Shown here piece by piece: positions 1-46,621 of a stretch of 46,621 bases of DNA. The stretch comes from a virus. Where the stretch lies: positions 1 to 46,621 of IMG/VR virus record IMGVR_UViG_3300044713_000028; one strand, written 5' to 3'. The notes under the pieces were generated by a model that worked only from the letters and a program-made list of their open reading frames with translations, was not told where the DNA came from and did no database searches. Numbering within the stretch: the first letter of the stretch is position 1; the number at the start of each line of letters is the position of its first letter. The position numbers and the translations under genes were made by a program.

Positions 1-219
1 AAGCCAAACGTCGCATTGACTCCTTGGCGAACCTTTCCAGAGGTTTTGCAGCCGACCTCACGGTTCGTATTCCGGGCACGCGGACGCGGCGATGGGCAAG
101 TTCCAGAACTCGCACTGATTGAGGCGGACGGCGGACAGTGGAAGATAGACGCCTCCAATTCGATCGCCGCATGGCTCAAGAACAACCCACAGACCCAGCA
201 TCTAACGACAGTCAGATGA
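1..219 (+). CDS. DUF2303-like protein, C-terminal part (gene split by window ends)
   Basis: The frame is open from the first base and ends at a TGA that overlaps the next ATG. The 72 visible codons contain a TPWRTFPEV segment followed by an EADGG motif, which I recognise as the C-terminus of the DUF2303 (YfdQ-like) phage family of unknown function. The N-terminal part is at the other end of the window (46172-46621), and codon phase is kept across the join. A TTG at 16 could be taken as a start, but the family match begins before it, so this is a gene fragment and not a separate small gene. Confidence 0.8.
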   Translation, partial: KPNVALTPWRTFPEVLQPTSRFVFRARGRGDGQVPELALIEADGGQWKIDASNSIAAWLKNNPQTQHLTTVR

Positions 220-527
220 GACGCGCACACAAGGTTGATAAATCGCAGGCCCCTATCATGAAAGCCCTTCGAGACAGCGGTATGAAGGTGTTCGACTGCA
301 GCGCCGTAGGGCAAGGCTTCCCCGATCTGTGCGCCTCTTTTCGTGGCGGAAATTACCTGCTGGAAACCAAGAGCCACAAAAACGTGAGCCATCGCGTTGC
401 GCAGCCGCTTACGGTTGCTCAGATCGCGTTTCACAACACCTGGGCCGGTGATATCGGCATCGTGGAGACTCCAGAACAAGCGGTTGCTTGGGTTATCGCG
501 CAGGCCGCAAGGGAAGGTAGACTTTAG
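216..527 (+). CDS. PD-(D/E)XK nuclease (VRR-NUC / Holliday-resolvase-like)
   Basis: 103 aa from the ATG at 216, which overlaps the upstream TGA (ATGA). The fold signature is visible: GFPDL at residues 34-38 supplies the metal-binding Asp37, and LETK at 49-52 supplies Glu50 and Lys52, the classic D...ExK catalytic set. Small phage nucleases of this type are thought to act on branched DNA in recombination or packaging. Its place directly after DUF2303 and near a replication gene fits DNA metabolism. An in-frame start at 138 would add 26 residues that overlap the upstream gene; the coupled ATG is preferred. Confidence 0.8.
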   Translation: MRRAHKVDKSQAPIMKALRDSGMKVFDCSAVGQGFPDLCASFRGGNYLLETKSHKNVSHRVAQPLTVAQIAFHNTWAGDIGIVETPEQAVAWVIAQAAREGRL

Positions 528-547
528 TGGCGCCAGCGTGATACAAT
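518..547 (+). promoter_or_regulatory. Sigma70-like extended -10 promoter for the replication operon
   Basis: TAGACT at 518-523, an 18-nt spacer and TACAAT at 542-547, with TG one base upstream (539-540), giving TGnTACAAT. The 17-bp core at 538-554 recurs exactly on the minus strand at 15815-15831 upstream of an HNH gene, which supports it as a functional element. Expected start of transcription is near 554, immediately before the leader hairpins. Confidence 0.65.
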
Positions 548-554
548 AGCTTTT

Positions 555-645
555 GATCGGCTGGCCGGCCGATCTTGGAATGCCGGGAACCACGGAGGGA
601 TGCTCCTTACATCCCTCCAACCCGGCGAAGTCCTTAAGGGGGACT
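555..645 (+). promoter_or_regulatory. Structured 5' leader that can mask its own ribosome binding site
   Basis: Three hairpins follow the predicted transcription start. Hairpin 1 is GATCGGC/GCCGATC (555-561 with 568-574). Hairpin 2 has an outer stem GCCGGG/CCCGGC (582-587 with 621-626) and an inner perfect 9-bp stem (594-602 with 610-618) closed by the loop CTCCTTA (603-609). Hairpin 3, AGTCC/GGACT (629-633 with 641-645), encloses the Shine-Dalgarno AAGGGGG (636-642). The loop CTCCTTA equals the 3' end of 16S rRNA and can pair with TAAGGGG at 635-641. There is no U-run, so it is not a terminator. It may control translation of 648-1513. Confidence 0.55.
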
Positions 646-647
646 AG

Positions 648-680
648 ATGACACTTCACCGACAAACACGACTCCAGTGA
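648..680 (+). CDS. Possible 10-aa leader peptide
   Basis: ATG at 648 lies 5 nt after a strong AAGGGGG. It is followed by nine codons (MTLHRQTRLQ) and a TGA that overlaps the GTG start of the replication gene (GTGA). The GTG itself has no good ribosome binding site, so translation of the replication protein may depend on reading this short frame. Too short to judge by composition; inferred from signals only. Confidence 0.4.
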   Translation: MTLHRQTRLQ

Positions 681-1513
681 AACGCGGAACGCCGCGCCAC
701 CCAAAGACCGAGCATCTGATGTCCCTCCTGCACTGCGACCGCGCAACCGCTGTAGGATTCCTAGAATTGCTATGGCACTTCGCCGCAGAGTTCGCCCCGC
801 AGGGGGATATCGGCAGATACGAAGACCGACGCATAGAGGCCGCCTTGGACTACCTCCCTCACGGCCAGCGTAGGACAGGTCGGCTCATTCAGGCGCTTGT
901 AGAATCTCGCTGGATAGACGCTGATCCGGTTCACCGACTAGTAGTACACGACTGGCAGGATCATTGCGAATCAAACACGCTTTCAAAACTCTCTAAGGCT
1001 GGCTTAACGGTGGCCAAAGAAGGATCTAAGGCGGCCAAAGCACGGCTTAAGATTTCCAAAGGTACTTCTAAAGAAAACGCAGATGATGAGAATCTATCAG
1101 TTAGAGAGTGTTTGGAGTCAAAAACCTCTCCTGCCTTAGCCTTTGCCTTAGCCTTGCCAGAGCCATATACACAAAAGCAACTGCGTGCGCCTCTCGCTTC
1201 CGACCAGACAAGCGCACCCTCCCATAGGTTCGCAGACTTTCAGAAGCTCTACCCTAGAAAGCAGCGCATGAGCCAGGCGGCCCAGGCGTTCGTCTCGGTG
1301 GTAGATGCGGCTAACGAGTCCCAGGTTTTCGCCTGCCTGGAGCGGTACTGCGATTCCGAGGAGGTTTCGCGCGGTGTGGTTATGAACCCGGACAAATGGC
1401 TGTTCTCCCAAGCGCAGGACAAGTGGGCCGGGATGTGGCCGGCGCGAAACGGCACGCACAAGGCGGAAGACCGTGAATACGACGATGCTATCAGGAGGCT
1501 GATGAACCCATGA
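677..1513 (+). CDS. Replication-initiation-like protein
   Basis: 278 aa, GTG start coupled to the short frame at 648. The N-terminal ~110 residues, beginning RGTPRHPKTEHLMSLL and ending near VVHDWQDHC, match the winged-helix N-terminus common in phage replication or replisome-organiser proteins. A Lys/Ser-rich linker (about 110-150) leads to a C-terminal part with a Phe-x-x-Leu-Tyr-Pro-x-Lys motif near residue 194, also typical of these proteins. Such proteins bind the origin and recruit host helicase. With no polymerase in the window, replication would rely on the host replisome. Overlaps the next gene by 4 nt. Confidence 0.6.
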   Translation: MKRGTPRHPKTEHLMSLLHCDRATAVGFLELLWHFAAEFAPQGDIGRYEDRRIEAALDYLPHGQRRTGRLIQALVESRWIDADPVHRLVVHDWQDHCESNTLSKLSKAGLTVAKEGSKAAKARLKISKGTSKENADDENLSVRECLESKTSPALAFALALPEPYTQKQLRAPLASDQTSAPSHRFADFQKLYPRKQRMSQAAQAFVSVVDAANESQVFACLERYCDSEEVSRGVVMNPDKWLFSQAQDKWAGMWPARNGTHKAEDREYDDAIRRLMNP

Positions 1514-1965
1514 TAAACGACATAGACGGAGTAAAATTCCTTCTCGCGCGGCTGTCAGGCCTTCGCGGATACCCGCGTGAACCAGTGGCGCGAGCCGAAT
1601 TGGCCCGCATTGCCTGCCAGACCGCCAATGAGCTTGACGACGTGCGCAGGGCGGTGGATTCCATTTTGGCGGATTGGGACAAGTGCCCGGTACCTTCAGA
1701 ATTACGCAAGGCCATATTCGAGGCCATGCCGCCGCGCCCTAAGATCAAATGCGCCCTATGCTACGGTTCCGGTTTTCTCGTGGACCCGTATCTCATAACC
1801 AGAGAACGCGATCCGCTTACCGGACACCTCAAGAAAACCGTAGTGAAAATTACACGAGCCGAAGAGCGCGAGTTGGCGCCGCAACTTTCCGAACTTTACA
1901 AGGGCCTGGCGCTGGCACCCCAGGAGATCGTTGATTCGGCCGTTAAGTGCGGGTGCCGCGCATGA
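1510..1965 (+). CDS. Hypothetical protein, possible replication partner
   Basis: 151 aa, ATGA-coupled to the replication gene. The N-terminal half is helical, with a segment around CPVPSELRKAIFEA (about residues 59-72) seen in phage proteins next to replication initiators. The C-terminal half has CxxC at about 82-85 (CALC) and a CGC near the end, possibly a zinc site. A helicase-loader-like accessory role is suggested by position only. Confidence 0.6.
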   Translation: MINDIDGVKFLLARLSGLRGYPREPVARAELARIACQTANELDDVRRAVDSILADWDKCPVPSELRKAIFEAMPPRPKIKCALCYGSGFLVDPYLITRERDPLTGHLKKTVVKITRAEERELAPQLSELYKGLALAPQEIVDSAVKCGCRA

Positions 1966-2081
1966 CCTGCCAATCCGTACCACCAGAGCAAGCCACGCCC
2001 GGCGCCTACTGCGCGTGCTGCGGTCGGCCGGCGCGCGTGCCGGATGCTGAGTGGCTGAAGAAAATCAGGAGCAAGCGATGA
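1962..2081 (+). CDS. Small Cys-rich protein (39 aa)
   Basis: ATG at 1962 overlaps the previous stop, and the frame ends at a TGA overlapping the next ATG. The centre reads CACCGRP, a compact zinc-knuckle-like cluster, followed by a basic tail. Accepted because both ends are stop-start coupled. Function unknown. Confidence 0.5.
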   Translation: MTCQSVPPEQATPGAYCACCGRPARVPDAEWLKKIRSKR

Positions 2082-2215
2082 GCACGAGCACGTTACGCAA
2101 ATGGTTCCGCGGGTATACGCACGCGGGACCGCGGCGTTACGGCGACTATGGCTATCGAATGCGCCGCAACCCATCATGGCGGGCATCAAAACGGTGGAGG
2201 CGTGAGCACAGATGA
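2078..2215 (+). CDS. Small highly basic protein (45 aa)
   Basis: ATG at 2078 overlaps the upstream TGA, and the stop at 2213 overlaps the ATG at 2212. Rich in Arg, Trp and Tyr with almost no acidic residues, so nucleic-acid binding is possible. No family recognised. Confidence 0.45.
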   Translation: MSTSTLRKWFRGYTHAGPRRYGDYGYRMRRNPSWRASKRWRREHR

Positions 2216-2415
2216 AGCGTCAGATTAACGAGTCCCTGATCCATAGGGCTGCGCTGCTCAATGAGCCACCAATGCTCGGCGAAATCACGGCAGCAGAGAG
2301 CAAGCGCGCAGGAGAGTGGGAACGCCAAGCGGTGAAGGATGCCGAAGACTTCGCAGCAAATTACCGGGCGAAAGCGCTGACCCGTCAGCAGGCGATGGGA
2401 ACGAGCAAAGGCTAA
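2212..2415 (+). CDS. Hypothetical protein (67 aa)
   Basis: ATG coupled to the preceding gene. Mostly helical and charged, with no recognisable motif. It is the last gene of the replication operon; a new promoter follows at 2464. Confidence 0.55.
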   Translation: MKRQINESLIHRAALLNEPPMLGEITAAESKRAGEWERQAVKDAEDFAANYRAKALTRQQAMGTSKG

Positions 2416-2463
2416 AATTCAGATACTGCTATGCTGTCGCGCGACACACGCGATTGTAACCAG

Positions 2464-2493
2464 TTGCACGACTTGTGTCAAACGCGATACAAT
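2464..2493 (+). promoter_or_regulatory. Sigma70-like promoter for the terminase genes
   Basis: TTGCAC (2464-2469), 18-nt spacer, TACAAT (2488-2493). The TTG start of the small terminase is only 7 nt past the -10 box, so the mRNA would be leaderless or start a base or two from the codon. Confidence 0.65.
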
Positions 2494-2500
2494 TCCAGCG

Positions 2501-3043
2501 TTGGAAGCTCTACCTCAGAACGACGAAATATTGGAGCGATTATCGGCTGGCGAGTCCCTGCGCTCGATATGCCGCACCCCAGGAATGCCGACCGAACAAT
2601 CCGTCAGACGCCGCGTTATTGACGACGCAGACTTTGCGACGCAATACGCGCGCGCTAGATCGATAGGGCTGGATTCATTAGCGGAACAGATTCAGGATCT
2701 TGCAGACATTTGCAGGCCTGGAGACAAGGTGGAAAGAAAGCAGGTTGGGTGGGCCTGCAAAACCTGCGGTCGAGACTCCCATTATTCGCGCAAAGAATTT
2801 GTGCACAGCTTCGACAGCTCACCACTTTGCCACGAAGGAACACCAGAGCGGGTGTACGAGGAAAAGACCGTCACCGGGGACATGGTAGAGAGAGCTAGGC
2901 TGCAAATTGATGCGCGAAAGTGGTTGCTCAGCAAACTGAAGCCTGGCACGTATGGCGATGTAGTGCGTCAAGAAATCAGCGGGCCGGCTGGCGAACCGCT
3001 TAAGGTCACCGTCGAGTACGAAGACAAGCCGGCGAAATCGTGA
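2501..3043 (+). CDS. terS: Terminase small subunit
   Basis: 180 aa. The N-terminus (EILERLSAGESLRSICR, residues 9-25) is the helix-turn-helix of a common phage small terminase, and the C-terminal ARLQIDARKWLLSKL (132-146) is also characteristic. The protein recognises viral DNA and loads it onto the large subunit. The TTG at 2501 is chosen because the conserved helix-turn-helix begins just after it; the first in-frame ATG (2585) would remove it. There is no Shine-Dalgarno. Residues 86-111 hold CxxC...CH (C86, C89, C110, H111), a zinc-finger-like insert not typical of the family as I know it. Overlaps terL by 4 nt. Confidence 0.8.
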   Translation: MEALPQNDEILERLSAGESLRSICRTPGMPTEQSVRRRVIDDADFATQYARARSIGLDSLAEQIQDLADICRPGDKVERKQVGWACKTCGRDSHYSRKEFVHSFDSSPLCHEGTPERVYEEKTVTGDMVERARLQIDARKWLLSKLKPGTYGDVVRQEISGPAGEPLKVTVEYEDKPAKS

Positions 3044-4317
3044 ACACCGTTCGCATCAAACTCCCCCGCCCGCACGCCAAACAATCTGAAGTCATCGCCA
3101 GCGCCAAGCGTTTCAACGTGCTGGACTGTGGGCGTCGATGGGGGAAAACAGAGCTCGGCATGGACCGAGCGGTGCATCCGGCGTTGCACGGCAAGCCGGT
3201 AGGCTGGTTCGCGCCGTCGTATAAGTACCTCACACCGGTATGGTCTGAGCTTCGCGCGCGGCTCGCGCCAGTCACCGCCCGCAAGAGCGAGCAGGAACAC
3301 AAGCTAGAGCTCATGGGCGGCGGATCTCTCGAAATGTGGTCGATGGACACGCCAGGCGCCGGCCGTAGCCGTGCTTACGCGCGTGTGATCGTGGACGAGG
3401 CGGCGATGGTGTCTGACCTGCGCGATGCTTGGGAACAGGCGATCCGTCCGACGCTGACGGATTACCGAGGCGATGCGTGGTTCCTGAGTACGCCGAAAGG
3501 CATCGCGCATTATTTCCATGAAATCTACCAGCGCGGCGCAGATCCGGCCAGCGACGAGTGGGCGGCTTGGCAGATGCCGAGTTCCAGCAATCCATTCCTG
3601 CACGCCAGCGAGATCGAGAGCGCGCGCGGCGACATGACGGACCTGGCCTTCGCCCAGGAATATCTGGCACAGTTCGTTTCGTGGGAGGGCAGCGTTTTTC
3701 GTTGCATTGACCAGGCCGTCTACGAACCGCCAGACCCGCCGCGCGGCGCTTGGCTGATCGGTGTGGACTGGGGCCGAACCCACGACTTCACGGTGTTCGT
3801 TGCGTTAGACCCGCATGGGAACGTGCTGGCCGTCGATCGGTTCCGCGGCGTGGAGTATTCCGTGCAGCGCGACCGCCTGATAGCTTTCTGGCATCGCGTT
3901 TCAGCCGGCCGGGCGATTATCGTCGCCGAGGTGAACAGCATGGGAGGTCCCAACGTTGAGGCGCTGATGCACGATGGGCTACCGGTGCGCGCGTTCCAGA
4001 CAACCGGCGCAAGCAAGTCCCATATCATTGAGTTGCTAGCGCTGGCTTTCGAGCAGCGCCGCGTCCACATCCCGAATGATCCGGTGATGATTGGCGAGCT
4101 GCAGGCGTTCGAGGGCCGCACGTTGCCGTCCGGCGCAACGCAGTACGGCGCGCCGAAGGGCGAGAACAACCACGACGATACGGTCATGGCGTTGGCGATT
4201 GCCTGGAGCGGCTATGATGCCGCGCAGGATAACCGACCATCGCGCGTGTGGGCTGATCCGAACACCGGGTACTATACCGACGATGACCCTGGGCCAGTGG
4301 AAATTTCCCCGTACTGA
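3040..4317 (+). CDS. terL: Terminase large subunit
   Basis: 425 aa, GTG start overlapping the terS stop. ATPase domain: Walker A GRRWGKTE at 31-38, Walker B VIVDE at 116-120, coupling motif WFLSTPKG at 147-154. Nuclease domain: GVDWG at 241-245 gives the first catalytic Asp (D243), AEVN near 296-299, and HDDTVMALA at 378-386 the last acidic pair. This is the packaging motor that cuts concatemers and pumps DNA into the prohead. Length is normal and all key residues are present. Confidence 0.95.
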   Translation: MNTVRIKLPRPHAKQSEVIASAKRFNVLDCGRRWGKTELGMDRAVHPALHGKPVGWFAPSYKYLTPVWSELRARLAPVTARKSEQEHKLELMGGGSLEMWSMDTPGAGRSRAYARVIVDEAAMVSDLRDAWEQAIRPTLTDYRGDAWFLSTPKGIAHYFHEIYQRGADPASDEWAAWQMPSSSNPFLHASEIESARGDMTDLAFAQEYLAQFVSWEGSVFRCIDQAVYEPPDPPRGAWLIGVDWGRTHDFTVFVALDPHGNVLAVDRFRGVEYSVQRDRLIAFWHRVSAGRAIIVAEVNSMGGPNVEALMHDGLPVRAFQTTGASKSHIIELLALAFEQRRVHIPNDPVMIGELQAFEGRTLPSGATQYGAPKGENNHDDTVMALAIAWSGYDAAQDNRPSRVWADPNTGYYTDDDPGPVEISPY

Positions 4318-4326
4318 AAATAATCC

Positions 4327-4355
4327 TTGCATTCCGCGCCGACTCGTGATTTAAT
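4327..4355 (+). promoter_or_regulatory. Sigma70-like promoter of the glycosyltransferase cassette
   Basis: TTGCAT (4327-4332), 17-nt spacer, TTTAAT (4350-4355). The next start codon (4365) is 9 nt downstream, so the leader is at most a few nucleotides. A palindrome covers the -10 box. Confidence 0.65.
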
Positions 4356-4359
4356 CACG
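4345..4359 (+). promoter_or_regulatory. Palindromic operator over the -10 box
   Basis: CGTGATT-T-AATCACG is a perfect 7-bp inverted repeat about one central base, enclosing the TTTAAT -10 hexamer and ending 5 nt before the start of a ribbon-helix-helix gene. That family usually binds inverted repeats at its own promoter, so autoregulation is inferred. Confidence 0.6.
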
Positions 4360-4364
4360 GAAGC

Positions 4365-4535
4365 ATGGCGAGATCAGAAAATCCAGAAGGGCGCGCGGCT
4401 TATGTGACGATTTCCATGCCAGCGCCACTACTGGATGAGGCAAAGCAAAAAGCGGCCGAAGAGTTCATCACGATCAGCCGGTGGATATCTTCGATTGTCC
4501 GCATGTACCTTGCAAAACAGAAAAGGACGAAATGA
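4365..4535 (+). CDS. Ribbon-helix-helix (Arc/CopG-type) regulator, 56 aa
   Basis: ATG at 4365, TGA at 4533 overlapping the next ATG. Residues 13-18 (YVTISM) form the DNA-contacting beta strand, then two helices (about 20-33 and 37-52) joined by a short turn at residues 34-37, the Arc/CopG/MetJ layout. It likely works as a dimer of dimers. It is the first gene after a promoter whose -10 box sits inside a perfect palindrome, so it probably represses itself and the following genes. No Shine-Dalgarno is visible. Confidence 0.7.
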   Translation: MARSENPEGRAAYVTISMPAPLLDEAKQKAAEEFITISRWISSIVRMYLAKQKRTK

Positions 4536-4810
4536 CGATTACGGAGCACAAATTTCCGAGCGGCGCGCAAGAGTTCCCGCTCGAACTGCCGGTTGGTTGC
4601 CAATTGCTACAGCCGCGAGCGCACGGCCCGCAGCCGGTGTTGCCGGTGTTGGGCGATCCGAAGGCACCCAAGCAGACGCGCACTTTCCTGATGTTCGGGC
4701 AGCTCAACGCGGCGAACGTGCCGAACGGCCTGGATTACGTCGGCAGCTTTGACCGCGCCGGATTCCCGTACCATGTGTTTGAGCGTAAGGCGGCCAAGGC
4801 CAGCGCATGA
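4532..4810 (+). CDS. DUF7352-like protein
   Basis: 92 aa, ATG at 4532 coupled to the regulator. The pattern HKFP...FPLELPVGCQLLQ...TFLMFG...YVGSFDRAGFPYHVFE follows a small beta-rich phage family I know as DUF7352, function unknown. Start chosen by the ATGA overlap; an earlier in-frame start at 4481 lies inside the regulator. Confidence 0.65.
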   Translation: MTITEHKFPSGAQEFPLELPVGCQLLQPRAHGPQPVLPVLGDPKAPKQTRTFLMFGQLNAANVPNGLDYVGSFDRAGFPYHVFERKAAKASA

Positions 4811-4953
4811 CGCCGACCGGAGATGCTCTCGTGGATGCCTTGATGCAGTGCGAACAGGACAGCACCGCGCAGCAGTTGGCGAAAGAGCGGGAAGCGATTG
4901 CGAAGATGCTGGAAGACCTAGCGGACAAGATTCGCGCGAGGGGTAAGCGGTGA
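4807..4953 (+). CDS. Small helical protein (48 aa)
   Basis: ATG at 4807 overlaps the previous TGA; the TGA at 4951 overlaps the GTG start of the glycosyltransferase. Charged heptad-like helix from about residue 20 to 45, probably a short coiled coil. No family recognised. Confidence 0.5.
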   Translation: MTPTGDALVDALMQCEQDSTAQQLAKEREAIAKMLEDLADKIRARGKR

Positions 4954-5711
4954 GTTTGCCGACAGTGGCTTGTATGATGCTCGTGAGCGGGCGCCAAGAG
5001 ATGGCCGAGCGCGTGCTACGTTCGTTCGCTTCGCAAACCCATCCAGTTGAAAGTCGCATGCTTGTTATATACGACACTGGCGATGTGCCGATCATGTTCG
5101 CGCGCTGCGCGCCTGGCGCGGATAATGTTGTGTGTCACCTCTGGGCGAAAGACAAGCAGGGTCAGCCCATCGGCACGCTGCGCAACTTGGCTAACGAATG
5201 GGCAGCCAGCGGTGCGGTCGGCACCTTCGGAAAGCCAGATATTCTGTGCCATTGGGATAGCGATGACTGGAGCCACCCGAGGCGCATCGAGGAACAGGTC
5301 AATTCCCTGCTGATATCCACACCCCGATCTGAAGCTACCGGCTACAACGAAATGCTGTTCTGGGACAGCACCTCAGCGCAATCGCACGGCGCGTGGATCT
5401 ACACCGGCTCGCGCAACTACATGATCGGCACGTCGCTGATGTACTGGCGCGAGACGTGGGAGCGCACGAAGTTTCCGGCGAAGATGACCGGCGAAGATAC
5501 GGACTGGGGAAAACTGGTGCGCGGGAGGGCGGAAACGGCAATGCGGTGGCTGACCGAAGAACCGCGCATGGTCGCCGCCATCCACGGCGGAAACACGACG
5601 TGCCGCGTGGTCTGGAATCTTAACAAGCGCACGGGCAAACTTACTTCGCACCGCATGTGGAAGCGCGTGCCGGAGTGGGATTCGTACTGCGCGAGGGTAA
5701 TGCAGTTATGA
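4950..5711 (+). CDS. Glycosyltransferase, GT-A fold (family 2-like) no. 1
   Basis: 253 aa, GTG start coupled to the upstream gene. An N-terminal Rossmann-type strand-helix pattern (SLPTVACMMLVSGR) leads to the nucleotide-sugar/metal motif DSDD at 103-106, in the context HWDSDDWSHP. A second segment near residues 160-200 (SLMYWRETWERTKF...GEDTDW) resembles the acceptor region and catalytic acidic pair of GT2 enzymes. Likely transfers a sugar in the cytoplasm to a virion or host-envelope acceptor; the acceptor is unknown. First of four transferases between terminase and portal. Confidence 0.75.
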   Translation: MSLPTVACMMLVSGRQEMAERVLRSFASQTHPVESRMLVIYDTGDVPIMFARCAPGADNVVCHLWAKDKQGQPIGTLRNLANEWAASGAVGTFGKPDILCHWDSDDWSHPRRIEEQVNSLLISTPRSEATGYNEMLFWDSTSAQSHGAWIYTGSRNYMIGTSLMYWRETWERTKFPAKMTGEDTDWGKLVRGRAETAMRWLTEEPRMVAAIHGGNTTCRVVWNLNKRTGKLTSHRMWKRVPEWDSYCARVMQL

Positions 5712-6034
5712 ACCAGAGAGAGCTATTGCCAGCGCATTGCAGAGTTAAATTTCGTGGGAAGGCCTACTGGTACAATGAGTCGGCCGCTAACCTGGGAGCG
5801 AAACTGTCGCCTCTCTCACACTTCGATGCGGACGGAAACTTCCAAGAAGGGAACGCGATAGCTGATGGATTACTCTACTACGCAGTCATCAAGGATGGGG
5901 AAATTAAGCGGTTCGGAAAGGTCATAGGGAACGCGATAGCTGATGGATTACTCTGCTACGCAGTCATCAAGGATGGGGAAATTAAGCGGTTCGGAAAGGT
6001 CATAGGCAGCGTCTGCGAACTGGAGCGCTTATGA
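5708..6034 (+). CDS. Hypothetical protein with internal 26-aa tandem duplication
   Basis: 108 aa from the ATG at 5708 (ATGA overlap). Residues 48-73 (starting GNAIADGLL) are repeated at 74-99 with a single Tyr-to-Cys change. The unit is a short beta-rich segment ending KRFGKVI. No family recognised. The duplication keeps the frame, and the downstream overlap with the next gene is intact, so the gene appears functional. Confidence 0.6.
   Translation: MNQRELLPAHCRVKFRGKAYWYNESAANLGAKLSPLSHFDADGNFQEGNAIADGLLYYAVIKDGEIKRFGKVIGNAIADGLLCYAVIKDGEIKRFGKVIGSVCELERL
5849..6004 (+). repeat. Perfectly in-frame 78-bp tandem duplication
   Basis: Copies 5849-5926 and 5927-6004 differ by one base (A to G in the tenth codon). 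77 of 78 bases are identical, including synonymous positions, so the duplication is recent. Confidence 0.95.
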
Positions 6035-6366
6035 ACTACCGCTTGGAGCGCGCCGATGGACTGATCGACCGCACGCACTGGTGGAAAGATCTTAACACCC
6101 GTGAGAAATGCAACCTGTGGTGGCTGACTGGCGAAGGGCTATTGACCGGCACGCTTGCAGGTCGTAGGTGGCGAGAGAGCCGTCCTGCCACCGAGGCCGA
6201 AGTAGAATTCTGGAGCGAAATCAAGCGTCTGGAGAACAGCCACGCATGCGGTGCCCATTTCGAGCATACATCGCAAACGTGCGAGTTGGCGACGGGCCAC
6301 AGCGGCAACCACCTCGTGCGGATCGAAGGCGGACATCTGGACAGGCCGTACTTGGAGCGGGAATGA
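6031..6366 (+). CDS. Hypothetical protein with Cys/His-rich end (111 aa)
   Basis: ATG coupled to the upstream stop. The C-terminal third has Cys and His residues (CGAHFEH...C...GHSGNH) spaced like a small metal site. The N-terminal two thirds are Trp-rich and charged. No family recognised. Confidence 0.55.
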   Translation: MNYRLERADGLIDRTHWWKDLNTREKCNLWWLTGEGLLTGTLAGRRWRESRPATEAEVEFWSEIKRLENSHACGAHFEHTSQTCELATGHSGNHLVRIEGGHLDRPYLERE

Positions 6367-6379
6367 TGGATTACGCACT

Positions 6380-6565
6380 ATGAAAATTAACCATATGATC
6401 TGCCCGCTCTGCGGGCATGACTTCTACACTGACTGCGCCTATGGCACTTGCGATGCCTGCCAGTGCTCTTTTTATGCAAGCGATTCACGGAACAGCATCA
6501 GGCAGATTTCGATTTCTAATCCCCAGGTTCAGGTCAGCCAATTGCAGGACTGGTGGCGAGCGTAA
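6380..6565 (+). CDS. Small zinc-ribbon-like protein (61 aa)
   Basis: ATG at 6380, 13 nt after the previous stop. CPLCG at 8-12 and CDACQC at about 24-29 make a CxxC...CxxC zinc ribbon. Ends one base before the next gene. Confidence 0.55.
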   Translation: MKINHMICPLCGHDFYTDCAYGTCDACQCSFYASDSRNSIRQISISNPQVQVSQLQDWWRA

Positions 6566-7288
6566 ATGGCGCGAGTCTGGTTCGTTCTACCGTCTGCGCG
6601 GCCCGCTGACGAAGCTAACCCAATCTTCGCCAAGTGGCATAAGCAGGGCTACAACATCGCCGTGCTGCGCAAGGGTGACGCTGTAGACGCTGACGTGGTG
6701 GTGACCGAGCAGGAGGGCCAGTACGCCGGTTGGAGTTCGTCGGTGAACAGACTGGCAAAGTTGGTTCTGGACGCCGACCTGGGCTGCGAATGGATCGTGA
6801 CGGCTGGAGACGATACCATACCTGACCTGAACTACAAGGCCGACGATATCGCCCGCGATTGCATGCGACACTTCTCAGAGGCGCAGATTGCTCACGGAAC
6901 ATTCGGCGTCATGCAGCCGGTAGGCGATCGCTGGTGGCCGAATCACCCTCGTGGCGGTTGCTCAATTGACCACATCGCCGGCAGCCCGTGGATGGGACGG
7001 GAGTGGTGCGAACGCGCGAACGGTGGCCGCGGTCCGATGTGGCCTGAATTCTTCCACAACTACGCCGATGAGTGCCTGCAGGTTGTGGCGACAAAGCTGG
7101 GCGTCTTCTGGCAGCGGCCCGATATCATCCACTACCACGACCACGCAGCTAGGCGCGCAGGGCCTGCGGGATGGCGCGGGATTCAGCCGGAATGGCACGC
7201 GGAGCACGGCGCGACGAGCTACCACCGGGACGGTGCGATATTCGAGCGCCTGCGAAAGAACGATTTCAAGGAGTGCATGCCGTTATGA
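6566..7288 (+). CDS. Glycosyltransferase-like protein, GT-A fold, no. 2
   Basis: 240 aa. The first strand VWFVLPSARP, a helix with SSSVNRLAKL at 57-66, then WIVTAGDDTIPD (76-87) carrying the acidic metal motif GDD at 81-83. The C-terminal half is rich in Trp, His and Arg (IIHYHDHAARRAGP), a likely acceptor or nucleotide contact region. Sequence unlike the first transferase beyond the fold, so it probably adds a different sugar. Confidence 0.65.
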   Translation: MARVWFVLPSARPADEANPIFAKWHKQGYNIAVLRKGDAVDADVVVTEQEGQYAGWSSSVNRLAKLVLDADLGCEWIVTAGDDTIPDLNYKADDIARDCMRHFSEAQIAHGTFGVMQPVGDRWWPNHPRGGCSIDHIAGSPWMGREWCERANGGRGPMWPEFFHNYADECLQVVATKLGVFWQRPDIIHYHDHAARRAGPAGWRGIQPEWHAEHGATSYHRDGAIFERLRKNDFKECMPL

Positions 7289-7488
7289 CGTTCTCCGAGT
7301 GGGCTTGCCTGAAGCACGGATTTACCCCGAAGCAGTTGGGACTGCCACACCAAGTGCTCAACGGGACGAGCGGTACGGGAAAGTTATCTATCGGCGAGCC
7401 GCTCCCCGAGGTTGAACCGCGCCGAATGCCGTGGCCGAAGGATCACGGCCGCGTGCAGCCGCATGATGTGCTGAGGCGGCGCGGATGA
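7285..7488 (+). CDS. Hypothetical protein (67 aa)
   Basis: ATG at 7285 overlaps the transferase stop. The C-terminal half is Pro/Arg-rich and the N-terminus contains a CLKHGFTPKQLGLP segment. No family recognised. An upstream in-frame ATG at 7171 would lie inside the transferase. Confidence 0.5.
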   Translation: MTFSEWACLKHGFTPKQLGLPHQVLNGTSGTGKLSIGEPLPEVEPRRMPWPKDHGRVQPHDVLRRRG

Positions 7489-7694
7489 CTACACTGTGGA
7501 TCGTCGGCCAGAACAAGAGAGAAACAAAAAGCGGCATCGTGTGGGAGCTTCAAGGCGTATTCGATGATAAAAATAAAGCTGAGGCGGCGTGTCGGAACGA
7601 GAGCTACTTCATCGGCCCTGCTAACTTGAATGAAATTCTTAGTGACCAAACTGAGATGTGGCCAGGTTGTTACTACCCACGTTTATCGAAATGA
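7485..7694 (+). CDS. Hypothetical protein (69 aa)
   Basis: ATGA-coupled on both sides. Pattern LWIVGQN...WELQGVFDDKNKAEAAC...FIGPANLNE resembles small phage proteins of about this size that precede other accessory genes. Function unknown. Confidence 0.6.
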   Translation: MTTLWIVGQNKRETKSGIVWELQGVFDDKNKAEAACRNESYFIGPANLNEILSDQTEMWPGCYYPRLSK

Positions 7695-8299
7695 CAGATT
7701 ACACGCAGTATGGCGAGCAAGCGGCAATCTTGGAGGCTTGTGACGTTGTTCCGGGGCTGGAGCAGAAGCGCGTCGGCCGATTCCTGGATATAGGCGGCTA
7801 CGATCCGCGAGACAAGAGCAACACGCGCGCGCTGTTCGAGTGCGGATGGACCGGGGTGATAATCGAACCCGAGCCGCACGCCATGCTGCGCCTGATTGCT
7901 GAGTACGGCAACGAGGCGCGTATCACGCTGGTGCAGGCCGCAGTGGGCGCTGAGTCATCTTGCGCGTCCAAGTTCTGGGTGACGGCGGACGGCACGGCGA
8001 CCGACGTTGAGGCGTTCCACGACAAATGGAAAGAGCAGGTCAAGTACGACGGCTGCATTCTCGTGCCGCATATAACTATGGCGCAGATCATGCTGCAATT
8101 CGGCGGCTTCAACATGGTGAGCATCGATGTGGAGGGCATGAGCGCTGATATCGCCATTCAGTTGTTTCAGTCGCAAATGCTGCCGCGCTGTGTGGTTGTG
8201 GAGCACGATGACCGACTGGTGGAGATCGGACAGGCAGCTATGCCGCGCGGGTATTCGGTTACGCTGCTGAACGGCACGAACGCAGTATTTCGGAGGTAG
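7691..8299 (+). CDS. FkbM-family methyltransferase
   Basis: 202 aa, ATG at 7691 coupled to the previous gene. SAM-binding motif I FLDIGGYDP at 31-39, the acidic end of strand 2 at IIEPEP (57-62), and the family hallmark IDVEGM at 145-150. FkbM enzymes O-methylate sugars or small molecules; among glycosyltransferases it most likely caps a glycan. Somewhat short but all core motifs are present. Confidence 0.8.
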   Translation: MTDYTQYGEQAAILEACDVVPGLEQKRVGRFLDIGGYDPRDKSNTRALFECGWTGVIIEPEPHAMLRLIAEYGNEARITLVQAAVGAESSCASKFWVTADGTATDVEAFHDKWKEQVKYDGCILVPHITMAQIMLQFGGFNMVSIDVEGMSADIAIQLFQSQMLPRCVVVEHDDRLVEIGQAAMPRGYSVTLLNGTNAVFRR

Positions 8300-8302
8300 C
8301 CT

Positions 8303-8515
8303 ATGCCCAGAGACGAATATAGCGTATTAGAGGAGCATTGCAAGCAAGTTAAGATTGCGGGGCAATATTTGGTTTACGGAGACCCTGAACAATTGCTGGC
8401 TATGATTGCAGAGATCCGTCGTCTAAGAGAAATTTTGGATAACGTGCGGAGCGTTGAACGGATTCATGCAGAAGAGGAGTATAAATTAAGCTTAAAATCA
8501 TGTGGCATCTTATAA
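8303..8515 (+). CDS. Hypothetical helical protein (70 aa)
   Basis: ATG 3 nt after the methyltransferase stop. A charged helix (EIRRLREILDNVR) dominates, and its 3' end overlaps the next gene by 16 nt. Base composition is more A/T-rich than the neighbours. Confidence 0.5.
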   Translation: MPRDEYSVLEEHCKQVKIAGQYLVYGDPEQLLAMIAEIRRLREILDNVRSVERIHAEEEYKLSLKSCGIL

Positions 8516-9336
8516 CATTTTCCGGCCGCCCGTACGAGTGGCAGACCGAGCAGATTGTCCACCGCGCGCCGGGATATGGCGCGGGCAAGGTTCATGTGTA
8601 CGATGACGTGTGGCTCCGCGAGACAGGCTTCTTCCGGCAGAATCAGTGGCTCTGGGAGCACCACGGCGACCGGCAGAACCACAAGCGCGGTTTCGGCTGG
8701 TTCGCCTGGAAGCCGTTCGTCATCCTGGATGCGCTGGAACGCGCGGAAGATGGCGACGTGGTGCTGTTCCTCGATGCCGACTGCTATCCGATTCACGACC
8801 TGGGCGCGCTGTACAGCGAGTGCGAACGCAACGGCGGCGTGATGCTGTTCAACGTGGTGGGTGCCGAGCGGTTCAACTATATGTGGTGCAAGCGGGATTG
8901 TTTTCTGGTAATGGGGCAGGATGATCCCAAATACTGGTATGCGCCTGCGGGTGTCGCGCGTTTTATGCTATTCCAGCGCGGTCCGTGGAAAGCCAAGCAA
9001 TTCCTGATGGAGTGGCTGACATATTGCGTTAATCCGTTGGCGACCACGTTTGATGAAAACAAGCTGGGACACCCGGATATTCCTGCCGCGCCGGGTGATC
9101 AGCGGAGGTTCGCATTCGCCGAGCACCGCACCGAGCAGGCGATTATGACCAATCTGGCGCACAAGTACGGGTTCAAGCTATACCGTGAGTGCTGCCAGTT
9201 CGGGAACCAGGTAGACCCGGCGCTGTACGATGCGGTGTTGGACGGATACCCGCAAATGTTCATCCAGGACGGACGCCGAGTGACGGACGACGGCACAGGC
9301 AGCAAGTTTAGGAACGTGCCACAGAGGACGGAATGA
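8500..9336 (+). CDS. Glycosyltransferase-like protein, GT-A fold, no. 3
   Basis: 278 aa. The segment GFGWFAWKPFVILDALE (64-80) followed by DGDVVLFLDADCYPI (84-98) is typical of GT-A enzymes with the metal-binding DAD at 92-94. The C-terminal half has EQAIMTNLAHKYG, a second conserved stretch. The fold matches small polysaccharide-type transferases. ATG at 8500 lies inside the preceding frame. Confidence 0.7.
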   Translation: MWHLITFSGRPYEWQTEQIVHRAPGYGAGKVHVYDDVWLRETGFFRQNQWLWEHHGDRQNHKRGFGWFAWKPFVILDALERAEDGDVVLFLDADCYPIHDLGALYSECERNGGVMLFNVVGAERFNYMWCKRDCFLVMGQDDPKYWYAPAGVARFMLFQRGPWKAKQFLMEWLTYCVNPLATTFDENKLGHPDIPAAPGDQRRFAFAEHRTEQAIMTNLAHKYGFKLYRECCQFGNQVDPALYDAVLDGYPQMFIQDGRRVTDDGTGSKFRNVPQRTE

Positions 9337-9503
9337 GAAGATTCTACTACGTGACTATATTTGTGGGTAGCGCGCGCTGGGGGCCTGACCAGTGGAGCGT
9401 GGAGATGAACAGGTACTGCGGAGAGAACCAGGACGCCGAATTAGTGTCAGTTTTTCAGGTCGATATGTCTATAGCCGCAACATTCAAGCATATGAGACCA
9501 TAA
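9333..9503 (+). CDS. Hypothetical protein (56 aa)
   Basis: ATG overlaps the transferase stop and the final A of its TAA is the A of the next ATG (TAATG). Aromatic N-terminus (MRRFYYVTIFVG). No family recognised. Confidence 0.4.
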   Translation: MRRFYYVTIFVGSARWGPDQWSVEMNRYCGENQDAELVSVFQVDMSIAATFKHMRP

Positions 9504-9709
9504 TGAAGCTACGTTGGTGGAAAACGGCGGATGAATGGCGCACGGAGATCGTGCGGCGCGCGTACAATCACGCCACGGAGATCAAGGTGCTTCAGGATCG
9601 CATCGCTGGGCTGGAGGCGAGTCTGGCGATAGCCAAGGACGATCTGCGTCGGGCCAACCAGCAGCGCGAAGAGTGGCGGCGCAAGGCGCTGGGAGTGGGC
9701 CAGCGATGA
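9503..9709 (+). CDS. Small coiled-coil protein (68 aa)
   Basis: ATG at 9503. Residues about 20-60 form one long charged helix with heptad spacing (LQDRIAGLEASLAIAKDDLR). It may oligomerise or bind a partner. ATGA-coupled to the next transferase. Confidence 0.5.
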   Translation: MKLRWWKTADEWRTEIVRRAYNHATEIKVLQDRIAGLEASLAIAKDDLRRANQQREEWRRKALGVGQR

Positions 9710-10557
9710 AACTGATCGGACTGATGCCGGCGCGTTCAGAGGGCTGGATTATTGGCCTGTCTGCGCGCGTGGCGCTGATGTGGTGCGATTCGCTCATCCT
9801 GCTCGACCATGCCAGCACCGACGCAACTTTGCTGAGGATGGCAGACATAGCACTCCAGCACCCCGGCCGAGTCACGATCCTTAAGGAGTACGGCAAGTGG
9901 GACGAGATGGCGCACCGGCAGCGCATGCTGGAAACTGCGCGCGACTTCGATCATCAAGCAACTCACATTGCCATGATCGACGCCGACGAGGTGTTGACCG
10001 CCGACTCGATGCCGATAATCCGCAAGGATATCGAGATGCTGCAGCCGGGTGTCATGCTCTATGCCAGCATGTTCAACATGCGCGGTACGCACCTGACTTA
10101 CCACACTAACGGCGTTTGGGGTAACCGGCAACTGTCCATAGCGTTCAAGGATACGCCGGCCGCGCACTGGCAGGGCGACACCTTCCACCACCGCGAGCCG
10201 CATGGAGTTTACTGGCGGCACATCCAATCACCGGCCAAGGTGATGCACCTCTGGGGTGTGACCGAGCGGCGCCTGATCGCACGGCACGCGCTTTACAAAG
10301 TCACCGAAGCGCAGCGCTGGCCTAACAAGCCGCGCGCGTCGATTGACGCGCAGTACAATCTGGCCATCAAGCCGCGCGCCACCGACCCGGAATGGACCTT
10401 TGCTACCGCTCCGGATAAGTGGTGGTGCGCGTATTCTCGGCTGACCCGGCACATGGATCTGGATCGCGTTCCCTGGCAGGAAGCGGAAGTGAGGCGCATG
10501 CTGGCCGCTGATCCATCGCTTGCTGATGGGCTTGACCTGTTCGGAGTGGAGAAATGA
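9706..10557 (+). CDS. Glycosyltransferase family 2-like protein no. 4
   Basis: 283 aa from the coupled ATG at 9706. Starts LIGLMPARSEGWIIGLS, then LILLDHASTDAT (31-41), the usual second GT2 strand, and the metal/nucleotide motif DADE at 92-95 (MIDADEVLTAD). This N-terminal layout is that of GT2 enzymes that read LDHxSxDxT. Ends with a helical C-terminus. It is the last transferase before the portal region. Confidence 0.75.
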   Translation: MKLIGLMPARSEGWIIGLSARVALMWCDSLILLDHASTDATLLRMADIALQHPGRVTILKEYGKWDEMAHRQRMLETARDFDHQATHIAMIDADEVLTADSMPIIRKDIEMLQPGVMLYASMFNMRGTHLTYHTNGVWGNRQLSIAFKDTPAAHWQGDTFHHREPHGVYWRHIQSPAKVMHLWGVTERRLIARHALYKVTEAQRWPNKPRASIDAQYNLAIKPRATDPEWTFATAPDKWWCAYSRLTRHMDLDRVPWQEAEVRRMLAADPSLADGLDLFGVEK

Positions 10558-10763
10558 GAGTGGATATCATTTACGCCGAAACCCTTGAACAGCTTGACGT
10601 GTGCGTGCAATCGTTCCTGGACACCACCGAGGGCCGCAACTGGGAGCCATCAGGAGGCCCGTTTCAGGACCGCGACGGGCGCCGCTGGGGATGGGCTGTG
10701 CGCCGGCAGCGCGGGGCCGCGCCACCTGTGGGCGAGGTAAATCTTAGAGGGACTCGGCGGTGA
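10554..10763 (+). CDS. Hypothetical protein (69 aa)
   Basis: ATGA-coupled. N-terminal VDIIYAETLEQLDVCVQSFL then GGPFQDRDGRRWGWAV, reminiscent of small proteins that read an amphipathic helix followed by a GGPF turn (DUF1737-like). Weak assignment. Confidence 0.5.
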   Translation: MRVDIIYAETLEQLDVCVQSFLDTTEGRNWEPSGGPFQDRDGRRWGWAVRRQRGAAPPVGEVNLRGTRR

Positions 10764-11008
10764 AGTCTACCGGGGCCAGTCTTGTAAAGTTCGCGTACTA
10801 CGACGGAGCCAAAGAGGAAATAGTGGAATTCTGCGTATCTTCTGAATATCTGTGGAGCGCGGAGGGTTTGGCGCAACTGTATGAGGCCTGCAGAGATAGC
10901 TACCTAGGAGCAGACGTGGATATGCGGGCGTCGTGGCACCTCGCGGGAGTGGCAAACTTTGATGGCTTTGTGATAGAAGCCGACGAGGTGATAGACTCTA
11001 AGCCATGA
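10760..11008 (+). CDS. Hypothetical acidic protein (82 aa)
   Basis: GTG at 10760 overlaps the upstream TGA. Acidic, with no recognised motif. Its stop overlaps the portal ATG. Confidence 0.5.
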   Translation: MKSTGASLVKFAYYDGAKEEIVEFCVSSEYLWSAEGLAQLYEACRDSYLGADVDMRASWHLAGVANFDGFVIEADEVIDSKP

Positions 11009-12945
11009 ACCGCATTCGCGCGTGGCTCTCAAAACGGCTTGGCATTGATGATCTTCAGCGATCCGCCCAGCAGCAATTCCTAGATTTACAGCGCCGCAAT
11101 GAAATTCTGCAAGATGAAAACCGCGCGCTACTCCTGCGTGACCGCGAAGACGAAGGCAGGCAGCGGGCAATGGAAGAGCGCGCGGAATACGCCGAGGCGC
11201 TGTCAATGTACGGCGCTGGCCCTTGGCAGCCTACCGGCGTGGCAGTGAACGAGGCCGGAAAGATCGAGGGCGGCGGGGTTGCACTGAAGGAGAGGTACTG
11301 GGAACTTGAATTGGCGCTTGAAGATCGCGGCTGGCAGCGTCAACTGGCGATGGCTCAAACCGAGTTCAGCCGCTATGGAATCCAACAGATTATCCTGATT
11401 TCCCGACTGTATTTCATCAAAAACCCGCTGGTTCGCCGCGGCGTGGAGTTGTGCGCTGATTACGTGTTTGGCCGCGGAATGCAGATCACTTCTGACGACG
11501 AAGACGCAAATACCTGCATTGAACAGTTCATGGAGGCGAATCAAAAACAGTTGGGCGTCACCGCGCTTCTGCAAAAGGAGCGCACTTTGAAAACAGACGG
11601 GAACCTATTCTGGGCACTGTTCACGGATCAAGCTACAGGCATGGTGATGGTGCAGACCATCGACGCCGCCGAGGTCGAGGACGTTATCACCGACCCAGAC
11701 AACTCCGATGTGGAGTGGTTCGTCAAGCGGCGCTGGATTCAGGCTGTGTTTGATCCTGAAACGGGAGCCACGCAGCAAATCTCCAAGGTGTGCTGGTACG
11801 TGGCGCTGGGATATGAGACGAACGCGACGGCATTCGGCCCGCAGCAGGAGCCGGTTATGCGCGTGGCTGGTGAGCCGGTGTACGTGTACCACCGCAAGGT
11901 GGGCGGCATCGAAAAGTGGCGCTTTGGCTGCCCTGAAGTCTACCCGATGATCGATTGGGTGCGCGCCTACAAGCACTACCTTGAGGACTGGTGCACGATC
12001 CAGCGGGCATTCGCGCGCTTCTCGTGGGATGTGAAGACCAAAGGGGGCGCCGGCGCGATAGCGAACCTCAAGAATGCGCTGGCGACTACTCTGGCAAACG
12101 GCGGTACGTGGTGGGAACAGAACCCGGCACCAAATACCGGTTCTCCGTGGATTAGCGGCCCGGGAACGACGCTGCAGCCGTTCAAGACACCGCAGAACAA
12201 CCCGGAGGCTTCCCGGCGCGTGGCAATGATGGCGTGTTCGGCAATCGGGCTACCCGAAACGATGCTCTTGGGCGATGCCACCACGGGCAGTCTGGCGACC
12301 GCGGTATCACTCGACCGGCCCACGGAATTGAAATTCACACAGCGGCAGGAACTCTGGCGGCAGGATCTAAAGGTGATCGTGGGATATGCGCTTGAACGTT
12401 CGCTGATGGCTCCTAAGGGCAAACTGCGAGAAGCGCTAAAAGCAAAGGGGAAATCGCCCGACACAAAGACTGCGGCGGATGGTGCGCAGGCCGTGCGCGT
12501 TACCTTCCCTGCCGTCCTGGAGCACGATGTGACCGCGCGCGTGGCGGCCATCGCGGAAGCGCTAACCCTCAACGGATTCGAGGCTACCGGCATTGACCAG
12601 CGCGTCGGTATCAAGCTGCTGTTGGAAGAACTCGGTGTGGACGATGCACAGAGCGTCATCGAGGCCATGTTCCCCGAAGATCAGTACGATGAACTGGTGG
12701 ACCGTACACCGCTGTTGAAGGCCGAGAATGAGCAGGCCATCGAACAGGCCAAGAATCCGCCGCAGCCGGGCATGGAAGGACCGACCGGCGCACCGTCGCA
12801 AGGGCCAATGCCCCGCAAGCCGCACGCGCAGAAGCTAAACGCGCAGCCGCCCAGCCCGTCGAAGGCCAGCGAGGCGGCGATAAACCGGGCGGTCGTGGCG
12901 CTAAAGAAAGCGCTGGAATCGCGGAGGGTTAATGGGCACGCCTGA
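11005..12945 (+). CDS. Portal protein
   Basis: 646 aa, ATG coupled. N-terminal charged helices (about 10-70), then the portal core: FSRYGIQQIILISRLYFIKNP, a GRGMQI motif, and a clip/stem region around YKHYLEDWCTIQRAFARFSW. The C-terminal ~50 residues are Pro/Gln/Lys-rich. Forms the dodecameric ring at the capsid vertex through which DNA passes. Position upstream of the head morphogenesis gene agrees. Confidence 0.85.
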   Translation: MNRIRAWLSKRLGIDDLQRSAQQQFLDLQRRNEILQDENRALLLRDREDEGRQRAMEERAEYAEALSMYGAGPWQPTGVAVNEAGKIEGGGVALKERYWELELALEDRGWQRQLAMAQTEFSRYGIQQIILISRLYFIKNPLVRRGVELCADYVFGRGMQITSDDEDANTCIEQFMEANQKQLGVTALLQKERTLKTDGNLFWALFTDQATGMVMVQTIDAAEVEDVITDPDNSDVEWFVKRRWIQAVFDPETGATQQISKVCWYVALGYETNATAFGPQQEPVMRVAGEPVYVYHRKVGGIEKWRFGCPEVYPMIDWVRAYKHYLEDWCTIQRAFARFSWDVKTKGGAGAIANLKNALATTLANGGTWWEQNPAPNTGSPWISGPGTTLQPFKTPQNNPEASRRVAMMACSAIGLPETMLLGDATTGSLATAVSLDRPTELKFTQRQELWRQDLKVIVGYALERSLMAPKGKLREALKAKGKSPDTKTAADGAQAVRVTFPAVLEHDVTARVAAIAEALTLNGFEATGIDQRVGIKLLLEELGVDDAQSVIEAMFPEDQYDELVDRTPLLKAENEQAIEQAKNPPQPGMEGPTGAPSQGPMPRKPHAQKLNAQPPSPSKASEAAINRAVVALKKALESRRVNGHA

Positions 12946-13411
12946 GGCTGCCAATCATGAGAAGTTTTTGGCGCACCTGTCCGCGAGCGGGGACGCATGC
13001 TGGCTTGTTTCTAAGTGGCTTCAATCTCGCGGCTACCCGGTACGGGTAAATCCAACGTTCTACTCGCCTGAACCAAAGGCGTGGAAAGAATACGCGGACG
13101 GTGGAGATATCGAGATAGGGCTACGCATCGAGGTAAAGGGACTGTCCGCGGCATTCACTTCTGATACGGATTGGCCCTTCCCCAATTTCATCGTGTGCGC
13201 AAAGCATTCATTTGATCGATCACGTCCAAGGCCATATGCATACATCGCGGTTAACGAGGCGCGGACCCATATCGCAATGGTCAAAAGCGCATCTCGTCCG
13301 AAGTGGACGGTAGAGAGGAAGTCGGACGGCCGCTATCAGGGGGTGCAGCAAGAGTTTTATGTGACCACGCTTAATAACGTATCGTTCCACGCACTCAGGG
13401 AAATAATGTGA
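12932..13411 (+). CDS. Possible PD-(D/E)XK-type nuclease (159 aa)
   Basis: GDIEIGLRIEVKG at 58-70 places Asp59, Glu67 and Lys69 in the order and spacing of a PD-(D/E)XK active site. Otherwise unrecognised. It overlaps the 3' end of the portal gene by 14 nt and the next gene by 4 nt. Inserted between portal and minor head protein, where free-standing nucleases often sit. Confidence 0.5.
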   Translation: MGTPEAANHEKFLAHLSASGDACWLVSKWLQSRGYPVRVNPTFYSPEPKAWKEYADGGDIEIGLRIEVKGLSAAFTSDTDWPFPNFIVCAKHSFDRSRPRPYAYIAVNEARTHIAMVKSASRPKWTVERKSDGRYQGVQQEFYVTTLNNVSFHALREIM

Positions 13412-14661
13412 AGATCTACCTCGTGCGCCACGCTGAATCCGAAGACGGCCCGCGCGAAGATCCAACCCGCGCGCTAACCGAAACCGGACACGCGCAGGCC
13501 AAGGTAATCGCCGGATTCCTGCACCGCGAATTGGGACGCGCCAACGTGGTGCTGTGTTCATACTTCAAGCGTGCGGTGGATACGGCCAAGCCGATCGCTG
13601 AAGCGCTGGGCGCGCCCATCGTGAACCTGTGGCAATTGCACCCCGATGGCGATCCCACAGAATCGCTGGACGCGATCAAACGACACGGCCAAGGGGATAC
13701 AGTGGTCGTCACGCACCACCCGCTGACGAACGCGCTTATCGAGCGGCTGACCGGCGCAAAGACGGATGACGTGTCATTCCACCACGGGCACGTAGCGCAC
13801 TGCCACGGCGGCAAGTTGCATTGGCTCGTCAGTCCGCACCTGGTGGAACGCGATGAAGCCGTGACCGAGGCGGCAATCGCCGTGGCCGATTCGCTGTTGG
13901 AGGCGATGCCGACTCCAGCGCATGACCGGCGCAACGCCGCGCTGGAAAAGCCGATCGCCAACGCTGAGCGTGCGGTGCGCAAGCACTTCAAACGGCAAGA
14001 GCGGGCGTTTATGCCAATGAAGCCTCCAGTAGCCGGATTCCGAGAGGCAGATGCCGACGCCGAAGGTATCGAGGCGTCCCTTCGCGCTACGTTGGCGTCC
14101 CTCCCTGTAGATGAGCTAATCGCTGATCTGTTTGATGACGCTCTATCCGCCGCGCTGACAGCAGCCGCCACGCACACCGCGTCCGACTTCGCCTACTCCG
14201 ATGACGGCGCCTACGCCAGTTTCGAGGCGCGCTACCTGGCAAACCAGGGCTTTGCCAAGATTGCCGGCGGCATCGACAATACCACCATCCGGCAGGTAGC
14301 TCTGTCCGTAGCGAGGGCCTATCAGGACGGCGCCGACTATCAGGGAATCGTGGCGGCCATCAAGCACAGGTTCGCCGACTTCAACGATTACCGGGTGAAC
14401 CTGATCGCGCAGACCGAACTGAACAATGCCTACAACGCCGGGATCGTTGAACTCGGCATGCAGGCAGGCGCGGATGAGAAGTCTTGGCACACGCAATCGG
14501 ATAAGCCGTGCCCGTCGTGTGTGGCGAATGAAGCCGCGGGGCGCATCCCGATCAGAGCGGCATTCCCCAGCGGCGCGCAATCTCCATGCGGGCACCCAGG
14601 CTGCTATTGTAGTCTGGAAGTACACGCCAGCGGGCGCGATGTGGAGGAGGATGCAGCATGA
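13408..14661 (+). CDS. SixA-like histidine phosphatase fused to phage head morphogenesis protein
   Basis: 417 aa, GTG start. Residues 1-145 match the SixA phosphohistidine phosphatase layout: LVRHAE at 5-10 (Arg7, His8), LTETG at 23-27, SYFKRAVDTA at 51-60 (Arg55), VVVTHHPL at 99-106 (second His) and a closing strand LHWLVSP. After a linker (about 160-220) residues 220-417 resemble Mu gpF/SPP1 gp7 minor head proteins: NLIAQTELNNAYNAG at 331-345 and a Cys cluster CPSC (368-371) and CGHPGCYC (394-401). The reading frame is continuous, so this is a real fusion. The phosphatase substrate is unknown. All catalytic residues are present. Confidence 0.8.
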   Translation: MKIYLVRHAESEDGPREDPTRALTETGHAQAKVIAGFLHRELGRANVVLCSYFKRAVDTAKPIAEALGAPIVNLWQLHPDGDPTESLDAIKRHGQGDTVVVTHHPLTNALIERLTGAKTDDVSFHHGHVAHCHGGKLHWLVSPHLVERDEAVTEAAIAVADSLLEAMPTPAHDRRNAALEKPIANAERAVRKHFKRQERAFMPMKPPVAGFREADADAEGIEASLRATLASLPVDELIADLFDDALSAALTAAATHTASDFAYSDDGAYASFEARYLANQGFAKIAGGIDNTTIRQVALSVARAYQDGADYQGIVAAIKHRFADFNDYRVNLIAQTELNNAYNAGIVELGMQAGADEKSWHTQSDKPCPSCVANEAAGRIPIRAAFPSGAQSPCGHPGCYCSLEVHASGRDVEEDAA

Positions 14662-14894
14662 TTTACGCAGATTCCCAAAGAGCGGCACGCTTTCCATGTA
14701 CCACAGTTGGCGAAGTCCGAGGATTCAGCGCGCAGAAGCGCATGGGGCAGCCCAAGACCATAGAGGAAATGATCTCTGAGCTAGATCGGGCGGGATGGCG
14801 AAAAGTGATGGCTGCGGTTTGGATATCTCCTAACGGCAATTTGTTTCGCGGTCCGTTCGGCGCATGGAAGGCAATGATGGCGGGAGCTAAGTGA
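14658..14894 (+). CDS. Hypothetical protein (78 aa)
   Basis: ATG overlaps the fusion stop. The centre has a WRKVMAAVWISPNGNLFRGPFGAW segment, a small alpha/beta unit. Function unknown; stop overlaps the next GTG. Confidence 0.5.
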   Translation: MIYADSQRAARFPCTTVGEVRGFSAQKRMGQPKTIEEMISELDRAGWRKVMAAVWISPNGNLFRGPFGAWKAMMAGAK

Positions 14895-15301
14895 ATTTCA
14901 AAGCCACAGCATCAGCGATGCCGGTCAACACGGCAGCCGTCATGGGCAAGATTCGCGCGGCGGTTCAGTTGTCGGTAGAACAGGCTTGCGAAATCATAAC
15001 CGAGGAAGCGCAGGCGATCGTACCTGTCAAGACCGGCGCACTCCGCGAAAGCATCGGCTGGACGACCGACGAACAGTCTGGCATGATCGTAGGCACCGTG
15101 AGCGCAAAGGTGCCATACGCTGGCTATATCGAATTTGGGACCGGGAGGCGCGGCGCCGCAAGCCCAGGCGCCGGTCCGTACCCGTACACGATGACCTGGC
15201 CGGGGATGGTGGCGCAGCCGTTTATGCGGCCAAGCGTAGATACTGCGCGGGAGTCCGTAAAGCAGGTATTCATAGATAACGTGGCATTGGCCCTGAAATA
15301 G
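14891..15301 (+). CDS. HK97 gp10-like tail-connector protein
   Basis: 136 aa, GTG start coupled. PVKTGALRESI (about 46-56) and PYAGYIEFGTGRR (about 77-89) are the two signatures of the HK97 gp10 family, which joins head and tail. Ends inside the last codons of the minus-strand HNH gene. Confidence 0.85.
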   Translation: MNFKATASAMPVNTAAVMGKIRAAVQLSVEQACEIITEEAQAIVPVKTGALRESIGWTTDEQSGMIVGTVSAKVPYAGYIEFGTGRRGAASPGAGPYPYTMTWPGMVAQPFMRPSVDTARESVKQVFIDNVALALK

Positions 15302-15749
15302 GATCTGCGTATCGCTCAGGCCGTCGCCTTCTGTCTGATTCAGCCTCGCATGTTCGGCATGTACGCCTAGGATTCCCGTTTTTCTGTATTCTGACCCGGG
15401 TGTTTCGTTCTGTATACGGATGGCCCTTGGCGCAATGCGTGCGATCCAACAGATGTTTACCGGCATTACCGCGGCGCACGTTCTCCAGGTGCGTGACTAG
15501 TTCCATATGGTCACAGTTTACGCACGGACGATAACGGCAAAGGTGATCCGGCTCTAAGCCCTTAGGGACTGGACCACGCTGGACGGTCCAAGCGGCTCGC
15601 GGATTTCGCATTGGGCGTCCGTCGATCCAAAACTTGCCGTACCCGTTGTTAAGGTGACCTGTCCACTCCCAGCATCCGCTAGACAGGACGCGGACATGGG
15701 ACATGAATCTATCGAGTGTGGTTTTAAAGCTATACTGATTATTAGCCAT
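15270..15749 (-). CDS. HNH endonuclease, minus strand (no. 1)
   Basis: 159 aa. Carries GCWEWTG at 25-31, LEPDHLCR at 65-72 (Asp68, His69, Cys71) and CVNCDHMELVTH at 76-87 (His81), the HNH core, followed by a second zinc unit (HCAKGHPY...CRTC). The residue usually His before Arg in this family reads NPR here. Shine-Dalgarno GGAGAAG lies about 10 nt before the ATG and the promoter at 15822-15850 is its own. Its last 32 nt overlap the convergent gp10-like gene. Likely a mobile free-standing endonuclease. Confidence 0.85.
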   Translation of the reverse strand: MANNQYSFKTTLDRFMSHVRVLSSGCWEWTGHLNNGYGKFWIDGRPMRNPRAAWTVQRGPVPKGLEPDHLCRYRPCVNCDHMELVTHLENVRRGNAGKHLLDRTHCAKGHPYTERNTRVRIQKNGNPRRTCRTCEAESDRRRRPERYADPISGPMPRYL

Positions 15750-15821
15750 AGCGGTTCTTCTCCAACTGCACTGGTCAGGGCGGCGCGCGCACTGGATATG
15801 CTCGTGTCGCCCGGAAAAGCT

Positions 15822-15850
15822 ATTGTATCACAGCCGCGCCGCAATCTCCA
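15822..15850 (-). promoter_or_regulatory. Minus-strand promoter for the HNH gene
   Basis: Read on the minus strand: TGGAGA, 17-nt spacer, TACAAT (complement of 15822-15827), with TG one base before (TGnTACAAT). The 17-bp core (15815-15831) is identical to that at 538-554. Transcription would run into the HNH gene with a leader of about 65 nt. Confidence 0.6.
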
Positions 15851-16061
15851 TCGCACTCAACCCGCGCTCCACACCTTCACGCACCCGCGCCGCGCACGCT
15901 TCCCAACCCGAGCGGTAGCCACGGGCGGATAATTGCGTGGCGCGCAGGCGTTTCCTGAAAGAATCATGCAGCGCGCGGCATTTTGAGCACCATGGGTGCT
16001 TACCGCGCGCCTCCTCCGATTTGCACCTCGTGCACTGAGCCAAAGGCAATAATACCAACAT
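15828..16061 (-). CDS. Possible zinc-finger protein, minus strand (77 aa)
   Basis: Starting at the in-frame ATG at 16061: CTRC at about 10-13 and CSKC at 25-28 form a zinc ribbon, then a helical basic tail with an Arg/Ala-rich end resembling a helix-turn-helix (EGVERGLSAMEIAARL). An upstream start at 16151 would overlap the + gene. No strong ribosome binding site; moderate support from the Cys pattern. Confidence 0.45.
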   Translation of the reverse strand: MLVLLPLAQCTRCKSEEARGKHPWCSKCRALHDSFRKRLRATQLSARGYRSGWEACAARVREGVERGLSAMEIAARL

Positions 16062-16113
16062 TACGACGTATTTGCTACCAAGAGTCACGCATTTGTGTTT
16101 ATTCTCTCTTTGA

Positions 16114-17781
16114 ATGCCTCTGTCGAAGGGCTTTGAAGTTCTCGCTCTCAAAATTCAGGAAGCCGCTATCGGAATGACGCACGGCAATGTGCGCAACGCG
16201 CTGGAAGGCGCGGTTATGGACGCACACGCCACGGGCCAATCCTACGGCCATTACGTGGATCATTCCGGCGACGGCGAATCGGGCGATTGCATCTATACCA
16301 CGAACGGCGAGTTGTGCAGCGCACCGTACACCATCGGCACCGTGGGCGGAAAGATGCACGCCAGTATTGACCACGAGAAGCGTGAGCCGGTGATGGCGAA
16401 CGTTACCTACCATCCGAAGGCGACCGACGACGACCACTACACCGCGATGGAATCGGCCGGCTTCTACGAAGCCGGCAGCGCGCGATACGCGGAGCGGTTC
16501 ATCAGCAAGGGCGAACGAGACAAGGCCGACGCTGGGGATTTCGCCGGAAAGGGCAAGAGCTTTCCAATCCTGAAGCCGGAAGATGTGGGTGCCGCAGTCC
16601 ATGCGATGGGGCGGGCCGGATCTGCCAACTACGGCATGAGCGGGCTAAAGAGCCGCATCATCGCCATTGCCAAGAAAAAGGGCTGGACGAGCCATCTCCC
16701 CAAGTCCTGGCAGGACGGCGAAGACAAAGAGTGCATGGACTCGGTACGCGAGACGGAGATCGTCGGCGATGCCATACCCCTTAAGGAGGGCGCCGTTGGC
16801 CAGGACGGCACCGCTTACCTGAAATTAATTTCTCCTGGCCGGGGATCGTCCGGTTATTACCCAGCAGACGTGTTGGAGAGGGACGGCCCCAGAGTTTTCA
16901 AAAAGGGCACCAAGAATTTCTGGAACCATCAGACCGACGCCGAGGAAGCCGCGCGGCCGGAAGGCGATTTGCGCGACTTGGCGAGCGTGTTGACCGAAGA
17001 TGCCCACTACGAGCATGCCGGTCCAGCAGGGCCTGGGCTGTATGCTAAGGCCGAGGTGCAACCGCACTACCGGGGCCCGGTGGACAGCCTGGCGAAGCAC
17101 ATCGGCATGTCGATCAGGGCAACCGGAAAAGCCAAGGAAGGCAAAGCTCCGGATGGCAAGACCGGACCCATCATCGAGCAGCTAACCCGTGGTATCAGCG
17201 TGGATTACGTGACCACGCCGGGTGCGGGCGGACAGATTTTGCAGTTATTCGAGGCGGCGCGAGGAAGCCGTCAAATCCAAGTACAGGAGAGCCAAGATAT
17301 GGCGGATGACGCCAGATTGCAAGAAGCGCTCGCCCAGATCAGGAAACTGAATGGGCGGCTCGCGCTGACCGAGGCGGCCGGCGTCATTTCCGGCTATTTC
17401 CAAACCGTTCGCGTGGGCGAAGCCATCCGGCAGCGCGTCACGCAGAATCTGCTTTCGGGCACGATGCCGCTTACCGCATCCGGGGAACTGGACAGCGAGA
17501 AACTCGGGAAGATGGCCGAGGCGGCGACGAAGGAAGAGTGCGATTACGTATCGCGGCTTTCCGGTGGCGCTATCGTCTTCGGCATGGGTGCGCCAGTCAC
17601 CACCATGACCGAGGCGGATCGCAAAGCGCTGGCCGACGCCGAAGCCAGAGAGTTCACCAGCACGATGGGCGAACTAGCCGGTTTCGTGATGGGCGAAGCG
17701 AGCGACGGAGCCGACAAGCAGGAGCGCAAGAAGTTCAAGCGCTTGCACGACGCATTCATTAACCGAGGGGAGGCCGCCTAA
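16114..17781 (+). CDS. Capsid maturation protease/scaffold with extra N-terminal domains
   Basis: 555 aa. The middle (about 225-375) fits the HK97-type prohead protease: FWNHQT with His272, SIRATG with Ser333, and GISVDY near 360-365. The C-terminus (about 395-555) is coiled coil then helical, as expected of a fused scaffold. Before the protease, residues about 131-195 (GERDKADAGDFAGKGKSF...IIAIAKKKGW) match a DUF6582-like segment, and residues 20-110 are a separate His-rich unit. No Shine-Dalgarno precedes 16114; the ATG at 16174 is an alternative. It would process capsid protein during prohead maturation. Confidence 0.75.
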   Translation: MPLSKGFEVLALKIQEAAIGMTHGNVRNALEGAVMDAHATGQSYGHYVDHSGDGESGDCIYTTNGELCSAPYTIGTVGGKMHASIDHEKREPVMANVTYHPKATDDDHYTAMESAGFYEAGSARYAERFISKGERDKADAGDFAGKGKSFPILKPEDVGAAVHAMGRAGSANYGMSGLKSRIIAIAKKKGWTSHLPKSWQDGEDKECMDSVRETEIVGDAIPLKEGAVGQDGTAYLKLISPGRGSSGYYPADVLERDGPRVFKKGTKNFWNHQTDAEEAARPEGDLRDLASVLTEDAHYEHAGPAGPGLYAKAEVQPHYRGPVDSLAKHIGMSIRATGKAKEGKAPDGKTGPIIEQLTRGISVDYVTTPGAGGQILQLFEAARGSRQIQVQESQDMADDARLQEALAQIRKLNGRLALTEAAGVISGYFQTVRVGEAIRQRVTQNLLSGTMPLTASGELDSEKLGKMAEAATKEECDYVSRLSGGAIVFGMGAPVTTMTEADRKALADAEAREFTSTMGELAGFVMGEASDGADKQERKKFKRLHDAFINRGEAA

Positions 17782-18279
17782 ATGTTCAGGAATCCTCTGC
17801 AAGAGGGCCGCTGCGAAGCGCCCAACCAGGTATTGGAGCAAGGCGGTGCGCAGCCCCTACAGGTTGCTGTTAATCCGTCCATAACTATCCAGAGCGGGCA
17901 GCCGCTGCTGATCGGTCAGTTGGCGGCGGTGGCGATGACCAGCAATCCGCCGCTGTTGCAGCCGGGCACGTTGGCCCCGTTGCAGTTGCCCAGCACGGGC
18001 AATATCGCAGTGCTGCTGGCTGGAGTTTTCAATCTCACCGTGACGGCGAAATCTTCACTCAGCCCGAGCACGGGCAGCGCGGTGAACCCCGGCGACAAGA
18101 TCTACGCGGACGGCGGAACGCTGGACACAAACAGCAACGTGACGCTCGGTTTCACGCTGGACAAGAACACCTCGGGCGTGCTGTTCGGCTCCGCAGTAAG
18201 CGTGGGTGGCGCGGGTGGACCGCTGTTAGTTTCGGCGACGACCGGCATTATCGCGGTCAGACTCAAGGAGGGTGCATAA
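17782..18279 (+). CDS. Head decoration protein (DUF2190-like)
   Basis: 165 aa, ATG directly after the upstream stop. Repeated short beta strands and Gly-rich turns (IQSGQPLLIGQLAAVAMT, then TGIIAVRLKEGA at the end) are typical of the DUF2190 capsid-stabilising family. Sits between protease and major capsid protein, as in many siphoviruses. Confidence 0.75.
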   Translation: MFRNPLQEGRCEAPNQVLEQGGAQPLQVAVNPSITIQSGQPLLIGQLAAVAMTSNPPLLQPGTLAPLQLPSTGNIAVLLAGVFNLTVTAKSSLSPSTGSAVNPGDKIYADGGTLDTNSNVTLGFTLDKNTSGVLFGSAVSVGGAGGPLLVSATTGIIAVRLKEGA

Positions 18280-19746
18280 GTGGTTTCGTTCAATGAGGTA
18301 GTCAAAAACTACGGCGACTTCGCGAGTGCATCGCGTTTCGCAAGCCTCCCTCCGGGAATCACGATCAACAATCCCGGCGTATCCGGCGCGGCCGACGCGC
18401 GCGACATCCGCGAAGGGCTGTATACCCCTTGGCGCGGCTCGCAGACCGACAAAGAGCCGGGCATGGTTCCGGTGCGCGTTCCCGGCCAAGGCGACCCGCG
18501 GCGCGCGCTTTATGAGCGCAAACTGTTCGAGGCCAGCAAGGTCCTGAACCAGGCGCTTCGCGGCAACAAGTGGGCAATTCTGTCCATCAACGAAGCGATG
18601 AACGGGCGCCCCTTGCGAGTGACTGAGGCGCTGTCCATCTCGGATTTCCCCAACATCTTTGGCGATATCATCGACCGTGCCGTCATCGCCAATTATCGCG
18701 AGACGCCGTACACCTGGAACATGATTGCCACGCACGCCGACGTGGCCGACTTCCGCCAGGTCAAGCGCTTCAGGATTGACTACGGCACGGCGCCGAACAA
18801 CACGCCGATCGACCAGGGCGCACCGTACCCCGAAGACAAGATCTCGGATGCGGCGCAGCAGGCGGGCACGTATGTCCCTCCGGGCGCAGCCGCCGGTGTC
18901 GGGTACTACGCCTACAATCTCCAGAAGTACGGCAAGCGCATGCCGTTCTACTGGGAGACGTTCATCAACGATGATCTCAACGCCATCAAGGACGTTCCAG
19001 CGCGCTTCGGGCGCGGCATGCGCCGCGGCGAGGAGTACTTCGTCACGAATCTTTTCGCGAACAACACCAATTTCTTCAATACCGCGAACTTCAAGAACGT
19101 GGTGAGCTCGGCAAACACGCCGGGCAATGTGTACACCGCGAACAACCCGCCGCTGTCGATCACCGCACTCGCACAGGCGATGGTGGTTATGTCCCTCCAG
19201 CGCGATCTGGATGGCCAGCCGATCGACATTGAGGCTGTGACCTTGGTGGTCCCTCCGGCGTTGAAGGTGACGGCCCAGAACATTCTGAACGCCGATTACT
19301 TCTGGGCCAACGATCAGGGCGGTACGGTCATCGACCCGAGCAGCGGCGGAAACGTTTCGGCGCAGCGCTTGAATGTGGCCAACTGGGCGCGGAACATCGT
19401 GAAACTCGCCGTCAATTACTACCTGCCGATCGTGGACAGCACCTACGGCAACCAGGGCTGGTACCTGTTCAGCGATCCGAACAGCGGGCGCCCGGCGCTG
19501 GAATTCGCGCATCTTCGCGGGCGCCGCATGCCGGAACTGTTCATGAAATTACCGAACTCGGTAGCCATCGGCGAGGGCCAGATGGGACCCGGCGCAGGGC
19601 CGATGATCGGCACCACCATGCAGAATCCGATGGAGGGCGATTTCGACACCGACGCCATCCATTACAAAATCCGCCATGTTTATGGCGGTGTGCAGATGGA
19701 CCCGCTAATGGCGGTCTACAGCAACGGAAGCGGGACTGGAACTTAG
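18280..19746 (+). CDS. Major capsid protein
   Basis: 488 aa, GTG start with a perfect AAGGAGG Shine-Dalgarno 7-8 nt upstream, the strongest in the window, as expected for the most abundant virion protein. Position after protease and decoration protein and before connectors supports the call. The sequence reads like HK97-fold capsid proteins: an N-arm, a long helix near 90-130, and P-domain strands ending in GGVQMDPLMAVYS. A hairpin at 19770 follows. Confidence 0.85.
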   Translation: MVSFNEVVKNYGDFASASRFASLPPGITINNPGVSGAADARDIREGLYTPWRGSQTDKEPGMVPVRVPGQGDPRRALYERKLFEASKVLNQALRGNKWAILSINEAMNGRPLRVTEALSISDFPNIFGDIIDRAVIANYRETPYTWNMIATHADVADFRQVKRFRIDYGTAPNNTPIDQGAPYPEDKISDAAQQAGTYVPPGAAAGVGYYAYNLQKYGKRMPFYWETFINDDLNAIKDVPARFGRGMRRGEEYFVTNLFANNTNFFNTANFKNVVSSANTPGNVYTANNPPLSITALAQAMVVMSLQRDLDGQPIDIEAVTLVVPPALKVTAQNILNADYFWANDQGGTVIDPSSGGNVSAQRLNVANWARNIVKLAVNYYLPIVDSTYGNQGWYLFSDPNSGRPALEFAHLRGRRMPELFMKLPNSVAIGEGQMGPGAGPMIGTTMQNPMEGDFDTDAIHYKIRHVYGGVQMDPLMAVYSNGSGTGT

Positions 19747-19769
19747 GAGGCCTGGGGAGGTTTTCTAGG

Positions 19770-19805
19770 ATGGCCCGCTCGCCGCTCAGGTGGTGGGCGG
19801 GCCAT
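19770..19805 (+). terminator. Hairpin after the major capsid gene
   Basis: ATGGCCCGC/GCGGGCCAT, a perfect 9-bp stem with an 18-nt loop, 24 nt past the capsid stop. It is followed only by a short T-rich run, so it is a partial terminator or an mRNA end-stabiliser. Confidence 0.5.
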
Positions 19806-19824
19806 TTGACTTTATGAGGAGCGA

Positions 19825-20229
19825 ATGAGCGAGAAGCTAAAGACAGCCGGGCTGCTGGCACTCCTACTGTTCGGCGTATGGGGCATTGGCGACGGCCTGT
19901 GGAACATGCCGCGGGCGCACGCACAGGGCGGCGCATCGCAGACGGTCACGCTACCCGATATCACCGGGACGGGCGCGAATGTGTGCCTGGCAACCTCAGG
20001 TACTGCGCGCTGGATTCAGATCATCGCGCCGTCAGGAAACTCCGCTGTTGTGCGGCTCGGGTACGGGGCGACGTCATCCCGCGGTGCGGCTATCGCGGCT
20101 GGCGGTGGCTTCTTTTTCCCCCCGCTGACCCGCCAAGATCTCGCGCCGGTCCAAAATGTGTACGCACTGGCCGAGACGTGCATGTATATCGCCAACGGAG
20201 ATTCCGTGACCGTAACCTACCTGCCATGA
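19825..20229 (+). CDS. Secreted or membrane-anchored protein next to capsid genes (134 aa)
   Basis: Residues 1-35 look like a Sec signal: basic start, hydrophobic LLALLLFGVWGIGDGL, then AHAQG. The rest is beta-rich and Gly/Ser/Ala-rich (NSAVVRLGYGATSSRGAA...GGGFFFPP), similar to small structural or adhesin domains. Well-placed GAGGAGC ribosome binding site before the ATG. A signal peptide inside a head gene cluster is unusual; role unknown. Confidence 0.6.
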   Translation: MSEKLKTAGLLALLLFGVWGIGDGLWNMPRAHAQGGASQTVTLPDITGTGANVCLATSGTARWIQIIAPSGNSAVVRLGYGATSSRGAAIAAGGGFFFPPLTRQDLAPVQNVYALAETCMYIANGDSVTVTYLP

Positions 20230-20750
20230 GCCTCCCTCCCTATCCCGTTGATCCGTCGAATGGGCCGCCGTATCCGCCGACTTACAGTGCAATCCCCGGC
20301 GGCTTCACGTATGATCCGAACGCGAACTACCAGTTGTTCATCGTGCGCAGCCTGATACCGGATACGGACGTTACGCATCCCATTTTCAACGACGATGAGC
20401 TAAACGCCTTCATCTTCCTGGAAAGTTCGCAGGGGATTTACCAGTCGTCGCAGTCGGACCCGACCGGTTCAAATGTGCCGCAGGCCGTGAGCGTGTACGA
20501 TTACCGGCGCGCGGCGGCGACGGCGATTGATGTGATTGCCAGCAGCAAAGCGCGGCTGGCCGTGATTTCTTCGATGTTGGACGTGAAACTCAATGCGAAG
20601 GACGTTCAGACGGCACTGCATGCGCAGGCCGAATCTTTGCGGGAACAGAGCGACAATTCCGGCGCCTTCGCTATTGCCGAGTGGGTAAATGACGCATTTT
20701 CGGCACGCGAGAGAACAGTTAAGGTGTGGTTAAGGCTTTTAGGTTCTTAA
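20226..20750 (+). CDS. Head-tail connector (adaptor) protein
   Basis: 174 aa from the ATGA-coupled start at 20226. A Pro/Tyr-rich N-terminus, then DDELNAFI and an Ala-rich helical domain (AAATAIDVIASSKARLAVISSMLDVK) typical of HK97 gp6/gp15-type adaptors that dock on the portal. Order after capsid protein fits. Confidence 0.7.
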   Translation: MSLPPYPVDPSNGPPYPPTYSAIPGGFTYDPNANYQLFIVRSLIPDTDVTHPIFNDDELNAFIFLESSQGIYQSSQSDPTGSNVPQAVSVYDYRRAAATAIDVIASSKARLAVISSMLDVKLNAKDVQTALHAQAESLREQSDNSGAFAIAEWVNDAFSARERTVKVWLRLLGS

Positions 20751-20773
20751 TTCTGCGAGGGAGTTGTTATGGT

Positions 20774-20788
20774 AGTCTCGGGGAGACT
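20774..20788 (+). promoter_or_regulatory. Hairpin overlapping a ribosome binding site
   Basis: AGTCTC-GGG-GAGACT, a 6-bp stem with a 3-nt loop, immediately before the ATG at 20791. The Shine-Dalgarno GGGGAGA (20780-20786) is inside it, so folding would lower translation. Confidence 0.5.
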
Positions 20789-20790
20789 AA

Positions 20791-21153
20791 ATGTGGGTTC
20801 AGTTCGCTACGCTGGGGCTGGCGATCATACTTCAGCTTGTGGGGATTGTTGTGTTCGCAACCAAAATGAACGAGCGCACGCATTCGTTGGAGAAGATCAC
20901 CGGCGAGTTGGCCGAGGGGCAGGCGCAGATTCACGGGGATCTGTCCGAGCTTCTGCAGGCTTTGACCAAGCGCGAGGTAGCCGAGCAGCGCACTGTAACG
21001 AAGATCGAGACGCTGGAGGCCGAGGTAAGCCGGCTGCGCGAGTGGCGGCACAATTTTGGGCAGACGGAGTGGGCGCAGCTGACCACGGTATGCCTGCGGC
21101 TTGAGGAAATGACCAAGCGAATGCTGATGACGGAACCGAGGAACAGGGGATAG
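20791..21153 (+). CDS. Membrane-anchored coiled-coil protein (120 aa)
   Basis: One N-terminal transmembrane helix (about 3-23: VQFATLGLAIILQLVGIVVFA) followed by a long charged coiled coil (about 30-90) and a helical tail. The layout is that of an inner-membrane spanin or a related phage membrane protein. It lies among connector genes rather than a lysis cassette, so the role is uncertain. Confidence 0.6.
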   Translation: MWVQFATLGLAIILQLVGIVVFATKMNERTHSLEKITGELAEGQAQIHGDLSELLQALTKREVAEQRTVTKIETLEAEVSRLREWRHNFGQTEWAQLTTVCLRLEEMTKRMLMTEPRNRG

Positions 21154-21154
21154 C

Positions 21155-21589
21155 GTGTACCAGGGAATAGGCTACGAAATCGAGGCGGTGATGCCGGCGG
21201 CTATCGACAGCACGCTGATGGCATCGCTCTGCACGATCTTCCAGCCTGACGGCGTGCTCGTGGGCGCCGGGCAGCCCAGTGGTAACTACGTGGCGATTTC
21301 TGGCGCAACAGCCGTGCCTTGTATGGATGCTCCGCGGTCCACCGGGGAGCGGCTGAGTGCCGATGAAATGAAGGCCATACCGGAGATTCAGGCGCGCGTA
21401 TTCCGGCATGTGCTGCTCAGCGGGTTCTACGGCGATGTGATTCCGTGGGGCGATGCAGGTGCGCGGCCAACGTTGCGCGCGGTGATTACGGGCCCGGATA
21501 GCGTGGCTGTGACTTATGAGGTGCTCGGAGTTGAATCGGACTCCCAACAGCAGATGACGCGCCTATCGCTGCATCAGGTGACAAACTAA
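21155..21589 (+). CDS. Head closure-like protein (144 aa)
   Basis: GTG start just after the previous stop. Beta-rich, with short sheets such as RPTLRAVITGPDSVAVTYEVLGVESD. Placed where a head-completion protein is expected between adaptor and tail terminator. Assignment rests on position. Confidence 0.5.
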   Translation: MYQGIGYEIEAVMPAAIDSTLMASLCTIFQPDGVLVGAGQPSGNYVAISGATAVPCMDAPRSTGERLSADEMKAIPEIQARVFRHVLLSGFYGDVIPWGDAGARPTLRAVITGPDSVAVTYEVLGVESDSQQQMTRLSLHQVTN

Positions 21590-21841
21590 ATGGCTCCCGC
21601 TGTAGACATTCATCGCGCCCCACCGAACGCGCACGTACTGCGCGTGCCCGGCGACCGTGCCGTCCGGGTGGAATTTACCGATCGGGAGATATTCGTTACG
21701 GCGGCGAAGAACGGCGCGGTAATCGCGCGCGTGCGGCGCACGATCGAATGGGCGGAAGCAATTGCCGATACGCTGAGCGCGGCGCGCCTGGTGCATGAGG
21801 CGGAAGCGCTACGCCGCGAGTGCCAAAGGTGGAGGTGGTAA
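21590..21841 (+). CDS. Hypothetical protein (83 aa)
   Basis: ATG directly after the upstream stop, and its TAA shares a base with the next ATG. Beta-rich first half (VLRVPGDRAVRVEFTDREIFVTAA), helical second half. No family recognised. Confidence 0.5.
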   Translation: MAPAVDIHRAPPNAHVLRVPGDRAVRVEFTDREIFVTAAKNGAVIARVRRTIEWAEAIADTLSAARLVHEAEALRRECQRWRW

Positions 21842-22332
21842 TGCCTTCCGCCGAGGATAAATTGCGCACGCTGGCCATGCAGAATGCCACGCTACAGACC
21901 GACCTGGGAACGAACCCTTTCCGCTGGTACGATCGCCAGCTTGTGCAGGGCGCCCTGCAACCCACTTCGCCAGCCGGGGAGATCGGTAACTCTTGTGTCC
22001 GGGTACGGAGAATTTCAACCATGCGCCGCTACATCCAGGGTAACGGCGCCGCGGATACGAACTTGAGCGCGTTATCGACGCCGCGGTTTCAGATTGATGT
22101 GCTTGATTTTAACGCTGAGATTTGCCGTCAGGTGGCCGCAGATGTGGTCGCGTTCCTGGGCACCGTGTGTCTGGCCAGCCAGGATCAATTCGATTCGCCA
22201 CCCGTTACGCCGCCGCAATTCCCAAGTTTCCTGCTGAGCCAGCGGGCCGGGATGGACTACCAGTTGAGCGCGCAGCCGGCGTATGTGGAGAGTTTGGACG
22301 TGAGGCTCTACGCAGTGGAGAACCTGCCATGA
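21841..22332 (+). CDS. Tail terminator-like protein
   Basis: 163 aa from the ATG at 21841, preceded by AGGTGGAGGTGG. Mixed alpha/beta with a conserved-looking PRFQIDVLDFNAEICRQVAADVVAFL (about 80-105), the pattern of gpU/gp17-type tail completion proteins. Its last 25 nt overlap the convergent HNH gene. Confidence 0.6.
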   Translation: MPSAEDKLRTLAMQNATLQTDLGTNPFRWYDRQLVQGALQPTSPAGEIGNSCVRVRRISTMRRYIQGNGAADTNLSALSTPRFQIDVLDFNAEICRQVAADVVAFLGTVCLASQDQFDSPPVTPPQFPSFLLSQRAGMDYQLSAQPAYVESLDVRLYAVENLP

Positions 22333-22667
22333 CAGTCTCGCGGACGCCTGTGGCTATTGGGATTGGTACCCGCGCGCCCGCGCGCGACGTTGACGCGGTG
22401 TGCGACAGGCTCAAGATGTGCGGGGTTAACGCACTGCGGGTGGCGGCACAAGTGGTCAAGCTCCGTTCCGTGAGGCACTTTACCGTGGCGCATCTCCCAA
22501 GAAACAATGTGGGCGTATCGCAGCTTGAACGCATCACCGCTGCGGACCTGAAGCACTCCGTAACCGGGAGGCGTGGATGCTCCGAGCCACAGCCAGCAGG
22601 CATCTGCAGCGGCAGAAAAAACGTGGTTTTCAAATCTCTCTTTGAGCGTGCGCACAGGCCATCTCAT
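22308..22667 (-). CDS. HNH endonuclease, minus strand (no. 2)
   Basis: 119 aa. ACWLWLG at 23-29, YAHIVSWE at 51-58 (His53), ELDHLC at 69-74 (Asp71, His72) and CVNPAHLEPV at 79-88 form a complete HNH core; no long zinc tail follows. The 6-nt gap to a TAGAAT box (complement of 22674-22679) suggests a leaderless mRNA, though no good -35 is seen. It fills a 378-nt gap between tail terminator and tail tube genes, overlapping only the former's last codons. Confidence 0.85.
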   Translation of the reverse strand: MRWPVRTLKERFENHVFSAAADACWLWLGASTPPGYGVLQVRSGDAFKLRYAHIVSWEMRHGKVPHGTELDHLCRHPQCVNPAHLEPVAHRVNVARGRAGTNPNSHRRPRDCHGRFSTA

Positions 22668-22710
22668 AGGGCGATTCTATCTCAGATCCAACAAAAAGAG
22701 GAGTACTAGG

Positions 22711-23313
22711 ATGGCTATTCTGATGTTGAGCATGTCTTTCGGTGGACCAATGATCGCGCTGCTATTGGCGGCTTTTGCCCTTATGTTGGGCGGGATCGTC
22801 TATACCCCTTCGACTTTCCCGATTGGGCTTCCCGCCATAAACACGTATCTGATGATCGGGAATGGGAATAGTCCTGAAACCTTCAATATTATCGCGAATA
22901 TTGGAGATCTCACCGGGCCGTCGATGAGCGGCGCCGTGGTGGATGTGACCAGCCATTCGAGCGCGCACCCGTGGCGCGAGAAACTTGTCACGCTGCTCGA
23001 CACCGGGGATATCACGTTCCCCATCTTCTACATCCCGGCATCGACCGGCGTTATCGGCACGCCAAGTACTCCGTTCGGCCATGACTACGGCGACGGTGGA
23101 ATCACCCAGTTCGGACTTGAGGGCGTCTTCACCTCGCGCGGGCGCACCACAGTGGGCAACCCGTACAACTTCGCCATTCAGTACCCCGACGCCAGCCAGA
23201 CGACGGACTACTTCACCGGCTTCGTGAGCAAGTTCAGCAAGAAGGCTGCGGTGGCCGGCGTGGAACAGGCCGAAGTGACGATCAGCCTTACGGGCATGCC
23301 GACGCTCTCATAG
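22711..23313 (+). CDS. Major tail (tube) protein with hydrophobic N-terminus
   Basis: 200 aa, ATG 6 nt after AGAGGAG. Residues 47-110 (YLMIGNGNSPETFNIIANIGDLTGP...VDVTSHSSAHPWREKL) are the tail tube family signature (Lambda gpV/HK97-like). It forms stacked hexamer rings around the tape measure. The first ~40 residues are strongly hydrophobic (two stretches including IALLLAAFALMLGGIV), which I do not expect in this family; a downstream start would have to be found if they are not translated. Confidence 0.8.
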   Translation: MAILMLSMSFGGPMIALLLAAFALMLGGIVYTPSTFPIGLPAINTYLMIGNGNSPETFNIIANIGDLTGPSMSGAVVDVTSHSSAHPWREKLVTLLDTGDITFPIFYIPASTGVIGTPSTPFGHDYGDGGITQFGLEGVFTSRGRTTVGNPYNFAIQYPDASQTTDYFTGFVSKFSKKAAVAGVEQAEVTISLTGMPTLS

Positions 23314-23334
23314 TTTGGTTGCCGTGGTTAGTTT

Positions 23335-23577
23335 ATGCACCTAGACGCTGGCCATATCGCGATGATGACGGCGATTGCCGGCAAGGGCTTTATCATGCTC
23401 GCCCGCTCGCAGCCGCCGCTGCCAAAGGATGCCGGGTACTTCCGCACTTGGATTCACGATTTCATCCAACAGGCCGCAAGCAACGACGATAAAATCCAGA
23501 ATCCGCACGATTTCGAGAAGGAGAAGCCAGCGCCTAATGAACTTCAAAGCAAATCTGCCGCCGCAGGCGGCATGTGA
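23335..23577 (+). CDS. Hypothetical protein (80 aa)
   Basis: ATG 21 nt after the tail tube stop, without a clear ribosome binding site. Helical first part and a charged end. No family recognised; overlaps the next frame by 41 nt. Confidence 0.45.
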   Translation: MHLDAGHIAMMTAIAGKGFIMLARSQPPLPKDAGYFRTWIHDFIQQAASNDDKIQNPHDFEKEKPAPNELQSKSAAAGGM

Positions 23578-23704
23578 GCACTGCGAAGGTAGCGGCGTTG
23601 AGCCGGGGATGGCCAAACTATGCCGCGTGTGCGGAGGAACGGGCATGAAGCCGGATGATTGCCCATCTGTGCACAAAGGCCAAGAGGAACAGGAGGGGCG
23701 GTAA
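23537..23704 (+). CDS. DnaJ-type zinc-finger-like protein (55 aa)
   Basis: CEHCEGSG and CRVCGGTG form two CxxCxGxG repeats, as in DnaJ/HypA-type zinc domains. Small phage proteins of this type may bind or fold partners. Start at ATG 23537 inside the preceding frame. Confidence 0.5.
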   Translation: MNFKANLPPQAACEHCEGSGVEPGMAKLCRVCGGTGMKPDDCPSVHKGQEEQEGR

Positions 23705-23806
23705 AATAGGGGTAAGTCTCTGAAAGGAGTGGCCCTTGATTCGCGACAAATCAACCTCCCCGCCTATATAGTGTCATGAAAACGTTGCGCTGGCAATAGG
23801 CCGAAG

Positions 23807-23815
23807 TGCTAAAAT
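23807..23815 (+). promoter_or_regulatory. Extended -10 promoter for the structured RNA
   Basis: TGcTAAAAT (23807-23815); a TTGCGC 19 nt upstream of the hexamer (23785-23790) may act as a weak -35. The expected start is about 23822, where the folded region begins. Confidence 0.5.
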
Positions 23816-23821
23816 TTACCT

Positions 23822-24094
23822 TGGGTTGCCGTTGGAGTCCCGGGCGGCGCTTCCGAACCCTTCACGGGCGTTACTGCAAAGCGGAGGCGACTAGTTGTTG
23901 AGGCTGCTGGGCGGAAACCCAGCGGCGAATCGCCGTGAGCGGGGCCTCCTGGGATTAGCCGTCCCAGGGTAAAGAGCCTGAGCCTTTGTCCTAATGGGTG
24001 TGGGCAGGACAAAAGCAGAACCGTTCTCAACAGCCTCAGCTTTAGAGTATACCCTATCGGGAAGGCTCCGTTAAGAGCCCAGGGTATTTCTTTG
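23822..24094 (+). ncRNA. Putative structured non-coding RNA with a pseudoknot
   Basis: About 270 nt without a convincing gene. Stems: GGAGGC/GCCTCC (23883-23888 with 23944-23949); GTTGAGGCTG/CAGCCTCAGC (23897-23906 with 24031-24040, one G-U pair); GCTGGG/CCCAGC (23906-23911 with 23918-23923); GGCG/CGCC (23924-23927 with 23931-23934); TTTGTCCT/AGGACAAA (23985-23992 with 24006-24013). The first two cross each other, giving a pseudoknot. It is framed by its own extended -10 promoter and a terminal hairpin. It does not match group I intron, tmRNA, RNase P or 6S landmarks that I can check by eye. GOLLD- or ROOL-like large phage RNAs are possible relatives but not shown. Confidence 0.55.
24049..24093 (+). 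terminator. Terminal hairpin of the structured RNA
   Basis: ATACCCT/AGGGTAT outer stem (24049-24055 with 24081-24087) and GGCTC/GAGCC inner stem (24064-24068 with 24075-24079), followed by TTCTTTG. Likely rho-independent terminator; a new promoter starts 10 nt later. Confidence 0.6.
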
Positions 24095-24102
24095 TCCGCG
24101 TA

Positions 24103-24111
24103 TGATATAAT
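24103..24111 (+). promoter_or_regulatory. Extended -10 promoter, leaderless start
   Basis: TGaTATAAT at 24103-24111, only 7 nt before the ATG at 24119 and with no Shine-Dalgarno between. The same TGATATAATCCGC string is found at 31634 before another start. Confidence 0.7.
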
Positions 24112-24118
24112 CCGCTCC

Positions 24119-24478
24119 ATGAATACTCCCCTCGGAGATCCTGTCGTAACCATCGACGGGCAGTCCTACACCCTGAAATTCAGCCTTTTGGCCCAATACA
24201 TCGCCGACAAGCGCGGCATCGACGTAATTCCAGAAATCCGCAAGCCGGGACCGGGCAAGTTGGCGCTGACGCTGGATCTGTTCTCGGCGATGGTTTCGGA
24301 CCATTTCGAGAGGTTGGGCAAGCCCATTCCGACCTCGGAATACTGGGCCGGAAAGATCCCGGAAACCGCGATGCCGGAAATCAGCAAAGCCGTTATGTCC
24401 GTTCTGGGAAAATGGCTGGGGCTGCCAGACGGGCCGCAGACAGTCCCGGCGACGGAACAGGCCCCAGCGGTCCAGTAA
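24119..24478 (+). CDS. Tail assembly chaperone, short form (gpG-like)
   Basis: 119 aa from the leaderless ATG at 24119. N-terminal beta strands (PVVTIDGQSYTLKFSLLAQYIA) then helices, as in gpG-type chaperones. Sits between tail tube and tape measure and carries a GGGAAAA slippery site near its end, the standard arrangement for a G/GT frameshift pair that wraps the tape measure. Confidence 0.75.
   Translation: MNTPLGDPVVTIDGQSYTLKFSLLAQYIADKRGIDVIPEIRKPGPGKLALTLDLFSAMVSDHFERLGKPIPTSEYWAGKIPETAMPEISKAVMSVLGKWLGLPDGPQTVPATEQAPAVQ
24406..24412 (+). promoter_or_regulatory. Programmed -1 frameshift slippery site
   Basis: GGGAAAA read as G GGA AAA in the chaperone frame, a canonical X-XXY-YYZ heptamer. 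Slipping by -1 enters the next frame exactly at 24412 and continues to 24849. CTGG/CCAG just after could be a stimulating stem. Confidence 0.8.
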
Positions 24479-24849
24479 CACGCGATGAGGCGTATTGGCT
24501 CAAACTGTGGGCCTTCGGCACCAGCCCCTACGGTCTTGGCATACCCGCGCGTGAACTGTGGGGCCTGGCGCCGTGGGAATTTGAAGCGCTGCGCGATGTG
24601 TGGCACGCCAACCGCCAGCGGGAGGTGGATATGTTCGCCGGTTTGATGACCGTTCTGCACCGCGCTTGGTTCCAAGGCAAGTTCGAGCCGCAGATGTTCG
24701 GCGGTAGTGCGCCGGGCCCAGCACGGCCGGAAGACGTGTTTGGGCGGCAAACTTGGCAGGAGAAGCGTAGCATCATCCGGTCGCACTTCCGCGCGCTGGA
24801 CCCCAAGGTGATCGAAAAGAATCGGCAGAGGCTGGCCAATGGCGGATGA
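24412..24849 (+). CDS. Tail assembly chaperone, frameshift extension (gpT-like)
   Basis: Frame -1 relative to the upstream gene; 145 codons. Probably made only as the extension of the 24119 protein (about 243 aa total: 98 + 145). Helical, with KLWAFGTSPYGLGIPARELW near residues 31-50. The ATG at 24412 is at the slip point and need not be a start. Its end overlaps the tape measure start by 11 nt. Confidence 0.7.
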   Translation: MAGAARRAADSPGDGTGPSGPVTRDEAYWLKLWAFGTSPYGLGIPARELWGLAPWEFEALRDVWHANRQREVDMFAGLMTVLHRAWFQGKFEPQMFGGSAPGPARPEDVFGRQTWQEKRSIIRSHFRALDPKVIEKNRQRLANGG

Positions 24850-27196
24850 ATCCGAAGTCATAGGCCGCGTCCAGGTCAAAGTCGAGGGCAATTTTAGCCA
24901 GATGGACGCCGACTTCCAGGCGGCAGTAGCCAAGGGAGTCGCAGGGGGCCAGACGCTCGCTGAAGCCATCCAGAGCGGCATGGCTTCCGTGCCAGGCATG
25001 GCCGAACGTGCTTCGGCTTCCATTGGTGGCATCGGTACGGCGGCTGCGGCGTCTGCCGCGCAAGTCAAGATGCTATCGGCCGAACTGGACGCCACCGGCC
25101 AGAACGTGGCGTATGCCGGTGAAAACTTCGGCAAGTTCGGCGAGCAGGCTGGCGGCAGCATTCGCAGTCTAGTTTCCGAGGTCAGAGTTTTCCGGCAGGC
25201 GTTCATGGCCGTGATGTTGCCGGAAATGATAGGGCACCTCGTCTCAGGCATCGTTGAATTCTTTGAAAAGGAGAACAACGCTCTGCATGAGGCCATGACT
25301 ACATGGCGCGAATTCAACGCATCACTTCAAATAACTGACGCTGAACTGCAGGTTTCAAATGACAAGTTATCTAATCAGATAGCCAAGCTCGAAGGAGTCC
25401 CGCAGAACAATCTAAAACTGGCGCTGGACGAAGCCGCACTGTCGGCCGATAAGCTCGCCCTATCTCTCGATAAAGACAGCGATGAGATGATTAAACTTCT
25501 GGAGAAGTCGAATGCGGACTGGTTCCAGAAGATGTTCGGTACCGCATCGTTGGCACCTTTGGAGGAGGCCCTAAAGCGGATTCAGGATACCATGTCCGGC
25601 GACAAGACAGGCACCGGTCAGGCCATGATGTTACAGCGCGAATATCAGGCCGTGTCGGCTGAACTGGACAGGCTCCAAGAGAAGACGCGGGTGATTTCGG
25701 TGTCCCCCGGTGGGCGGACCATTATCGAAACAACAGTAGGGACACCTGCAGAGATTGCCGCAGCAGAGGCTGCTCTGGCCCACATCCGTGAGCAGGCCCA
25801 GCGGATTTCGGACGAGCAGACGCACGAAAGCCTGACTAGCAAGTTAGGTAAACTGCAACAGGATAACCAAGGGACTGCGGATGCGTTTGCAGAACAGAAC
25901 GAAAAGTTCCGAGAGCAGGCCGAGGCCATAAATGAAGCCGCCGAAGCGATAGAAAAAGAGGCATCCTGGCTCTCCAAGGTCAATGAGATGGCCACGGAGA
26001 CCCCTAAACTATTCGAGGAAATCGAGGCTAAGGGTGGGATCGTGGCAGAAACTCTGCGGCGAATCGCAGAGCAGGCCGCGCAGGTCCCAGCGCAGTTGAA
26101 CACGACAACCGCCGAGTCTCTCATCGCTAAACTCGTCAACGGGCAGAAGGAATTAGACGAACAGTCTCAGCAGTTAGCAAAAACCTTTGATAAAGCGTGG
26201 GACGAGTGGGAAAAAGGAGCGCAGAAGGGAGTAGTCTCAGGAGACGCGATAACAGTCACACTTCAGGAGCGATTGAGTCCGGCAATGTACGCGGCCTATG
26301 CCGACGCGACGCACCTGCGCGAGGCATTCTCGAACCTGCACATCAAAGACGCTGATGAAGAATTGGCTAAGATGGTCGCAAGCTTGCAGATTGTCGCCAG
26401 ACAGGACGGTGTGACAAGCACGGCATTCGTGCAAGGATGGCAGAATTATAGCAAAGCGCTCGCAGCGGCAGCCCAGGAAACCGGCGACTTTCAGCAGAGA
26501 CTCGCGGGCGGCGTCATGACCGAAATACCGTCGATGTTTCAGAGCATCGAGGGCGCGTTGGCGAACGATCTGGTTCACTGGAAGAATTGGAGCCAATCGG
26601 TTATCAACATATTCCAGAGCTTTGCACAAATGGCTCTCCAGACGGTGATGCACGCGCTGTTTCAGCCGCTTCAGCAGATGCTCACGGGCGCGCTGGGTGG
26701 CATCCTTTCAGGCCTATCGAGCGGTGGCGGCATGTATGCCGGGATCGCCAGCGGCGCGATCGGGTTCTTCGCAGAGGGCACAGACTACGTACCGCGCACT
26801 CAGTTGGCCGTGCTGCATGAAGGCGAGCGAGTTGTCACGAAGGAGCGCAACTTTCAGGACCGGCTGGAACAGGGCATCAAGCACCGCGACGTTTACCACC
26901 ACATGCACCGGGCGCTGGAGGGAATTGAGAACGTGCCGCGCATGATGCCGGTGATGTTGGACCCAGGCGAGCGCGTGCTGACCAAGGAATCGAACGACGT
27001 GTTCAGCAAGATGCTCAATACCAGCATGGGCACGGTGCCGTCTGTCGGACCGCAGAGCACCTACCAGAACAGCAGCAACGTGGATCACATCGACATGCGC
27101 GGAGCTACGATCATGGGCATGACGAAAGAGGAACTGGCGAGCACGATATTCGACACTGCGGTGAAGCGCGGAAGGCGAGCGAATGTACGTTGGTAG
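24839..27196 (+). CDS. Tape measure protein
   Basis: 785 aa. Mostly helical and coiled-coil (about 160-400), with hydrophobic stretches near 115-140 (FMAVMLPEMIGHLVSGIVEF) and 600-650 (MLTGALGGILSGLSSGGG). It sets tail length, roughly 0.15 nm per residue or about 115-120 nm, and lies in the tube until infection. Order and size are typical. No lysozyme-like domain seen. Confidence 0.85.
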   Translation: MADESEVIGRVQVKVEGNFSQMDADFQAAVAKGVAGGQTLAEAIQSGMASVPGMAERASASIGGIGTAAAASAAQVKMLSAELDATGQNVAYAGENFGKFGEQAGGSIRSLVSEVRVFRQAFMAVMLPEMIGHLVSGIVEFFEKENNALHEAMTTWREFNASLQITDAELQVSNDKLSNQIAKLEGVPQNNLKLALDEAALSADKLALSLDKDSDEMIKLLEKSNADWFQKMFGTASLAPLEEALKRIQDTMSGDKTGTGQAMMLQREYQAVSAELDRLQEKTRVISVSPGGRTIIETTVGTPAEIAAAEAALAHIREQAQRISDEQTHESLTSKLGKLQQDNQGTADAFAEQNEKFREQAEAINEAAEAIEKEASWLSKVNEMATETPKLFEEIEAKGGIVAETLRRIAEQAAQVPAQLNTTTAESLIAKLVNGQKELDEQSQQLAKTFDKAWDEWEKGAQKGVVSGDAITVTLQERLSPAMYAAYADATHLREAFSNLHIKDADEELAKMVASLQIVARQDGVTSTAFVQGWQNYSKALAAAAQETGDFQQRLAGGVMTEIPSMFQSIEGALANDLVHWKNWSQSVINIFQSFAQMALQTVMHALFQPLQQMLTGALGGILSGLSSGGGMYAGIASGAIGFFAEGTDYVPRTQLAVLHEGERVVTKERNFQDRLEQGIKHRDVYHHMHRALEGIENVPRMMPVMLDPGERVLTKESNDVFSKMLNTSMGTVPSVGPQSTYQNSSNVDHIDMRGATIMGMTKEELASTIFDTAVKRGRRANVRW

Positions 27197-27210
27197 ATTG
27201 GCGGTGACCC

Positions 27211-29451
27211 GTGGGCAGTAACCTCCTCATTCCGCCATATAAGCCGATCCCAGACACAGCCAGCGCCTTAACCGTCTGGCTCGGGTACGTAAATCTGAAT
27301 GCCTCCATAACCGATACCGGATCGCCAGCAGTGGGCACACTGACGCTGGGCGGCGGCGGCTGGCAGGGGCTGACGGCAGAGGACGTGGGCGATATCGTTC
27401 AGGTGGTTTCCACGTCTGGATCGCCCGCCGTGACGACGGTTCTGTGGACTACTATCGCGTCCGTGACGAACTCGAGCACCTGCGTGCTGGCCGAAACCAT
27501 CGGCGATTGTACCGGCGCACAGGCCGTGGTCTACCGCCCGCTGGATGAGGTAATTAACAACCCGCTGAACTACATCTTGCAGGACTCCATCGTTTTCGAG
27601 ACGTCGATCACAACCCGTCCGACGCTGGACTTCACGACGTTCACCGGCGATCGCACGCTCATTCCGGTGGTAGGCATGCCGGTTCTGATGACCGATGCCA
27701 TGCTGGACGGATCGGTGAGTACCTACACCATCACTGGCGGGAGCGGGTACGCCGCAGGAGATTACATCGCCGTGCTCCAAGAAGGCGTGCGGTATCCCTG
27801 CATCATCCAGGTGGACGGCACCACGGGCGGCGGCGCGATTGGCGCCTCCCATATCGTGCTGACGCCGACAACGGGCGTGCCTGGCGGCTTCATGTACTCG
27901 GTGGCGAATGGCCTGACCACGGAGGCCATAACCGGAAGCGGTTCAGGCGCGACAGTGGATGTGACGGCAGTAACCGGGCCAGCGTTCGGTGCGGAGCCGG
28001 GCGATGTGTTCGGCGGCTCCATCGAACAGGTGAAGATTTATAATTACCCAGGCATGCGGCAGTTGAAGTGTGAATGCCAGTGCGTTTCCTGGGACGCCAT
28101 TCTGAACCGGCGCGTTCTCGGGCTGACTCCCGCTTTCCCGGTTTCCAGCACCACCCTGAGCTACAACGGCGGACAGCAGTCGAACGGCTATAGCCCGGTA
28201 TACGGATATCAGCGGTGGTTCAACCTTGGCAGCCCGCCTCCGGTTGCCATTATCGAGGTTACCCTGAACGGCACGCCGCAGAGCGTCGGACCAGCAACCG
28301 CGCTGCCTCCGGTTGGCGCGGGCGGTTTTGAGTGGTACTGGAGTTTTGGGTCGTTCCAGCTATATGAGGACCCCAGCGGCCCGACGCTGACTGATGGTGA
28401 TGCGGTGGTAATAACCATCCAGTCCGTGCAGCCGCAGGCGCCGAACGTCACCTACCAGAATCAGCCGGCGGACCAGATCGTAGAGGCGGTGATTTCCTAC
28501 ATTCAGGACAGCGAAGGAATCACGCTGGCCAATATCGTCGGGTCGATCACCGAATCTCCGCTTGTGCCTGTGCCTACGGTCAATTCGATCACGTTTTTGG
28601 CTAACCAGACCGTTGATGAGGCGCTTTCCTCGCTGATGACCTACATCAACGACGGCAGCACGAATTTCTGGTATTACCTGGACCCGCGGAAGGGCCTACA
28701 CTTTGAAATTCTGGGTATCACGACGGCTGCGCCGTGGAACATCTCGGAAGCGGATGGCTCAGACGGAAACGTGCAGTCGATGGTATCCGCCCTGACCACA
28801 CGGGAGAAGTACGCCAACGCCGCATGGATCAATTCGCAGGGGATTCTGCCGGCGGTCACGCAGGTATTCAGCGGGAACAGCGAGGCCACCACCTTCAACG
28901 TTTCGTATCCGGTTGGATCGCAGCCGACCATCCTGTTCGGCGCCGGACTGCCGAATCCGCTCCCGTCCGCTTACCAGAACCCGCCCGCGCCCTACGTTTT
29001 CGGTTCTGTAACCTACCCGGAGACGCAGACCGTTGGCGTACTAGGTGACAGCGGGTTTCAGTGGTACTGGGACGCTGGAAGCAACACTATAACGCAGGAC
29101 GGCTCCTACCCGCCGATCAGCGACACGGAGGCCATCTGGGTAACGTATAACCCGGATATCGGGCAAATCTCACCGTACCCGAATCCCACCAGCATCCCGG
29201 ATAGCACCATGATCGCGCGGCAGCAGGTGGAGGGCGGATCGGGCGAATATGACCTCACCATAGACTTGACCGACCAATTACCCTTCACGCAGGGAAGCGC
29301 CGGGCAATCCGCCGCGGTCAAGTCAATCGCGCAGACCCTGGCCGAGTACTTCCAGAACATGGCGCAAGAGGTGGAGGTGGACAGCTACCGGCCTGGACTA
29401 GCTCCGGGACAGTCGATCATCATCGGCATAACCGGAGTGGCGGGCGCCTGA
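27211..29451 (+). CDS. Large distal tail protein (746 aa)
   Basis: GTG start 14 nt after the tape measure stop. Almost entirely beta-strand and Gly/Thr/Ser-rich with repeated short domains, and one helical segment near 450-490 (QIVEAVISYIQDSEGI). Probably the tail-tip hub/central tail protein by position. No enzymatic motif found. Confidence 0.65.
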   Translation: MGSNLLIPPYKPIPDTASALTVWLGYVNLNASITDTGSPAVGTLTLGGGGWQGLTAEDVGDIVQVVSTSGSPAVTTVLWTTIASVTNSSTCVLAETIGDCTGAQAVVYRPLDEVINNPLNYILQDSIVFETSITTRPTLDFTTFTGDRTLIPVVGMPVLMTDAMLDGSVSTYTITGGSGYAAGDYIAVLQEGVRYPCIIQVDGTTGGGAIGASHIVLTPTTGVPGGFMYSVANGLTTEAITGSGSGATVDVTAVTGPAFGAEPGDVFGGSIEQVKIYNYPGMRQLKCECQCVSWDAILNRRVLGLTPAFPVSSTTLSYNGGQQSNGYSPVYGYQRWFNLGSPPPVAIIEVTLNGTPQSVGPATALPPVGAGGFEWYWSFGSFQLYEDPSGPTLTDGDAVVITIQSVQPQAPNVTYQNQPADQIVEAVISYIQDSEGITLANIVGSITESPLVPVPTVNSITFLANQTVDEALSSLMTYINDGSTNFWYYLDPRKGLHFEILGITTAAPWNISEADGSDGNVQSMVSALTTREKYANAAWINSQGILPAVTQVFSGNSEATTFNVSYPVGSQPTILFGAGLPNPLPSAYQNPPAPYVFGSVTYPETQTVGVLGDSGFQWYWDAGSNTITQDGSYPPISDTEAIWVTYNPDIGQISPYPNPTSIPDSTMIARQQVEGGSGEYDLTIDLTDQLPFTQGSAGQSAAVKSIAQTLAEYFQNMAQEVEVDSYRPGLAPGQSIIIGITGVAGA

Positions 29452-30155
29452 TGCCGATCACCTTCGTGCAGGCCAATCAGGGGTACGCCGTTGAGCCGGT
29501 AGCCGTCCCATTCCTTTCACCCAACACAGTCGGGAATATGGGCGTGTGCTTCGTCTTTGCGGATTCCATCGCCGATACGACCGTCACCGATTCGCAAGGA
29601 AACACCTGGTGTAACATCAACGCCTTTGGCGACAATACCGTGTACTTAGCGGCCTTTGTCTGTGCCAGCATGGCAGGCGGCCCGAACACCGTTACAGTAA
29701 CGTATGGCGGCGGCGCTGTAACGCTGGTGGTTCACATTATGGAGTACCAGTGGACCTATCCGGCTGAGATCATGGCGCTGCAACCGTACATCCAGGACGA
29801 CCCCTTTGTCACCTACTCATGGGGCATCCTTGGCGGGTACGAGTGGGGCGAGAGCGCTACGCCGATCCAGATTTATTACAACAGCCAAGCGGGGCAAGCG
29901 CAGAACGATGTGACGGTGACCATATTTCTCGGTCTGCTCGACACGGCCAGCATACACGGTTGGGGGGATTTTGGATTCGGCAACCCGCGCACGCAGACAG
30001 AGCTTGATGGCGAATCCTACGCCGCGGGCGAATATTCTGTGGCGACGGATGCCACGCAAACGATGTTTCTCCCCGGCTTCTCAGTCATCTATCCGCCTGG
30101 GCCGCAGACACAGCCCACTACGACCTGGCTGGCGTTCATGGTGGTGGAGGGATGA
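29451..30155 (+). CDS. Tail-tip beta-sandwich protein (234 aa)
   Basis: ATG sharing a base with the upstream TGA. Starts TFVQANQGYAVEP then NTVGNMGVCFVFADS, with a DSQGNTW motif, a pattern shared with the next gene (TVTDSQGNTW vs SVTDDNGNTY). Probably an adhesin-like or tail-tip component. Cys content is low. Confidence 0.55.
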   Translation: MPITFVQANQGYAVEPVAVPFLSPNTVGNMGVCFVFADSIADTTVTDSQGNTWCNINAFGDNTVYLAAFVCASMAGGPNTVTVTYGGGAVTLVVHIMEYQWTYPAEIMALQPYIQDDPFVTYSWGILGGYEWGESATPIQIYYNSQAGQAQNDVTVTIFLGLLDTASIHGWGDFGFGNPRTQTELDGESYAAGEYSVATDATQTMFLPGFSVIYPPGPQTQPTTTWLAFMVVEG

Positions 30156-31012
30156 GCAGTTTTACCATCGCGCAGACAGCCACGAACACGGGCGGCCAGG
30201 ATTCCAGCGATGTCACCTTCATCGCTGCGAATACCGCTGGCAACCTGATCGTTCTGTGGTACTTCGGCGGATTCAACTATCCGGGCACCTTCCCGACGTC
30301 GGTTACCGACGACAACGGGAACACCTACTCGCTGGCCGGTAGCATTCTGATCGGCTCGCCCAACACCGCATCGGCAAACCGCGTTTACATTGCGACGAAT
30401 ATCAAGGTGACGCCGAACAACCCGATCACCATCACGGTGACCGGCGCAACCGGCGTGCCGGTAGGTAGCCCGAGCCTCATCGCTGTCGAGATCACCCCGC
30501 CGTACTCCTTCGAGATCTATGCGGCGTGCGTTTCCGAATATCCGGCGACCGTGAAGGGGCAAGCGACGTTCTATGCTGGATCACTGGCGTCCGTAGGCAC
30601 GTTCACACAAACCCTTACCCTCGGCGCGAGCGGCGGAAACGAGGCTGGCGCTAACCTGGGTGTAGTCTTGACGAATCCCGGCAAGGATTCCATCTACCTG
30701 CTGGCCGACTATGACTATGAGGACTCGCCTGACACTTGGACGACCAGCGGCACACTGGTTGCCTACACCCAGGAAACCGGGACCGGCATAACCTACTGGC
30801 GTACGGCCGCCGTCGCTTCCCTGGCAGTCGAAATGTCAACGGAGGTGTGCGGCTACCTGCCGACCCCGCCGCCGAGTCTCGGTACACAGTTTTTGGTCCA
30901 GAGCATTCGACTGACGGATAAAAATCGCCTGAAATCCTACAAGATTACCTGCATAGCAGGGGCGACGGTCGGTAATTGGTTGACGGCTTTTAAGTTTTTC
31001 ACCGGCAGCTAA
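30152..31012 (+). CDS. Tail-tip beta-sandwich protein, paralogue (286 aa)
   Basis: ATGA-coupled. First ~115 residues parallel the previous protein (SSFTIAQTATNTGGQDSSDVTF..., DDNGNTYS), then a longer beta-rich C-terminal part ending GNWLTAFKFFTGS. Receptor-facing tail role inferred. Confidence 0.55.
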   Translation: MSSFTIAQTATNTGGQDSSDVTFIAANTAGNLIVLWYFGGFNYPGTFPTSVTDDNGNTYSLAGSILIGSPNTASANRVYIATNIKVTPNNPITITVTGATGVPVGSPSLIAVEITPPYSFEIYAACVSEYPATVKGQATFYAGSLASVGTFTQTLTLGASGGNEAGANLGVVLTNPGKDSIYLLADYDYEDSPDTWTTSGTLVAYTQETGTGITYWRTAAVASLAVEMSTEVCGYLPTPPPSLGTQFLVQSIRLTDKNRLKSYKITCIAGATVGNWLTAFKFFTGS

Positions 31013-31020
31013 TATTTATC

Positions 31021-31050
31021 TTGACTATCAATCACTACGCGCAGTACAAT
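31021..31050 (+). promoter_or_regulatory. Sigma70-like promoter, leaderless start
   Basis: TTGACT (31021-31026), 18-nt spacer, TACAAT (31045-31050). The HNH ATG is at 31057, 6 nt downstream, with no Shine-Dalgarno. Confidence 0.75.
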
Positions 31051-31056
31051 ACGCGT

Positions 31057-31641
31057 ATGTCTAAGAAAATAACTGCCTCTATACAAGAGAGAATCCGTAA
31101 CACGATAGCTATCGACGATTCTGGATGCTGGATTTGGAAGGCATCTGTTGGGCGGTCCGGCTATGGGCGCCTGAGGATGGGAGGAAAGACCCGGGAGGTT
31201 CATCGGCTGGCCTACGAGGCTTATAGGGGGCCGATTCCAGAGGGACTAGAGATAGACCATCTCTGCCGCGTTCGCCGTTGTGTAAATCCCGATCATCTGG
31301 ACTTGGTGACGCACGCTGAAAACGTGCGCCGTGGTCTCGTTGGTTCACGAGAGCGCTCGCGCACGCACTGTCCTTACGGCCACCCCTACGATGAGTCCAA
31401 TACGTACGTGAAGGGCGGCGGACGTCACTGTCGGGCATGCAAGGCGCGTCGTGCGGCCGAAGTAAATCGCCGCAAAGTAGAAGCGAATGCGGCGAAAGGC
31501 CCACGTGTAGCCTGTCGAAGAGGCCATCTGTACGATGTAGAAGCACCAGAAGTTTCTGGATTAAAGCGCTATTGCAAGGTCTGTCAAAAGATGAAAATGC
31601 AGGAATGGCTGGCGCGGCGCAAGTCCGAATGTGTGATATAA
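31057..31641 (+). CDS. HNH endonuclease (no. 3) with two zinc modules
   Basis: 194 aa from ATG 31057. HNH core: GCWIWKA at 23-29, EVHRLAYEAYRG at 47-58 (His49), LEIDHLC at 64-70 (Asp67, His68), CVNPDHLDLVTH at 75-86 (His80). Then two zinc units, HCPYGHPYD...CRAC and CRRGHLYD...CKVC. The upstream codons back to TTG 31021 are the promoter itself, so the ATG is chosen. Sits between tail-tip and secreted-protein genes; probably mobile. Confidence 0.85.
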   Translation: MSKKITASIQERIRNTIAIDDSGCWIWKASVGRSGYGRLRMGGKTREVHRLAYEAYRGPIPEGLEIDHLCRVRRCVNPDHLDLVTHAENVRRGLVGSRERSRTHCPYGHPYDESNTYVKGGGRHCRACKARRAAEVNRRKVEANAAKGPRVACRRGHLYDVEAPEVSGLKRYCKVCQKMKMQEWLARRKSECVI

Positions 31642-31642
31642 T
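31634..31642 (+). promoter_or_regulatory. Extended -10 promoter of the secreted-protein operon
   Basis: TGaTATAAT at 31634-31642 inside the last codons of the HNH gene, 6 nt before ATG 31649. No -35 or Shine-Dalgarno is obvious. Same string as at 24103. Confidence 0.65.
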
Positions 31643-31648
31643 CCGCGC

Positions 31649-32347
31649 ATGCGGCTATTGGCGCTTTGCGCGGTGCTCACGGGGATAGCGGCGGCGCAGT
31701 ACAGCCCGCCAGGCGGAGGCGGCAGCGGGGCGGGAGTTTCCAGCGTCCACGGCACGGCCAACCAGATCAGCACCAGCGGCAACACCGGCAGCGTAACCCT
31801 CAGCGTGCCGAGCCCGTTCGGAGTCGGCCCGAGCGCGCCAGCGATAGATGCCTTCACGGGAAATGCTGGGTCGATAGCCCAAAGCCTTGGGACCGTGACC
31901 GGATCATGCGATCCCGGGACAATGCTCATCGCCGGGAACTCCGGGACGAATCAGGCTGAAATTTGTGTAAATGGATCAAACTTCGTTCCTCTCCAGCCCT
32001 ACCATTCCATCAGTTTCCAGCTTGTGCCGAGCGCTACCGGCGACCAGGGCGTATACGCGGCGTTCCCTTTTGCCTGTAACGCCATTCTCGGGTGGACGAT
32101 AGCCTCCCAGAGCGGCACTTCCGGCTCGATCAGCATCTCGCTTTACAAGGCAAATGGCGCGATTCCGACGACTGGCAGCACGCTTGTGACAGCATCGGCG
32201 CCGATCGTGCTTTCTTCCGCAAATTGGAATTCGAGCACGTCGGTAGGCACCTGGGTAACAGCCATCGCTCCGGGAGATACGTTTCTGTTCGACGTCACGT
32301 CATATTCCACGCTCACCGGCGTGAATGGGACGGTGTACTGCCAATGA
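31649..32347 (+). CDS. Secreted beta-rich protein (232 aa)
   Basis: Residues 1-16 are a short Sec-type signal (RLLALCAVLTGIAAAQ), followed by a Gly-rich linker and a Ser/Thr/Gly beta domain (SISFQLVPSATGDQGVYAAFPF...). Likely tail-associated adhesin or exported protein. First gene after a leaderless promoter; ATGA-coupled to the next. Confidence 0.6.
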   Translation: MRLLALCAVLTGIAAAQYSPPGGGGSGAGVSSVHGTANQISTSGNTGSVTLSVPSPFGVGPSAPAIDAFTGNAGSIAQSLGTVTGSCDPGTMLIAGNSGTNQAEICVNGSNFVPLQPYHSISFQLVPSATGDQGVYAAFPFACNAILGWTIASQSGTSGSISISLYKANGAIPTTGSTLVTASAPIVLSSANWNSSTSVGTWVTAIAPGDTFLFDVTSYSTLTGVNGTVYCQ

Positions 32348-33837
32348 GGCTCCTGCTGGTCACCCTGCTGTGTGTGAGGGCCTTCGCCGCTGTTTCTGCG
32401 ACCACTCAATTCAACGTGCGCCAGGACGGCTCTGATACGAATGGCGGCGGGTTCGATCCCACCGTAGGATCACCGGGCACGAATGAGAGTCTGGCAGCGT
32501 CCGGCACTTCGATGACCGTGGTGGTCGGCGCCACCACGACACAAGGAACCGCGACACCAGCATTCAGCGCCACCACACACGGGCCGGGAAACCTAATGCA
32601 GATAACCTCGGGGAGCGGCTGTACGACGGGCGTGTTCCTGGAGCTATCGCAATCTGGCGGAACGGCGACATTTGATCGCTCACTTGGGAGCGCTGCCAGC
32701 GTTTGCACGGCGACTATCGGGGGGGGCTACGCAACCATCGCGGAAGCCTTGACCCAGGTGGGCAATTCGGGACAGCAGCATCAGGTTGTATGGGTGTGCG
32801 GTACGTGCGGTACAGGAACGTTCTCGATATCAACCGTGCTCAGCGTGAGCAGTGAGATTAACCTGATAGGCTACAGTTCCACGCACGGAGACATAACCCC
32901 GGCCTGTATCGTAGCGACAACCTGCACGCGCCCAACAGTCGAATCAAATACGGCGAGTGTAAATATGTTCCAGCCGAGCGGTTACTGTTGGATCGTGAAT
33001 GGGCTGAACATAGTGGCACAAACGAGTTTCACGCAGTACGCCTTTTTGCTCGGTGACAGCGCCTGTCTCACTCTCATAAATACCCGCGTGGCTGGAAACG
33101 GGGCAAGCAACACCGTCGCTATTGACGCCTACCACTCCCAGGTAACTATAGTCCTGCAAAACTCCGAGATTTACAACTGGAATTATGGGATTGCCTCCTC
33201 GTCCAACAATAGTTCGGCCAACACAGTGACCGCCATCGGCTCTTATATCCACGGAAATACCTACGGCCTGACCGATGCGGATCAACAGGGAAGCGGAAGC
33301 CCGTACACCTGGGTGTCGATCAACTCAGTTTGGGATTCAAACGGCTACGGATGGTACATGCAGGTTAACAACGCCGGGCTGAATTCTCAAATGATCGCCG
33401 TCAATAGCGTGTTCAGCAACTCCACACACGACGGTATCAACAGCCAGTCGGCATTCGCGGCCAACGGCGACCTCAATATCTATGGCACCAGCATCTTTTG
33501 GGGAAACGGCGGATATGGCGTCAATGTGCCATTCTCTGGCGGCTGCCTCCCGGAAGTAGGCAACTACGGGCAGACGGCCTACAATAACGGCGTCGGGAAC
33601 AACACCAGCGGGAATTATAATTGCGTTACCAGCGTGGGCGACGTGAGCCTGTCGAGCACCAGTCCGTTTTTCAATTCCAGCAGCGGAAACTTCGCGCTCA
33701 CGACGGCCGCCAAGACTTCCCTGGGTGCGGCCGGATTCCCCGGCGCTGCGCCTTTTGGCACGGGCTACGCGGCCATCGGCGCGTTACAGCCTGCTGCCGG
33801 CGCGAGTGGCCCTACTGCTTTCGTGTCTGTCCAATGA
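32344..33837 (+). CDS. Secreted parallel beta-helix protein (497 aa)
   Basis: Signal-like N-terminus (LLLVTLLCVRAFAAVSA), then FNVRQDGSDTNGGG and regular short strands with Asn/Gly/Ser turns through residues 100-430 (LINTRVAGNGAS, IYNWNYGIASSSNN, YIHGNTYGLTD), the pattern of pectate-lyase-like or tailspike beta-helices. It may bind or cleave surface polysaccharide. The signal peptide is unusual for a tailspike. No catalytic motif assigned. Confidence 0.65.
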   Translation: MRLLLVTLLCVRAFAAVSATTQFNVRQDGSDTNGGGFDPTVGSPGTNESLAASGTSMTVVVGATTTQGTATPAFSATTHGPGNLMQITSGSGCTTGVFLELSQSGGTATFDRSLGSAASVCTATIGGGYATIAEALTQVGNSGQQHQVVWVCGTCGTGTFSISTVLSVSSEINLIGYSSTHGDITPACIVATTCTRPTVESNTASVNMFQPSGYCWIVNGLNIVAQTSFTQYAFLLGDSACLTLINTRVAGNGASNTVAIDAYHSQVTIVLQNSEIYNWNYGIASSSNNSSANTVTAIGSYIHGNTYGLTDADQQGSGSPYTWVSINSVWDSNGYGWYMQVNNAGLNSQMIAVNSVFSNSTHDGINSQSAFAANGDLNIYGTSIFWGNGGYGVNVPFSGGCLPEVGNYGQTAYNNGVGNNTSGNYNCVTSVGDVSLSSTSPFFNSSSGNFALTTAAKTSLGAAGFPGAAPFGTGYAAIGALQPAAGASGPTAFVSVQ

Positions 33838-33995
33838 GATTCGCTCTTATATTCGCGATGCTGGTGTGGGGCAACGGCCCGCAGGAGCCGCCGAATCTTT
33901 GCGAGCAGTGCCGGATTCTCGGTGGACAGTGCATCGACGGTAGTTGTATACTTGCAAGACCGCACCGCGCGCCGGTACGGAATGGAGGACGATGA
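33834..33995 (+). CDS. Small secreted Cys-rich peptide (53 aa)
   Basis: ATGA-coupled on both sides. Hydrophobic start (FALIFAMLVW) then CEQCRILGGQCIDGSC, four cysteines like a small disulfide-bonded fold. Function unknown. Confidence 0.55.
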   Translation: MRFALIFAMLVWGNGPQEPPNLCEQCRILGGQCIDGSCILARPHRAPVRNGGR

Positions 33996-34291
33996 AACGA
34001 TACTGGAAGGTCTTGATTGCGGCCCTGGCCGCGCCGATTCTCGCCGTTGCGATTGTGGCTGCTATGCCCCCGCCCACCTGTGTACCGTGCCAGTGTTGCA
34101 ACTGCGCGTGGTACGCCTGCGTGTTCGATTGCTGCTGGGGGCCGTGCTCGGATGTTCAGAAGCGGGCGGCGGCAGATATCAAGTGGGCACCATCCTTCGC
34201 GAGACCGCTCGCAATGAAGGCTATCATGCTGGATTGGCGCTTGCATTACGGCGTGGTCGGCATGCTCGGTTTCGGAGGTAAGCAAAAGTGA
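33992..34291 (+). CDS. Membrane-anchored Cys-rich protein (99 aa)
   Basis: From ATG 33992. Hydrophobic stretch KVLIAALAAPILAVAIVAA (about 6-24) then CVPCQCCNC...CVFDCCWGPC, nine cysteines within about 25 residues. Suggests an exported metal- or disulfide-rich protein. No family recognised. Confidence 0.5.
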   Translation: MKRYWKVLIAALAAPILAVAIVAAMPPPTCVPCQCCNCAWYACVFDCCWGPCSDVQKRAAADIKWAPSFARPLAMKAIMLDWRLHYGVVGMLGFGGKQK

Positions 34292-34611
34292 AAGCGAACC
34301 GACTTCTATTGGCTCTTGTGGCTGTTCTGGTGGCGGCTGTCGGCTACCTCGGGTGGTATGTCAAGACTATGCCGTGTTGCCGTCACGAACGGGCCGCTTC
34401 AAAGGTGGCCGTGAGCGGATCGTTTTACGAGTGCCCCTATGCTCTGGCGAAAAAGCGGCCGGTTCAGGTAGCCTCGGATCATCTCGGCGCGAGAATCATC
34501 CCGGTGTGTCACGGGCCGGGCCCGTGCCCCGCCCCGAATTGCCGCAGCGGGTGCAATGACGATCCCAACACGTGCGGATACAACGGCTGCACGTGTGGCA
34601 TTAGCGAGTAA
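34288..34611 (+). CDS. Membrane-anchored Cys-rich protein (107 aa)
   Basis: GTG start coupled to the previous gene. N-terminal helix RLLLALVAVLVAAVGYLGWYV (5-25), then ten cysteines, mostly in the C-terminal third (CHGPGPCPAPNCRSGC...CGYNGCTCG). Similar layout to 33992, different sequence. Confidence 0.5.
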   Translation: MKANRLLLALVAVLVAAVGYLGWYVKTMPCCRHERAASKVAVSGSFYECPYALAKKRPVQVASDHLGARIIPVCHGPGPCPAPNCRSGCNDDPNTCGYNGCTCGISE

Positions 34612-34628
34612 AGGAGGAAGTAAAAACG

Positions 34629-34835
34629 ATGACGATGACCCTGAAGATGGCAGCGGCAACGCTGCTGGTTGGCGCGGCCCTGGCGCTTGCACATGGCCCG
34701 AGCTTCCCGCCCGATCCCTGGTGTGGCCGCATTCAGACGCAAGCCGTTCCGGTGCGCCCCACTCCAAAACCCGTTCCTATTGTGTTCTGCGTGCAAAACC
34801 CGCCGTTCTGCGTCGATATCACCATCGGCAGATGA
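34629..34835 (+). CDS. Small secreted Pro-rich protein (68 aa)
   Basis: Perfect AAAGGAGGA Shine-Dalgarno upstream. Signal KMAAATLLVGAALALAHG, then a Pro-rich region with three cysteines (PFCVDITIG end). ATGA-coupled to the next gene. Confidence 0.5.
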   Translation: MTMTLKMAAATLLVGAALALAHGPSFPPDPWCGRIQTQAVPVRPTPKPVPIVFCVQNPPFCVDITIGR

Positions 34836-36208
34836 TCCGGCGTATCACATTCGCGTCCCTGTTCCTCGCAGCCGGTCTGTACGGTCAATGCAGCTGCTCG
34901 TCACAGGCCGGCTGCAGTTCCATTTACAGCGGCGGTACGCCGACGCTGGCTACCTTCGTGGCCGATACCTGCGCGAGTTATGCCGCCGAGTACACGGCCA
35001 TCGCAAACAAGCCTCAGCCGAAGATTGTCCTGCAATGCCTGCTCGTGCCTGCGGCGGGCGCGTGGATCGCCACCGGGGTATCAACCTTCGGGCCAGCAAT
35101 CAATCAGTACATGGACCTGAATGCGGAGAGCGGATGCTCGCAACAGTTCGTGAACAGTTTAACGACCGCATGGTCTTGCGATGCGAGCTACTCAGCCTTT
35201 GCCAACGCGCAGGGAGTGCCGAACAACATCGGGTGCGATTGCGCGGGCGGGGGCACTCTCACGCCAAACGCCACGCCACCGGGCGGAAGCGGCCCGCACT
35301 GTAACACCCTGCACTACTACGATCTGATGAAGTCTCACGCCACCAGCACGAGCGTAACGCTGGTAAGCGGGTTCTATCCGAGCGGCGACTTCGCCACGTC
35401 ATTCAGTCTCACGCCGGGTACGGCCACGCCAGCGCAGTACATCGCCGCTATGGTTCCGCTGGCACAGGCGGCATTCACGCGCATGGGTTCATCCTTCGCC
35501 ACGCGCGCCACGGTCTACGAGGAGCCTCTCGAGGGGATGTTGGCGTGGGATTTTTCGGTTTCGCAGGTGACGACGATCATCGACGCGATGGCGGTTGCTA
35601 TCAAGGCGATCCAGTCGGGAACGCAGATATCCGCCGCAGCGACGGTTTCAGACTTCAATTACTGGACTGCGTGGCAATCGGACACGAACCTCAATGTTCT
35701 CTCGCTCGATGTGGTCGGCTCGTCCTGCAATCCGGCCGCGAACCAGTGGTATACCTACCTCGGCACGATGACGACTGACTTTGTCAAGACCACGAGCAAG
35801 AACATTTACATGGATCAGGGGCAATGGCCGTTCTTCTGTCCGAGCGCAGGAGCGCCCACCGAATCAAATTCCTACCTCGGCGTGCTCGATACAGCGTGGT
35901 CCGGGAACTGCGCGAGCAATCCGAACTCCTGTACGGGACTGGCGAATGAAGGCCAAGACGTGTTGGCGAAGTGGGCGAGCGTGAATGGCCTGAAATCTGT
36001 AACGGCGCCGTACTGCAATCTGATGTTCTACTTTTATACGAGCAATCAGAGCAACGACCACTGCTCGACCGGCTCTGCCAGCGGGACGGCCATGTCTTCG
36101 CTATCAGCCACGGATGCCGCAAATAACTGGCTGGCGCTGAGCAATTGGAATTTTGGAGTTACGATATCGAAAGTGGTGGCGAGTGGCGCTACCGTATCAG
36201 GAAAATGA
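34832..36208 (+). CDS. Secreted barrel-like protein, possible glycoside hydrolase (458 aa)
   Basis: ATG 34832, signal LFLAAGLYGQ. A Cys-rich N-terminal ~150 residues, then alternating strand-helix segments: TLVSGFYPSG, ATVYEEPLEGMLAWD, IIDAMAVAIKAIQSG, NLNVLSLDVVGSS, NIYMDQGQWPFF, SYLGVLDTAWSG, LMFYFYT. This resembles a TIM-barrel hydrolase with Glu in VYEEPLEG and Asp in YMDQG as possible catalytic residues. No family named. It could be an exported wall or glycan hydrolase. Confidence 0.5.
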   Translation: MIRRITFASLFLAAGLYGQCSCSSQAGCSSIYSGGTPTLATFVADTCASYAAEYTAIANKPQPKIVLQCLLVPAAGAWIATGVSTFGPAINQYMDLNAESGCSQQFVNSLTTAWSCDASYSAFANAQGVPNNIGCDCAGGGTLTPNATPPGGSGPHCNTLHYYDLMKSHATSTSVTLVSGFYPSGDFATSFSLTPGTATPAQYIAAMVPLAQAAFTRMGSSFATRATVYEEPLEGMLAWDFSVSQVTTIIDAMAVAIKAIQSGTQISAAATVSDFNYWTAWQSDTNLNVLSLDVVGSSCNPAANQWYTYLGTMTTDFVKTTSKNIYMDQGQWPFFCPSAGAPTESNSYLGVLDTAWSGNCASNPNSCTGLANEGQDVLAKWASVNGLKSVTAPYCNLMFYFYTSNQSNDHCSTGSASGTAMSSLSATDAANNWLALSNWNFGVTISKVVASGATVSGK

Positions 36209-36579
36209 AAACACTTCTCGCAATCCTTCTATTTGCGGCTTCTGCCATCGCGCAGACCAACCCGCATTCGGTAACGCTGACGTGGACATACATTCCGGGA
36301 GCGGGCACCTTCCCGGCGTCAGGCTTCCAGGTGCTTTCGGCGCCGTGCGCCACCACGGCATGCAACGGGCCCGGAACGTTCACGAACCTGGCTACGGTCG
36401 GTCCAACGGTGCTGACCTATGTGGACACTTCCGCTCAGGTGGTGGCTGGCGCGACGGTGTTCTACGAGGTGGAGACTACATCGACAGGAGGTAATTCATC
36501 GCCCAGCGCTGTTGTCAGCGCGGCGATCCCCTTTTCCTTGCCAGCCGCACCCGCTACTCTGCAGGCTGTTCCCAAATAG
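36205..36579 (+). CDS. Secreted fibronectin type III-like protein (124 aa)
   Basis: Signal LLAILLFAASAIAQT, then HSVTLTWTYIP and YVDTSAQVVAGATVFYEVETTS, the two hallmark strands of FnIII domains. Often binds sugars or cell surfaces. Ends the operon before the terminator. Confidence 0.65.
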   Translation: MKTLLAILLFAASAIAQTNPHSVTLTWTYIPGAGTFPASGFQVLSAPCATTACNGPGTFTNLATVGPTVLTYVDTSAQVVAGATVFYEVETTSTGGNSSPSAVVSAAIPFSLPAAPATLQAVPK

Positions 36580-36591
36580 CAAGTACTGCTG

Positions 36592-36631
36592 CAAATAAAA
36601 AGCCCGCGCCGGGATACTCACCGGGCGGGCT
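36592..36631 (-). terminator. Rho-independent terminator for the minus-strand unit
   Basis: AGCCCG/CGGGCT stem with inner CCGG/CCGG (36601-36631), followed on the minus strand by TTTTTATTT. It lies 31 nt past the stop of the minus-strand gene and also separates the convergent + operon. Confidence 0.75.
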
Positions 36632-36662
36632 GCGCAAGACCTGTAGGGCTACAGATCAAAAC

Positions 36663-37811
36663 CTAATAACTGATCGCTGTCACCATCCCATCTGTGCCGC
36701 TGGTGTAGGCTACGCGGTTCGTGCCGTCCACCGTGACGTATACGGCGTGCGCCACAGTGATTCCAGGCTGAACATTTCCGGGATACGGCCACGTGCCGCC
36801 AGATGCCGGTGCGAAGATAACTTGATTGGGGCCGGGAGGATTACCTGGAACTGCGTCGTCGTAGGTGGTCATGACGGAGATGTAAATGGTGTGGTGCGGG
36901 TCGAATGCCTGCCCGGTGGCGTAGTTTGGCTCCAGCGGGTAAGTGTTCATGTAGGCGTCAATGTTGTAATTGAGCCACGCAAACCCCTGTTGACCAAATG
37001 GAGGCGAGACGAGCCAAGACCCTCCGTACCCGTTCGGTAGTGGTTCGCTCTGGGCTAGGATCTGCTCGCCGTACCCGGTAACCGAGACGGGCTTAAGCAT
37101 TGGCGTGGGGACGAAAAGCCCGTTTTCCCCCTCGATGGTTGCCGTATTTCCTGGAAACCAGCCGCCGCCGCCTTGAATGCAGCGTGTGCCGAGATCGTAA
37201 TACCACCAGTCTGACACTTGATGCCCGTTGAGTGATCCAACGGCGGTGACCATAAGGCCGGTGTCGCCATTGCAGATCGGCATATAGGAGGCGTTCTGGA
37301 TCGTGTATCCGTCTGGCGTGCTCAACTGTTTGATAATTCCCTCTTGGTCCGTCTTGATCGACCACTCGACAAGCACGCCTCCCGAGGTGATGAAGGCTAT
37401 GCGGTCGGTGGCGTCAACTGAGATCGAGTATGGCCCACCGTTCGCGATAACGCCGGTCCAGACCTGATAGTTCGCCTGTCCTTGCGTCTGGACTGAGGAG
37501 GTCATGCTGAACACGGAAATGTAACTCACTCCGCTGTTTGTGCCGATGCACCACAAGTTGTTAAATAACGTGTCCACGTCGCAATCCTGCGGCGTCGATC
37601 CCATGAACTGCTCGAATAGAGGCGCGTGCGTCGTGGTCGATACTGCGGTCATCGACTGGCCGTAGGAACCGACCCACACCACCGAGTCGGACGGATCGAA
37701 AAACGCGAATCCGGCTCCGGGTACGCTCGTACTCCATTGAATCGCCGGGTTTATAGCCGCCGCGCAAACGAGCGCGGACAGCAGGAACAGTACTACCGTC
37801 TTGGTTCTCAT
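36663..37811 (-). CDS. Secreted beta-rich protein, minus strand (382 aa)
   Basis: ATG at 37811 after AAAAGGAAAAG. Signal VVLFLLSALVCAAA (5-18). Rest is beta-strand repeats with Trp, Gly and Tyr (VVWVGSYGQS, RIAFITSGGVLVEWS, WWYYDLGTR, FAWLNYN) with spacing like a beta-propeller. No blade motif proven. Transcribed against its neighbours with its own promoter and terminator, so probably an acquired accessory gene. Confidence 0.6.
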   Translation of the reverse strand: MRTKTVVLFLLSALVCAAAINPAIQWSTSVPGAGFAFFDPSDSVVWVGSYGQSMTAVSTTTHAPLFEQFMGSTPQDCDVDTLFNNLWCIGTNSGVSYISVFSMTSSVQTQGQANYQVWTGVIANGGPYSISVDATDRIAFITSGGVLVEWSIKTDQEGIIKQLSTPDGYTIQNASYMPICNGDTGLMVTAVGSLNGHQVSDWWYYDLGTRCIQGGGGWFPGNTATIEGENGLFVPTPMLKPVSVTGYGEQILAQSEPLPNGYGGSWLVSPPFGQQGFAWLNYNIDAYMNTYPLEPNYATGQAFDPHHTIYISVMTTYDDAVPGNPPGPNQVIFAPASGGTWPYPGNVQPGITVAHAVYVTVDGTNRVAYTSGTDGMVTAISY

Positions 37812-37851
37812 GCTTTTCCTTTTTGTTGAATTGTGCTGCTAATGATGCCAG

Positions 37852-37992
37852 TTAAGAATGCCTGTAGTTGTGGGTCGCCACGCGCCAGCGCCATGCCAGC
37901 CATTCGCGCAGGGTGTAGTGGCTTACGTCTCGCGCGCGCCAGATGCGCACCGTGATATCTTCCGCCAGGTGGGCGCCGCGTTCGCCGGTCAT
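37852..37992 (-). CDS. Hypothetical protein, minus strand (46 aa)
   Basis: Minus-strand ATG at 37992 overlaps the previous stop (ATGA). Contains ITVRIWRARDVSHYTLREWLAW, Trp/Arg-rich. No family recognised. Confidence 0.45.
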   Translation of the reverse strand: MTGERGAHLAEDITVRIWRARDVSHYTLREWLAWRWRVATHNYRHS

Positions 37993-38138
37993 TGCACCCT
38001 CCTGCGGTACTCCATCGCGTCTTCGGTGGCGCTGCTCATGACCGCCAGCGACCATTCGATTGCATCAATGCGATCCTGCATGGCCGCGGCTTCTGCCAGG
38101 ATGCTGTCACGCTCCGTTTCGGTGGTTATCAGTTCCAT
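37989..38138 (-). CDS. Small helical protein, minus strand (49 aa)
   Basis: ATG at 38138 preceded by GAGGGAAG, first gene after the promoter at 38157-38185. Charged helical sequence (TETERDSILAEAAAMQDRID). Function unknown. Confidence 0.5.
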   Translation of the reverse strand: MELITTETERDSILAEAAAMQDRIDAIEWSLAVMSSATEDAMEYRRRVQ

Positions 38139-38156
38139 GTGCTTCCCTCTGAGTAA

Positions 38157-38185
38157 ATAGTACGAAATATCCGCCTGGCGCGCAA
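38157..38185 (-). promoter_or_regulatory. Minus-strand promoter of the secreted-protein unit
   Basis: On the minus strand TTGCGC, 17-nt spacer, TACTAT (complement of 38157-38162). Divergent from the + promoter at 38313. Confidence 0.55.
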
Positions 38186-38312
38186 TGCTTTCTTTGGATA
38201 GCGTCAGGTACCTGTCGTACCAGAGGGAGGGGCGAACCGCCACCCGATCCGCCCTCTTGCATGGAACCAATTGCGCCAAGTTTACGACAATCGCGTGAAT
38301 TTCGCAAGGCGC

Positions 38313-38342
38313 TTGACAAATGGTACGAACATCACAGATAAT
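38313..38342 (+). promoter_or_regulatory. Sigma70-like promoter, near-leaderless start
   Basis: TTGACA (38313-38318, consensus), 18-nt spacer, GATAAT (38337-38342). The ATG of the zinc-finger gene is 10 nt downstream. Confidence 0.65.
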
Positions 38343-38352
38343 GTGCCTATGT

Positions 38353-38499
38353 ATGGGCGCGGCACTAAAGAAGAGATGCAAGCGAGGCCACCCGCTGAAT
38401 CCCGATACGGTGTATGCACGGGCCAACGGGCGGCGAGAATGCAAGCTCTGCTCCAAGCGGCGCGCCGCAGCAGCAAGAAAAAGGAGCAAGAATGTCTGA
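38353..38499 (+). CDS. Stand-alone zinc-finger protein related to HNH tails (48 aa)
   Basis: CKRGHPLNPDTV...CKLCSKRR repeats the zinc module found after the HNH cores at 15270 and 31057 (HPY...CRxC), but no HNH core is present. Basic tail follows. With its own consensus -35 promoter it may be a DNA-binding regulator or a remnant of an HNH gene. Overlaps the next start by 8 nt. Confidence 0.65.
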   Translation: MGAALKKRCKRGHPLNPDTVYARANGRRECKLCSKRRAAAARKRSKNV

Positions 38500-38941
38500 C
38501 ACGGTAGTGATCCCTTACCCCAATCCCGAGCCATCCTGCATCGCCGTTTTGGTCGGACCCTTCGGCGTCGGCGGTATGTACGATATCGGCTCGGAAATCT
38601 GCCTGCAGGAATACGGGCAGGCGCTTCTGGACTCGCTGCAGGTAGCGCTTACCGGCGCCGGTAAGGAGCGATTCACGAAGCCTTTGACGCTGGCCCAGGC
38701 GCAGGTGGCCGGCGGCAACTATGCGTACTATTGGCTGTATCCGCCGAACGAGAATCGCCGTGAGTGGTGGATTCAGGCCGACGTGGCTGATGGTGGCGGG
38801 TCGTGGCAGTGCGAGGCGCTTCTGCGCAGTCCCAACTTTTTCAAGGGTGGCGTGGTGACGGTGGACGGCGTTGTCACGCAGCCGGGAAAGTGGGTGTTCA
38901 AATCGCCGGGCGTGCCGACGTGGGAGTACAGCGGATCTTAG
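38492..38941 (+). CDS. Hypothetical protein (149 aa)
   Basis: ATG 38492 after AAAAAGGAGCAAGA. Beta-rich (TVVIPYPNPEPSCIAVLVGPFGVGG; WEYSGS end) with WW/WI pairs. May be a tail or host-interaction protein; no family recognised. Confidence 0.55.
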   Translation: MSDTVVIPYPNPEPSCIAVLVGPFGVGGMYDIGSEICLQEYGQALLDSLQVALTGAGKERFTKPLTLAQAQVAGGNYAYYWLYPPNENRREWWIQADVADGGGSWQCEALLRSPNFFKGGVVTVDGVVTQPGKWVFKSPGVPTWEYSGS

Positions 38942-38973
38942 CTAGGTCAGGTAATTTCATCAGGAGAAACGAA

Positions 38974-39225
38974 ATGTCATTTTGGTCAACACTTGAAGCC
39001 GATGTAAACAAGGGCCTGGAAGTCGCCGCGGGCGTTGTGGGCGTATTCGCGCCACAGTACGGGCCGCTGCTCACCGATATCGCGGAGGTCATCAGCGATA
39101 TTGAAACCGTTTTTGCCAAGCCGGTCACGTCTGTGCCGGAAGCCGCCGTCAGTGCCGCGGTGCAAAGCGTGGCGCACGTGAGCGCGATCAAGCAGGCGGC
39201 CGCGGCCAAATCACCTGCGTCTTGA
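38974..39225 (+). CDS. Hypothetical hydrophobic-patch protein (83 aa)
   Basis: ATG 38974 after AGGAGAAACGA. Helical, with a moderately hydrophobic stretch (VAAGVVGVFAPQYGPLLTDIAEVI). A holin-like role has been considered but it has no clear transmembrane helix; placed just before the two small membrane genes. Confidence 0.5.
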   Translation: MSFWSTLEADVNKGLEVAAGVVGVFAPQYGPLLTDIAEVISDIETVFAKPVTSVPEAAVSAAVQSVAHVSAIKQAAAAKSPAS

Positions 39226-39332
39226 AGCGGCTGGCCCTGTGCATCCTGGTGGTGGCTGGAATCGCGCTGGCAGCGATTAAGGCGCTACCGCTGGTGATTA
39301 TATGGTACATCCTGCACCACGCCATCTATTGA
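39222..39332 (+). CDS. Small one-helix membrane protein (36 aa)
   Basis: TTG start coupled to the previous stop (TTGA). KRLALCILVVAGIALAAIKALPLVIIWYILHHAIY is almost entirely hydrophobic after a basic start. Could be a short holin-like or spanin-partner peptide. Overlaps the lipoprotein gene in another frame. Confidence 0.5.
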   Translation: MKRLALCILVVAGIALAAIKALPLVIIWYILHHAIY

Positions 39333-39478
39333 TTGCTACTGCGCTGCTGCTGACCGGATGTACCGCATTCCACCGCATAACCAAAGTTCCGGCACCCGTG
39401 CCGCACGTATGCCAGACGTACCCGGCGTACTATGATCCGGGATGCTGCCCGAGCGATGACGGAGTGCATTGTAAGTGA
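39302..39478 (+). CDS. Small lipoprotein, possible outer spanin (58 aa)
   Basis: ATG 39302 gives basic residues, then LLIATALLLTGC with the lipobox LTGC (Cys20). The mature peptide is short, Pro- and Cys-rich (PAPVPHVCQTYP...CCPSDDG). Overlap with a membrane protein gene in another frame is the Rz/Rz1-type arrangement, but the partner is short. Lipobox argues for a diderm host. Confidence 0.6.
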   Translation: MVHPAPRHLLIATALLLTGCTAFHRITKVPAPVPHVCQTYPAYYDPGCCPSDDGVHCK

Positions 39479-39511
39479 GCATGGGGGTGAGCGCTGGGCG
39501 AGAGGGAAAGT

Positions 39512-39820
39512 GTGACCGATAAAGAGCTAGATGACATAGAGAATCGCCTGAACGCGGCGACTCCTGGCCTGTGGACCTACAAGTACGGGTTTAACCAACG
39601 GACTGGCTGTGAGGACACATACTTAGTGTCTGCTCCGCCCCAGTATGAGTTTCAGACCCACGATGACTGGTGGCGAACCGTTGAGAGGTGTGGTAGGGTT
39701 GCGGGGCGCAGCCACGGGGACGCTACTTTCATTGCACACGCACATCAAGACATACCTGCACTGCTGAAAGAGGTGCGCCGCGCTAGGCTAGCAGCAAGGA
39801 TGTTATTGGGGGCTGAATGA
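39512..39820 (+). CDS. Ead/Ea22-like protein (102 aa)
   Basis: GTG start. ELDDIENRLNAATPGLW at 5-21 and DATFIAHAHQDIPALLKEVRR near 70-90 are the conserved ends of Ead/Ea22-like phage proteins, whose function is unclear. Weak GAGAGGGAAA ribosome binding site. Confidence 0.7.
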   Translation: MTDKELDDIENRLNAATPGLWTYKYGFNQRTGCEDTYLVSAPPQYEFQTHDDWWRTVERCGRVAGRSHGDATFIAHAHQDIPALLKEVRRARLAARMLLGAE

Positions 39821-39893
39821 GTAGCCCTACCACCATACCGCTAATCCTTCTTGGGCAAAAGCGCTACCCCAACCGAACATTCCGCAAAATAGG

Positions 39894-40079
39894 TCAATAC
39901 AGAGAGGTTTTCGCAAGTTGCTCCCTGCTCACTATCCGCATTTCGCCGGCATAATCCACACATCCGAGAATCGCCCATTCCATCGTGCGGAAATTGGTTA
40001 CAGGCACGTGCAGCCGGTGCACTGGCGTTCCGCCCATAACCGCTAGTCTGCAAGCCAGCCAAGCAGCCGCCAGCTTCAT
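39894..40079 (-). CDS. Hypothetical protein, minus strand (61 aa)
   Basis: Minus-strand ATG at 40079 overlaps the methyltransferase stop (ATGA), so it is the second gene of that unit. WLACRLAVMGGTPVHRLHVP then NFRTMEWAILGCV. No family recognised; chosen over a longer antisense-like frame. Confidence 0.5.
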   Translation of the reverse strand: MKLAAAWLACRLAVMGGTPVHRLHVPVTNFRTMEWAILGCVDYAGEMRIVSREQLAKTSLY

Positions 40080-40540
40080 AAATGATCGCTAAAAACTCCA
40101 TGAAACACCACGACCATACTAGGGAAAGGAGCCGGGCGCTTGGCTTCTCCGAATCGCAGACGTCCTTTTACGAATCTGATTTCGGAGGACATAGGAAGAA
40201 CGATCTCATGAAACCATCGCGTGTCTGTTCTCGCCGGGAGCAAGAACACTGCCACGTCGGCATCCATAGCACACTCTAGAAACTTTCTAATCTGTGGACC
40301 ATGAGGAGGGTTGCAGAATACCCGGCACCCCTTCCATGAATTGGTCAGCCGCGCCCTTCCGTCGCAGGAGCCACCGATGGGACAAGGGTCCAGATCAAAC
40401 TTGAACTCTCGGTTCAATATATCGTAAAAATCACGTGGTGTTGGCCATTCCCAACTTCCATGCGCCGACATGGTTTTAAATGCAGCCTTCACGCCCGGAT
40501 CTCCAGAAACTCTGCGTATGTCACAATCGCAAGGTAGCAT
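40076..40540 (-). CDS. Dam-type N6-adenine methyltransferase, minus strand
   Basis: 154 aa. SWEWPTPRDFYDIL at 29-42, FDLDPC at 48-53, NPPH at 77-80 (the catalytic NPP[Y/F]-type motif) and VAVFLLPARTDTRWFH further on place it in the phage Dam family. It would methylate adenine, likely protecting viral DNA from restriction. Start at 40540, or at the Met within MSAHGSW (residue 24) if the first stretch is not translated. Confidence 0.85.
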   Translation of the reverse strand: MLPCDCDIRRVSGDPGVKAAFKTMSAHGSWEWPTPRDFYDILNREFKFDLDPCPIGGSCDGRARLTNSWKGCRVFCNPPHGPQIRKFLECAMDADVAVFLLPARTDTRWFHEIVLPMSSEIRFVKGRLRFGEAKRPAPFPSMVVVFHGVFSDHL

Positions 40541-40563
40541 GATCCGGAAATATTTGTCAATGG

Positions 40564-40583
40564 TATATTTTCTTTAAAATATA
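40564..40583 (+). repeat. Perfect A/T-rich inverted repeat between divergent genes
   Basis: TATATTTT-CTTT-AAAATATA, directly upstream of the + promoter -35 and of the methyltransferase. Likely an operator or UP-element-like site. Confidence 0.55.
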
Positions 40584-40585
40584 TC

Positions 40586-40615
40586 TTGACTAGGGCTGAA
40601 GCGCCGGTGTACCAT
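40586..40615 (+). promoter_or_regulatory. Sigma70-like promoter of the early operon, leaderless start
   Basis: TTGACT (40586-40591), 18-nt spacer, TACCAT (40610-40615). ATG at 40623 is 7 nt downstream with no Shine-Dalgarno. Confidence 0.6.
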
Positions 40616-40622
40616 GTGTTTT

Positions 40623-41006
40623 ATGAACAGGTCACACGGAATGACCGGCACCAGGACTTATCAAGCGTGGATAAACATGCGGCAACGGTGCCTGAATAAT
40701 AACCTCAAGGATTTCCACCGCTACGGGGGCAGGGGGATAAAGATTGACGATCGATGGCTGTATTCTTTCTCCGCGTTTTTGGCCGATATGGGTGAATGTC
40801 CAGAGGGAAAGTCTCTAGACCGTCACCCGGACCCGGATGGAGACTACCGCCCCGGAAATTGCCGTTGGGCCACGAGTCAAGAGCAGGCGAGTAATCGTGG
40901 CACCCCTTCGCCTTCTAGGAAGATCCTGGATAGGAAAAGGTGCCCGGAGTGCGGACGTAAAAAGCCTGGTCGCAGGCGCATTAAGTTATTGAGAGGAAAA
41001 TCATGA
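40623..41006 (+). CDS. HNH-like / AP2-associated phage protein (127 aa)
   Basis: ATG 40623. TYQAWINMRQRC, YGGRGIKIDDRW, SFSAFLADMG, SLDRHPDPDGDY and PGNCRWATSQEQASN match a family of free-standing phage endonuclease-like proteins. The C-terminus has CPECGRKKPGRRR, a basic zinc ribbon. Leaderless promoter just upstream. Confidence 0.75.
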   Translation: MNRSHGMTGTRTYQAWINMRQRCLNNNLKDFHRYGGRGIKIDDRWLYSFSAFLADMGECPEGKSLDRHPDPDGDYRPGNCRWATSQEQASNRGTPSPSRKILDRKRCPECGRKKPGRRRIKLLRGKS

Positions 41007-41299
41007 GCGCATCTAAACGGAAGTACGTTATCGTAAGAACCTATTCGGCGGGGTGTTTCGCCGGATTCCTGGAAAGCAGGAAGGGTAAGGAGGTGGTGCT
41101 AAAAGGCGCGCGCCGATTGTGGTATTGGGCGGGGGCGGCTTCGCTTTCGCAGCTTGCCCAGTCAGGCACCAGCAAGCCTGCGGAGTGCAAGTTTCCAGAG
41201 CCGGTTTCGAGGATCACGCTAACTGAGGCCATTGAGATTCTGGACGCGACCGGAGTAGCGCAAAAATCCATCCAAGGTGTAGCGGTATGGCGCGCGTAG
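41003..41299 (+). CDS. DUF6948-like protein (98 aa)
   Basis: ATGA-coupled. YVIVRTYSAGCFAGFLESRKGKEV, ARRLWYWAGAASLSQLA and IEILDATGVAQKSIQGVAVWRA match a small phage family I know as DUF6948, often followed by Gly-rich repeats. Function unknown. Confidence 0.75.
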   Translation: MSASKRKYVIVRTYSAGCFAGFLESRKGKEVVLKGARRLWYWAGAASLSQLAQSGTSKPAECKFPEPVSRITLTEAIEILDATGVAQKSIQGVAVWRA

Positions 41300-41436
41300 G
41301 CTACGGCGACGGCTCCGGCTCCGGCGACGGCTCCGGCTACGGCTCCGGCTCCGGCTCCGGCTACGGCTCCGGCTACGGCTCCGGCTCCGGCTCCGGCTCC
41401 GGCTACGGCTCCAGCTACGGCTACGGGAAGGGATAA
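41287..41436 (+). CDS. Gly-Ser/Gly-Tyr repeat peptide (49 aa)
   Basis: ATG 41287 overlaps the end of the previous gene. After MARV almost every residue is Gly, Ser, Tyr or Asp in GS, GY and GD dipeptides (about 20 units). Low-complexity, likely flexible or phase-separating. Similar tails are common next to or on DUF6948-like proteins. Confidence 0.6.
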   Translation: MARVGYGDGSGSGDGSGYGSGSGSGYGSGYGSGSGSGSGYGSSYGYGKG

Positions 41437-41438
41437 CA

Positions 41439-41540
41439 ATGAAACCAAAATCTAAACGCAGGAAGTGCCCGACATGCGGCCGGAAAGTGCCAGGCCGTGC
41501 CAAGGGCACAAAGAACCCAAAAAAGGAGGCGGCGGCATGA
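41439..41540 (+). CDS. Small basic zinc-ribbon peptide (33 aa)
   Basis: ATG 2 nt after the repeat stop. KCPTCGRKVPGRAKG with a lysine-rich tail; half a zinc ribbon. ATGA-coupled to the next gene. Confidence 0.45.
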   Translation: MKPKSKRRKCPTCGRKVPGRAKGTKNPKKEAAA

Positions 41541-41788
41541 CCTCGGCCGAAATGCTCGGGCGCCAGATGAAGGCCGGCAAGATGGCCAATTTTATCGAAC
41601 CGCTCTTGTCTTCCGGCGATATCCCTATCAGTACGGTGTCCGATATGACCAGCGAATGGTGGCTGGAGATCGCCAAGCGTGCCGGGTGCGGCCATCGCAA
41701 ACCTCCCAGCCAACAGACGCGGGATCTGGTGGTTACAAAACTGTGGGAACGGGCGCTGGCGAGGAGGACTCATGCCACGAGTGCTTAA
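41537..41788 (+). CDS. Hypothetical protein (83 aa)
   Basis: ATG coupled, with AAAAAGGAGGC near its start. Helical, ends ALARRTHATSA. No family recognised. Confidence 0.55.
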   Translation: MTSAEMLGRQMKAGKMANFIEPLLSSGDIPISTVSDMTSEWWLEIAKRAGCGHRKPPSQQTRDLVVTKLWERALARRTHATSA

Positions 41789-42032
41789 GGTCGGACGGGC
41801 CACGGTTGCGCCCGGCACTATGACGGATATCTCACGCTCCTTCAGTTACAAGCTGAATGTTGGTAATTATGAGAGCAGGGATTTCTTCTGCGCCCAGAAG
41901 GTCGAATGCCGCATCGAGGACGCAGAGGATATCAGCGATCGACTGTATCAGTTCTGCCGATCACAGGTTATGCGTGCGGTGAATGATTACATGGCCGTGC
42001 AGGCCATTCGAGATACAAAGAAAGCAGGATAG
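41772..42032 (+). CDS. Conserved phage protein (86 aa)
   Basis: ATG 41772 inside the previous frame. SFSYKLNVGNYESRDFFCAQKVEC is a segment seen in small phage proteins; helical C-terminus. Function unknown. Confidence 0.55.
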   Translation: MPRVLKVGRATVAPGTMTDISRSFSYKLNVGNYESRDFFCAQKVECRIEDAEDISDRLYQFCRSQVMRAVNDYMAVQAIRDTKKAG

Positions 42033-42035
42033 GTG

Positions 42036-42581
42036 ATGCCTATATACGCGAGCGCCAAAAGCAGTGGTGGAAATTTCAAACCGGCCCCGGCTGGAACCCA
42101 CGCGGCAGTGTGCTGCGACGTGGTGGACCTCGGGATACTGGAAGTAACGTACAGCGGTAAAACCAAGAAGCAGCACAAGGTCAACATCGTATGGCAGATC
42201 GAGGAACTGAGGGACGACAACAAGCCGTTCCAGGTTCGCAAGCGGTACACCCTGAGCCTGCATGAGAAGGCCGGACTGCGGAAGGATCTCGAATCGTGGC
42301 GCGGCAAGCCATTCACGGAAGCCGAGCTTGAAGCCTTTGACCTAGAAGTACTCATCGGGGTAGGCTGCTTGTTGAGCATCATTCACGCGCCGAGGATCGG
42401 TGGCGGTGAACCGTATGCGAACATCGCGGCCATCATGAAACTTACCAAGTCGATCCCGGCACCTAAGATCGTTGAATACGTTCGCGTCTGCGATAGACCG
42501 CCTGAAGGTGAGTTGACATCTGAGCCCGAGCGTCCCGAAACGGACGGCATGGGAATAACGGACGAAGATATCCCATTTTAG
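42036..42581 (+). CDS. Single-stranded DNA-binding-like protein (181 aa)
   Basis: ATG 42036 chosen over GTG 42033. OB-fold-type first half (FKPAPAGTHAAVCCDVVDLGILEV...KKQHKVNIVWQIEE) and a C-terminal acidic tip ending DEDIPF, the SSB tail that binds partner proteins. Likely binds single-stranded viral DNA during replication or recombination. Confidence 0.7.
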   Translation: MPIYASAKSSGGNFKPAPAGTHAAVCCDVVDLGILEVTYSGKTKKQHKVNIVWQIEELRDDNKPFQVRKRYTLSLHEKAGLRKDLESWRGKPFTEAELEAFDLEVLIGVGCLLSIIHAPRIGGGEPYANIAAIMKLTKSIPAPKIVEYVRVCDRPPEGELTSEPERPETDGMGITDEDIPF

Positions 42582-42597
42582 AAAGGGATTGACGGTC

Positions 42598-42918
42598 ATG
42601 CCAATTGAAAATGTACGCATAAAAGACGCCGTGCTCGCCGCGGATGGCTGGCTCATTGCATTGGAGCGCCACGGCAATAACTGGACGTTCGGACCGTGGC
42701 CGCTATCTGCTCTGCCTGCTGCACTGCCCGTTCTGCTGCGCATATCTCAGGCGCGGGAATGGTCGGCGGTCAAAGGCAAATACGTGCGGGCTGTATTCGA
42801 CATGGATGGAGCGGTACCAATGCTCGGCCACTTGGTAAACGACGATGAGTGGCTGGCAGAGGCAGTATGGAATGTCTGGAATGCTGCGTTACAGTACACG
42901 CCGGGGGATGCGAAATGA
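42598..42918 (+). CDS. Hypothetical protein (106 aa)
   Basis: ATG 42598 chosen; the frame opens at a TTG 9 nt earlier. Trp-rich with LAEAVWNVWNAAL. No family recognised. Confidence 0.55.
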   Translation: MPIENVRIKDAVLAADGWLIALERHGNNWTFGPWPLSALPAALPVLLRISQAREWSAVKGKYVRAVFDMDGAVPMLGHLVNDDEWLAEAVWNVWNAALQYTPGDAK

Positions 42919-43031
42919 TGGCCATAGCATACATATTGGCAATCGCAGGATTTGCTGTCTGTCTGGCCTTAGCGGCTCTGATGGTGACCATTACGATACG
43001 GGCGATACGCAACACGTGGAGGGGCAGATGA
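42915..43031 (+). CDS. Small membrane protein (38 aa)
   Basis: ATGA-coupled. AIAYILAIAGFAVCLALAALMVTITI is one transmembrane helix; basic end. Could be a holin-like or regulatory peptide. Confidence 0.5.
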   Translation: MMAIAYILAIAGFAVCLALAALMVTITIRAIRNTWRGR

Positions 43032-43171
43032 CTAACGCACAACACATCGCGGAGCTTGTGGTAATGTGCTGCGCCGGCTCAGTTGGCCTGTGGCTCGGGA
43101 TCGCGGCCATCTGCGGAGCGGTGCTGGGTAGCAGGGAAAACAGGCGCAATGGATCTCAGAGAGATTACTAA
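43028..43171 (+). CDS. Small membrane protein (47 aa)
   Basis: ATGA-coupled. LVVMCCAGSVGLWLGIAAICGAVLG (about 10-34) is one transmembrane helix. Paired with the previous small membrane protein. Confidence 0.5.
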   Translation: MTNAQHIAELVVMCCAGSVGLWLGIAAICGAVLGSRENRRNGSQRDY

Positions 43172-43476
43172 TGCCACGCTGTAAACCTCCATTGAAAATC
43201 CGTCGCGGAGATATCTGGGATTTACTGACTAATAACGGAATCTTGCGCCGCCATGTGAAATCGGTAGCCTGTGGAATCGTTTACTATATTAATTGCGAAG
43301 GATCATTGGAGAGCGTATCGTTAGCGGGGTTCAGGCGTTGGGCTAAAAGCGCAGAACTCGTCAGCGCGGAGGATTGGGACGGGAGATCAGTTTCGCCTAA
43401 TCTTTCGCACCCTGCTACCCCCGCAAAAGACCCGGCAAGGGGGGCTAGTAAGCCAGGCGGGAAGGATGCACAATAA
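43171..43476 (+). CDS. Hypothetical protein (101 aa)
   Basis: ATG sharing a base with the previous TAA. Basic, with PLKIRRGDIWDLLTNNGILRRHVKSV at the start and a Ser/Pro-rich end. No family recognised. Confidence 0.55.
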   Translation: MPRCKPPLKIRRGDIWDLLTNNGILRRHVKSVACGIVYYINCEGSLESVSLAGFRRWAKSAELVSAEDWDGRSVSPNLSHPATPAKDPARGASKPGGKDAQ

Positions 43477-43557
43477 ATCATGAGCGCACGAAACCAAGCG
43501 GAAACAGCGGGCAACCTGGCCGGAACTGCGGAATCGGCGCTCACAAAGGAGAATGAA

Positions 43558-43815
43558 ATGACTCACAAAGGAATTATCCACAGAACCGCTGAGGTCAACG
43601 AAATGGGCTACCAGCTGTGTAGCCGATGCCACTGTCGCCTGACTGCCGGGGAGCGGTATGCGCCGTGGGAACCAGGCATAGATGTAGTTTATGAGCGCGG
43701 CGGTAGCTCTATCATCTGGCCGACGGACGACATCAGCCAGTCACGCGAATGCAAAGCCAAAACACCGGACCGCACTCTTGACGGTCAGACTGCAGTTGCA
43801 GGGAGGCGCTCATGA
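43558..43815 (+). CDS. Cys-containing hypothetical protein (85 aa)
   Basis: ATG 43558 has AAAGGAG 6 nt upstream; an earlier in-frame ATG at 43480 has none. YQLCSRCHCRLTAGERYAPWE contains a small Cys cluster. No family recognised. Confidence 0.5.
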   Translation: MTHKGIIHRTAEVNEMGYQLCSRCHCRLTAGERYAPWEPGIDVVYERGGSSIIWPTDDISQSRECKAKTPDRTLDGQTAVAGRRS

Positions 43816-44297
43816 ACCCCATAACCGAACAAGAAGCCGGGGGCCCGCTCATCGGGCCATTTCCGGTATCACGAGCACCCATCTGCATCGGACTGGACTA
43901 CTGGCGCAAGCCTATCCCGACTAATCAGTTCGATTGGTGCGCCTGGGATGACAACACCGCACCGGACGGGCCGCAAGCTTTCGGTTCCACCCGCGAGGAG
44001 GCAGTAGCCAATCTGTTCACCGAGCTTGAGATTGACGAGGACGACGGTGGCGAATTGTATTGCAGCCATTGCGGAGAGCCGCTGAGCGTCAAGTACCACT
44101 GGGCCACGATGACCGAGCCGCACGGCGAAACGCACACCGACGAGTGGGAGCAATGCACGTCCTGCGGAGCCTGCGATGACGTTGGCAAGCTGGGAGTCAT
44201 CGAGTATTACCCGGCAGTTGTCACGATACCGTGCCCTGGCTGCGGGGCAAAGGAACACGCGCATTGCACTTGTGAGGACGGAGGGGAAGATGAGTAA
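43812..44297 (+). CDS. Zinc-ribbon protein (161 aa)
   Basis: ATGA-coupled. First half has YWRKPIPTNQFDWCAWDDNT and an acidic stretch; second half holds CSHCG, CTSCGAC and CPGCG, so two zinc sites. Function unknown. Confidence 0.6.
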   Translation: MNPITEQEAGGPLIGPFPVSRAPICIGLDYWRKPIPTNQFDWCAWDDNTAPDGPQAFGSTREEAVANLFTELEIDEDDGGELYCSHCGEPLSVKYHWATMTEPHGETHTDEWEQCTSCGACDDVGKLGVIEYYPAVVTIPCPGCGAKEHAHCTCEDGGEDE

Positions 44298-44577
44298 GCA
44301 CACAGAGGGACCCTGGAAATGCTTTAAAGAGCACGGCCAGTTTTTTGTGGAGGCGGTGGATGTCGCGCTAATTGCCTCCATAAATGCTCGCCATGAGAGA
44401 GGATCGCCGATATATGACGGGCAAGAAACCGAGGCCAACGCGCGCCTGATAGCCGCCGCGCCGGATCTTCTGGAGGCGCTAAAGGTATGCCTTAACGGCA
44501 TTACCACGCCAGGGACATTTGTCGATACAAATTCGATTATGACATTGATCCTAAGAGCGGAAGGCCGCGATGCCTGA
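44290..44577 (+). CDS. Ea22-like conserved phage protein (95 aa)
   Basis: ATG 44290. SKHTEGPWKCFKEHGQFF and ANARLIAAAPDLLEALKVC are two signatures common in phage proteins of about this size. Role unclear. Confidence 0.65.
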   Translation: MSKHTEGPWKCFKEHGQFFVEAVDVALIASINARHERGSPIYDGQETEANARLIAAAPDLLEALKVCLNGITTPGTFVDTNSIMTLILRAEGRDA

Positions 44578-44761
44578 GCGCGGAACACCCAAGGGCATGA
44601 AGTGGGAGCTCGTGAAGGCCGATCCAGGCGATACCGTCATCGACTGGCCGGGGATGGTGAATGAGTTACAGGAACGCAACGGCTTATTAATCGCTGCACT
44701 AAAGGACGTTGCCGACTACTTACAGATTCTGATAAGGAAAAAGGGGAATAAGAATGCCTGA
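44570..44761 (+). CDS. Hypothetical protein (63 aa)
   Basis: ATG inside the previous frame; helical C-terminal half. No family recognised. Confidence 0.5.
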   Translation: MPERGTPKGMKWELVKADPGDTVIDWPGMVNELQERNGLLIAALKDVADYLQILIRKKGNKNA

Positions 44762-45041
44762 GCCGCGCCTAGAAGCCGTGCAATCCGCCGTTGATGCTTG
44801 GAAGGCCAACCGCGAGGCCGAACGTGCCGTGATGCTGTCCATATCCCAACTGACCACCGCCGAGCATTCGATGGTTCAGATCATCGTTCACATGCTGGAA
44901 CAGGAATCGCCGCAGCCTCCCGCACCGCAGCCCAAGCGCGGGCGCCCGAAGGGGTCGCGGAATAAGTCGCAGTGTGAGCATGGCGTAGATACTTCCGTCC
45001 GTTGTTTCGACTGCACTCCTAGCGTTTTGGAGCGTCCATGA
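44754..45041 (+). CDS. AT-hook protein (95 aa)
   Basis: ATG 44754 overlaps the previous gene. A helical N-terminus (1-50), a Pro-rich linker, then KRGRPKG at 61-67, an AT-hook that inserts into the minor groove, followed by a CEHG...CFDC zinc-like end. Probably binds DNA. Confidence 0.6.
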   Translation: MPEPRLEAVQSAVDAWKANREAERAVMLSISQLTTAEHSMVQIIVHMLEQESPQPPAPQPKRGRPKGSRNKSQCEHGVDTSVRCFDCTPSVLERP

Positions 45042-45199
45042 CCCACCTCCACGATCCCCTGGACGCCGCGCTGTGCTGCATGCCCACAGTCGAGATTGAA
45101 GCATTCCGCGATACCGTGCGCCGCTGGCTGACCGGCTATGAACGCCAGCGGCTACTGGATGCAATAGCAGACGTGCTGCGCAGAAGGGAGGCGGCATGA
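45038..45199 (+). CDS. Small helical protein (53 aa)
   Basis: ATGA-coupled on both sides. VEIEAFRDTVRRWLTGYERQ is a charged amphipathic helix. No family recognised. Confidence 0.5.
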   Translation: MTHLHDPLDAALCCMPTVEIEAFRDTVRRWLTGYERQRLLDAIADVLRRREAA

Positions 45200-45654
45200 A
45201 CATACTAAGCCGATTGTTCGGTACACCTGAAGAGATAAATGGCGCGAACCGCTGCCCGACGTATCTCTACCGCTGGACCATTTGGAAATGGCGTGGGCGC
45301 GGGCTGTACGTGCATAACTTTGTCGGCGACGATTGGTCGCTCGATCTTCACGATCACCCGAAGCGATTCGTGAGTATTGGTTTGCGCGGCCGTTACGTTG
45401 AACTGACGCCCGATCCAAAGGGAGGCACGAAAACCAGGACCTTCACGGCTCCGTGGTTCAGAACCTTCCCGGCTGAACATATCCATAGGATACGGATGGT
45501 GCGCGGCTGGCTCGGGGAAATCGAGGACTGCTGGACGCTGGTGCTTGTTTTGAGGCCCGTGCGATCCTGGGGCTTCTGGCATATTGGCCGGTTCATCCCG
45601 TGGCGCGAATACGTTAACAGCGAGACTGCCGATAAAATGAAGGCATGCGAATGA
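45196..45654 (+). CDS. Cupin-like protein (152 aa)
   Basis: LDLHDHPKRF at 49-58 (His52, His54) and AEHIHRI at 93-99 (His95, His97) form the metal-binding set of a cupin barrel. Beta-strand-rich throughout. Could be a small metal-dependent enzyme or sugar-binding protein; substrate unknown. Confidence 0.65.
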   Translation: MNILSRLFGTPEEINGANRCPTYLYRWTIWKWRGRGLYVHNFVGDDWSLDLHDHPKRFVSIGLRGRYVELTPDPKGGTKTRTFTAPWFRTFPAEHIHRIRMVRGWLGEIEDCWTLVLVLRPVRSWGFWHIGRFIPWREYVNSETADKMKACE

Positions 45655-45821
45655 CTCACGAATTTCGCCTGAACGGCCAGCATGTTATACGACTTACACC
45701 GTAAGACGCCATCGAGCAGGCCATCTTAGCCCGCATGTGCGAATCCAGCGCCAAGGGCAGGCCGGTCACTGTAAGTCTGGATGATGATGGAGTTACAGCA
45801 GTTATAAGTGTGCCAAAGTAG
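45651..45821 (+). pseudogene. Small gene interrupted by an in-frame TAA
   Basis: From ATG 45651 the frame reads 17 codons (ending IRLTP), then TAA at 45702-45704, then 38 more sense codons with a coherent protein (AIEQAILARMCESSAKGRPV, then SLDDDGVTAVISVPK) to TAG at 45819. The two halves fit together as one 56-codon protein. So it is an inactivated gene, a readthrough, or a sequence error. Confidence 0.6.
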
Positions 45822-45839
45822 TTACAAAAGGAGATGTAA

Positions 45840-46175
45840 ATGGATACAGAAGCAGCCCCAGTACTTAGTTTGTACAATGTCTGCCGTGGCGCGGCGGATG
45901 AGATTTTTAAGCGGGAAGTGAATCTTGTCATTGATAATATCATTGACGTGAATACTGACCAAGACCAGAAGCGTAGCATCCTGATGGAGTTCATCTTCAG
46001 CCCGATGAAAGACCGGAGCGGAGCGGCCGTTTCGTTGAAGGTTCGCAGCAAATTGGCTGGCGTTGAGCCGGTCGATGGCACAATGTTCCTGACCCGCCGC
46101 TCAGGTGAGGTGGTCGCAGTCCCATACGACCCGCGACAGGAAGAGTTATTCGCAGAAATTAAGGAGAAGAAATGA
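45840..46175 (+). CDS. Replication-terminator-like protein (111 aa)
   Basis: ATG 45840 after AAAAGGAGATG. LVIDNIIDVNTDQDQKRSI then FSPMKDRSGAAVSLKVRSKL follow phage proteins annotated as replication terminator proteins, usually next to DUF2303, as here. Function unproven. Confidence 0.65.
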   Translation: MDTEAAPVLSLYNVCRGAADEIFKREVNLVIDNIIDVNTDQDQKRSILMEFIFSPMKDRSGAAVSLKVRSKLAGVEPVDGTMFLTRRSGEVVAVPYDPRQEELFAEIKEKK

Positions 46176-46621
46176 TCGCAGAAGCAATCAACAAGCTAAT
46201 CGCGCTGGCCGCGCCAAATGTGAGTGAGCACGCAGCCATCGAGTACACCGACAAATCCCTCACTCCGATTGCGCCTCCACTTGCCGCCACGGCTACTACG
46301 GCGACGTTGACCGGGTTTGCGGACGTGGTTAACGCCTTGGGTCTTTCTACCGGGCTTCTGCTGGTTAAGTCTCCCGTCGAGGTTATCGCCGAAGATATCA
46401 GCACCGACAAGTATGGACGCCGGCAGATCTGGGCCAGTGCGTCACACGACGGCCCGCAATTCAAGTTCGGCGTGTTCATGAACCCAGAGGAGTTCGCCAT
46501 TGGCCTGCGCTCTAAGTTCGTCGTTTCGGATTCGGTGGTTGACGATCTGGACTACGTGCTGAAGATGGCTGCGAACGTGGGTGCGGGTGCCGTGGCTACT
46601 GCGGAAGATGACGGCATGAGC
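46172..46621 (+). CDS. DUF2303-like protein, N-terminal part (runs off the window)
   Basis: 150 codons from ATG 46172 (ATGA overlap), open to the last base. Contains EVIAEDISTDKYGRRQIWASA and FNPEEF-like (VFMNPEEFA) segments of the DUF2303 family and ends EDDGMS. The C-terminal part is at 1-219, in frame. Compared with family members I recall, the region between the EDDG and the TFxEV segments seems short by roughly 15-20 residues, so a few dozen bases may be missing at the join. Confidence 0.8.
   Translation, partial: MIAEAINKLIALAAPNVSEHAAIEYTDKSLTPIAPPLAATATTATLTGFADVVNALGLSTGLLLVKSPVEVIAEDISTDKYGRRQIWASASHDGPQFKFGVFMNPEEFAIGLRSKFVVSDSVVDDLDYVLKMAANVGAGAVATAEDDGMS

Follow-up and report, generated by a model that had tools for sequence, protein, structure and literature searches.

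A putative repressive leader RNA with a loop complementary to its own Shine-Dalgarno sequence ahead of a phage replication gene

The leader and its replication gene

In the window, by which is meant the whole 46,621-nucleotide stretch of viral DNA that was analysed, a replication initiation gene (rep) is preceded by a promoter-like site, three hairpins and two short overlapping frames. These features, all of which lie on the + strand, are the following:

518-547, +: promoter-like site TAGACT-18-TACAAT with TG before the -10, sigma-70-like (1 found against 0.1 expected from shuffles)
about 553-555, +: expected transcript start, placed from the promoter-like site at 518-547
555-574, +: hairpin 1, GATCGGCTGGCCGGCCGATC, where the transcript presumably begins
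582-626, +: hairpin 2, two-tier, from folding
582-587/621-626, +: lower stem of hairpin 2, GCCGGG/CCCGGC
between the lower and upper stems, +: asymmetric 6x2 internal loop (hinge) of hairpin 2
594-602/610-618, +: upper stem of hairpin 2, a perfect 9 bp, GGAGGGATG/CATCCCTCC
603-609, +: apical loop of hairpin 2, CTCCTTA, complement of the downstream Shine-Dalgarno (SD) sequence
629-645, +: hairpin 3, AGTCC-TTAAGGG-GGACT, whose loop or upper stem contains the SD, from folding
635-642, +: SD TAAGGGGG of the 10-codon frame and target of loop 2, from duplex energies
580-651, +: possible upstream frame of 24 codons including the stop, with an ATGA overlap with ATG 648, from direct reading
648-680, +: 10-codon leader frame, MTLHRQTRLQ and stop, whose TGA (678-680) overlaps the rep start (GTGA), from direct reading
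677-1513, +: replication initiation gene, PHROG 9474 (E 4e-20), with a GTG start and no SD

An earlier note on this DNA had placed here a promoter, a second hairpin whose loop CTCCTTA can pair with TAAGGGG of its own SD, a further hairpin enclosing that SD, and a 10-codon frame overlapping the GTG of rep. Each of these elements is recovered. A sigma-70-like site is present, and its coordinates are refined to 518-547; loop 603-609 can form 7 bp, including one G-U, with 635-641 (duplex energies of -6.6 to -8.1 kcal/mol); the SD lies within hairpin 3, where folding gives G640-C644 a pairing probability of about 1; and the short frame runs from ATG 648 to the TGA at 678-680, over GTG 677. RNA folding, proposed in the same note as a check, places the leader 4.1 s.d. 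better than shuffles (-60.5 kcal/mol, against -44.7 +/- 3.8 in 200 shuffles; z -4.1). Ten perfect hairpins of at least 8 bp with loops of 4-10 are present in the window (both strands), and among these only hairpin 2 has CTCCTTA in its loop.

From the perspective of translation, the two possible starts are very different. The SD of the 10-codon frame forms a duplex of -11.2 kcal/mol with the anti-SD, whereas the 20 bases before GTG 677 contain essentially no SD (-0.3 kcal/mol), which makes coupling of the 10-codon frame to rep very plausible from the sequence. Ribosome entry at ATG 648, followed by re-initiation at GTG 677, would be the likely route. The assignment of GTG 677 as the rep start is backed by alignment, as the relatives begin there (M(A)KRGT..HPK). 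The frame at 580-651, whose translation would be hypothetical, has a weak SD context. The gene product is called a replication protein after its PHROG annotation; its structure model, of low confidence (pLDDT 64.7), gave no significant match in the PDB.

Other traits of the window were recorded alongside. One gene (PHROG 1029) is apparently split between the two ends of the record (46174-46621 and 1-219), which suggests that the window represents an almost entire genome, circular or permuted, that probably lacks only a few bases. A protein similar to PHROG 4786 (annotated as cysteine dioxygenase) is encoded at 45196-45654, among early genes; a 78-bp direct tandem duplication, 98% identical, lies at 5848-6006; and about 21 copies of the 6-base repeat GGCTCC (41299-41426) encode a glycine-rich stretch.

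Leaders of related replication genes

Scans with the exact hairpins and with single proteins found no close relatives, and relatives of Rep were reached by aligning the window protein with two cyanophage Rep proteins, which led to 47 viral loci. Three of them are near full-length independent matches, and all three match PHROG 9474: L210 (residues 1-255 of the window Rep, 40%), L211 (residues 1-242, 36%) and L226 (residues 1-268, 29%). The leaders of L212 and L213 are identical to that of L211 and were counted with it as one independent leader. L210 and L211 are metagenome phages in which no homologue of the window portal was found, and the leader therefore appears as a module common to otherwise different phages. 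In both, the same order is found just before the ATG of rep: a promoter-like site, hairpin 1, a hinged hairpin 2 and an SD-bearing hairpin 3. The promoter-like site directly precedes hairpin 1 in L211 (TTGAAT-17-TAAAAT), and that of L210, also before hairpin 1, is TTGAAT-17-TACACT (8/12, below the cut-off of the scan). The equivalent hairpins are located as follows:

L210 2395-2434 and L211 2409-2435: equivalents of hairpin 1, with different letters
L210 2439-2481 and L211 2439-2481: equivalents of hairpin 2, with the same plan

In these two leaders, hairpin 2 is again made of a lower stem, an internal loop, an upper stem and an apical loop, and hairpin 3 is small, with the SD in its loop. Loop 2 of L211 can also close into a smaller loop of 4 nt. 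The loop-SD pair is CTCCTTA/TAAGGGG in the window, GCCTCAT/ATGAGGC in L210 and TCTCCAGA/TCTGGAGG in L211; as RNA, the L210 pair (GCCUCAU/AUGAGGC) has 7 Watson-Crick pairs and that of L211 (UCUCCAGA/UCUGGAGG) has 8 bp, with CUCCAGA/UCUGGAG as its 7-pair core. Across the three leaders, all 21 cells of the 7-pair core can pair, 20 of them as Watson-Crick pairs, and both sides have changed at six of the seven positions. Changes on both sides are also found in hairpin 1 (6/7), in the upper stem of hairpin 2 (6/7) and in hairpin 3 (3/4), although all these counts lean towards structure, since they use structural blocks set by hand, the MAFFT alignment of the leaders having failed to register the loops. 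The covariation that the earlier note had asked for in related phages is thus present, as loop-SD pairs maintained with compensatory changes in L210 and L211.

The pairing is specific to each leader: each loop scores 6.5-7.5 against its own SD region, versus 3.5-4.5 against the SDs of the other two. A score of at least 6.5 was reached at 19 of 536 SD-bearing phage gene starts, a background of about 3%, and these 19 include L210, L211 and L226. A combined descriptor, in which loop-SD pairing leads into a hairpin before the start, occurs at 12 places in 4.4 Mb versus 13 in the reversed sequence, and one of its matches falls precisely ahead of rep in each of the window, L210 and L211.

The full plan is seen in these three independent leaders, all from metagenome records, and a loop-SD leader ahead of a PHROG 9474 Rep is found only in part in L226, where a 7-bp match (GCCCTCC/GGAGGGC) involves a hairpin about 110 nt upstream, there is no SD hairpin and the layout differs. 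Loop-SD pairing is mostly at background in the remaining Rep loci, whose match is confined to the N-terminal domain. Scores of 6 and 7 were obtained for L214 and L230 (attained in 2 and 5 of 100 shuffles, respectively), in both cases from a hairpin a long way upstream of the start. L214 and L217 carry a different, stem-closed (P1-closed) element some 230 nt ahead of position 2501; both copies contain AGCATCCTTCC(T/C)CGCTC, and Rfam has no match to the element. The rep genes that follow it lack an SD.

L014 shares only the C-terminal domain of Rep, and scans with alignments of that domain returned it again and nothing else; its loop match is of 6 bp (CCCTTG/CAAGGG). The hairpin-1 loop CTGGCCGG, common to the window and L014, was considered as a family signature and set aside. 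The scan for this pattern returned mostly a coding motif of tail genes, with L014 as the sole RNA-like case, so the letters of hairpin 1 are not diagnostic.

A possible brake on Rep synthesis

The earlier note had described the loop as an anti-SD mimic. Its letters, CTCCTTA, do equal the canonical tail of bacterial 16S rRNA, but the loops of the orthologues (GCCUCAU and CUCCAGA) differ from that tail. Identity with the 16S tail and pairing with the SD are one observation rather than two, since any strong SD is complementary to that tail, and the 16S resemblance in the window follows from this. To judge from the three sequences, the loop is kept complementary to the hairpin that holds its own SD, and is not primarily a copy of 16S. 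The TAAGGAG at 46160-46166, the SD of the gene at 46174, can also pair perfectly with loop 603-609 over 7 bp; it could be a target in trans and is also simply a canonical SD.

RNA-level control of rep entry is supported by the recurrence of the anatomy and of the loop-SD pairing, with compensatory changes, before two full-length orthologues. This part of the translational switch proposed earlier stands, but the SD is hidden in both structures and nothing points to a signal or ligand, so that repression, rather than switching, is the simplest reading. The coupled leader peptide of the same proposal fares similarly: coupling is plausible in the window, but the 10-codon peptide is found there only; in L210 and L211 nothing corresponds to it and the SD hairpin belongs to the rep start itself, which places the peptide outside the shared design.

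The leader is probably a real brake on the synthesis of the replication protein, and we consider it fairly probable that it does so as a repressive RNA for the initiator, through loop-SD pairing and hairpin 3, with coupling. Transcription would start at hairpin 1, and hairpin 2 would then offer a 7-nt loop complementary to the SD that hairpin 3 presents. Pairing of loop and SD, on top of hairpin 3, would deny the site to the 30S subunit and keep Rep synthesis low; in the window phage, a ribosome ending the 10-codon frame would re-initiate at the overlapping GTG of rep. The pairing may take place within one transcript, as a pseudoknot or as kissing hairpins, or between transcripts. Within one molecule, the linker of 0-3 nt would strain a 7-bp kiss unless hairpin 2 bends, for which its internal loop could act as a hinge, whereas a kiss between two transcripts is sterically unrestrained. 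In the latter case, repression would be expected to rise with the number of phage genomes. Against this repressive reading, hairpin 3 alone already hides the SD, and most of the Rep relatives that match only the N-terminal domain have nothing of the leader plan.

If hairpin 3 alone mattered, as an ordinary SD-sequestering hairpin, the complementarity of loop 2 would be a by-product of its anti-SD-like letters, a view helped by the ability of hairpin 3 to hide the SD by itself and by the partial fit of a 7-nt anti-SD-like loop to most SDs. It is made rather unlikely by the loops of L210 and L211, which differ from the 16S tail and yet fit their own SDs over 7-8 bp, far above their fit to the other two and with a chance of about 3% per leader. 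A leader of the C4 or CI type, acting in trans, as a whole or as a cut piece, on other copies of the message and providing immunity or copy-number control, is also rather unlikely. Its self-complementary layout in the leader of a replication operon is like that of P1 C4-icd-ant and P4 CI, as far as these are described in PMC8198154 and PMC4825925, its 7-nt loops suit intermolecular kissing, and L014 combines a sub-threshold int-alpA-like RNA with a 6-bp match of loop to CAAGGG. However, no terminator-like site that could release a small RNA was found at 400-800 of the window or in the leaders of L210 and L211, and the leader does not match C4. Lysogenic immunity is not indicated either, since the window, L210 and L211 yielded neither a tyrosine integrase nor a serine recombinase.

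A switch driven by a leader peptide, as in plasmid RepY-RepZ, would require that translation of 580-651 or 648-680 remodels the RNA and permits translation of rep. The overlapping short frames, with their ATGA and GTGA junctions, and the GTG of rep without an SD would suit such a switch, but L210 and L211 have no such frames, the SD in their hairpin being that of rep itself, and the loop pairing masks the SD rather than activating it; this possibility is accordingly rated as improbable. Least of all would the palindromic repeats adjoining the replication gene be a feature of the DNA (inverted repeats bound by Rep or by a repressor, or a replication origin): every helix lies between promoter and start, the partner of the loop is always the SD, and the letters change while the pairing holds, which makes this reading very unlikely.

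Returning to repression by loop-SD pairing, the leaders of L210 and L211, with the same layout and different loop letters, are new in this analysis. A bolder extension, put forward tentatively and with considerable doubt, is that they represent an undescribed family of phage leaders, in which kissing hairpins on the sense strand let transcripts repress one another, providing genome-dosage control of Rep with no countertranscript in phages apparently devoid of an integrase. If the repressive reading is true, environmental phages brake their replication initiator by means of an RNA aimed at its own ribosome-binding site, whose letters are free to vary provided that both partners change together, and the logic of plasmid copy-number RNAs and of C4/CI phage immunity RNAs would be linked to uncultured phages. 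The three natural loop-SD pairs make specificity, and action in cis versus in trans, directly testable.

Comparison with known systems

No Rfam family matches the window leader. In P1 and P7, the message begins with C4, a structured RNA that is complementary to a downstream region of the operon containing the SD of a leading frame, and translation of this frame is coupled to that of the next gene. Like C4-icd-ant (RF01695), the window leader is an RNA complementary to a downstream SD region with a probably coupled frame, and the complementarity to the SD of a frame on the same transcript is found at 603-609 with 635-641 (7 bp). Unlike C4, which controls an antirepressor, it precedes a replication gene, its stem plan differs and there is no evidence of processing; the RF01695 covariance model found nothing in the window record (E <= 1) or in 520-720 (E <= 10). 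Antisense leaders of this kind are represented by P1 C4-icd-ant and P4 CI (Citron and Schuster 1990 and studies of P4, both by way of PMC8198154 and PMC4825925). The CI RNA of P4 lies in the leader of the replication operon, and the sites with which it pairs are on the same transcript (PMC4825925). The window leader is likewise self-complementary and ahead of phage replication genes, but CI causes premature termination of transcription via seqA and seqC, whereas in the window one downstream partner was found, which is the SD itself.

In the IsrK-orf45-anrP system of Gifsy-1, the leader traps its own message in an inactive fold, and a short frame is followed by a coupled gene (PMC4825925). The window shares the leader RNA, the short frame and the probably coupled downstream gene. 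In contrast, IsrK has its own terminator, and its short RNA activates in trans; no such terminator between a small RNA and the coupled frames is present at 400-800 of the window.

Within int-alpA (RF02996), the consensus has two hairpins, and its CCuUua loop might pair with uaAgGG further downstream, a resemblance taken as a lead only. The window gave no match at E up to 10 and has no closing stem P1; the exact pattern of the int-alpA core found nothing in viral contigs, and a match in L208 was discarded when cmscan did not reproduce it. The likeness concerns L014, where an int-alpA-like RNA (11397-11512; 28.4 bits, below the gathering threshold of 35.8) lies upstream of a gene sharing the C-terminal domain of Rep. 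This element stands directly before a DUF1376 primosomal gene, which is the one whose C-terminal domain matches the window Rep, and the record of L014 carries a tyrosine integrase.

Finally, leader peptides control replication in plasmids, as in tap-repA/CopA of R1 and in repY-repZ of ColIb-P9 with its pseudoknot (papers cited in PMC10724649). As these are cited there, they rely on a countertranscript and the RepZ pseudoknot activates, whereas the window shows no sign of a countertranscript and its pairing masks the SD; what the phage leader has in common with both is a short frame, probably coupled here, ahead of a replication initiator and pairing by a loop of the leader.

Follow-up and report, generated by a model that had tools for sequence, protein, structure and literature searches.

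The window, i.e., the whole stretch of 46,621 nt that was analyzed here, belongs to a soil phage in which the DNA-packaging gene is directly followed by what looks like a strong promoter and by a very small gene, probably that of a repressor, at the head of a series of sugar-modification genes. The features of this locus, and of the region up to the portal, are the following:

3040-4317, + strand: terminase large subunit gene (terL), PHROG terminase large subunit at E 5e-38, C-terminal tail EISPY and stop
4327-4332, + strand: -35-like hexamer TTGCAT, from the sequence and its matrix score
4345-4359, no strand: perfect palindrome CGTGATTTAATCACG, candidate operator, from the sequence and shuffles, binding predicted
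4350-4355, + strand: -10-like hexamer TTTAAT, within the palindrome, with the ATG 9 nt on
4365-4535, + strand: gene of a 56-aa ribbon-helix-helix (RHH) protein, ATG start without a good Shine-Dalgarno (SD) site, probably leaderless or nearly so
4532-4810, + strand: DUF7352-like protein, 4-bp overlap with the RHH gene, Pfam PF24043 at E 7e-6
4807-4953, + strand: 48-aa ORF, overlaps of 4 bp at either side
4950-5711, + strand: GT2-type glycosyltransferase, from its family profile against the PDB
7658-8299, + strand: FkbM-type methyltransferase of the cassette, Pfam PF05050 at E 1.5e-8
8500-9336, + strand: possible glycosyltransferase, Glycos_transf_2 at E 0.14, below the cut-off
9703-10557, + strand: GT2-like protein, Glyco_tranf_2_4 at E 3e-4, below the cut-off
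11005-12945, + strand: portal, 4-bp overlap with the preceding ORF, PHROG portal at E 3e-68

The gap between terL and the 56-aa ORF is 47 bp long. The PF24043 match of the DUF7352-like gene reaches 26.6 bits against a cut-off of 27, and the family profile of the glycosyltransferase at 4950-5711 matches heparosan synthase B (1.2e-9) and SpsA (7e-6) in the PDB, Glycos_transf_2 being detected in six of the eight members of this family and not in the window's own copy. The ORF at 8500-9336 is 58% identical to a gene of one of the relatives (L006). Farther along, at 13408-14661, the window codes for a MuF-like protein in which an N-terminal histidine phosphatase (His_Phos_1, E 3.4e-13) is joined to a match with Phage_Mu_F just below the cut-off (E 3e-5). 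Several of these phages also have low-complexity tracts whose translations are (GV)n, (SRSR)n or (YGDG)n (the 41041-41448 region of the window; L012, 6-353; L122, 4628-4983; L180, 4704-5277).

The assignment of the 56-aa ORF to the RHH proteins, which had been made in the original prediction, is supported by an AF2 model based on an alignment of the window protein with proteins of the related loci. This model, which has a mean pLDDT of 82 and helices at residues 20-32 and 37-55, matches CopG, Arc, PutA, ParD-type and other RHH proteins almost exclusively. The best PDB rows in Foldseek are the CopG-family protein 9kkd, CopG 1ea4 and Arc 1myl/1par, with probabilities of 0.98-1.00 and E values of only 0.05-0.1 because the chain is short, and the VIA-align comparison places PutA, AtaR, TacA, CopG and Arc at Z 6-6.7. 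No strand is called by DSSP in the monomer model, which is expected, given that the strand pairs only in the dimer, and it is through these paired strands that an RHH dimer would bind DNA.

As a single member, the window RHH has weak sequence evidence, given that the PHROG matches are Arc-like at E 0.0051 and 0.008, and that no Pfam family is found at E ≤0.05, the best sub-threshold match being CopG_antitoxin (E 0.11). The profile of the group, on the other hand, matches SvtR (2kel, 1.7e-4), AvtR, a CopG-family protein and omega (2bnw, 0.0021; 1irq, 0.0031) in the PDB. As the profile of all members mostly recovers its own seeds, the leave-one-out profile is the fair test, and it ranks the window RHH first of 483 ORFs (E 0.31), with the RHH as the top ORF of its own locus in 10 of the 11 cases; in L026 it comes third (E 0.66), which makes the RHH status of that locus uncertain. 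Direct searches for homologues of the 56-aa protein gave 35 pattern matches and no relatives in viral contigs, none in phages, and none with phmmer against the PDB, and relatives were thus sought via TerL and via the glycosyltransferase.

The position of an RHH gene at the head of a glycosyltransferase cassette is borne out by synteny in these relatives, which backs the idea better than the palindrome does. Among 17 distinct loci with TerLs 55-71% identical, the window included, an RHH gene follows terL in 10 (the window, L002, L106, L136, L026, L027, L113, L115, L119 and L109), usually no more than about 220 nt away, with a distance of 456 nt in L109, and in the other seven the gene after terL is no recognised RHH. 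These 17 loci were obtained after near-identical contigs had been merged by hand (L106 with L004, L107 and L090; L109 with L110 and L108; L027 with L114; L115 with L116; L117 with L147), and after L118, whose contig ends 28 nt past terL, and L149 and L150, in which TerL is cut, had been dropped. In the more distant relatives the profile, which was built on the seeds, found no RHH within 900 nt, L177 excepted.

The loci derived from the glycosyltransferase have the same gene order next to unrelated TerLs, with an RHH in L013 (the same as L177) and L016, and with a small GTG-started cysteine-rich protein of no Pfam family in its place in L012, whose TerL is also unrelated. A scan based on the RHHs led back to terL neighbors, in L259 and L263, which have other TerL types. 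In L003 and L006 the glycosyltransferase comes directly after the RHH, and a DUF7352-like gene is next after the RHH in L002 and L013 as well.

A separate observation concerns the end of terL itself (4303-4317 in the window), given that I-S-P followed by Y, I, F or V, or a close variant of it, forms the C-terminus in at least three TerL types that are unrelated to one another, and that this tail tracks the portal family of the window (11005-12945), not the TerL lineage. In counts that include some near-duplicates, the window-type portal is found in 20 of 26 tail-bearing records (14/17 plus 6/9), the six misses being mostly short contigs, and in none of 24 tail-less records (0/1 plus 0/23). The I-S-P tail may be a portal-docking peptide.

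The promoter-like site in front of the RHH gene, TTGCAT-17 bp-TTTAAT, scores 12.1 bits and is the top site in the 260 nt past terL, with a sigma70 matrix of E. coli. When 260-nt pieces are drawn at random from the window, 3.5% of them have a site as good as this, and the whole window has seven sites of at least 12 bits on the + strand and five on the - strand. A scan for consensus promoters does not list it because the second position of the -10 box is T, not A. By matrix score, no promoter-like site of the window is stronger than that at 2453-2481 on the - strand (TTGACA-17-TACAAT, 16.1 bits), which points leftward into the replication genes, opposite to their direction.

When ORFs are disregarded, the sigma70-like site with the highest score within 260 nt past terL directly precedes the RHH in all 11 RHH loci scanned (those named above, with L177 and L016 added and without L109, whose RHH begins beyond the 260 nt), although the individual sites are not strong (p_genome of 0.02 to 0.11). 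The promoter-like sites before the RHHs of L260 (the contig of L109), L262 and L263 were chosen by eye and stand outside these counts. The same layout is also found with a first gene that is no RHH, in L021 (DUF6948), L122 (no family) and L129 (HTH_17, E 2e-11).

The -10 box is separated from the RHH start codon by 6-10 nt in nine of the 11 loci (9, 9, 7, 7, 10, 7, 6, 7 and 7, i.e., by 7 nt in five), by 15 nt in L136, and in L002 by 8 nt (GTG) or 23 nt (ATG). For comparison, an ATG or GTG that opens 40 codons is found 6-10 nt on from 13 of the 65 promoter-like sites of at least 11.5 bits in 16 records, and three of these 13 are RHHs. The energy of the anti-SD duplex is -3.5 at the RHH start of the window, compared with -5.3, -6.8 and -8.1 at the next three genes. 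In PMC3160421, a leaderless bacterial gene is defined by the lack of an SD and by a TANNNT box located about 12 bp upstream of the start codon, and in the window the first T of TTTAAT is 15 bp from the ATG, with the weak SD already given. The window RHH gene is probably leaderless, or nearly so.

The same paper gives an average of 13.3% leaderless genes in Acidobacteria (3/3 genomes; PMC3160421), a share that would fit this start and is not evidence for an acidobacterial host. The best cellular TerL match is an Armatimonadetes MAG (40%), the nearest hint to the host from a cultured phage is Tunturi_4, a phage of an acidobacterium, and no tRNA genes were found. Two more strong sigma70-like sites of the window (31021-31050 and 38313-38342) have a start codon 6 or 10 nt on, and the site at 31021-31050 opens an HNH_3 endonuclease gene (E 1.1e-17), so that other inserted genes also look leaderless.

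The 15-bp palindrome CGTGATT-T-AATCACG was described correctly in the original prediction, given that it is perfect and has the -10 box inside it. It ends 5 bp before the 56-aa ORF. No further copies, which had also been raised there, are found in the window at up to three mismatches, where 1.86 would be expected by chance. The window has six perfect palindromes (arms of at least 7, centre of 0-1 nt), compared with 7.2 on average over 20 shuffles, and the existence of the palindrome is therefore unremarkable and weak evidence alone. Its position within the gap is mildly unusual (p about 0.01-0.03): shuffles of the 47-bp gap reach the palindrome in 139 of 5000 cases with loops up to 8, and in 50 of 5000 with a centre up to 1, and the dyad in the promoter segment of the window has a p of 0.011.

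The conservation of the palindrome was considered and rejected, as it is carried by none of the relatives. Among the RHH promoters, three of 11 have dyads at p < 0.05 (the window, L016 at 0.032 and L177 at 0.044), and the dyads of L177 and L016 sit over or beside the -10 box. The other 10 RHH promoters present no dyad enrichment (Fisher p 0.42; eight of 10 without a dyad at p < 0.05), and in a larger pool of 24 loci, with an RHH or not, minus the window, the dyad p is 0.013, mainly from L122, L016, L018, L177 and L012. That the palindrome is the operator is a fair guess for the window phage and no rule of the group, and autoregulation through 4345-4359 is plausible. If transcription starts just before the ATG, as predicted, the palindrome would be upstream of the start and would thus act as DNA only, not as an RNA hairpin.

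One possible alternative, to be taken seriously even if it is the less probable one, is that the RHH controls its own promoter through some other nearby element, such as imperfect or direct repeats, and that the palindrome is coincidental. The comparison with the shuffles points in this direction, as does the lack of clear perfect dyads in the promoters of L002, L106, L136, L026, L027, L113, L115 and L119, whereas the position over the -10 box and the dyads that L177 and L016 likewise have at the -10 argue for the palindrome.

Two other repeats were observed at related loci. In L122 (4246-4274), a perfect palindrome of 23 bp, TAATCCATCCG-T-CGGATGGATTA, with 11-bp arms (p 0.001), occupies the space between the -35 and -10 boxes of the promoter and extends over them. 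This promoter is followed, after 7 nt, by the ATG of a 115-aa protein that belongs to no known family. In L012 (4534-4583), two copies of the 18-bp stretch GTCCGCGTTGCGGATACT are found around the promoter of the small cysteine-rich ORF, and this repeated stretch is a possible tandem operator.

The RHH differs from the genes around it in its divergence. The window is 70% identical to L003 in TerL, 52% in the glycosyltransferase, 76% in the portal and 64% in the MuF-like protein, and the corresponding values for L006 are 67%, 47%, 50% and 51%. The window RHH reaches scores of only 18-40 and an alignment identity of 11-22% with the other RHHs, i.e., these are nearly unalignable with it, while the flanking genes keep about 42-76% identity. 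The repressor would either diverge very fast or be replaced. That the arrangement is retained in related phages despite this divergence would fit a self-limiting switch. L031 and L259 have a segment of 581 bp with 91% DNA identity, which starts 9 bp ahead of the terL stop and includes the promoter and the RHH gene, whereas the two TerLs upstream of it are not related to each other (best BLASTP E 0.006, over 26 residues).

That the cassette is an insertion follows from L130 and L131, which have no cassette and in which the portal adjoins terL at a distance of 9 nt. As read from the sequence, the left end of the cassette is the terL stop. A moron sits between two genes that adjoin each other in related phages, and it has its own promoter and terminator. 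The cassette is found between such genes and has, on its sequence, a promoter of its own in the site past terL, and no terminator of its own was found. A terminator scan detected none between the cassette and the portal, and only weak + strand sites within the cassette (8946 and 9432), and the 4-bp gene overlaps run into the portal and beyond. The combination of overlapping genes and no terminator is the reason why the cassette is called only moron-like here. The original prediction had also placed some 6 kb of genes, ending at the portal, under the one repressor, and the portal as a boundary of this control is unsupported. Of the earlier interpretation, the RHH and its place at the head of the cassette are supported. 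At the right end of the cassette, its last genes and the portal overlap by 4 bp. At its left, nothing separates terL from the cassette, and read-through from upstream is therefore equally possible.

It is considered probable, with moderate confidence, that a leaderless, self-repressing RHH gene heads a moron-like glycosyltransferase cassette inserted between terL and the portal. What the analysis shows is the gene, its modelled fold, the promoter-like site, the synteny, the insertion and the exchange as a unit; the leaderless start, the binding, the autorepression and the timing are predicted. In this mechanism, the host RNA polymerase would read the sigma70 promoter of the cassette, over the end of terL, on DNA entry or early in the infection, and the first cistron of the leaderless or near-leaderless mRNA would produce the RHH repressor, whose dimers would bind dyad DNA that overlaps the promoter. 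In the window, the most likely target is the palindrome that covers the -10 box. The bound RHH would exclude the RNA polymerase and thereby cap the expression of its own gene and of the downstream genes for sugar modification, so that their proteins (DUF7352-like, GT2-type, FkbM methyltransferase and others) would be made in a limited burst, followed by self-limitation. Little read-through into the portal and head genes would come from a promoter damped in this way, and the cassette could still be transcribed later from upstream of terL, because no terminator separates the two.

Other roles of the RHH protein were also weighed. It is unlikely that the RHH acts elsewhere, on host genes or other phage promoters, with its own promoter constitutive; self-binding is a prediction here, which leaves room for such a role, but the window has no second copy of the palindrome within three mismatches, and the promoter and the RHH move as one DNA unit between L031 and L259. 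It is still more improbable that the RHH is the antitoxin of a type II toxin-antitoxin pair with the overlapping DUF7352-like gene. The 4-bp overlap, the sub-threshold CopG_antitoxin match and the DUF7352-like genes behind the RHHs of L002 and L013 would suit such a pair, but the partner is not consistent, as no DUF7352-like gene is detected in L003 and L006, and in the AF2 model almost no C-terminal extension is left past helix 2 of the 56-aa protein. A chance ORF at 4365-4535, to which the weak sequence scores of the window's own protein might point, is very improbable in view of its position and size, its RHH-like model, its overlap with the next gene and the recurrence of RHHs at the same place in the relatives.

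The self-repressing RHH at the head of the cassette can be extended to the whole group in a speculative form, which is rather unlikely. The site between terL and the portal would dock exchangeable, fast-diverging pairs of repressor and operator, with RHH, helix-turn-helix (L129) or other small proteins first, each with a leaderless promoter of its own, and related phages would carry mutually blind switches, similar to immunity types, for the modification of host or virion sugars.

If the self-repression is true, the phage would keep control in spite of a host-type promoter midway along its late (structural) operon, given that the inserted cassette would supply its own brake as the first, leaderless gene. 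A single conserved site occupied by divergent repressor/operator pairs would also offer a natural set for the study of changes in RHH DNA specificity, and the exact joint at the terL stop makes the exchange of modules between phages with unrelated terminases testable.

Among known systems, CopG (plasmid pLS1) and Arc (phage P22) are similar to the window RHH in size and in their beta-alpha-alpha fold (CopG 1ea4 with 25% identity and a Foldseek probability of 0.99-1.00; Arc matches 1par/1myk). In both CopG and Arc, the operator overlaps the promoter of the regulated transcript. They differ in gene context, given that the window RHH heads a cassette after terL, with DNA binding that is predicted, and to our knowledge their operator sequences are unrelated to the window palindrome. 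The omega repressor (2bnw, 1irq) is matched by the RHH group profile. Its heptad, WATCACW, resembles the half-site AATCAC of the window, where the half-sites diverge and are 1 nt apart, and this likeness is only a lead.

The cI repressor of lambda and the cI and cro of PY54 are immunity repressors of the helix-turn-helix type. According to PMC4488713, lambda cI and PY54 cI and cro have leaderless mRNAs that start at or near the AUG from a strong promoter. These repressors sit in the immunity region, whereas the window RHH, for which a leaderless start is predicted, is found between terL and the portal. Like the window cassette, the morons of lambdoid phages interrupt pairs of genes that are neighbors in relatives, and they have their own promoter; unlike them, the window insert has no terminator that was found, extends over several kb and is headed by a probable repressor.

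In the Tunturiibacter phage Tunturi_4 (PP885687), a glycosyltransferase is located between terL and the portal, as in the window, and a promoter-like TAGACA-17-TATAAT with a dyad that fills the spacer lies just past terL; it differs in that no RHH gene was found in its terL-portal gap, and its TerL is only about 36% identical. An RHH gene between terminase and portal is not named in the literature surveyed, from which subscription papers were excluded, and this is no proof of novelty. The parts are of known kinds, i.e., RHH autorepressors, leaderless phage repressors and morons, and what is new, as far as the searches show, is the combination of these known parts at a fixed site with hyper-divergent repressors.

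Follow-up and report, generated by a model that had tools for sequence, protein, structure and literature searches.

The window is a stretch of 46,621 nucleotides of viral DNA (IMG/VR record IMGVR_UViG_3300044713_000028). Its head genes are arranged in the order terminase (3040), glycosyltransferase-like gene (9535), portal (11005), a small open reading frame (12932) and a fusion gene, followed by a gp10-like neck protein, the maturation protease (16114), a decoration protein (17782) and the major capsid protein (18280). The features discussed below are as follows.

11005 to 12945, plus strand: portal protein (phrog_10963, E 3e-68)
12932 to 13411, plus strand: ORF of 159 amino acids between portal and fusion, without a Pfam or PHROG match
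13408 to 14661, plus strand: fusion of a SixA-like phosphatase and a MuF-type minor head protein, 417 amino acids, GTG start
13408 to 13848, plus strand: SixA-type branch-1 histidine phosphatase domain, residues 1-147 (PF00300, TIGR00249, 1ujb)
13426 to 13431, plus strand: codons of catalytic R7 and H8 (RHG/RHA motif)
13570 to 13572, plus strand: codon of catalytic R55
13714 to 13716, plus strand: codon of catalytic H103
13858 to 13905, plus strand: amphipathic helix AVTEAAIAVADSLLEA, residues 151-166, candidate docking element (score matrix; helix at residues 143-166 in the structural model)
14275 to 14442, plus strand: MuF helical core, conserved part, residues 290-345
14461 to 14625, plus strand: MuF cysteine/histidine tail, CxxC ... 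HPxCxC, residues 352-406
14891 to 15301, plus strand: HK97 gp10-like/neck protein (PF04883, phrog_5)
16114 to 17781, plus strand: head maturation protease (phrog_15531, E 2.5e-26)
17782 to 18279, plus strand: head decoration protein (PF09956, phrog_122)
18280 to 19746, plus strand: major capsid protein (PF25209, E 1.4e-33)

The fusion is encoded by a single uninterrupted frame, the GTG start of which overlaps the stop of the preceding ORF. This small ORF, for which no homologue was found in related loci (denoted here by L numbers), overlaps both portal and fusion; L012 and L017 lack it, and there the portal and fusion genes themselves overlap. The glycosyltransferase-like gene (9535 to 10557; weak match to PF13704, DADE motif) lies directly upstream of the portal and is conserved in many relatives, whether or not these have the phosphatase.

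A preliminary description of the locus had proposed a complete set of SixA-like motifs ahead of a gpF/gp7-type head domain, and both halves were matched by domain searches. Residues 3-73 matched His_Phos_1 (PF00300, E 3.4e-13) at 50.2 bits, above the cut-off of 21.7. The sixA model TIGR00249 matched residues 2-143 (E 3.2e-15) with a score of 56.3 bits; as its equivalog cut-off is 74.5, the domain is named SixA-like and not SixA. Relatives scoring above this cut-off were L017 (81.4 bits), L018 (94.8), L019 (77.7), L020 (84.7) and L024 (84.5). Phage_Mu_F (PF04233) aligned to residues 296-403 (E 3e-5) at 25.2 bits, slightly under its cut-off of 29.6, which was exceeded by the close fusions L012 (42.8 bits) and L017 (40.6 bits). 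PHROGs head-and-packaging families covered residues 166-409 (E 1.4e-24) and 283-390 (E 5.7e-12).

An AlphaFold2 model built from a 74-row alignment predicted the phosphatase fold with confidence (mean pLDDT 92-98 for residues 1-110) and the MuF core and tail with fair confidence (mostly pLDDT 76-93 for residues 290-410); the helical middle was poorly placed. The best match among solved structures was E. coli SixA (1ujb; Z 21.0, rmsd 1.9 Å over 144 residues), which was also the top match by structure in Foldseek and by sequence in phmmer; the phosphatase fold supposed in the preliminary description is thus borne out by prediction. The PF00300 score, the catalytic residues R7, H8, R55 and H103 and the predicted RHG alpha/beta fold place the domain among the branch-1 histidine phosphatases. 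With E. coli SixA it shares the minimal RHG fold lacking the large inserts of other superfamily members, the catalytic R7, H8, R55 and second histidine, and a closing WxxxP strand before the C-terminus of the domain. It differs in being only 25% identical, in falling below the equivalog cut-off and in the addition of a C-terminal helix and MuF domain. The 417-residue frame joins a SixA-type branch-1 histidine phosphatase, on its C-terminal side, to a MuF/gp7-type minor head protein.

A frame error, sequencing artefact or chimaera was ruled out by a second contig and by several divergent fusions. The identical frame is present in IMG/VR contig 3300045012_000011, which differs from the window at one of 12,252 aligned bases, confirming the single reading frame described previously. 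A search for the same fusion in other phages, as had been recommended, recovered it from divergent uncultured phages: the order phosphatase, then MuF, was found in L012-L015 (64% identity) and L017 (51%), and also in L016, L114, L115 and L226, with identities of 26-27% for L016 and L115. None of the cultured-phage records searched covered both halves of the fusion. In a library of viral protein structures each match extended over one half only, MuF or phosphatase, and among those listed none was named for both. In a search of sequenced-genome contigs for prophages, the matches listed were only cellular SixA-type genes of 26-42% identity, with no phage-like copy among them. H79, from the search of cultured-phage records, is an unannotated 3.66-kb Salmonella sequence that looks like a fragment of chromosomal SixA.

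The fusion gene lies beside the portal in the head cassette, as expected of a MuF protein, in the same slot that holds the annotated minor head proteins of TripleJ and LuckyBarnes. In the window, and in most loci for which both flanking genes were detected, the phosphatase gene sits between the portal and the maturation protease; one exception is L203, whose copy lies approximately 4 kb downstream of the portal gene. Among cultured phages with related portals (Methanoculleus phage Blf4, Arthrobacter phage TripleJ, Brevibacterium phage LuckyBarnes and others) the slot is occupied by a MuF protein without a phosphatase. These MuF-only proteins align from about residue 150 of the window protein, so that the phosphatase constitutes a clean N-terminal addition.

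Scanning IMG/VR with portal and phosphatase alignments yielded 24 distinct SixA-type domains in viral contigs, in four main architectures. The first, phosphatase followed by MuF core and tail, is that of the window, L012, L017, L016, L114, L115 and L226; L207 is similar with a reduced core. In the second, the MuF cysteine tail is nested within the phosphatase, before its last strand (L018, L019, L020/L107, L022, L108 and L113). A model of L018 gave high confidence for the phosphatase fold including this last strand and low confidence for the nested part. The third, phosphatase then tail without core, is represented by L100/L102, and the fourth, phosphatase alone, by L024, L096, L101, L106, L203, L221, L238, L246 and L248. 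Searches of whole records, including contigs of 41-45 kb, found no MuF core for the second and third types or for L024, L096, L101 and L106, while four control records were positive.

Relatives without a phosphatase have in this slot a MuF core plus tail, a short tail-only protein, or a MuF protein with other inserts. The tail-only proteins, of approximately 75-130 amino acids, have nothing but a helix joined to the MuF cysteine tail (YYY-[DE]..KRW...GNC..C...HPNC.C) and occur at L205 2971-3276, L208 7224-7517, L232 4592-4987, L237 6661-6972, L254 6994-7278 and L261 6950-7276. In many unrelated MuF proteins the cysteine tail is interrupted, at one common HPxC site, by an intein-like insert: L114 6001-8022 (the same gene as L204 7365-9386), L202 6954-8789, L209 7222-8799, L224 7892-9574, L228 4072-6099, L231 6506-7861 and L028 6709-8607. 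The assignment was made from a Pfam intein splicing domain (E 4e-7) in L202 and by eye in the others. A different insert is present in the N-terminal region of the MuF proteins at L212 2542-4092, L227 7559-8815 and L228 4072-6099 (...DGMTKNVELC..QL.QLA.....GLANLMKGQ...ITQGF), and those of L212 and L213 have an additional C-terminal domain.

In a phylogenetic tree, 17 phage domains formed one lineage (100/98) apart from 68 cellular SixA-type proteins, a sample retrieved by a pattern derived from the phage alignment. The distribution of the phosphatase is patchy: it was present in 21 of 62 portal-clade representatives, requiring at least 11 gains or losses on a portal tree that was quickly built and has several weak nodes. 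A single gain without subsequent loss, suggested by a small first set of portals, was overturned by the second scan. Such patchiness is as expected of cargo, and the fusion represents one of several arrangements in a variable cargo slot beside the portal, found across uncultured relatives.

One short element recurs within this slot. In the phosphatase proteins an amphipathic helix follows the last phosphatase strand. A score matrix trained solely on helices of phosphatase-negative slot proteins, chosen by eye, placed its top window in the post-strand region of 18 of 20 phosphatase proteins, against 2.0 expected, including AVTEAAIAVADSLLEA of the window; individually, only about half of the helices outscored composition shuffles. 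This evidence is suggestive of a helix common to slot proteins with and without the phosphatase. No other element was found to recur in proteins with MuF only, with the tail only, with the fusion and with a standalone phosphatase, and the helix is a candidate docking element for portal or procapsid. Because this short helix appears to be the only part common to slot proteins, the nested and stripped-down forms are informative on head targeting, and they bear on how proteins reach phage heads.

All four catalytic residues (R7, H8, R55 and H103) are retained in each of the 24 distinct phage domains and in 68 of 68 cellular homologues. Values of dN/dS (NG86) were about 0.19 for the window and L012, 0.12 for L019 and L022 and 0.07 for L107 and L108, and are approximate as dS exceeded 1, near saturation, for most pairs. 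Judged from these sequences, the phosphatase within the head-protein fusion is apparently a working enzyme. A further histidine, H126, is conserved in 21 of the 24 phage domains, and none of the cellular proteins sampled showed it at this column; it had appeared to be an invariant phage-specific residue in the first set (17 of 17), a status not upheld in the larger one.

Retention of the catalytic residues across deep divergence, together with low dN/dS, argues against the histidine-phosphatase fold serving the minor head protein structurally, for binding or as a spacer, with catalysis incidental. This explanation draws on two kinds of relative and is considered improbable for the window. L239 (7222-7878 on a 44-kb contig) combines a SixA-type domain clearly homologous to that of L248 (blastp 1.8e-17) with a MuF cysteine tail, and all four of its catalytic residues are replaced; it is a predicted pseudo-phosphatase, catalytically dead. 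L220 (7562-9268) and L234 (2434-4050) contain a PGAM-type His_Phos_1 domain inside a MuF protein (E 5.7e-14 and 8.2e-13). The RHG start of the profile is unaligned in both and the second histidine is seemingly a serine, as assessed by eye, so that the fold is apparently dead. These PGAM-type domains are a second recruitment of the histidine-phosphatase fold to the same head protein. The three loci indicate that the fold can persist without its catalytic residues, and given such dead relatives the fold may have a structural role in some lineages.

Fusion of enzymes to MuF domains is an established theme. MuF polymorphic toxins and polyvalent proteins include fusions to ART, RelA/SpoT, PBECR, 2H, PRTase and zeta-kinase domains, and resemble the window protein in joining an enzyme to MuF in the head cassette; many of the fused enzymes are predicted to be effectors delivered to the host by the virion (PMC5512222, PMC5576092, PMC11699363). 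The window differs in that its enzyme is a phosphatase, placed at the N-terminus or, in relatives, nested. From SPP1 gp7 and Mu gpF, with which it shares the place next to the portal, the helical core and the CxxC/HPxCxC tail, the window protein differs by its N-terminal enzyme, and some of its relatives are reduced to a phosphatase, or to phosphatase and tail, with an undetectable core. In SPP1 the portal directs a few copies of gp7 to the inside of the procapsid; assembly does not require the protein, which supports the initiation of infection (PMC6316719).

A polymorphic toxin proper, in which a growth-inhibiting effector directed against rival bacteria is accompanied by an immunity gene, would account for the presence in a phage head cassette of a MuF protein with an attached enzyme, of which EFV, Bxa and Apk2 are examples (PMC5576092, PMC11699363). 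Toxins of this kind are C-terminal, whereas the window enzyme occupies residues 1-147 and the protein ends with the tail. The flanking ORFs (12932-13411 and 14658-14894) lack homologues in relatives with the same fusion, so there is no conserved immunity gene, and this origin is regarded as highly improbable.

The computed results comprise the fold of the phosphatase and its intact catalytic residues, together with purifying selection, the place of the gene within the head cassette and recurrent gain or loss at the slot. The gain, loss and rearrangement of an enzyme at the same spot suggests that these related viruses carry it into infected cells. The explanation preferred here, held tentatively at a probability just short of even, is that the portal-associated minor head protein carries an active SixA-type phosphatase as cargo, which is packaged in the head, ejected, and hydrolyses phosphohistidine in the host. 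The fusion protein would be made beside the portal during late gene expression; its MuF part, perhaps by way of the short helix common to slot proteins, would take it into the procapsid, and it would be kept within the mature head. At infection the phosphatase would accompany or closely follow the DNA into the cell, where it would hydrolyse phosphohistidine of a host protein. By comparison with SPP1 gp7 and the MuF-enzyme fusions, it is plausible that the protein is packaged in virions and delivered to the host. The location of the enzyme tells against cargo, since the known MuF cargo enzymes are C-terminal and that of the window is N-terminal.

We infer action on phosphohistidine from the likeness to SixA. 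The histidine phosphatase superfamily includes small-molecule phosphatases, and this, with a score of 56.3 bits against a cut-off of 74.5, weakens the case for phosphohistidine as substrate. E. coli SixA dephosphorylates NPr of the nitrogen PTS (PMC6282199, PMC7948535) and Ndk (PMC12934123). By analogy, candidate targets in the host would be a PTS phosphocarrier (NPr/EIIA-Ntr) or nucleoside diphosphate kinase.

The main rival to packaged cargo is an active phosphatase that is not ejected and is used in the producing cell, late in infection or while heads are assembled, MuF serving only to place it at the portal. It would act on a phosphoprotein of host or phage origin or, by way of Ndk for instance, on the nucleotide pool; Ndk is regulated by SixA in E. 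coli (PMC12934123). The phosphatase is encoded in the late head cassette, as such an enzyme would be, and is unfused, with neither MuF core nor tail, in L024, L096, L101, L106, L221, L238, L246 and L248. A free late enzyme, however, needs neither fusion to nor nesting of a head-protein tail, yet both recur, and the standalone phosphatases too carry the helix of the slot. Action confined to the producing cell is accordingly thought rather unlikely, if a serious contender.

Extended to the whole group, the packaged-cargo explanation would make the MuF slot by the portal an interchangeable cargo bay in which the phosphatase has been swapped, nested, decayed and lost. Heads pre-loaded with a phosphohistidine phosphatase would inject it and reset host phosphohistidine signalling and metabolism (PTS-Ntr, Ndk, phosphorelays) early in infection. 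This wider proposal is possible, with a probability clearly below even.

Few virion-delivered enzymes that act on host signalling are known. If the cargo explanation is true, a head-linked SixA-type phosphatase represents a new class of candidate injected effector, and whether a phage strips phosphate from histidine of host proteins at entry becomes testable. The domain combination, unfamiliar to the author of the preliminary description, is indeed unusual: besides its absence from the cultured-phage records searched, the word phosphatase occurs nowhere in three surveys of MuF fusions, and SixA is likewise unmentioned. A literature search on histidine phosphatase, head morphogenesis and phage found nothing, a description in a subscription journal or preprint being possible. 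A SixA phosphatase as MuF-fused enzyme, its N-terminal position and its nesting were thus not found described in the literature searched. A SixA-type gene has been reported in uncultured soil viruses as an auxiliary gene (Trubl et al., cited in PMC12713726); it is classed there under central carbon metabolism, unvalidated, and the citing passage states no link to a head protein. The head-cassette context suggests a role other than carbon metabolism for sixA, at least in the present lineage.

Finally, the glycosyltransferase-like gene at 9535-10557 raised the prospect of a small-molecule phosphatase paired with it and acting on a sugar phosphate. Pairs of this kind involve RHG enzymes, glucosyl-3-phosphoglycerate phosphatase being one example, that are among the structural neighbours of the window domain. 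In the first portal set the glycosyltransferase-like gene was present only with the phosphatase. In the second portal set it was often found without the phosphatase, and the converse, which leaves the pairing with a minimal probability; the apparent functional link between the two genes was a clade effect.

Follow-up and report, generated by a model that had tools for sequence, protein, structure and literature searches.

A conserved structured RNA in a putative accessory insert between two tail genes of a phage

Our analysis of a 46,621-nt stretch of DNA (here referred to as the window), assigned to a phage by its terminase, portal, capsid and tail matches, revealed that the region from 23705 to 24118 specifies a structured RNA. 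This conclusion was drawn from comparative evidence, since folding energy alone was insufficient. We consider it probable that the region encodes a conserved, noncoding RNA that has its own transcription unit, acts in trans and belongs to an accessory insert between tail genes. The RNA would measure no less than about 230 nt, with 270 to 330 nt as the probable length. The features of the locus are listed in Table 1.

The stretch had been described in the initial annotation as gene-free, and a comparison with the phage's own codon usage agreed with this: all six frames of 23705-24118 scored negative, that is, as noncoding, and the surrounding genes, both small open reading frames (ORFs) of the insert included, scored positive in the same test. 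Folding energy was dropped as proof of an RNA. With a z score of about −2.2 on either strand it was ordinary for this window, in which several coding stretches folded further below their shuffles than the RNA stretch did.

Homologues were sought by searching viral contigs for a 16-base junction segment as an exact pattern. This search yielded 54 hits, 2 of which, here called L055 and L090, were similar to the window far past the pattern (78% over 71 to 87 nt, E value of about 1e-11); the match scored 62 bits, versus 28 bits for the best shuffled control. Both originate from phages clearly distinct from that of the window, G001 and G002 (48 and 50 kb), the former of which has a few distant proteins in common with it. 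Two covariance models, R1 and the longer R2, were then built from L055 and L090 alone, with the window left out, and both located the RNA in the window (E values of 1.5e-21 and 5e-23, respectively). In the phage records searched, R1 matched at three places only, namely, the window, L055 and L090. The 5′ stem of the window was placed only roughly by R2; a conserved UAGUUG is directly preceded, in both the window and its relatives, by an 8-bp stem, the sequence of which differs greatly between them. BLAST searches of phage records and Escherichia coli collections gave no match to the RNA stretch, two other RNA patterns found nothing in viral contigs, and a 17-mer pattern produced 36 hits in bacterial genomes, none of them homologous outside the motif. 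Similarly, R1 found no credible copy across about 1,935 genomes from seven bacterial phyla, a search run with stricter filters and lacking a cellular positive control, and its single weak match in bacterial genomes (E value of 0.0048 per one genome, with many broken pairs) was judged to be chance. This may mean that the family is restricted to phages or that the sampled genomes did not include its hosts.

The comparison of the three members bore out the structured RNA that had been proposed from the window. In the model-fitted alignment, 96.8% of the cells were paired, compared with 33 to 54% when one side was slid, and 11 of the 31 pairs, spread over four of the five helices, had changed on both sides with pairing kept, a count matched by none of 500 shuffles. 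A model-fitted alignment leans to structure; P2, P3 and P4 were recounted on a plain MAFFT alignment, in which they were 100% paired with five compensatory pairs, and the slid versions gave 0. As the family has three known members, two of which are approximately 95% alike across the conserved part, this covariation represents essentially one divergence. The conserved helices upheld the proposed multistem fold in part, whereas two strong local stems of the single-sequence fold, CUGGG/CCCAG (23907-23922) and GAGCGG/CCGUUC (23937-23942 with 24021-24026), were not kept in the relatives. Candidate pseudoknot partners, CCCA and UGGG, occur in all three members; they are invariant and hence uninformative on covariation. 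Two longer segments, UGAGCGGGGCCUCCUG and CAGGGUAAAGAGCCUGAGC, were identical in all members, while the neighboring stems varied. One of these segments contains the search pattern, and its identity therefore arises partly by selection; the other was unselected. Invariant segments beside changing stems are what a functional RNA surface, either binding or catalytic, would be expected to show.

Upstream of the conserved RNA, L055 (1056-1150) and L090 (5120-5200) carry two further 5′ hairpins, which show compensatory changes between these two loci and have no clear counterpart in the window. The RNA of L055 and L090 may therefore be about 450 nt long, with the 5′ hairpins possibly forming a domain missing from the window.

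Table 1. Features of the insert and its RNA (positions in the window)
Feature	Position	Strand	Remarks
Insert between major tail protein and next tail gene	23314..24118	+	Versus sister phages L001-L003
Small ORF, 80 aa	23335..23577	+	Without family; positive coding score
CxxCxGxG zinc-finger-like ORF, 55 aa	23537..23704	+	Weak DnaJ central domain match, below Pfam cut-off
Candidate promoter GCGACA-18-TATAGT	23743..23772	+	Consensus match only; TATAGT at 23767-23772
Extended −10 of the initial annotation, TTGCGC-19-TAAAAT with TG	23785..23815	+	Not reported by the 16-18 spacer scan
Conserved RNA, extended model R2	23834..24062	+	E=5e-23
Long-range closing helix	23838-23843 with 24057-24062	+	R2
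5′ stem	23848-23855 with 23882-23889	+	R2
Conserved RNA core, model R1	23892..24047	+	E=1.5e-21
P1	23897-23906 with 24031-24040	+	4 compensatory pairs
P2 hairpin CGGCG-AAU-CGCCG	23923..23935	+	3 compensatory pairs; relatives GGCUG-AUU-CAGCC
Invariant segment UGAGCGGGGCCUCCUG	23936..23951	+	
P3 (GGCCU/AGAGCC)	23943..23978	+	Invariant; stacked on P4
P4 hairpin CCUGGGA/UCCCAGG	within 23943..23978	+	2 compensatory pairs; relatives CCUGCGG/CCGCAGG
Invariant segment CAGGGUAAAGAGCCUGAGC	23965..23983	+	
P5 hairpin UUUGUCCU/AGGACAAA	23985..24013	+	Relatives GCUUCC/GGGAGC
Terminator-like hairpin AUACCCU..AGGGUAU, tail UUUCUUU	24049..24094	+	Weak
Putative extended −10 promoter TGATATAATCCGC	24103..24115	+	Leaderless-like; 7 bp before chaperone ATG
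Tail-assembly chaperone-like gene	24119..24478	+	Downstream of RNA; named from position; no family hit

The RNA lies within 805 bp that separate the gene for the major tail protein (MTP; end at 23313) from the next tail gene (ATG at 24119). In three sister contigs (L001-L003), the same two tail genes abut, approximately 20 bp apart with nothing between them, so that the junction there consists of two whole genes. The flanking proteins of the window are 69% (MTP) and 60% (chaperone) identical to those of the sisters; the intervening region had no DNA similarity to these contigs, and a search with R1 found no copy of the RNA elsewhere in their records. The 805 bp would have been gained here or, less simply, lost from the sisters. 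They comprise the 80-amino-acid ORF, the 55-amino-acid zinc-finger-like ORF and 414 gene-free bases; relatives of the 80-amino-acid protein were not found in viral contigs, nor did an MTP profile find relatives in bacterial genomes. In G001 and G002, the RNA is located near early genes (RecT, DUF1064-like, PAPS reductase-like and DNA methylase), away from tail genes, and its neighbors differ in all three phages. Because it is missing from the sister phages and its neighbors differ between phages, the RNA appears to be an accessory, portable unit that forms the last part of the insert between the tail genes, and the sisters' lack of it at this place suggests that it is dispensable for tail assembly. 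The differing neighbors also make it likely that the RNA is transcribed separately, as implied by its earlier description as a stand-alone unit and, together with its absence from the sisters, they point to action in trans rather than in cis.

The transcription signals proposed for such a unit fared unevenly. The letters of the extended −10 element, TGCTAAAAT at 23807-23815, are present; however, its −35-like TTGCGC lies 19 bp away, and TATAGT at 23767-23772 is an equal candidate start. Moreover, this element may be inside the transcript, as it lies 3′ of a hairpin, GCGCUGGC, that may be conserved. The terminator hairpin is weak: the terminator scan of the stretch reported none, and the local hairpin was no better than shuffles (z score of −1.1). 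Simple scans found no promoter or terminator on the RNA strand of L055 and L090 either. The new promoter assigned to the chaperone was retained: it is well formed (TGATATAAT) and recurs before the gene at 31649. An exact 13-base repeat, TGATATAATCCGC, is found in the window at 24103-24121 and 31634-31651, in each case just upstream of an ATG codon with only a few bases between, and both sites may represent leaderless-type promoters.

The RNA had been annotated as a large phage RNA of unknown class, and the covariance model search proposed as a check was consistent with this. Rfam 15 had no match at gathering score in the whole window, its ROOL and GOLLD models included, and no relevant one in L055 or L090; even at E values of ≤10, the region 23600-24300 returned just two snoRNA-type hits, far below the cut-off. 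ARAGORN found no tRNA gene in the window, where Rfam likewise had no tRNA or tmRNA match, and a description of this RNA family was not found in the literature. A likeness of GGUAAAGAGC to RNase P was dropped, as no model matched, and a similar 24-mer in the tape-measure gene at 26044 was judged to be chance. With homology to L055 and L090, compensatory changes in the shared stems and no Rfam match, the RNA is best regarded, as far as the sequences go, as defining a new family of RNAs, of which three members are known.

The same data bear on readings other than a trans-acting RNA. A cis-acting leader, attenuator or riboswitch-like, would control the downstream gene, that is, the tail chaperone here and small ORFs in L055 and L090, whose ribosome site lies some 50 to 60 nt past the RNA. 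The RNA is indeed upstream of, and on the same strand as, a gene in all three phages, and in the window its 3′ end can pair either with the 5′ end or locally as the terminator-like hairpin. However, whereas a leader would be expected before a related gene in most members, the genes downstream of the three members are unrelated, the chaperone is preceded by a promoter-like site of its own, 7 bp upstream of the ATG, and the sister phages have the same chaperone without the RNA, which makes such a leader unlikely. It is distinctly unlikely, in our view, that the RNA is a ribozyme or what is left of a mobile element (intron-like, or a transposon guide RNA) moving between phages. An accessory insert, sites that differ between phages and a complex fold with invariant segments would all suit such an element, but group I and II introns, HEARO and known ribozymes had no Rfam match even at E values of ≤10. 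Furthermore, no host gene is interrupted, the RNA sitting between complete genes, and the insert contains no transposase or nuclease gene. A hit to a Pantoea plasmid (E value of 6e-4) covered 36 bp of an IS3-type transposase reading frame, did not extend and was judged to be chance. The ordinary folding energy and the promoter-like sites would also agree with a regulatory DNA region or a degenerate gene in which the hairpins arose by chance; given the compensatory changes across distinct phages and the noncoding frames of the stretch, this reading is strongly disfavored and very improbable.

Among known systems, the window RNA can be compared with phage accessory inserts ('morons'), which likewise are extra units among conserved tail genes and missing in sister phages. 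The product of a moron is usually a protein, whereas the final part of this insert is a structured RNA. Known phage-encoded regulatory sRNAs act mostly by short base pairing. They too are phage-encoded RNAs from gene-free stretches (PMC12197685), but what is conserved here is a multistem fold with invariant segments. ROOL and GOLLD are large structured RNAs of phages and prophages (PMC12286853), and the likeness is at most an analogy: all are phage-carried structured RNAs tied to no single protein family. In contrast to the window RNA, however, ROOL and GOLLD are far longer (GOLLD frequently exceeds 800 nt), are represented in Rfam and often lie near tRNA genes, of which the window has none.

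As to function, a trans-acting RNA would be transcribed alone from its own unit, its invariant segments would provide a surface for binding or catalysis, and the RNA would bind a protein or ribonucleoprotein (RNP) during infection. The most likely role that we infer is that of a scaffold or decoy, produced during infection, to which a protein or RNP binds. A bolder and rather doubtful proposal is that the RNA represents a phage RNA machine of a new class, either a catalytic RNA or an RNA-protein particle, exchanged as an accessory unit directed against the bacterial host or used to take it over. ROOL and GOLLD, which are orphan structured phage RNAs, proved to form large assemblies made of RNA alone (PMC12286853), which makes any further family a candidate for a novel RNA function. 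The present RNA is short enough for in vitro synthesis, and its two invariant segments are obvious targets for mutation.

Several other features of the window were observed. In a second gene-free stretch (528-676), an extended −10 element (TGATACAATAGCTTTT) precedes three strong hairpins (z score of −3.9); this stretch may be a further structured RNA or a leader. An HNH_3 endonuclease gene (15270-15840) on the minus strand, opposite to the direction of its neighbors, is preceded by a second copy of the TGATACAATAGCTTTT promoter at 539, the two forming an inverted repeat, and looks like a free-standing homing endonuclease. In addition, a 78-bp tandem duplication with 99% identity is located at 5848-6003, and the right-hand part of the genome contains a tandem repeat of GGCTCC/GGCTAC units at 41299-41438.

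Follow-up and report, generated by a model that had tools for sequence, protein, structure and literature searches.

A predicted Sec-exported fiber and spike cassette in a soil-type phage genome and its counterparts in other phage lineages

The phage genome analyzed here (hereafter the window, an entire IMG/VR virus record of 46,621 bases from a soil-type virus of bacteria) contains a run of adjacent genes whose products resemble fibers and spikes and start with predicted Sec signals. As a conservative conclusion from sequence comparison, at least six apparently unrelated phage lineages (the window clade, L030, L038, Tunturi_1/2, L051, and ctLwi270) carry a fiber/spike cassette predicted to be exported by Sec. 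Going further, we favor tentatively, at somewhat below an even chance, the interpretation that the run is a late cassette of virion-type proteins which are exported by Sec, used outside the cytoplasm, and probably joined to particles at lysis. Tailed phages assemble in the cytoplasm, and their fibers lack export signals; in the open-access literature covered, we know of no exported fiber shown to join a virion.

If correct, the recurrent addition of Sec signals would mean that some phages assemble in two compartments or that they release exported spikes acting at the cell surface, and both readings can be tested now in the cultured phage Tunturi_1. The question is relevant to host-range prediction, to the phages of Acidobacteriota, and to phage annotation, which currently overlooks such signals.

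Results

Genomic context of the signal-bearing run

The window encodes a large terminase (3040-4317), a portal (11005-12945), a capsid/protease region (16114-19746), a major tail protein-like gene (in the frame at 22573), and a protein of probable tape-measure size (24839-27196). Three signal-free tail proteins, T1-T3 (27211-31012, plus strand), lie directly upstream of the cassette region, and an HNH endonuclease gene (31057-31641, plus strand) is located between them and gene A. No tRNA genes were found in the window. The portal has only distant matches among named phages, the best at about 32% identity. Searching bacterial genomes with the capsid protein revealed no relative, IMG/VR scans with the single proteins G, T1, and A gave no matches, and a full IMG/VR scan with B gave only two weak matches, on contigs with apparently unrelated genes, which were set aside.

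All eight consecutive genes A-H (31649-36579, plus strand) were called signal- or anchor-led, as proposed in the initial annotation, and so was gene I, which adjoins them on the minus strand. The calls were made with a hand-written rule, not with SignalP, requiring a positive n-region, a hydrophobic core, and small residues at -3/-1; shuffled N-termini were called positive in 3-24% of shuffles. By this rule, the n-, h-, and c-regions typical of Sec/SPase I substrates are present in A, B, D, E, F, G, H, and I, while C has an anchor with an unclear cut site; D and E may instead stay membrane-anchored without cleavage. The stop-start coupling described earlier for most of the genes is seen at six of the seven junctions, as 4-nt ATGA or GTGA overlaps, with a 17-nt gap between E and F.

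Gene A (31649-32347, 232 aa) encodes a signal peptide (cut near GIAAA/QY; slashes mark predicted cut sites throughout), a Gly-rich linker, and fiber-like repeats; the C-terminal ~90 aa weakly resemble phrog_35197, which is also matched (2e-6) by the signal-bearing protein L030a. B (32344-33837, 497 aa) combines a signal peptide (RAFA/AVSATTQFNVR) with membership in the GSDTNGGGF beta-helix spike family. The next three proteins are small and, as noted initially, Cys-rich: C (33834-33995, 53 aa, N-terminal hydrophobic anchor, 4 Cys), D (33992-34291, 99 aa, signal/anchor, 9 Cys), and E (34288-34611, 107 aa, GTG start, signal/anchor, 10 Cys). F (34629-34835, 68 aa, signal peptide ALALA/HGP) is small and Pro-rich, G (34832-36208, 458 aa) has a signal peptide and 16 Cys, H (36205-36579, 124 aa, signal peptide AIA/QTNP) is FnIII-like, and I (36663-37811, 382 aa) has a signal peptide. 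The FnIII-like character attributed to H agrees with a PHROG match to tail protein J (E 2.9e-4). The barrel-like fold suggested for G found no support in its AF2 model (pLDDT 30), and its assignment as a barrel or glycosidase was dropped. Support from codon usage is good for A, B, G, and H and weak for D and F; for C and E the scores are negative, and their status as genes therefore relies on overlap and position. Pfam gave no family matches for A, B, D, F, H, and I, and only sub-cutoff matches for C, E, and G; no homology to Lom-like outer-membrane beta-barrels was found in A-I.

Signal or anchor calls were obtained for 9/9 genes in A-I and for 2/59 predicted genes elsewhere in the window (Fisher p = 1e-9, a value that exaggerates the surprise because the region was chosen for this very feature). 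The clustering of signal-bearing genes is real. The premise of the initial annotation, namely that phage tail fibers normally need no export and that the products of A-H are exported, is borne out as far as prediction goes, and the signals are not due to chance. The two signal-positive genes outside A-I are located at 19825-20229 (plus strand), directly after the major capsid gene and encoding a 134-aa protein (PRAHA/QGG), and downstream, at 39222. In the latter region (39222-39478), a short signal/TM protein is overlapped by a small Cys-containing lipoprotein-like ORF, and the pair possibly represents spanin-like lysis genes.

The start of gene A

An extended -10-like site, TGATATAATCCGC (31634-31646, plus strand), lies directly before A and overlaps the HNH gene at its end; there are 6 nt from TATAAT to the ATG and neither a Shine-Dalgarno nor a -35 sequence. 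A second copy of this 13-mer, at 24103-24115, precedes an ATG at 24119 (7 nt from TATAAT), again without a Shine-Dalgarno sequence. The leaderless promoter assumed earlier is present as a site and has a counterpart at a second leaderless start, but it is not conserved in the relatives. TGATATAATCCGC is possibly a leaderless late promoter of the window phage; since the HNH stop codon is only 7 nt upstream of A, translation of A by reinitiation from the HNH gene is possible as well.

Gene B and signals prepended to a spike family

The search with the N-terminus of B, which contains an A-x-S-A...R..GSDTNGGGF block, identified the GSDTNGGGF spike family, whose members are located among phage genes. 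In an alignment of nine members, built from DNA references, window B, L030, and L038 are extended at the N-terminus by the signal, which the other six rows lack. Seven loci are signal-free (L029, L033-L037, and L039, the last a Gemmataceae MAG) and start directly, for example with M-ALSANTVFEVR. The predicted cuts in the signal-bearing proteins (RAFA/AVSATTQFNVR in the window, RAFS/AISAQSVFEVR in L030, and GLFA/AIAANTIWEVR in L038) place the end of the prepended signal exactly at the position of the start Met of the other members. A fourth case, CFA/T-MSSSIIFEFR, was found in L051, a phage contig from a genome drawn from the same phylum as L039, and there the old start Met is apparently retained. 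Fiber-like genes adjacent to the family member in L030, L038, and L051 also carry signals. In L039 (11479-14754; Planctomycetota MAG), three genes with signals, one of them Cys-rich, lie after the signal-free family spike. Cys enrichment in the window proteins was considered as proof of periplasmic folding and rejected, because signal-free members of the B family are Cys-rich, too.

Modeling gives weak support to the beta-helix proposed for B: strands at residues 120-330 are mostly above 70 in the AF2 model, but the mean pLDDT is 55, and the matches of the model in PDB are weak (only E>0.005) and comprise PL6 lyases and the Sf6 tailspike.

Relatives of the window phage

Two IMG/VR contigs, G003 and G008, were identified as relatives; the major capsid protein of G003 is 82% identical to that of the window. 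After their capsid gene, the relatives encode a signal-bearing 601-aa fiber-like protein (MKLAIITVLMPLALVA/QPQ) and a homologue of G (about 30% identity) with its own signal peptide (MPVKVLALLTFLPLAAMA/QC). The same slot is occupied in the window by the signal-bearing protein at 19825-20229. T1 is homologous to a 910-aa tail protein of the relatives, which has no signal and a long C-terminal extension; its stop is overlapped by the start of a signal-bearing 850-aa fiber-like protein (GTGFLNA/QTGG), without the HNH gene that occurs at this point in the window. The 850-aa protein is followed in G008 by two further signal-bearing proteins, of 91 aa and 763 aa, and the contigs end there. The 763-aa repeat protein matches PHROG virion structural protein (2e-25, 1e-21) and tail spike (4e-14) families. 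The last 41 residues of T3 share 58% identity with the inner C-terminal part of the 910-aa protein, and T2 together with most of T3 looks like an insertion near the end of T1.

Cultured phages and other virion proteins

The cultured phages Tunturi_1 (PP887698) and Tunturi_2 (PP885685) were isolated on Tunturiibacter psychrotolerans, a member of the Acidobacteriota. Both have signals on gp12 (1190 aa), gp13 (675 aa), gp14 (919 aa), gp16 (149 aa), and gp17 (1184 aa), of which gp14 is annotated as tail spike or pectin lyase and gp17 as virion structural. The genes form one run, mostly overlapped, with the small gp15 in between. In the structural region of Tunturi_1, four of the proteins exceeding 300 aa have a fiber-like composition (Gly+Ser+Thr+Asn at least 37%, charged residues at most 8%), and these are exactly the signal-bearing ones, so that no obvious signal-free receptor-binding protein remains. 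Given that Tunturi_1 was isolated on T. psychrotolerans, we infer that its receptor-binding protein is plausibly among these four. No signal-bearing fibers were found in the scanned regions of Tunturi_3, 4, and 5; since Tunturi_3 was isolated on the same strain as Tunturi_1, such fibers are a trait of the phage and not a requirement of the host. The main text of the Tunturi paper does not mention signal peptides, tail fibers, spikes, or mass spectrometry. Another Tunturi_1 product, gp78 (L058:4745-5947), annotated as 'tail protein', is predicted to be a lipoprotein (LTGC lipobox) and contains a Pro-rich linker.

Predicted signals are also found on other virion parts. L051 encodes a signal-bearing neck protein that matches phrog_3287 (virion structural, 1e-21) and phrog_578 (head closure Hc3, 4e-8), and its gene overlaps an SU10-adaptor-like gene; all four homologues checked (HMO-2011, MaAM05, ctLwi270, and ct7ZZ929) lack the signal. 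A further signal-bearing protein of L051 weakly matches the XM1 gp53 minor capsid protein (5e-4, under the Pfam cut-off). In ctLwi270, a GenBank phage, signals are present on an 846-aa fiber-like and a 263-aa lectin-like protein.

Most predicted signals in Tunturi_1/2, G003/G008, and the window have cut sites exposing Gln at +1. For the window phage, this fits Acidobacteriota as hosts but is not decisive, as signal peptides of Bacteroidota follow the same 'Q-rule' (PMC5837995).

Discussion

We favor the assignment of the window proteins to exported virion parts because a signal has been prepended to families that are signal-free in other phages, because the cassette occupies the fiber slot and is coupled to tail genes in the relatives, and because Tunturi_1 has no other fibers and the L051 neck protein bears a signal. 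Under this scheme, A-H would be produced late in infection by coupled translation; host SecYEG would translocate them through the inner membrane, and signal peptidase I would remove the signals, leaving B with the same mature end as its signal-free cousins. Trimeric beta-helix and fiber proteins with small Cys-rich partners would then fold in the oxidizing periplasm, and lysis would merge the compartments, allowing the spikes to bind particles that had left the cytoplasm spike-less. Alternatively, the spikes might remain at the cell surface and bind or cut glycans there. Late addition is physically reasonable, given that P22 tailspikes are the last part added and can bind particles in extracts. 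Signals (by rule), clustering, the family membership of B, exact prepending, the fiber slot, and recurrence, including in cultured phages, can be read from the sequences, whereas export, cleavage, trimers, disulfides, and attachment at lysis are what we infer from them. Against such a role, the signal-free 910-aa tail protein kept by the relatives indicates that the receptor-binding protein may not need export. A broader proposal, which we regard as possible but hold with less confidence, is that some tailed phages build two-compartment particles, with heads and tail cores made in the cytoplasm and spikes, fibers, and sometimes neck or decoration proteins passing through Sec into the periplasm to be joined at lysis; in this view, virion genes that already existed acquired a signal peptide on several independent occasions.

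The initial annotation regarded the run as an exported module that may remodel or decorate the host surface. Its prediction of export stands, but a non-virion toolkit is less supported, since the proteins belong to or resemble virion fiber/spike families and lie in the fiber slot; action at the host surface, alone or in addition, is possible. In its strict form, with the proteins as effectors outside the virion that coat, cut, or mask host surface glycans (for superinfection exclusion, reduced re-adsorption to debris, or matrix clearance), we consider this a strong rival, although less probable than the favored reading. The strong clustering of signals, the plain meaning of an export signal, the PL6 lyases and Sf6 tailspike among the weak structural matches of B, and the availability of the signal-free tail protein of the window clade as a candidate receptor-binder all agree with it, as do precedents in phage lambda and Porphyromonas phages (PMC12309495; PMC10367356). 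However, the same families are signal-free in other phages, L051 bears signals on neck and minor-capsid-like proteins, and Tunturi_1 would have no evident receptor-binding protein left.

The N-termini might also serve a purpose other than export: they may hold or anchor the proteins so that assembly takes place at the inner membrane, or another protease may remove them. Core virion proteins with such N-termini do exist in L051, and the predicted signals on capsid proteins of Porphyromonas phages were argued to be removed by the prohead protease (PMC10367356), but the textbook n/h/c regions with SPase sites and the predicted cut of B exactly at the family N-terminus make this improbable. We give still less credence to captured host genes (morons), i.e., secreted host proteins mainly serving the host lifestyle: the signals look host-typical, many being cut before Gln as in Tunturi phages, NTASG-repeat proteins are known in bacteria, too (Hymenobacter plasmids), and A-H have no Pfam match above cut-off, yet B-family members sit among phage genes, and the cassette is coupled to tail genes and recurs at the fiber slot.

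Phage-encoded proteins with Sec signals have been described before. Lambda Lom has a signal peptide, and its gene is located between the tail spike and tail fiber regions (PMC12309495), whereas Porphyromonas phages encode signal-bearing proteins of unknown function proposed to modify the host envelope (PMC10367356). The window proteins share the Sec signal with both; however, Lom is a membrane beta-barrel, and neither it nor the Porphyromonas phage proteins is a fiber or spike. With tailspikes of the P22/Sf6 type, B may share a parallel beta-helix, predicted from a low-confidence model that gives weak fold matches to the Sf6 tailspike, but those tailspikes have no signal peptide, and the resemblance would be one of fold rather than of sequence. 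The run gp12-gp17 of Tunturi_1/2 differs from A-I in surrounding gene order and shows no homology to it at E 0.01 (all-against-all blastp); both are nevertheless sets of adjacent, mostly start-stop overlapped genes in the structural region, mixing large fiber/spike-like proteins with small ones, nearly all signal-bearing. GSDTNGGGF family members of uncultured tailed phages, such as L034-L037, have the N-terminal motif, repeat region, and C-terminal end in common with B; they lack its signal peptide and begin directly at the mature residue.
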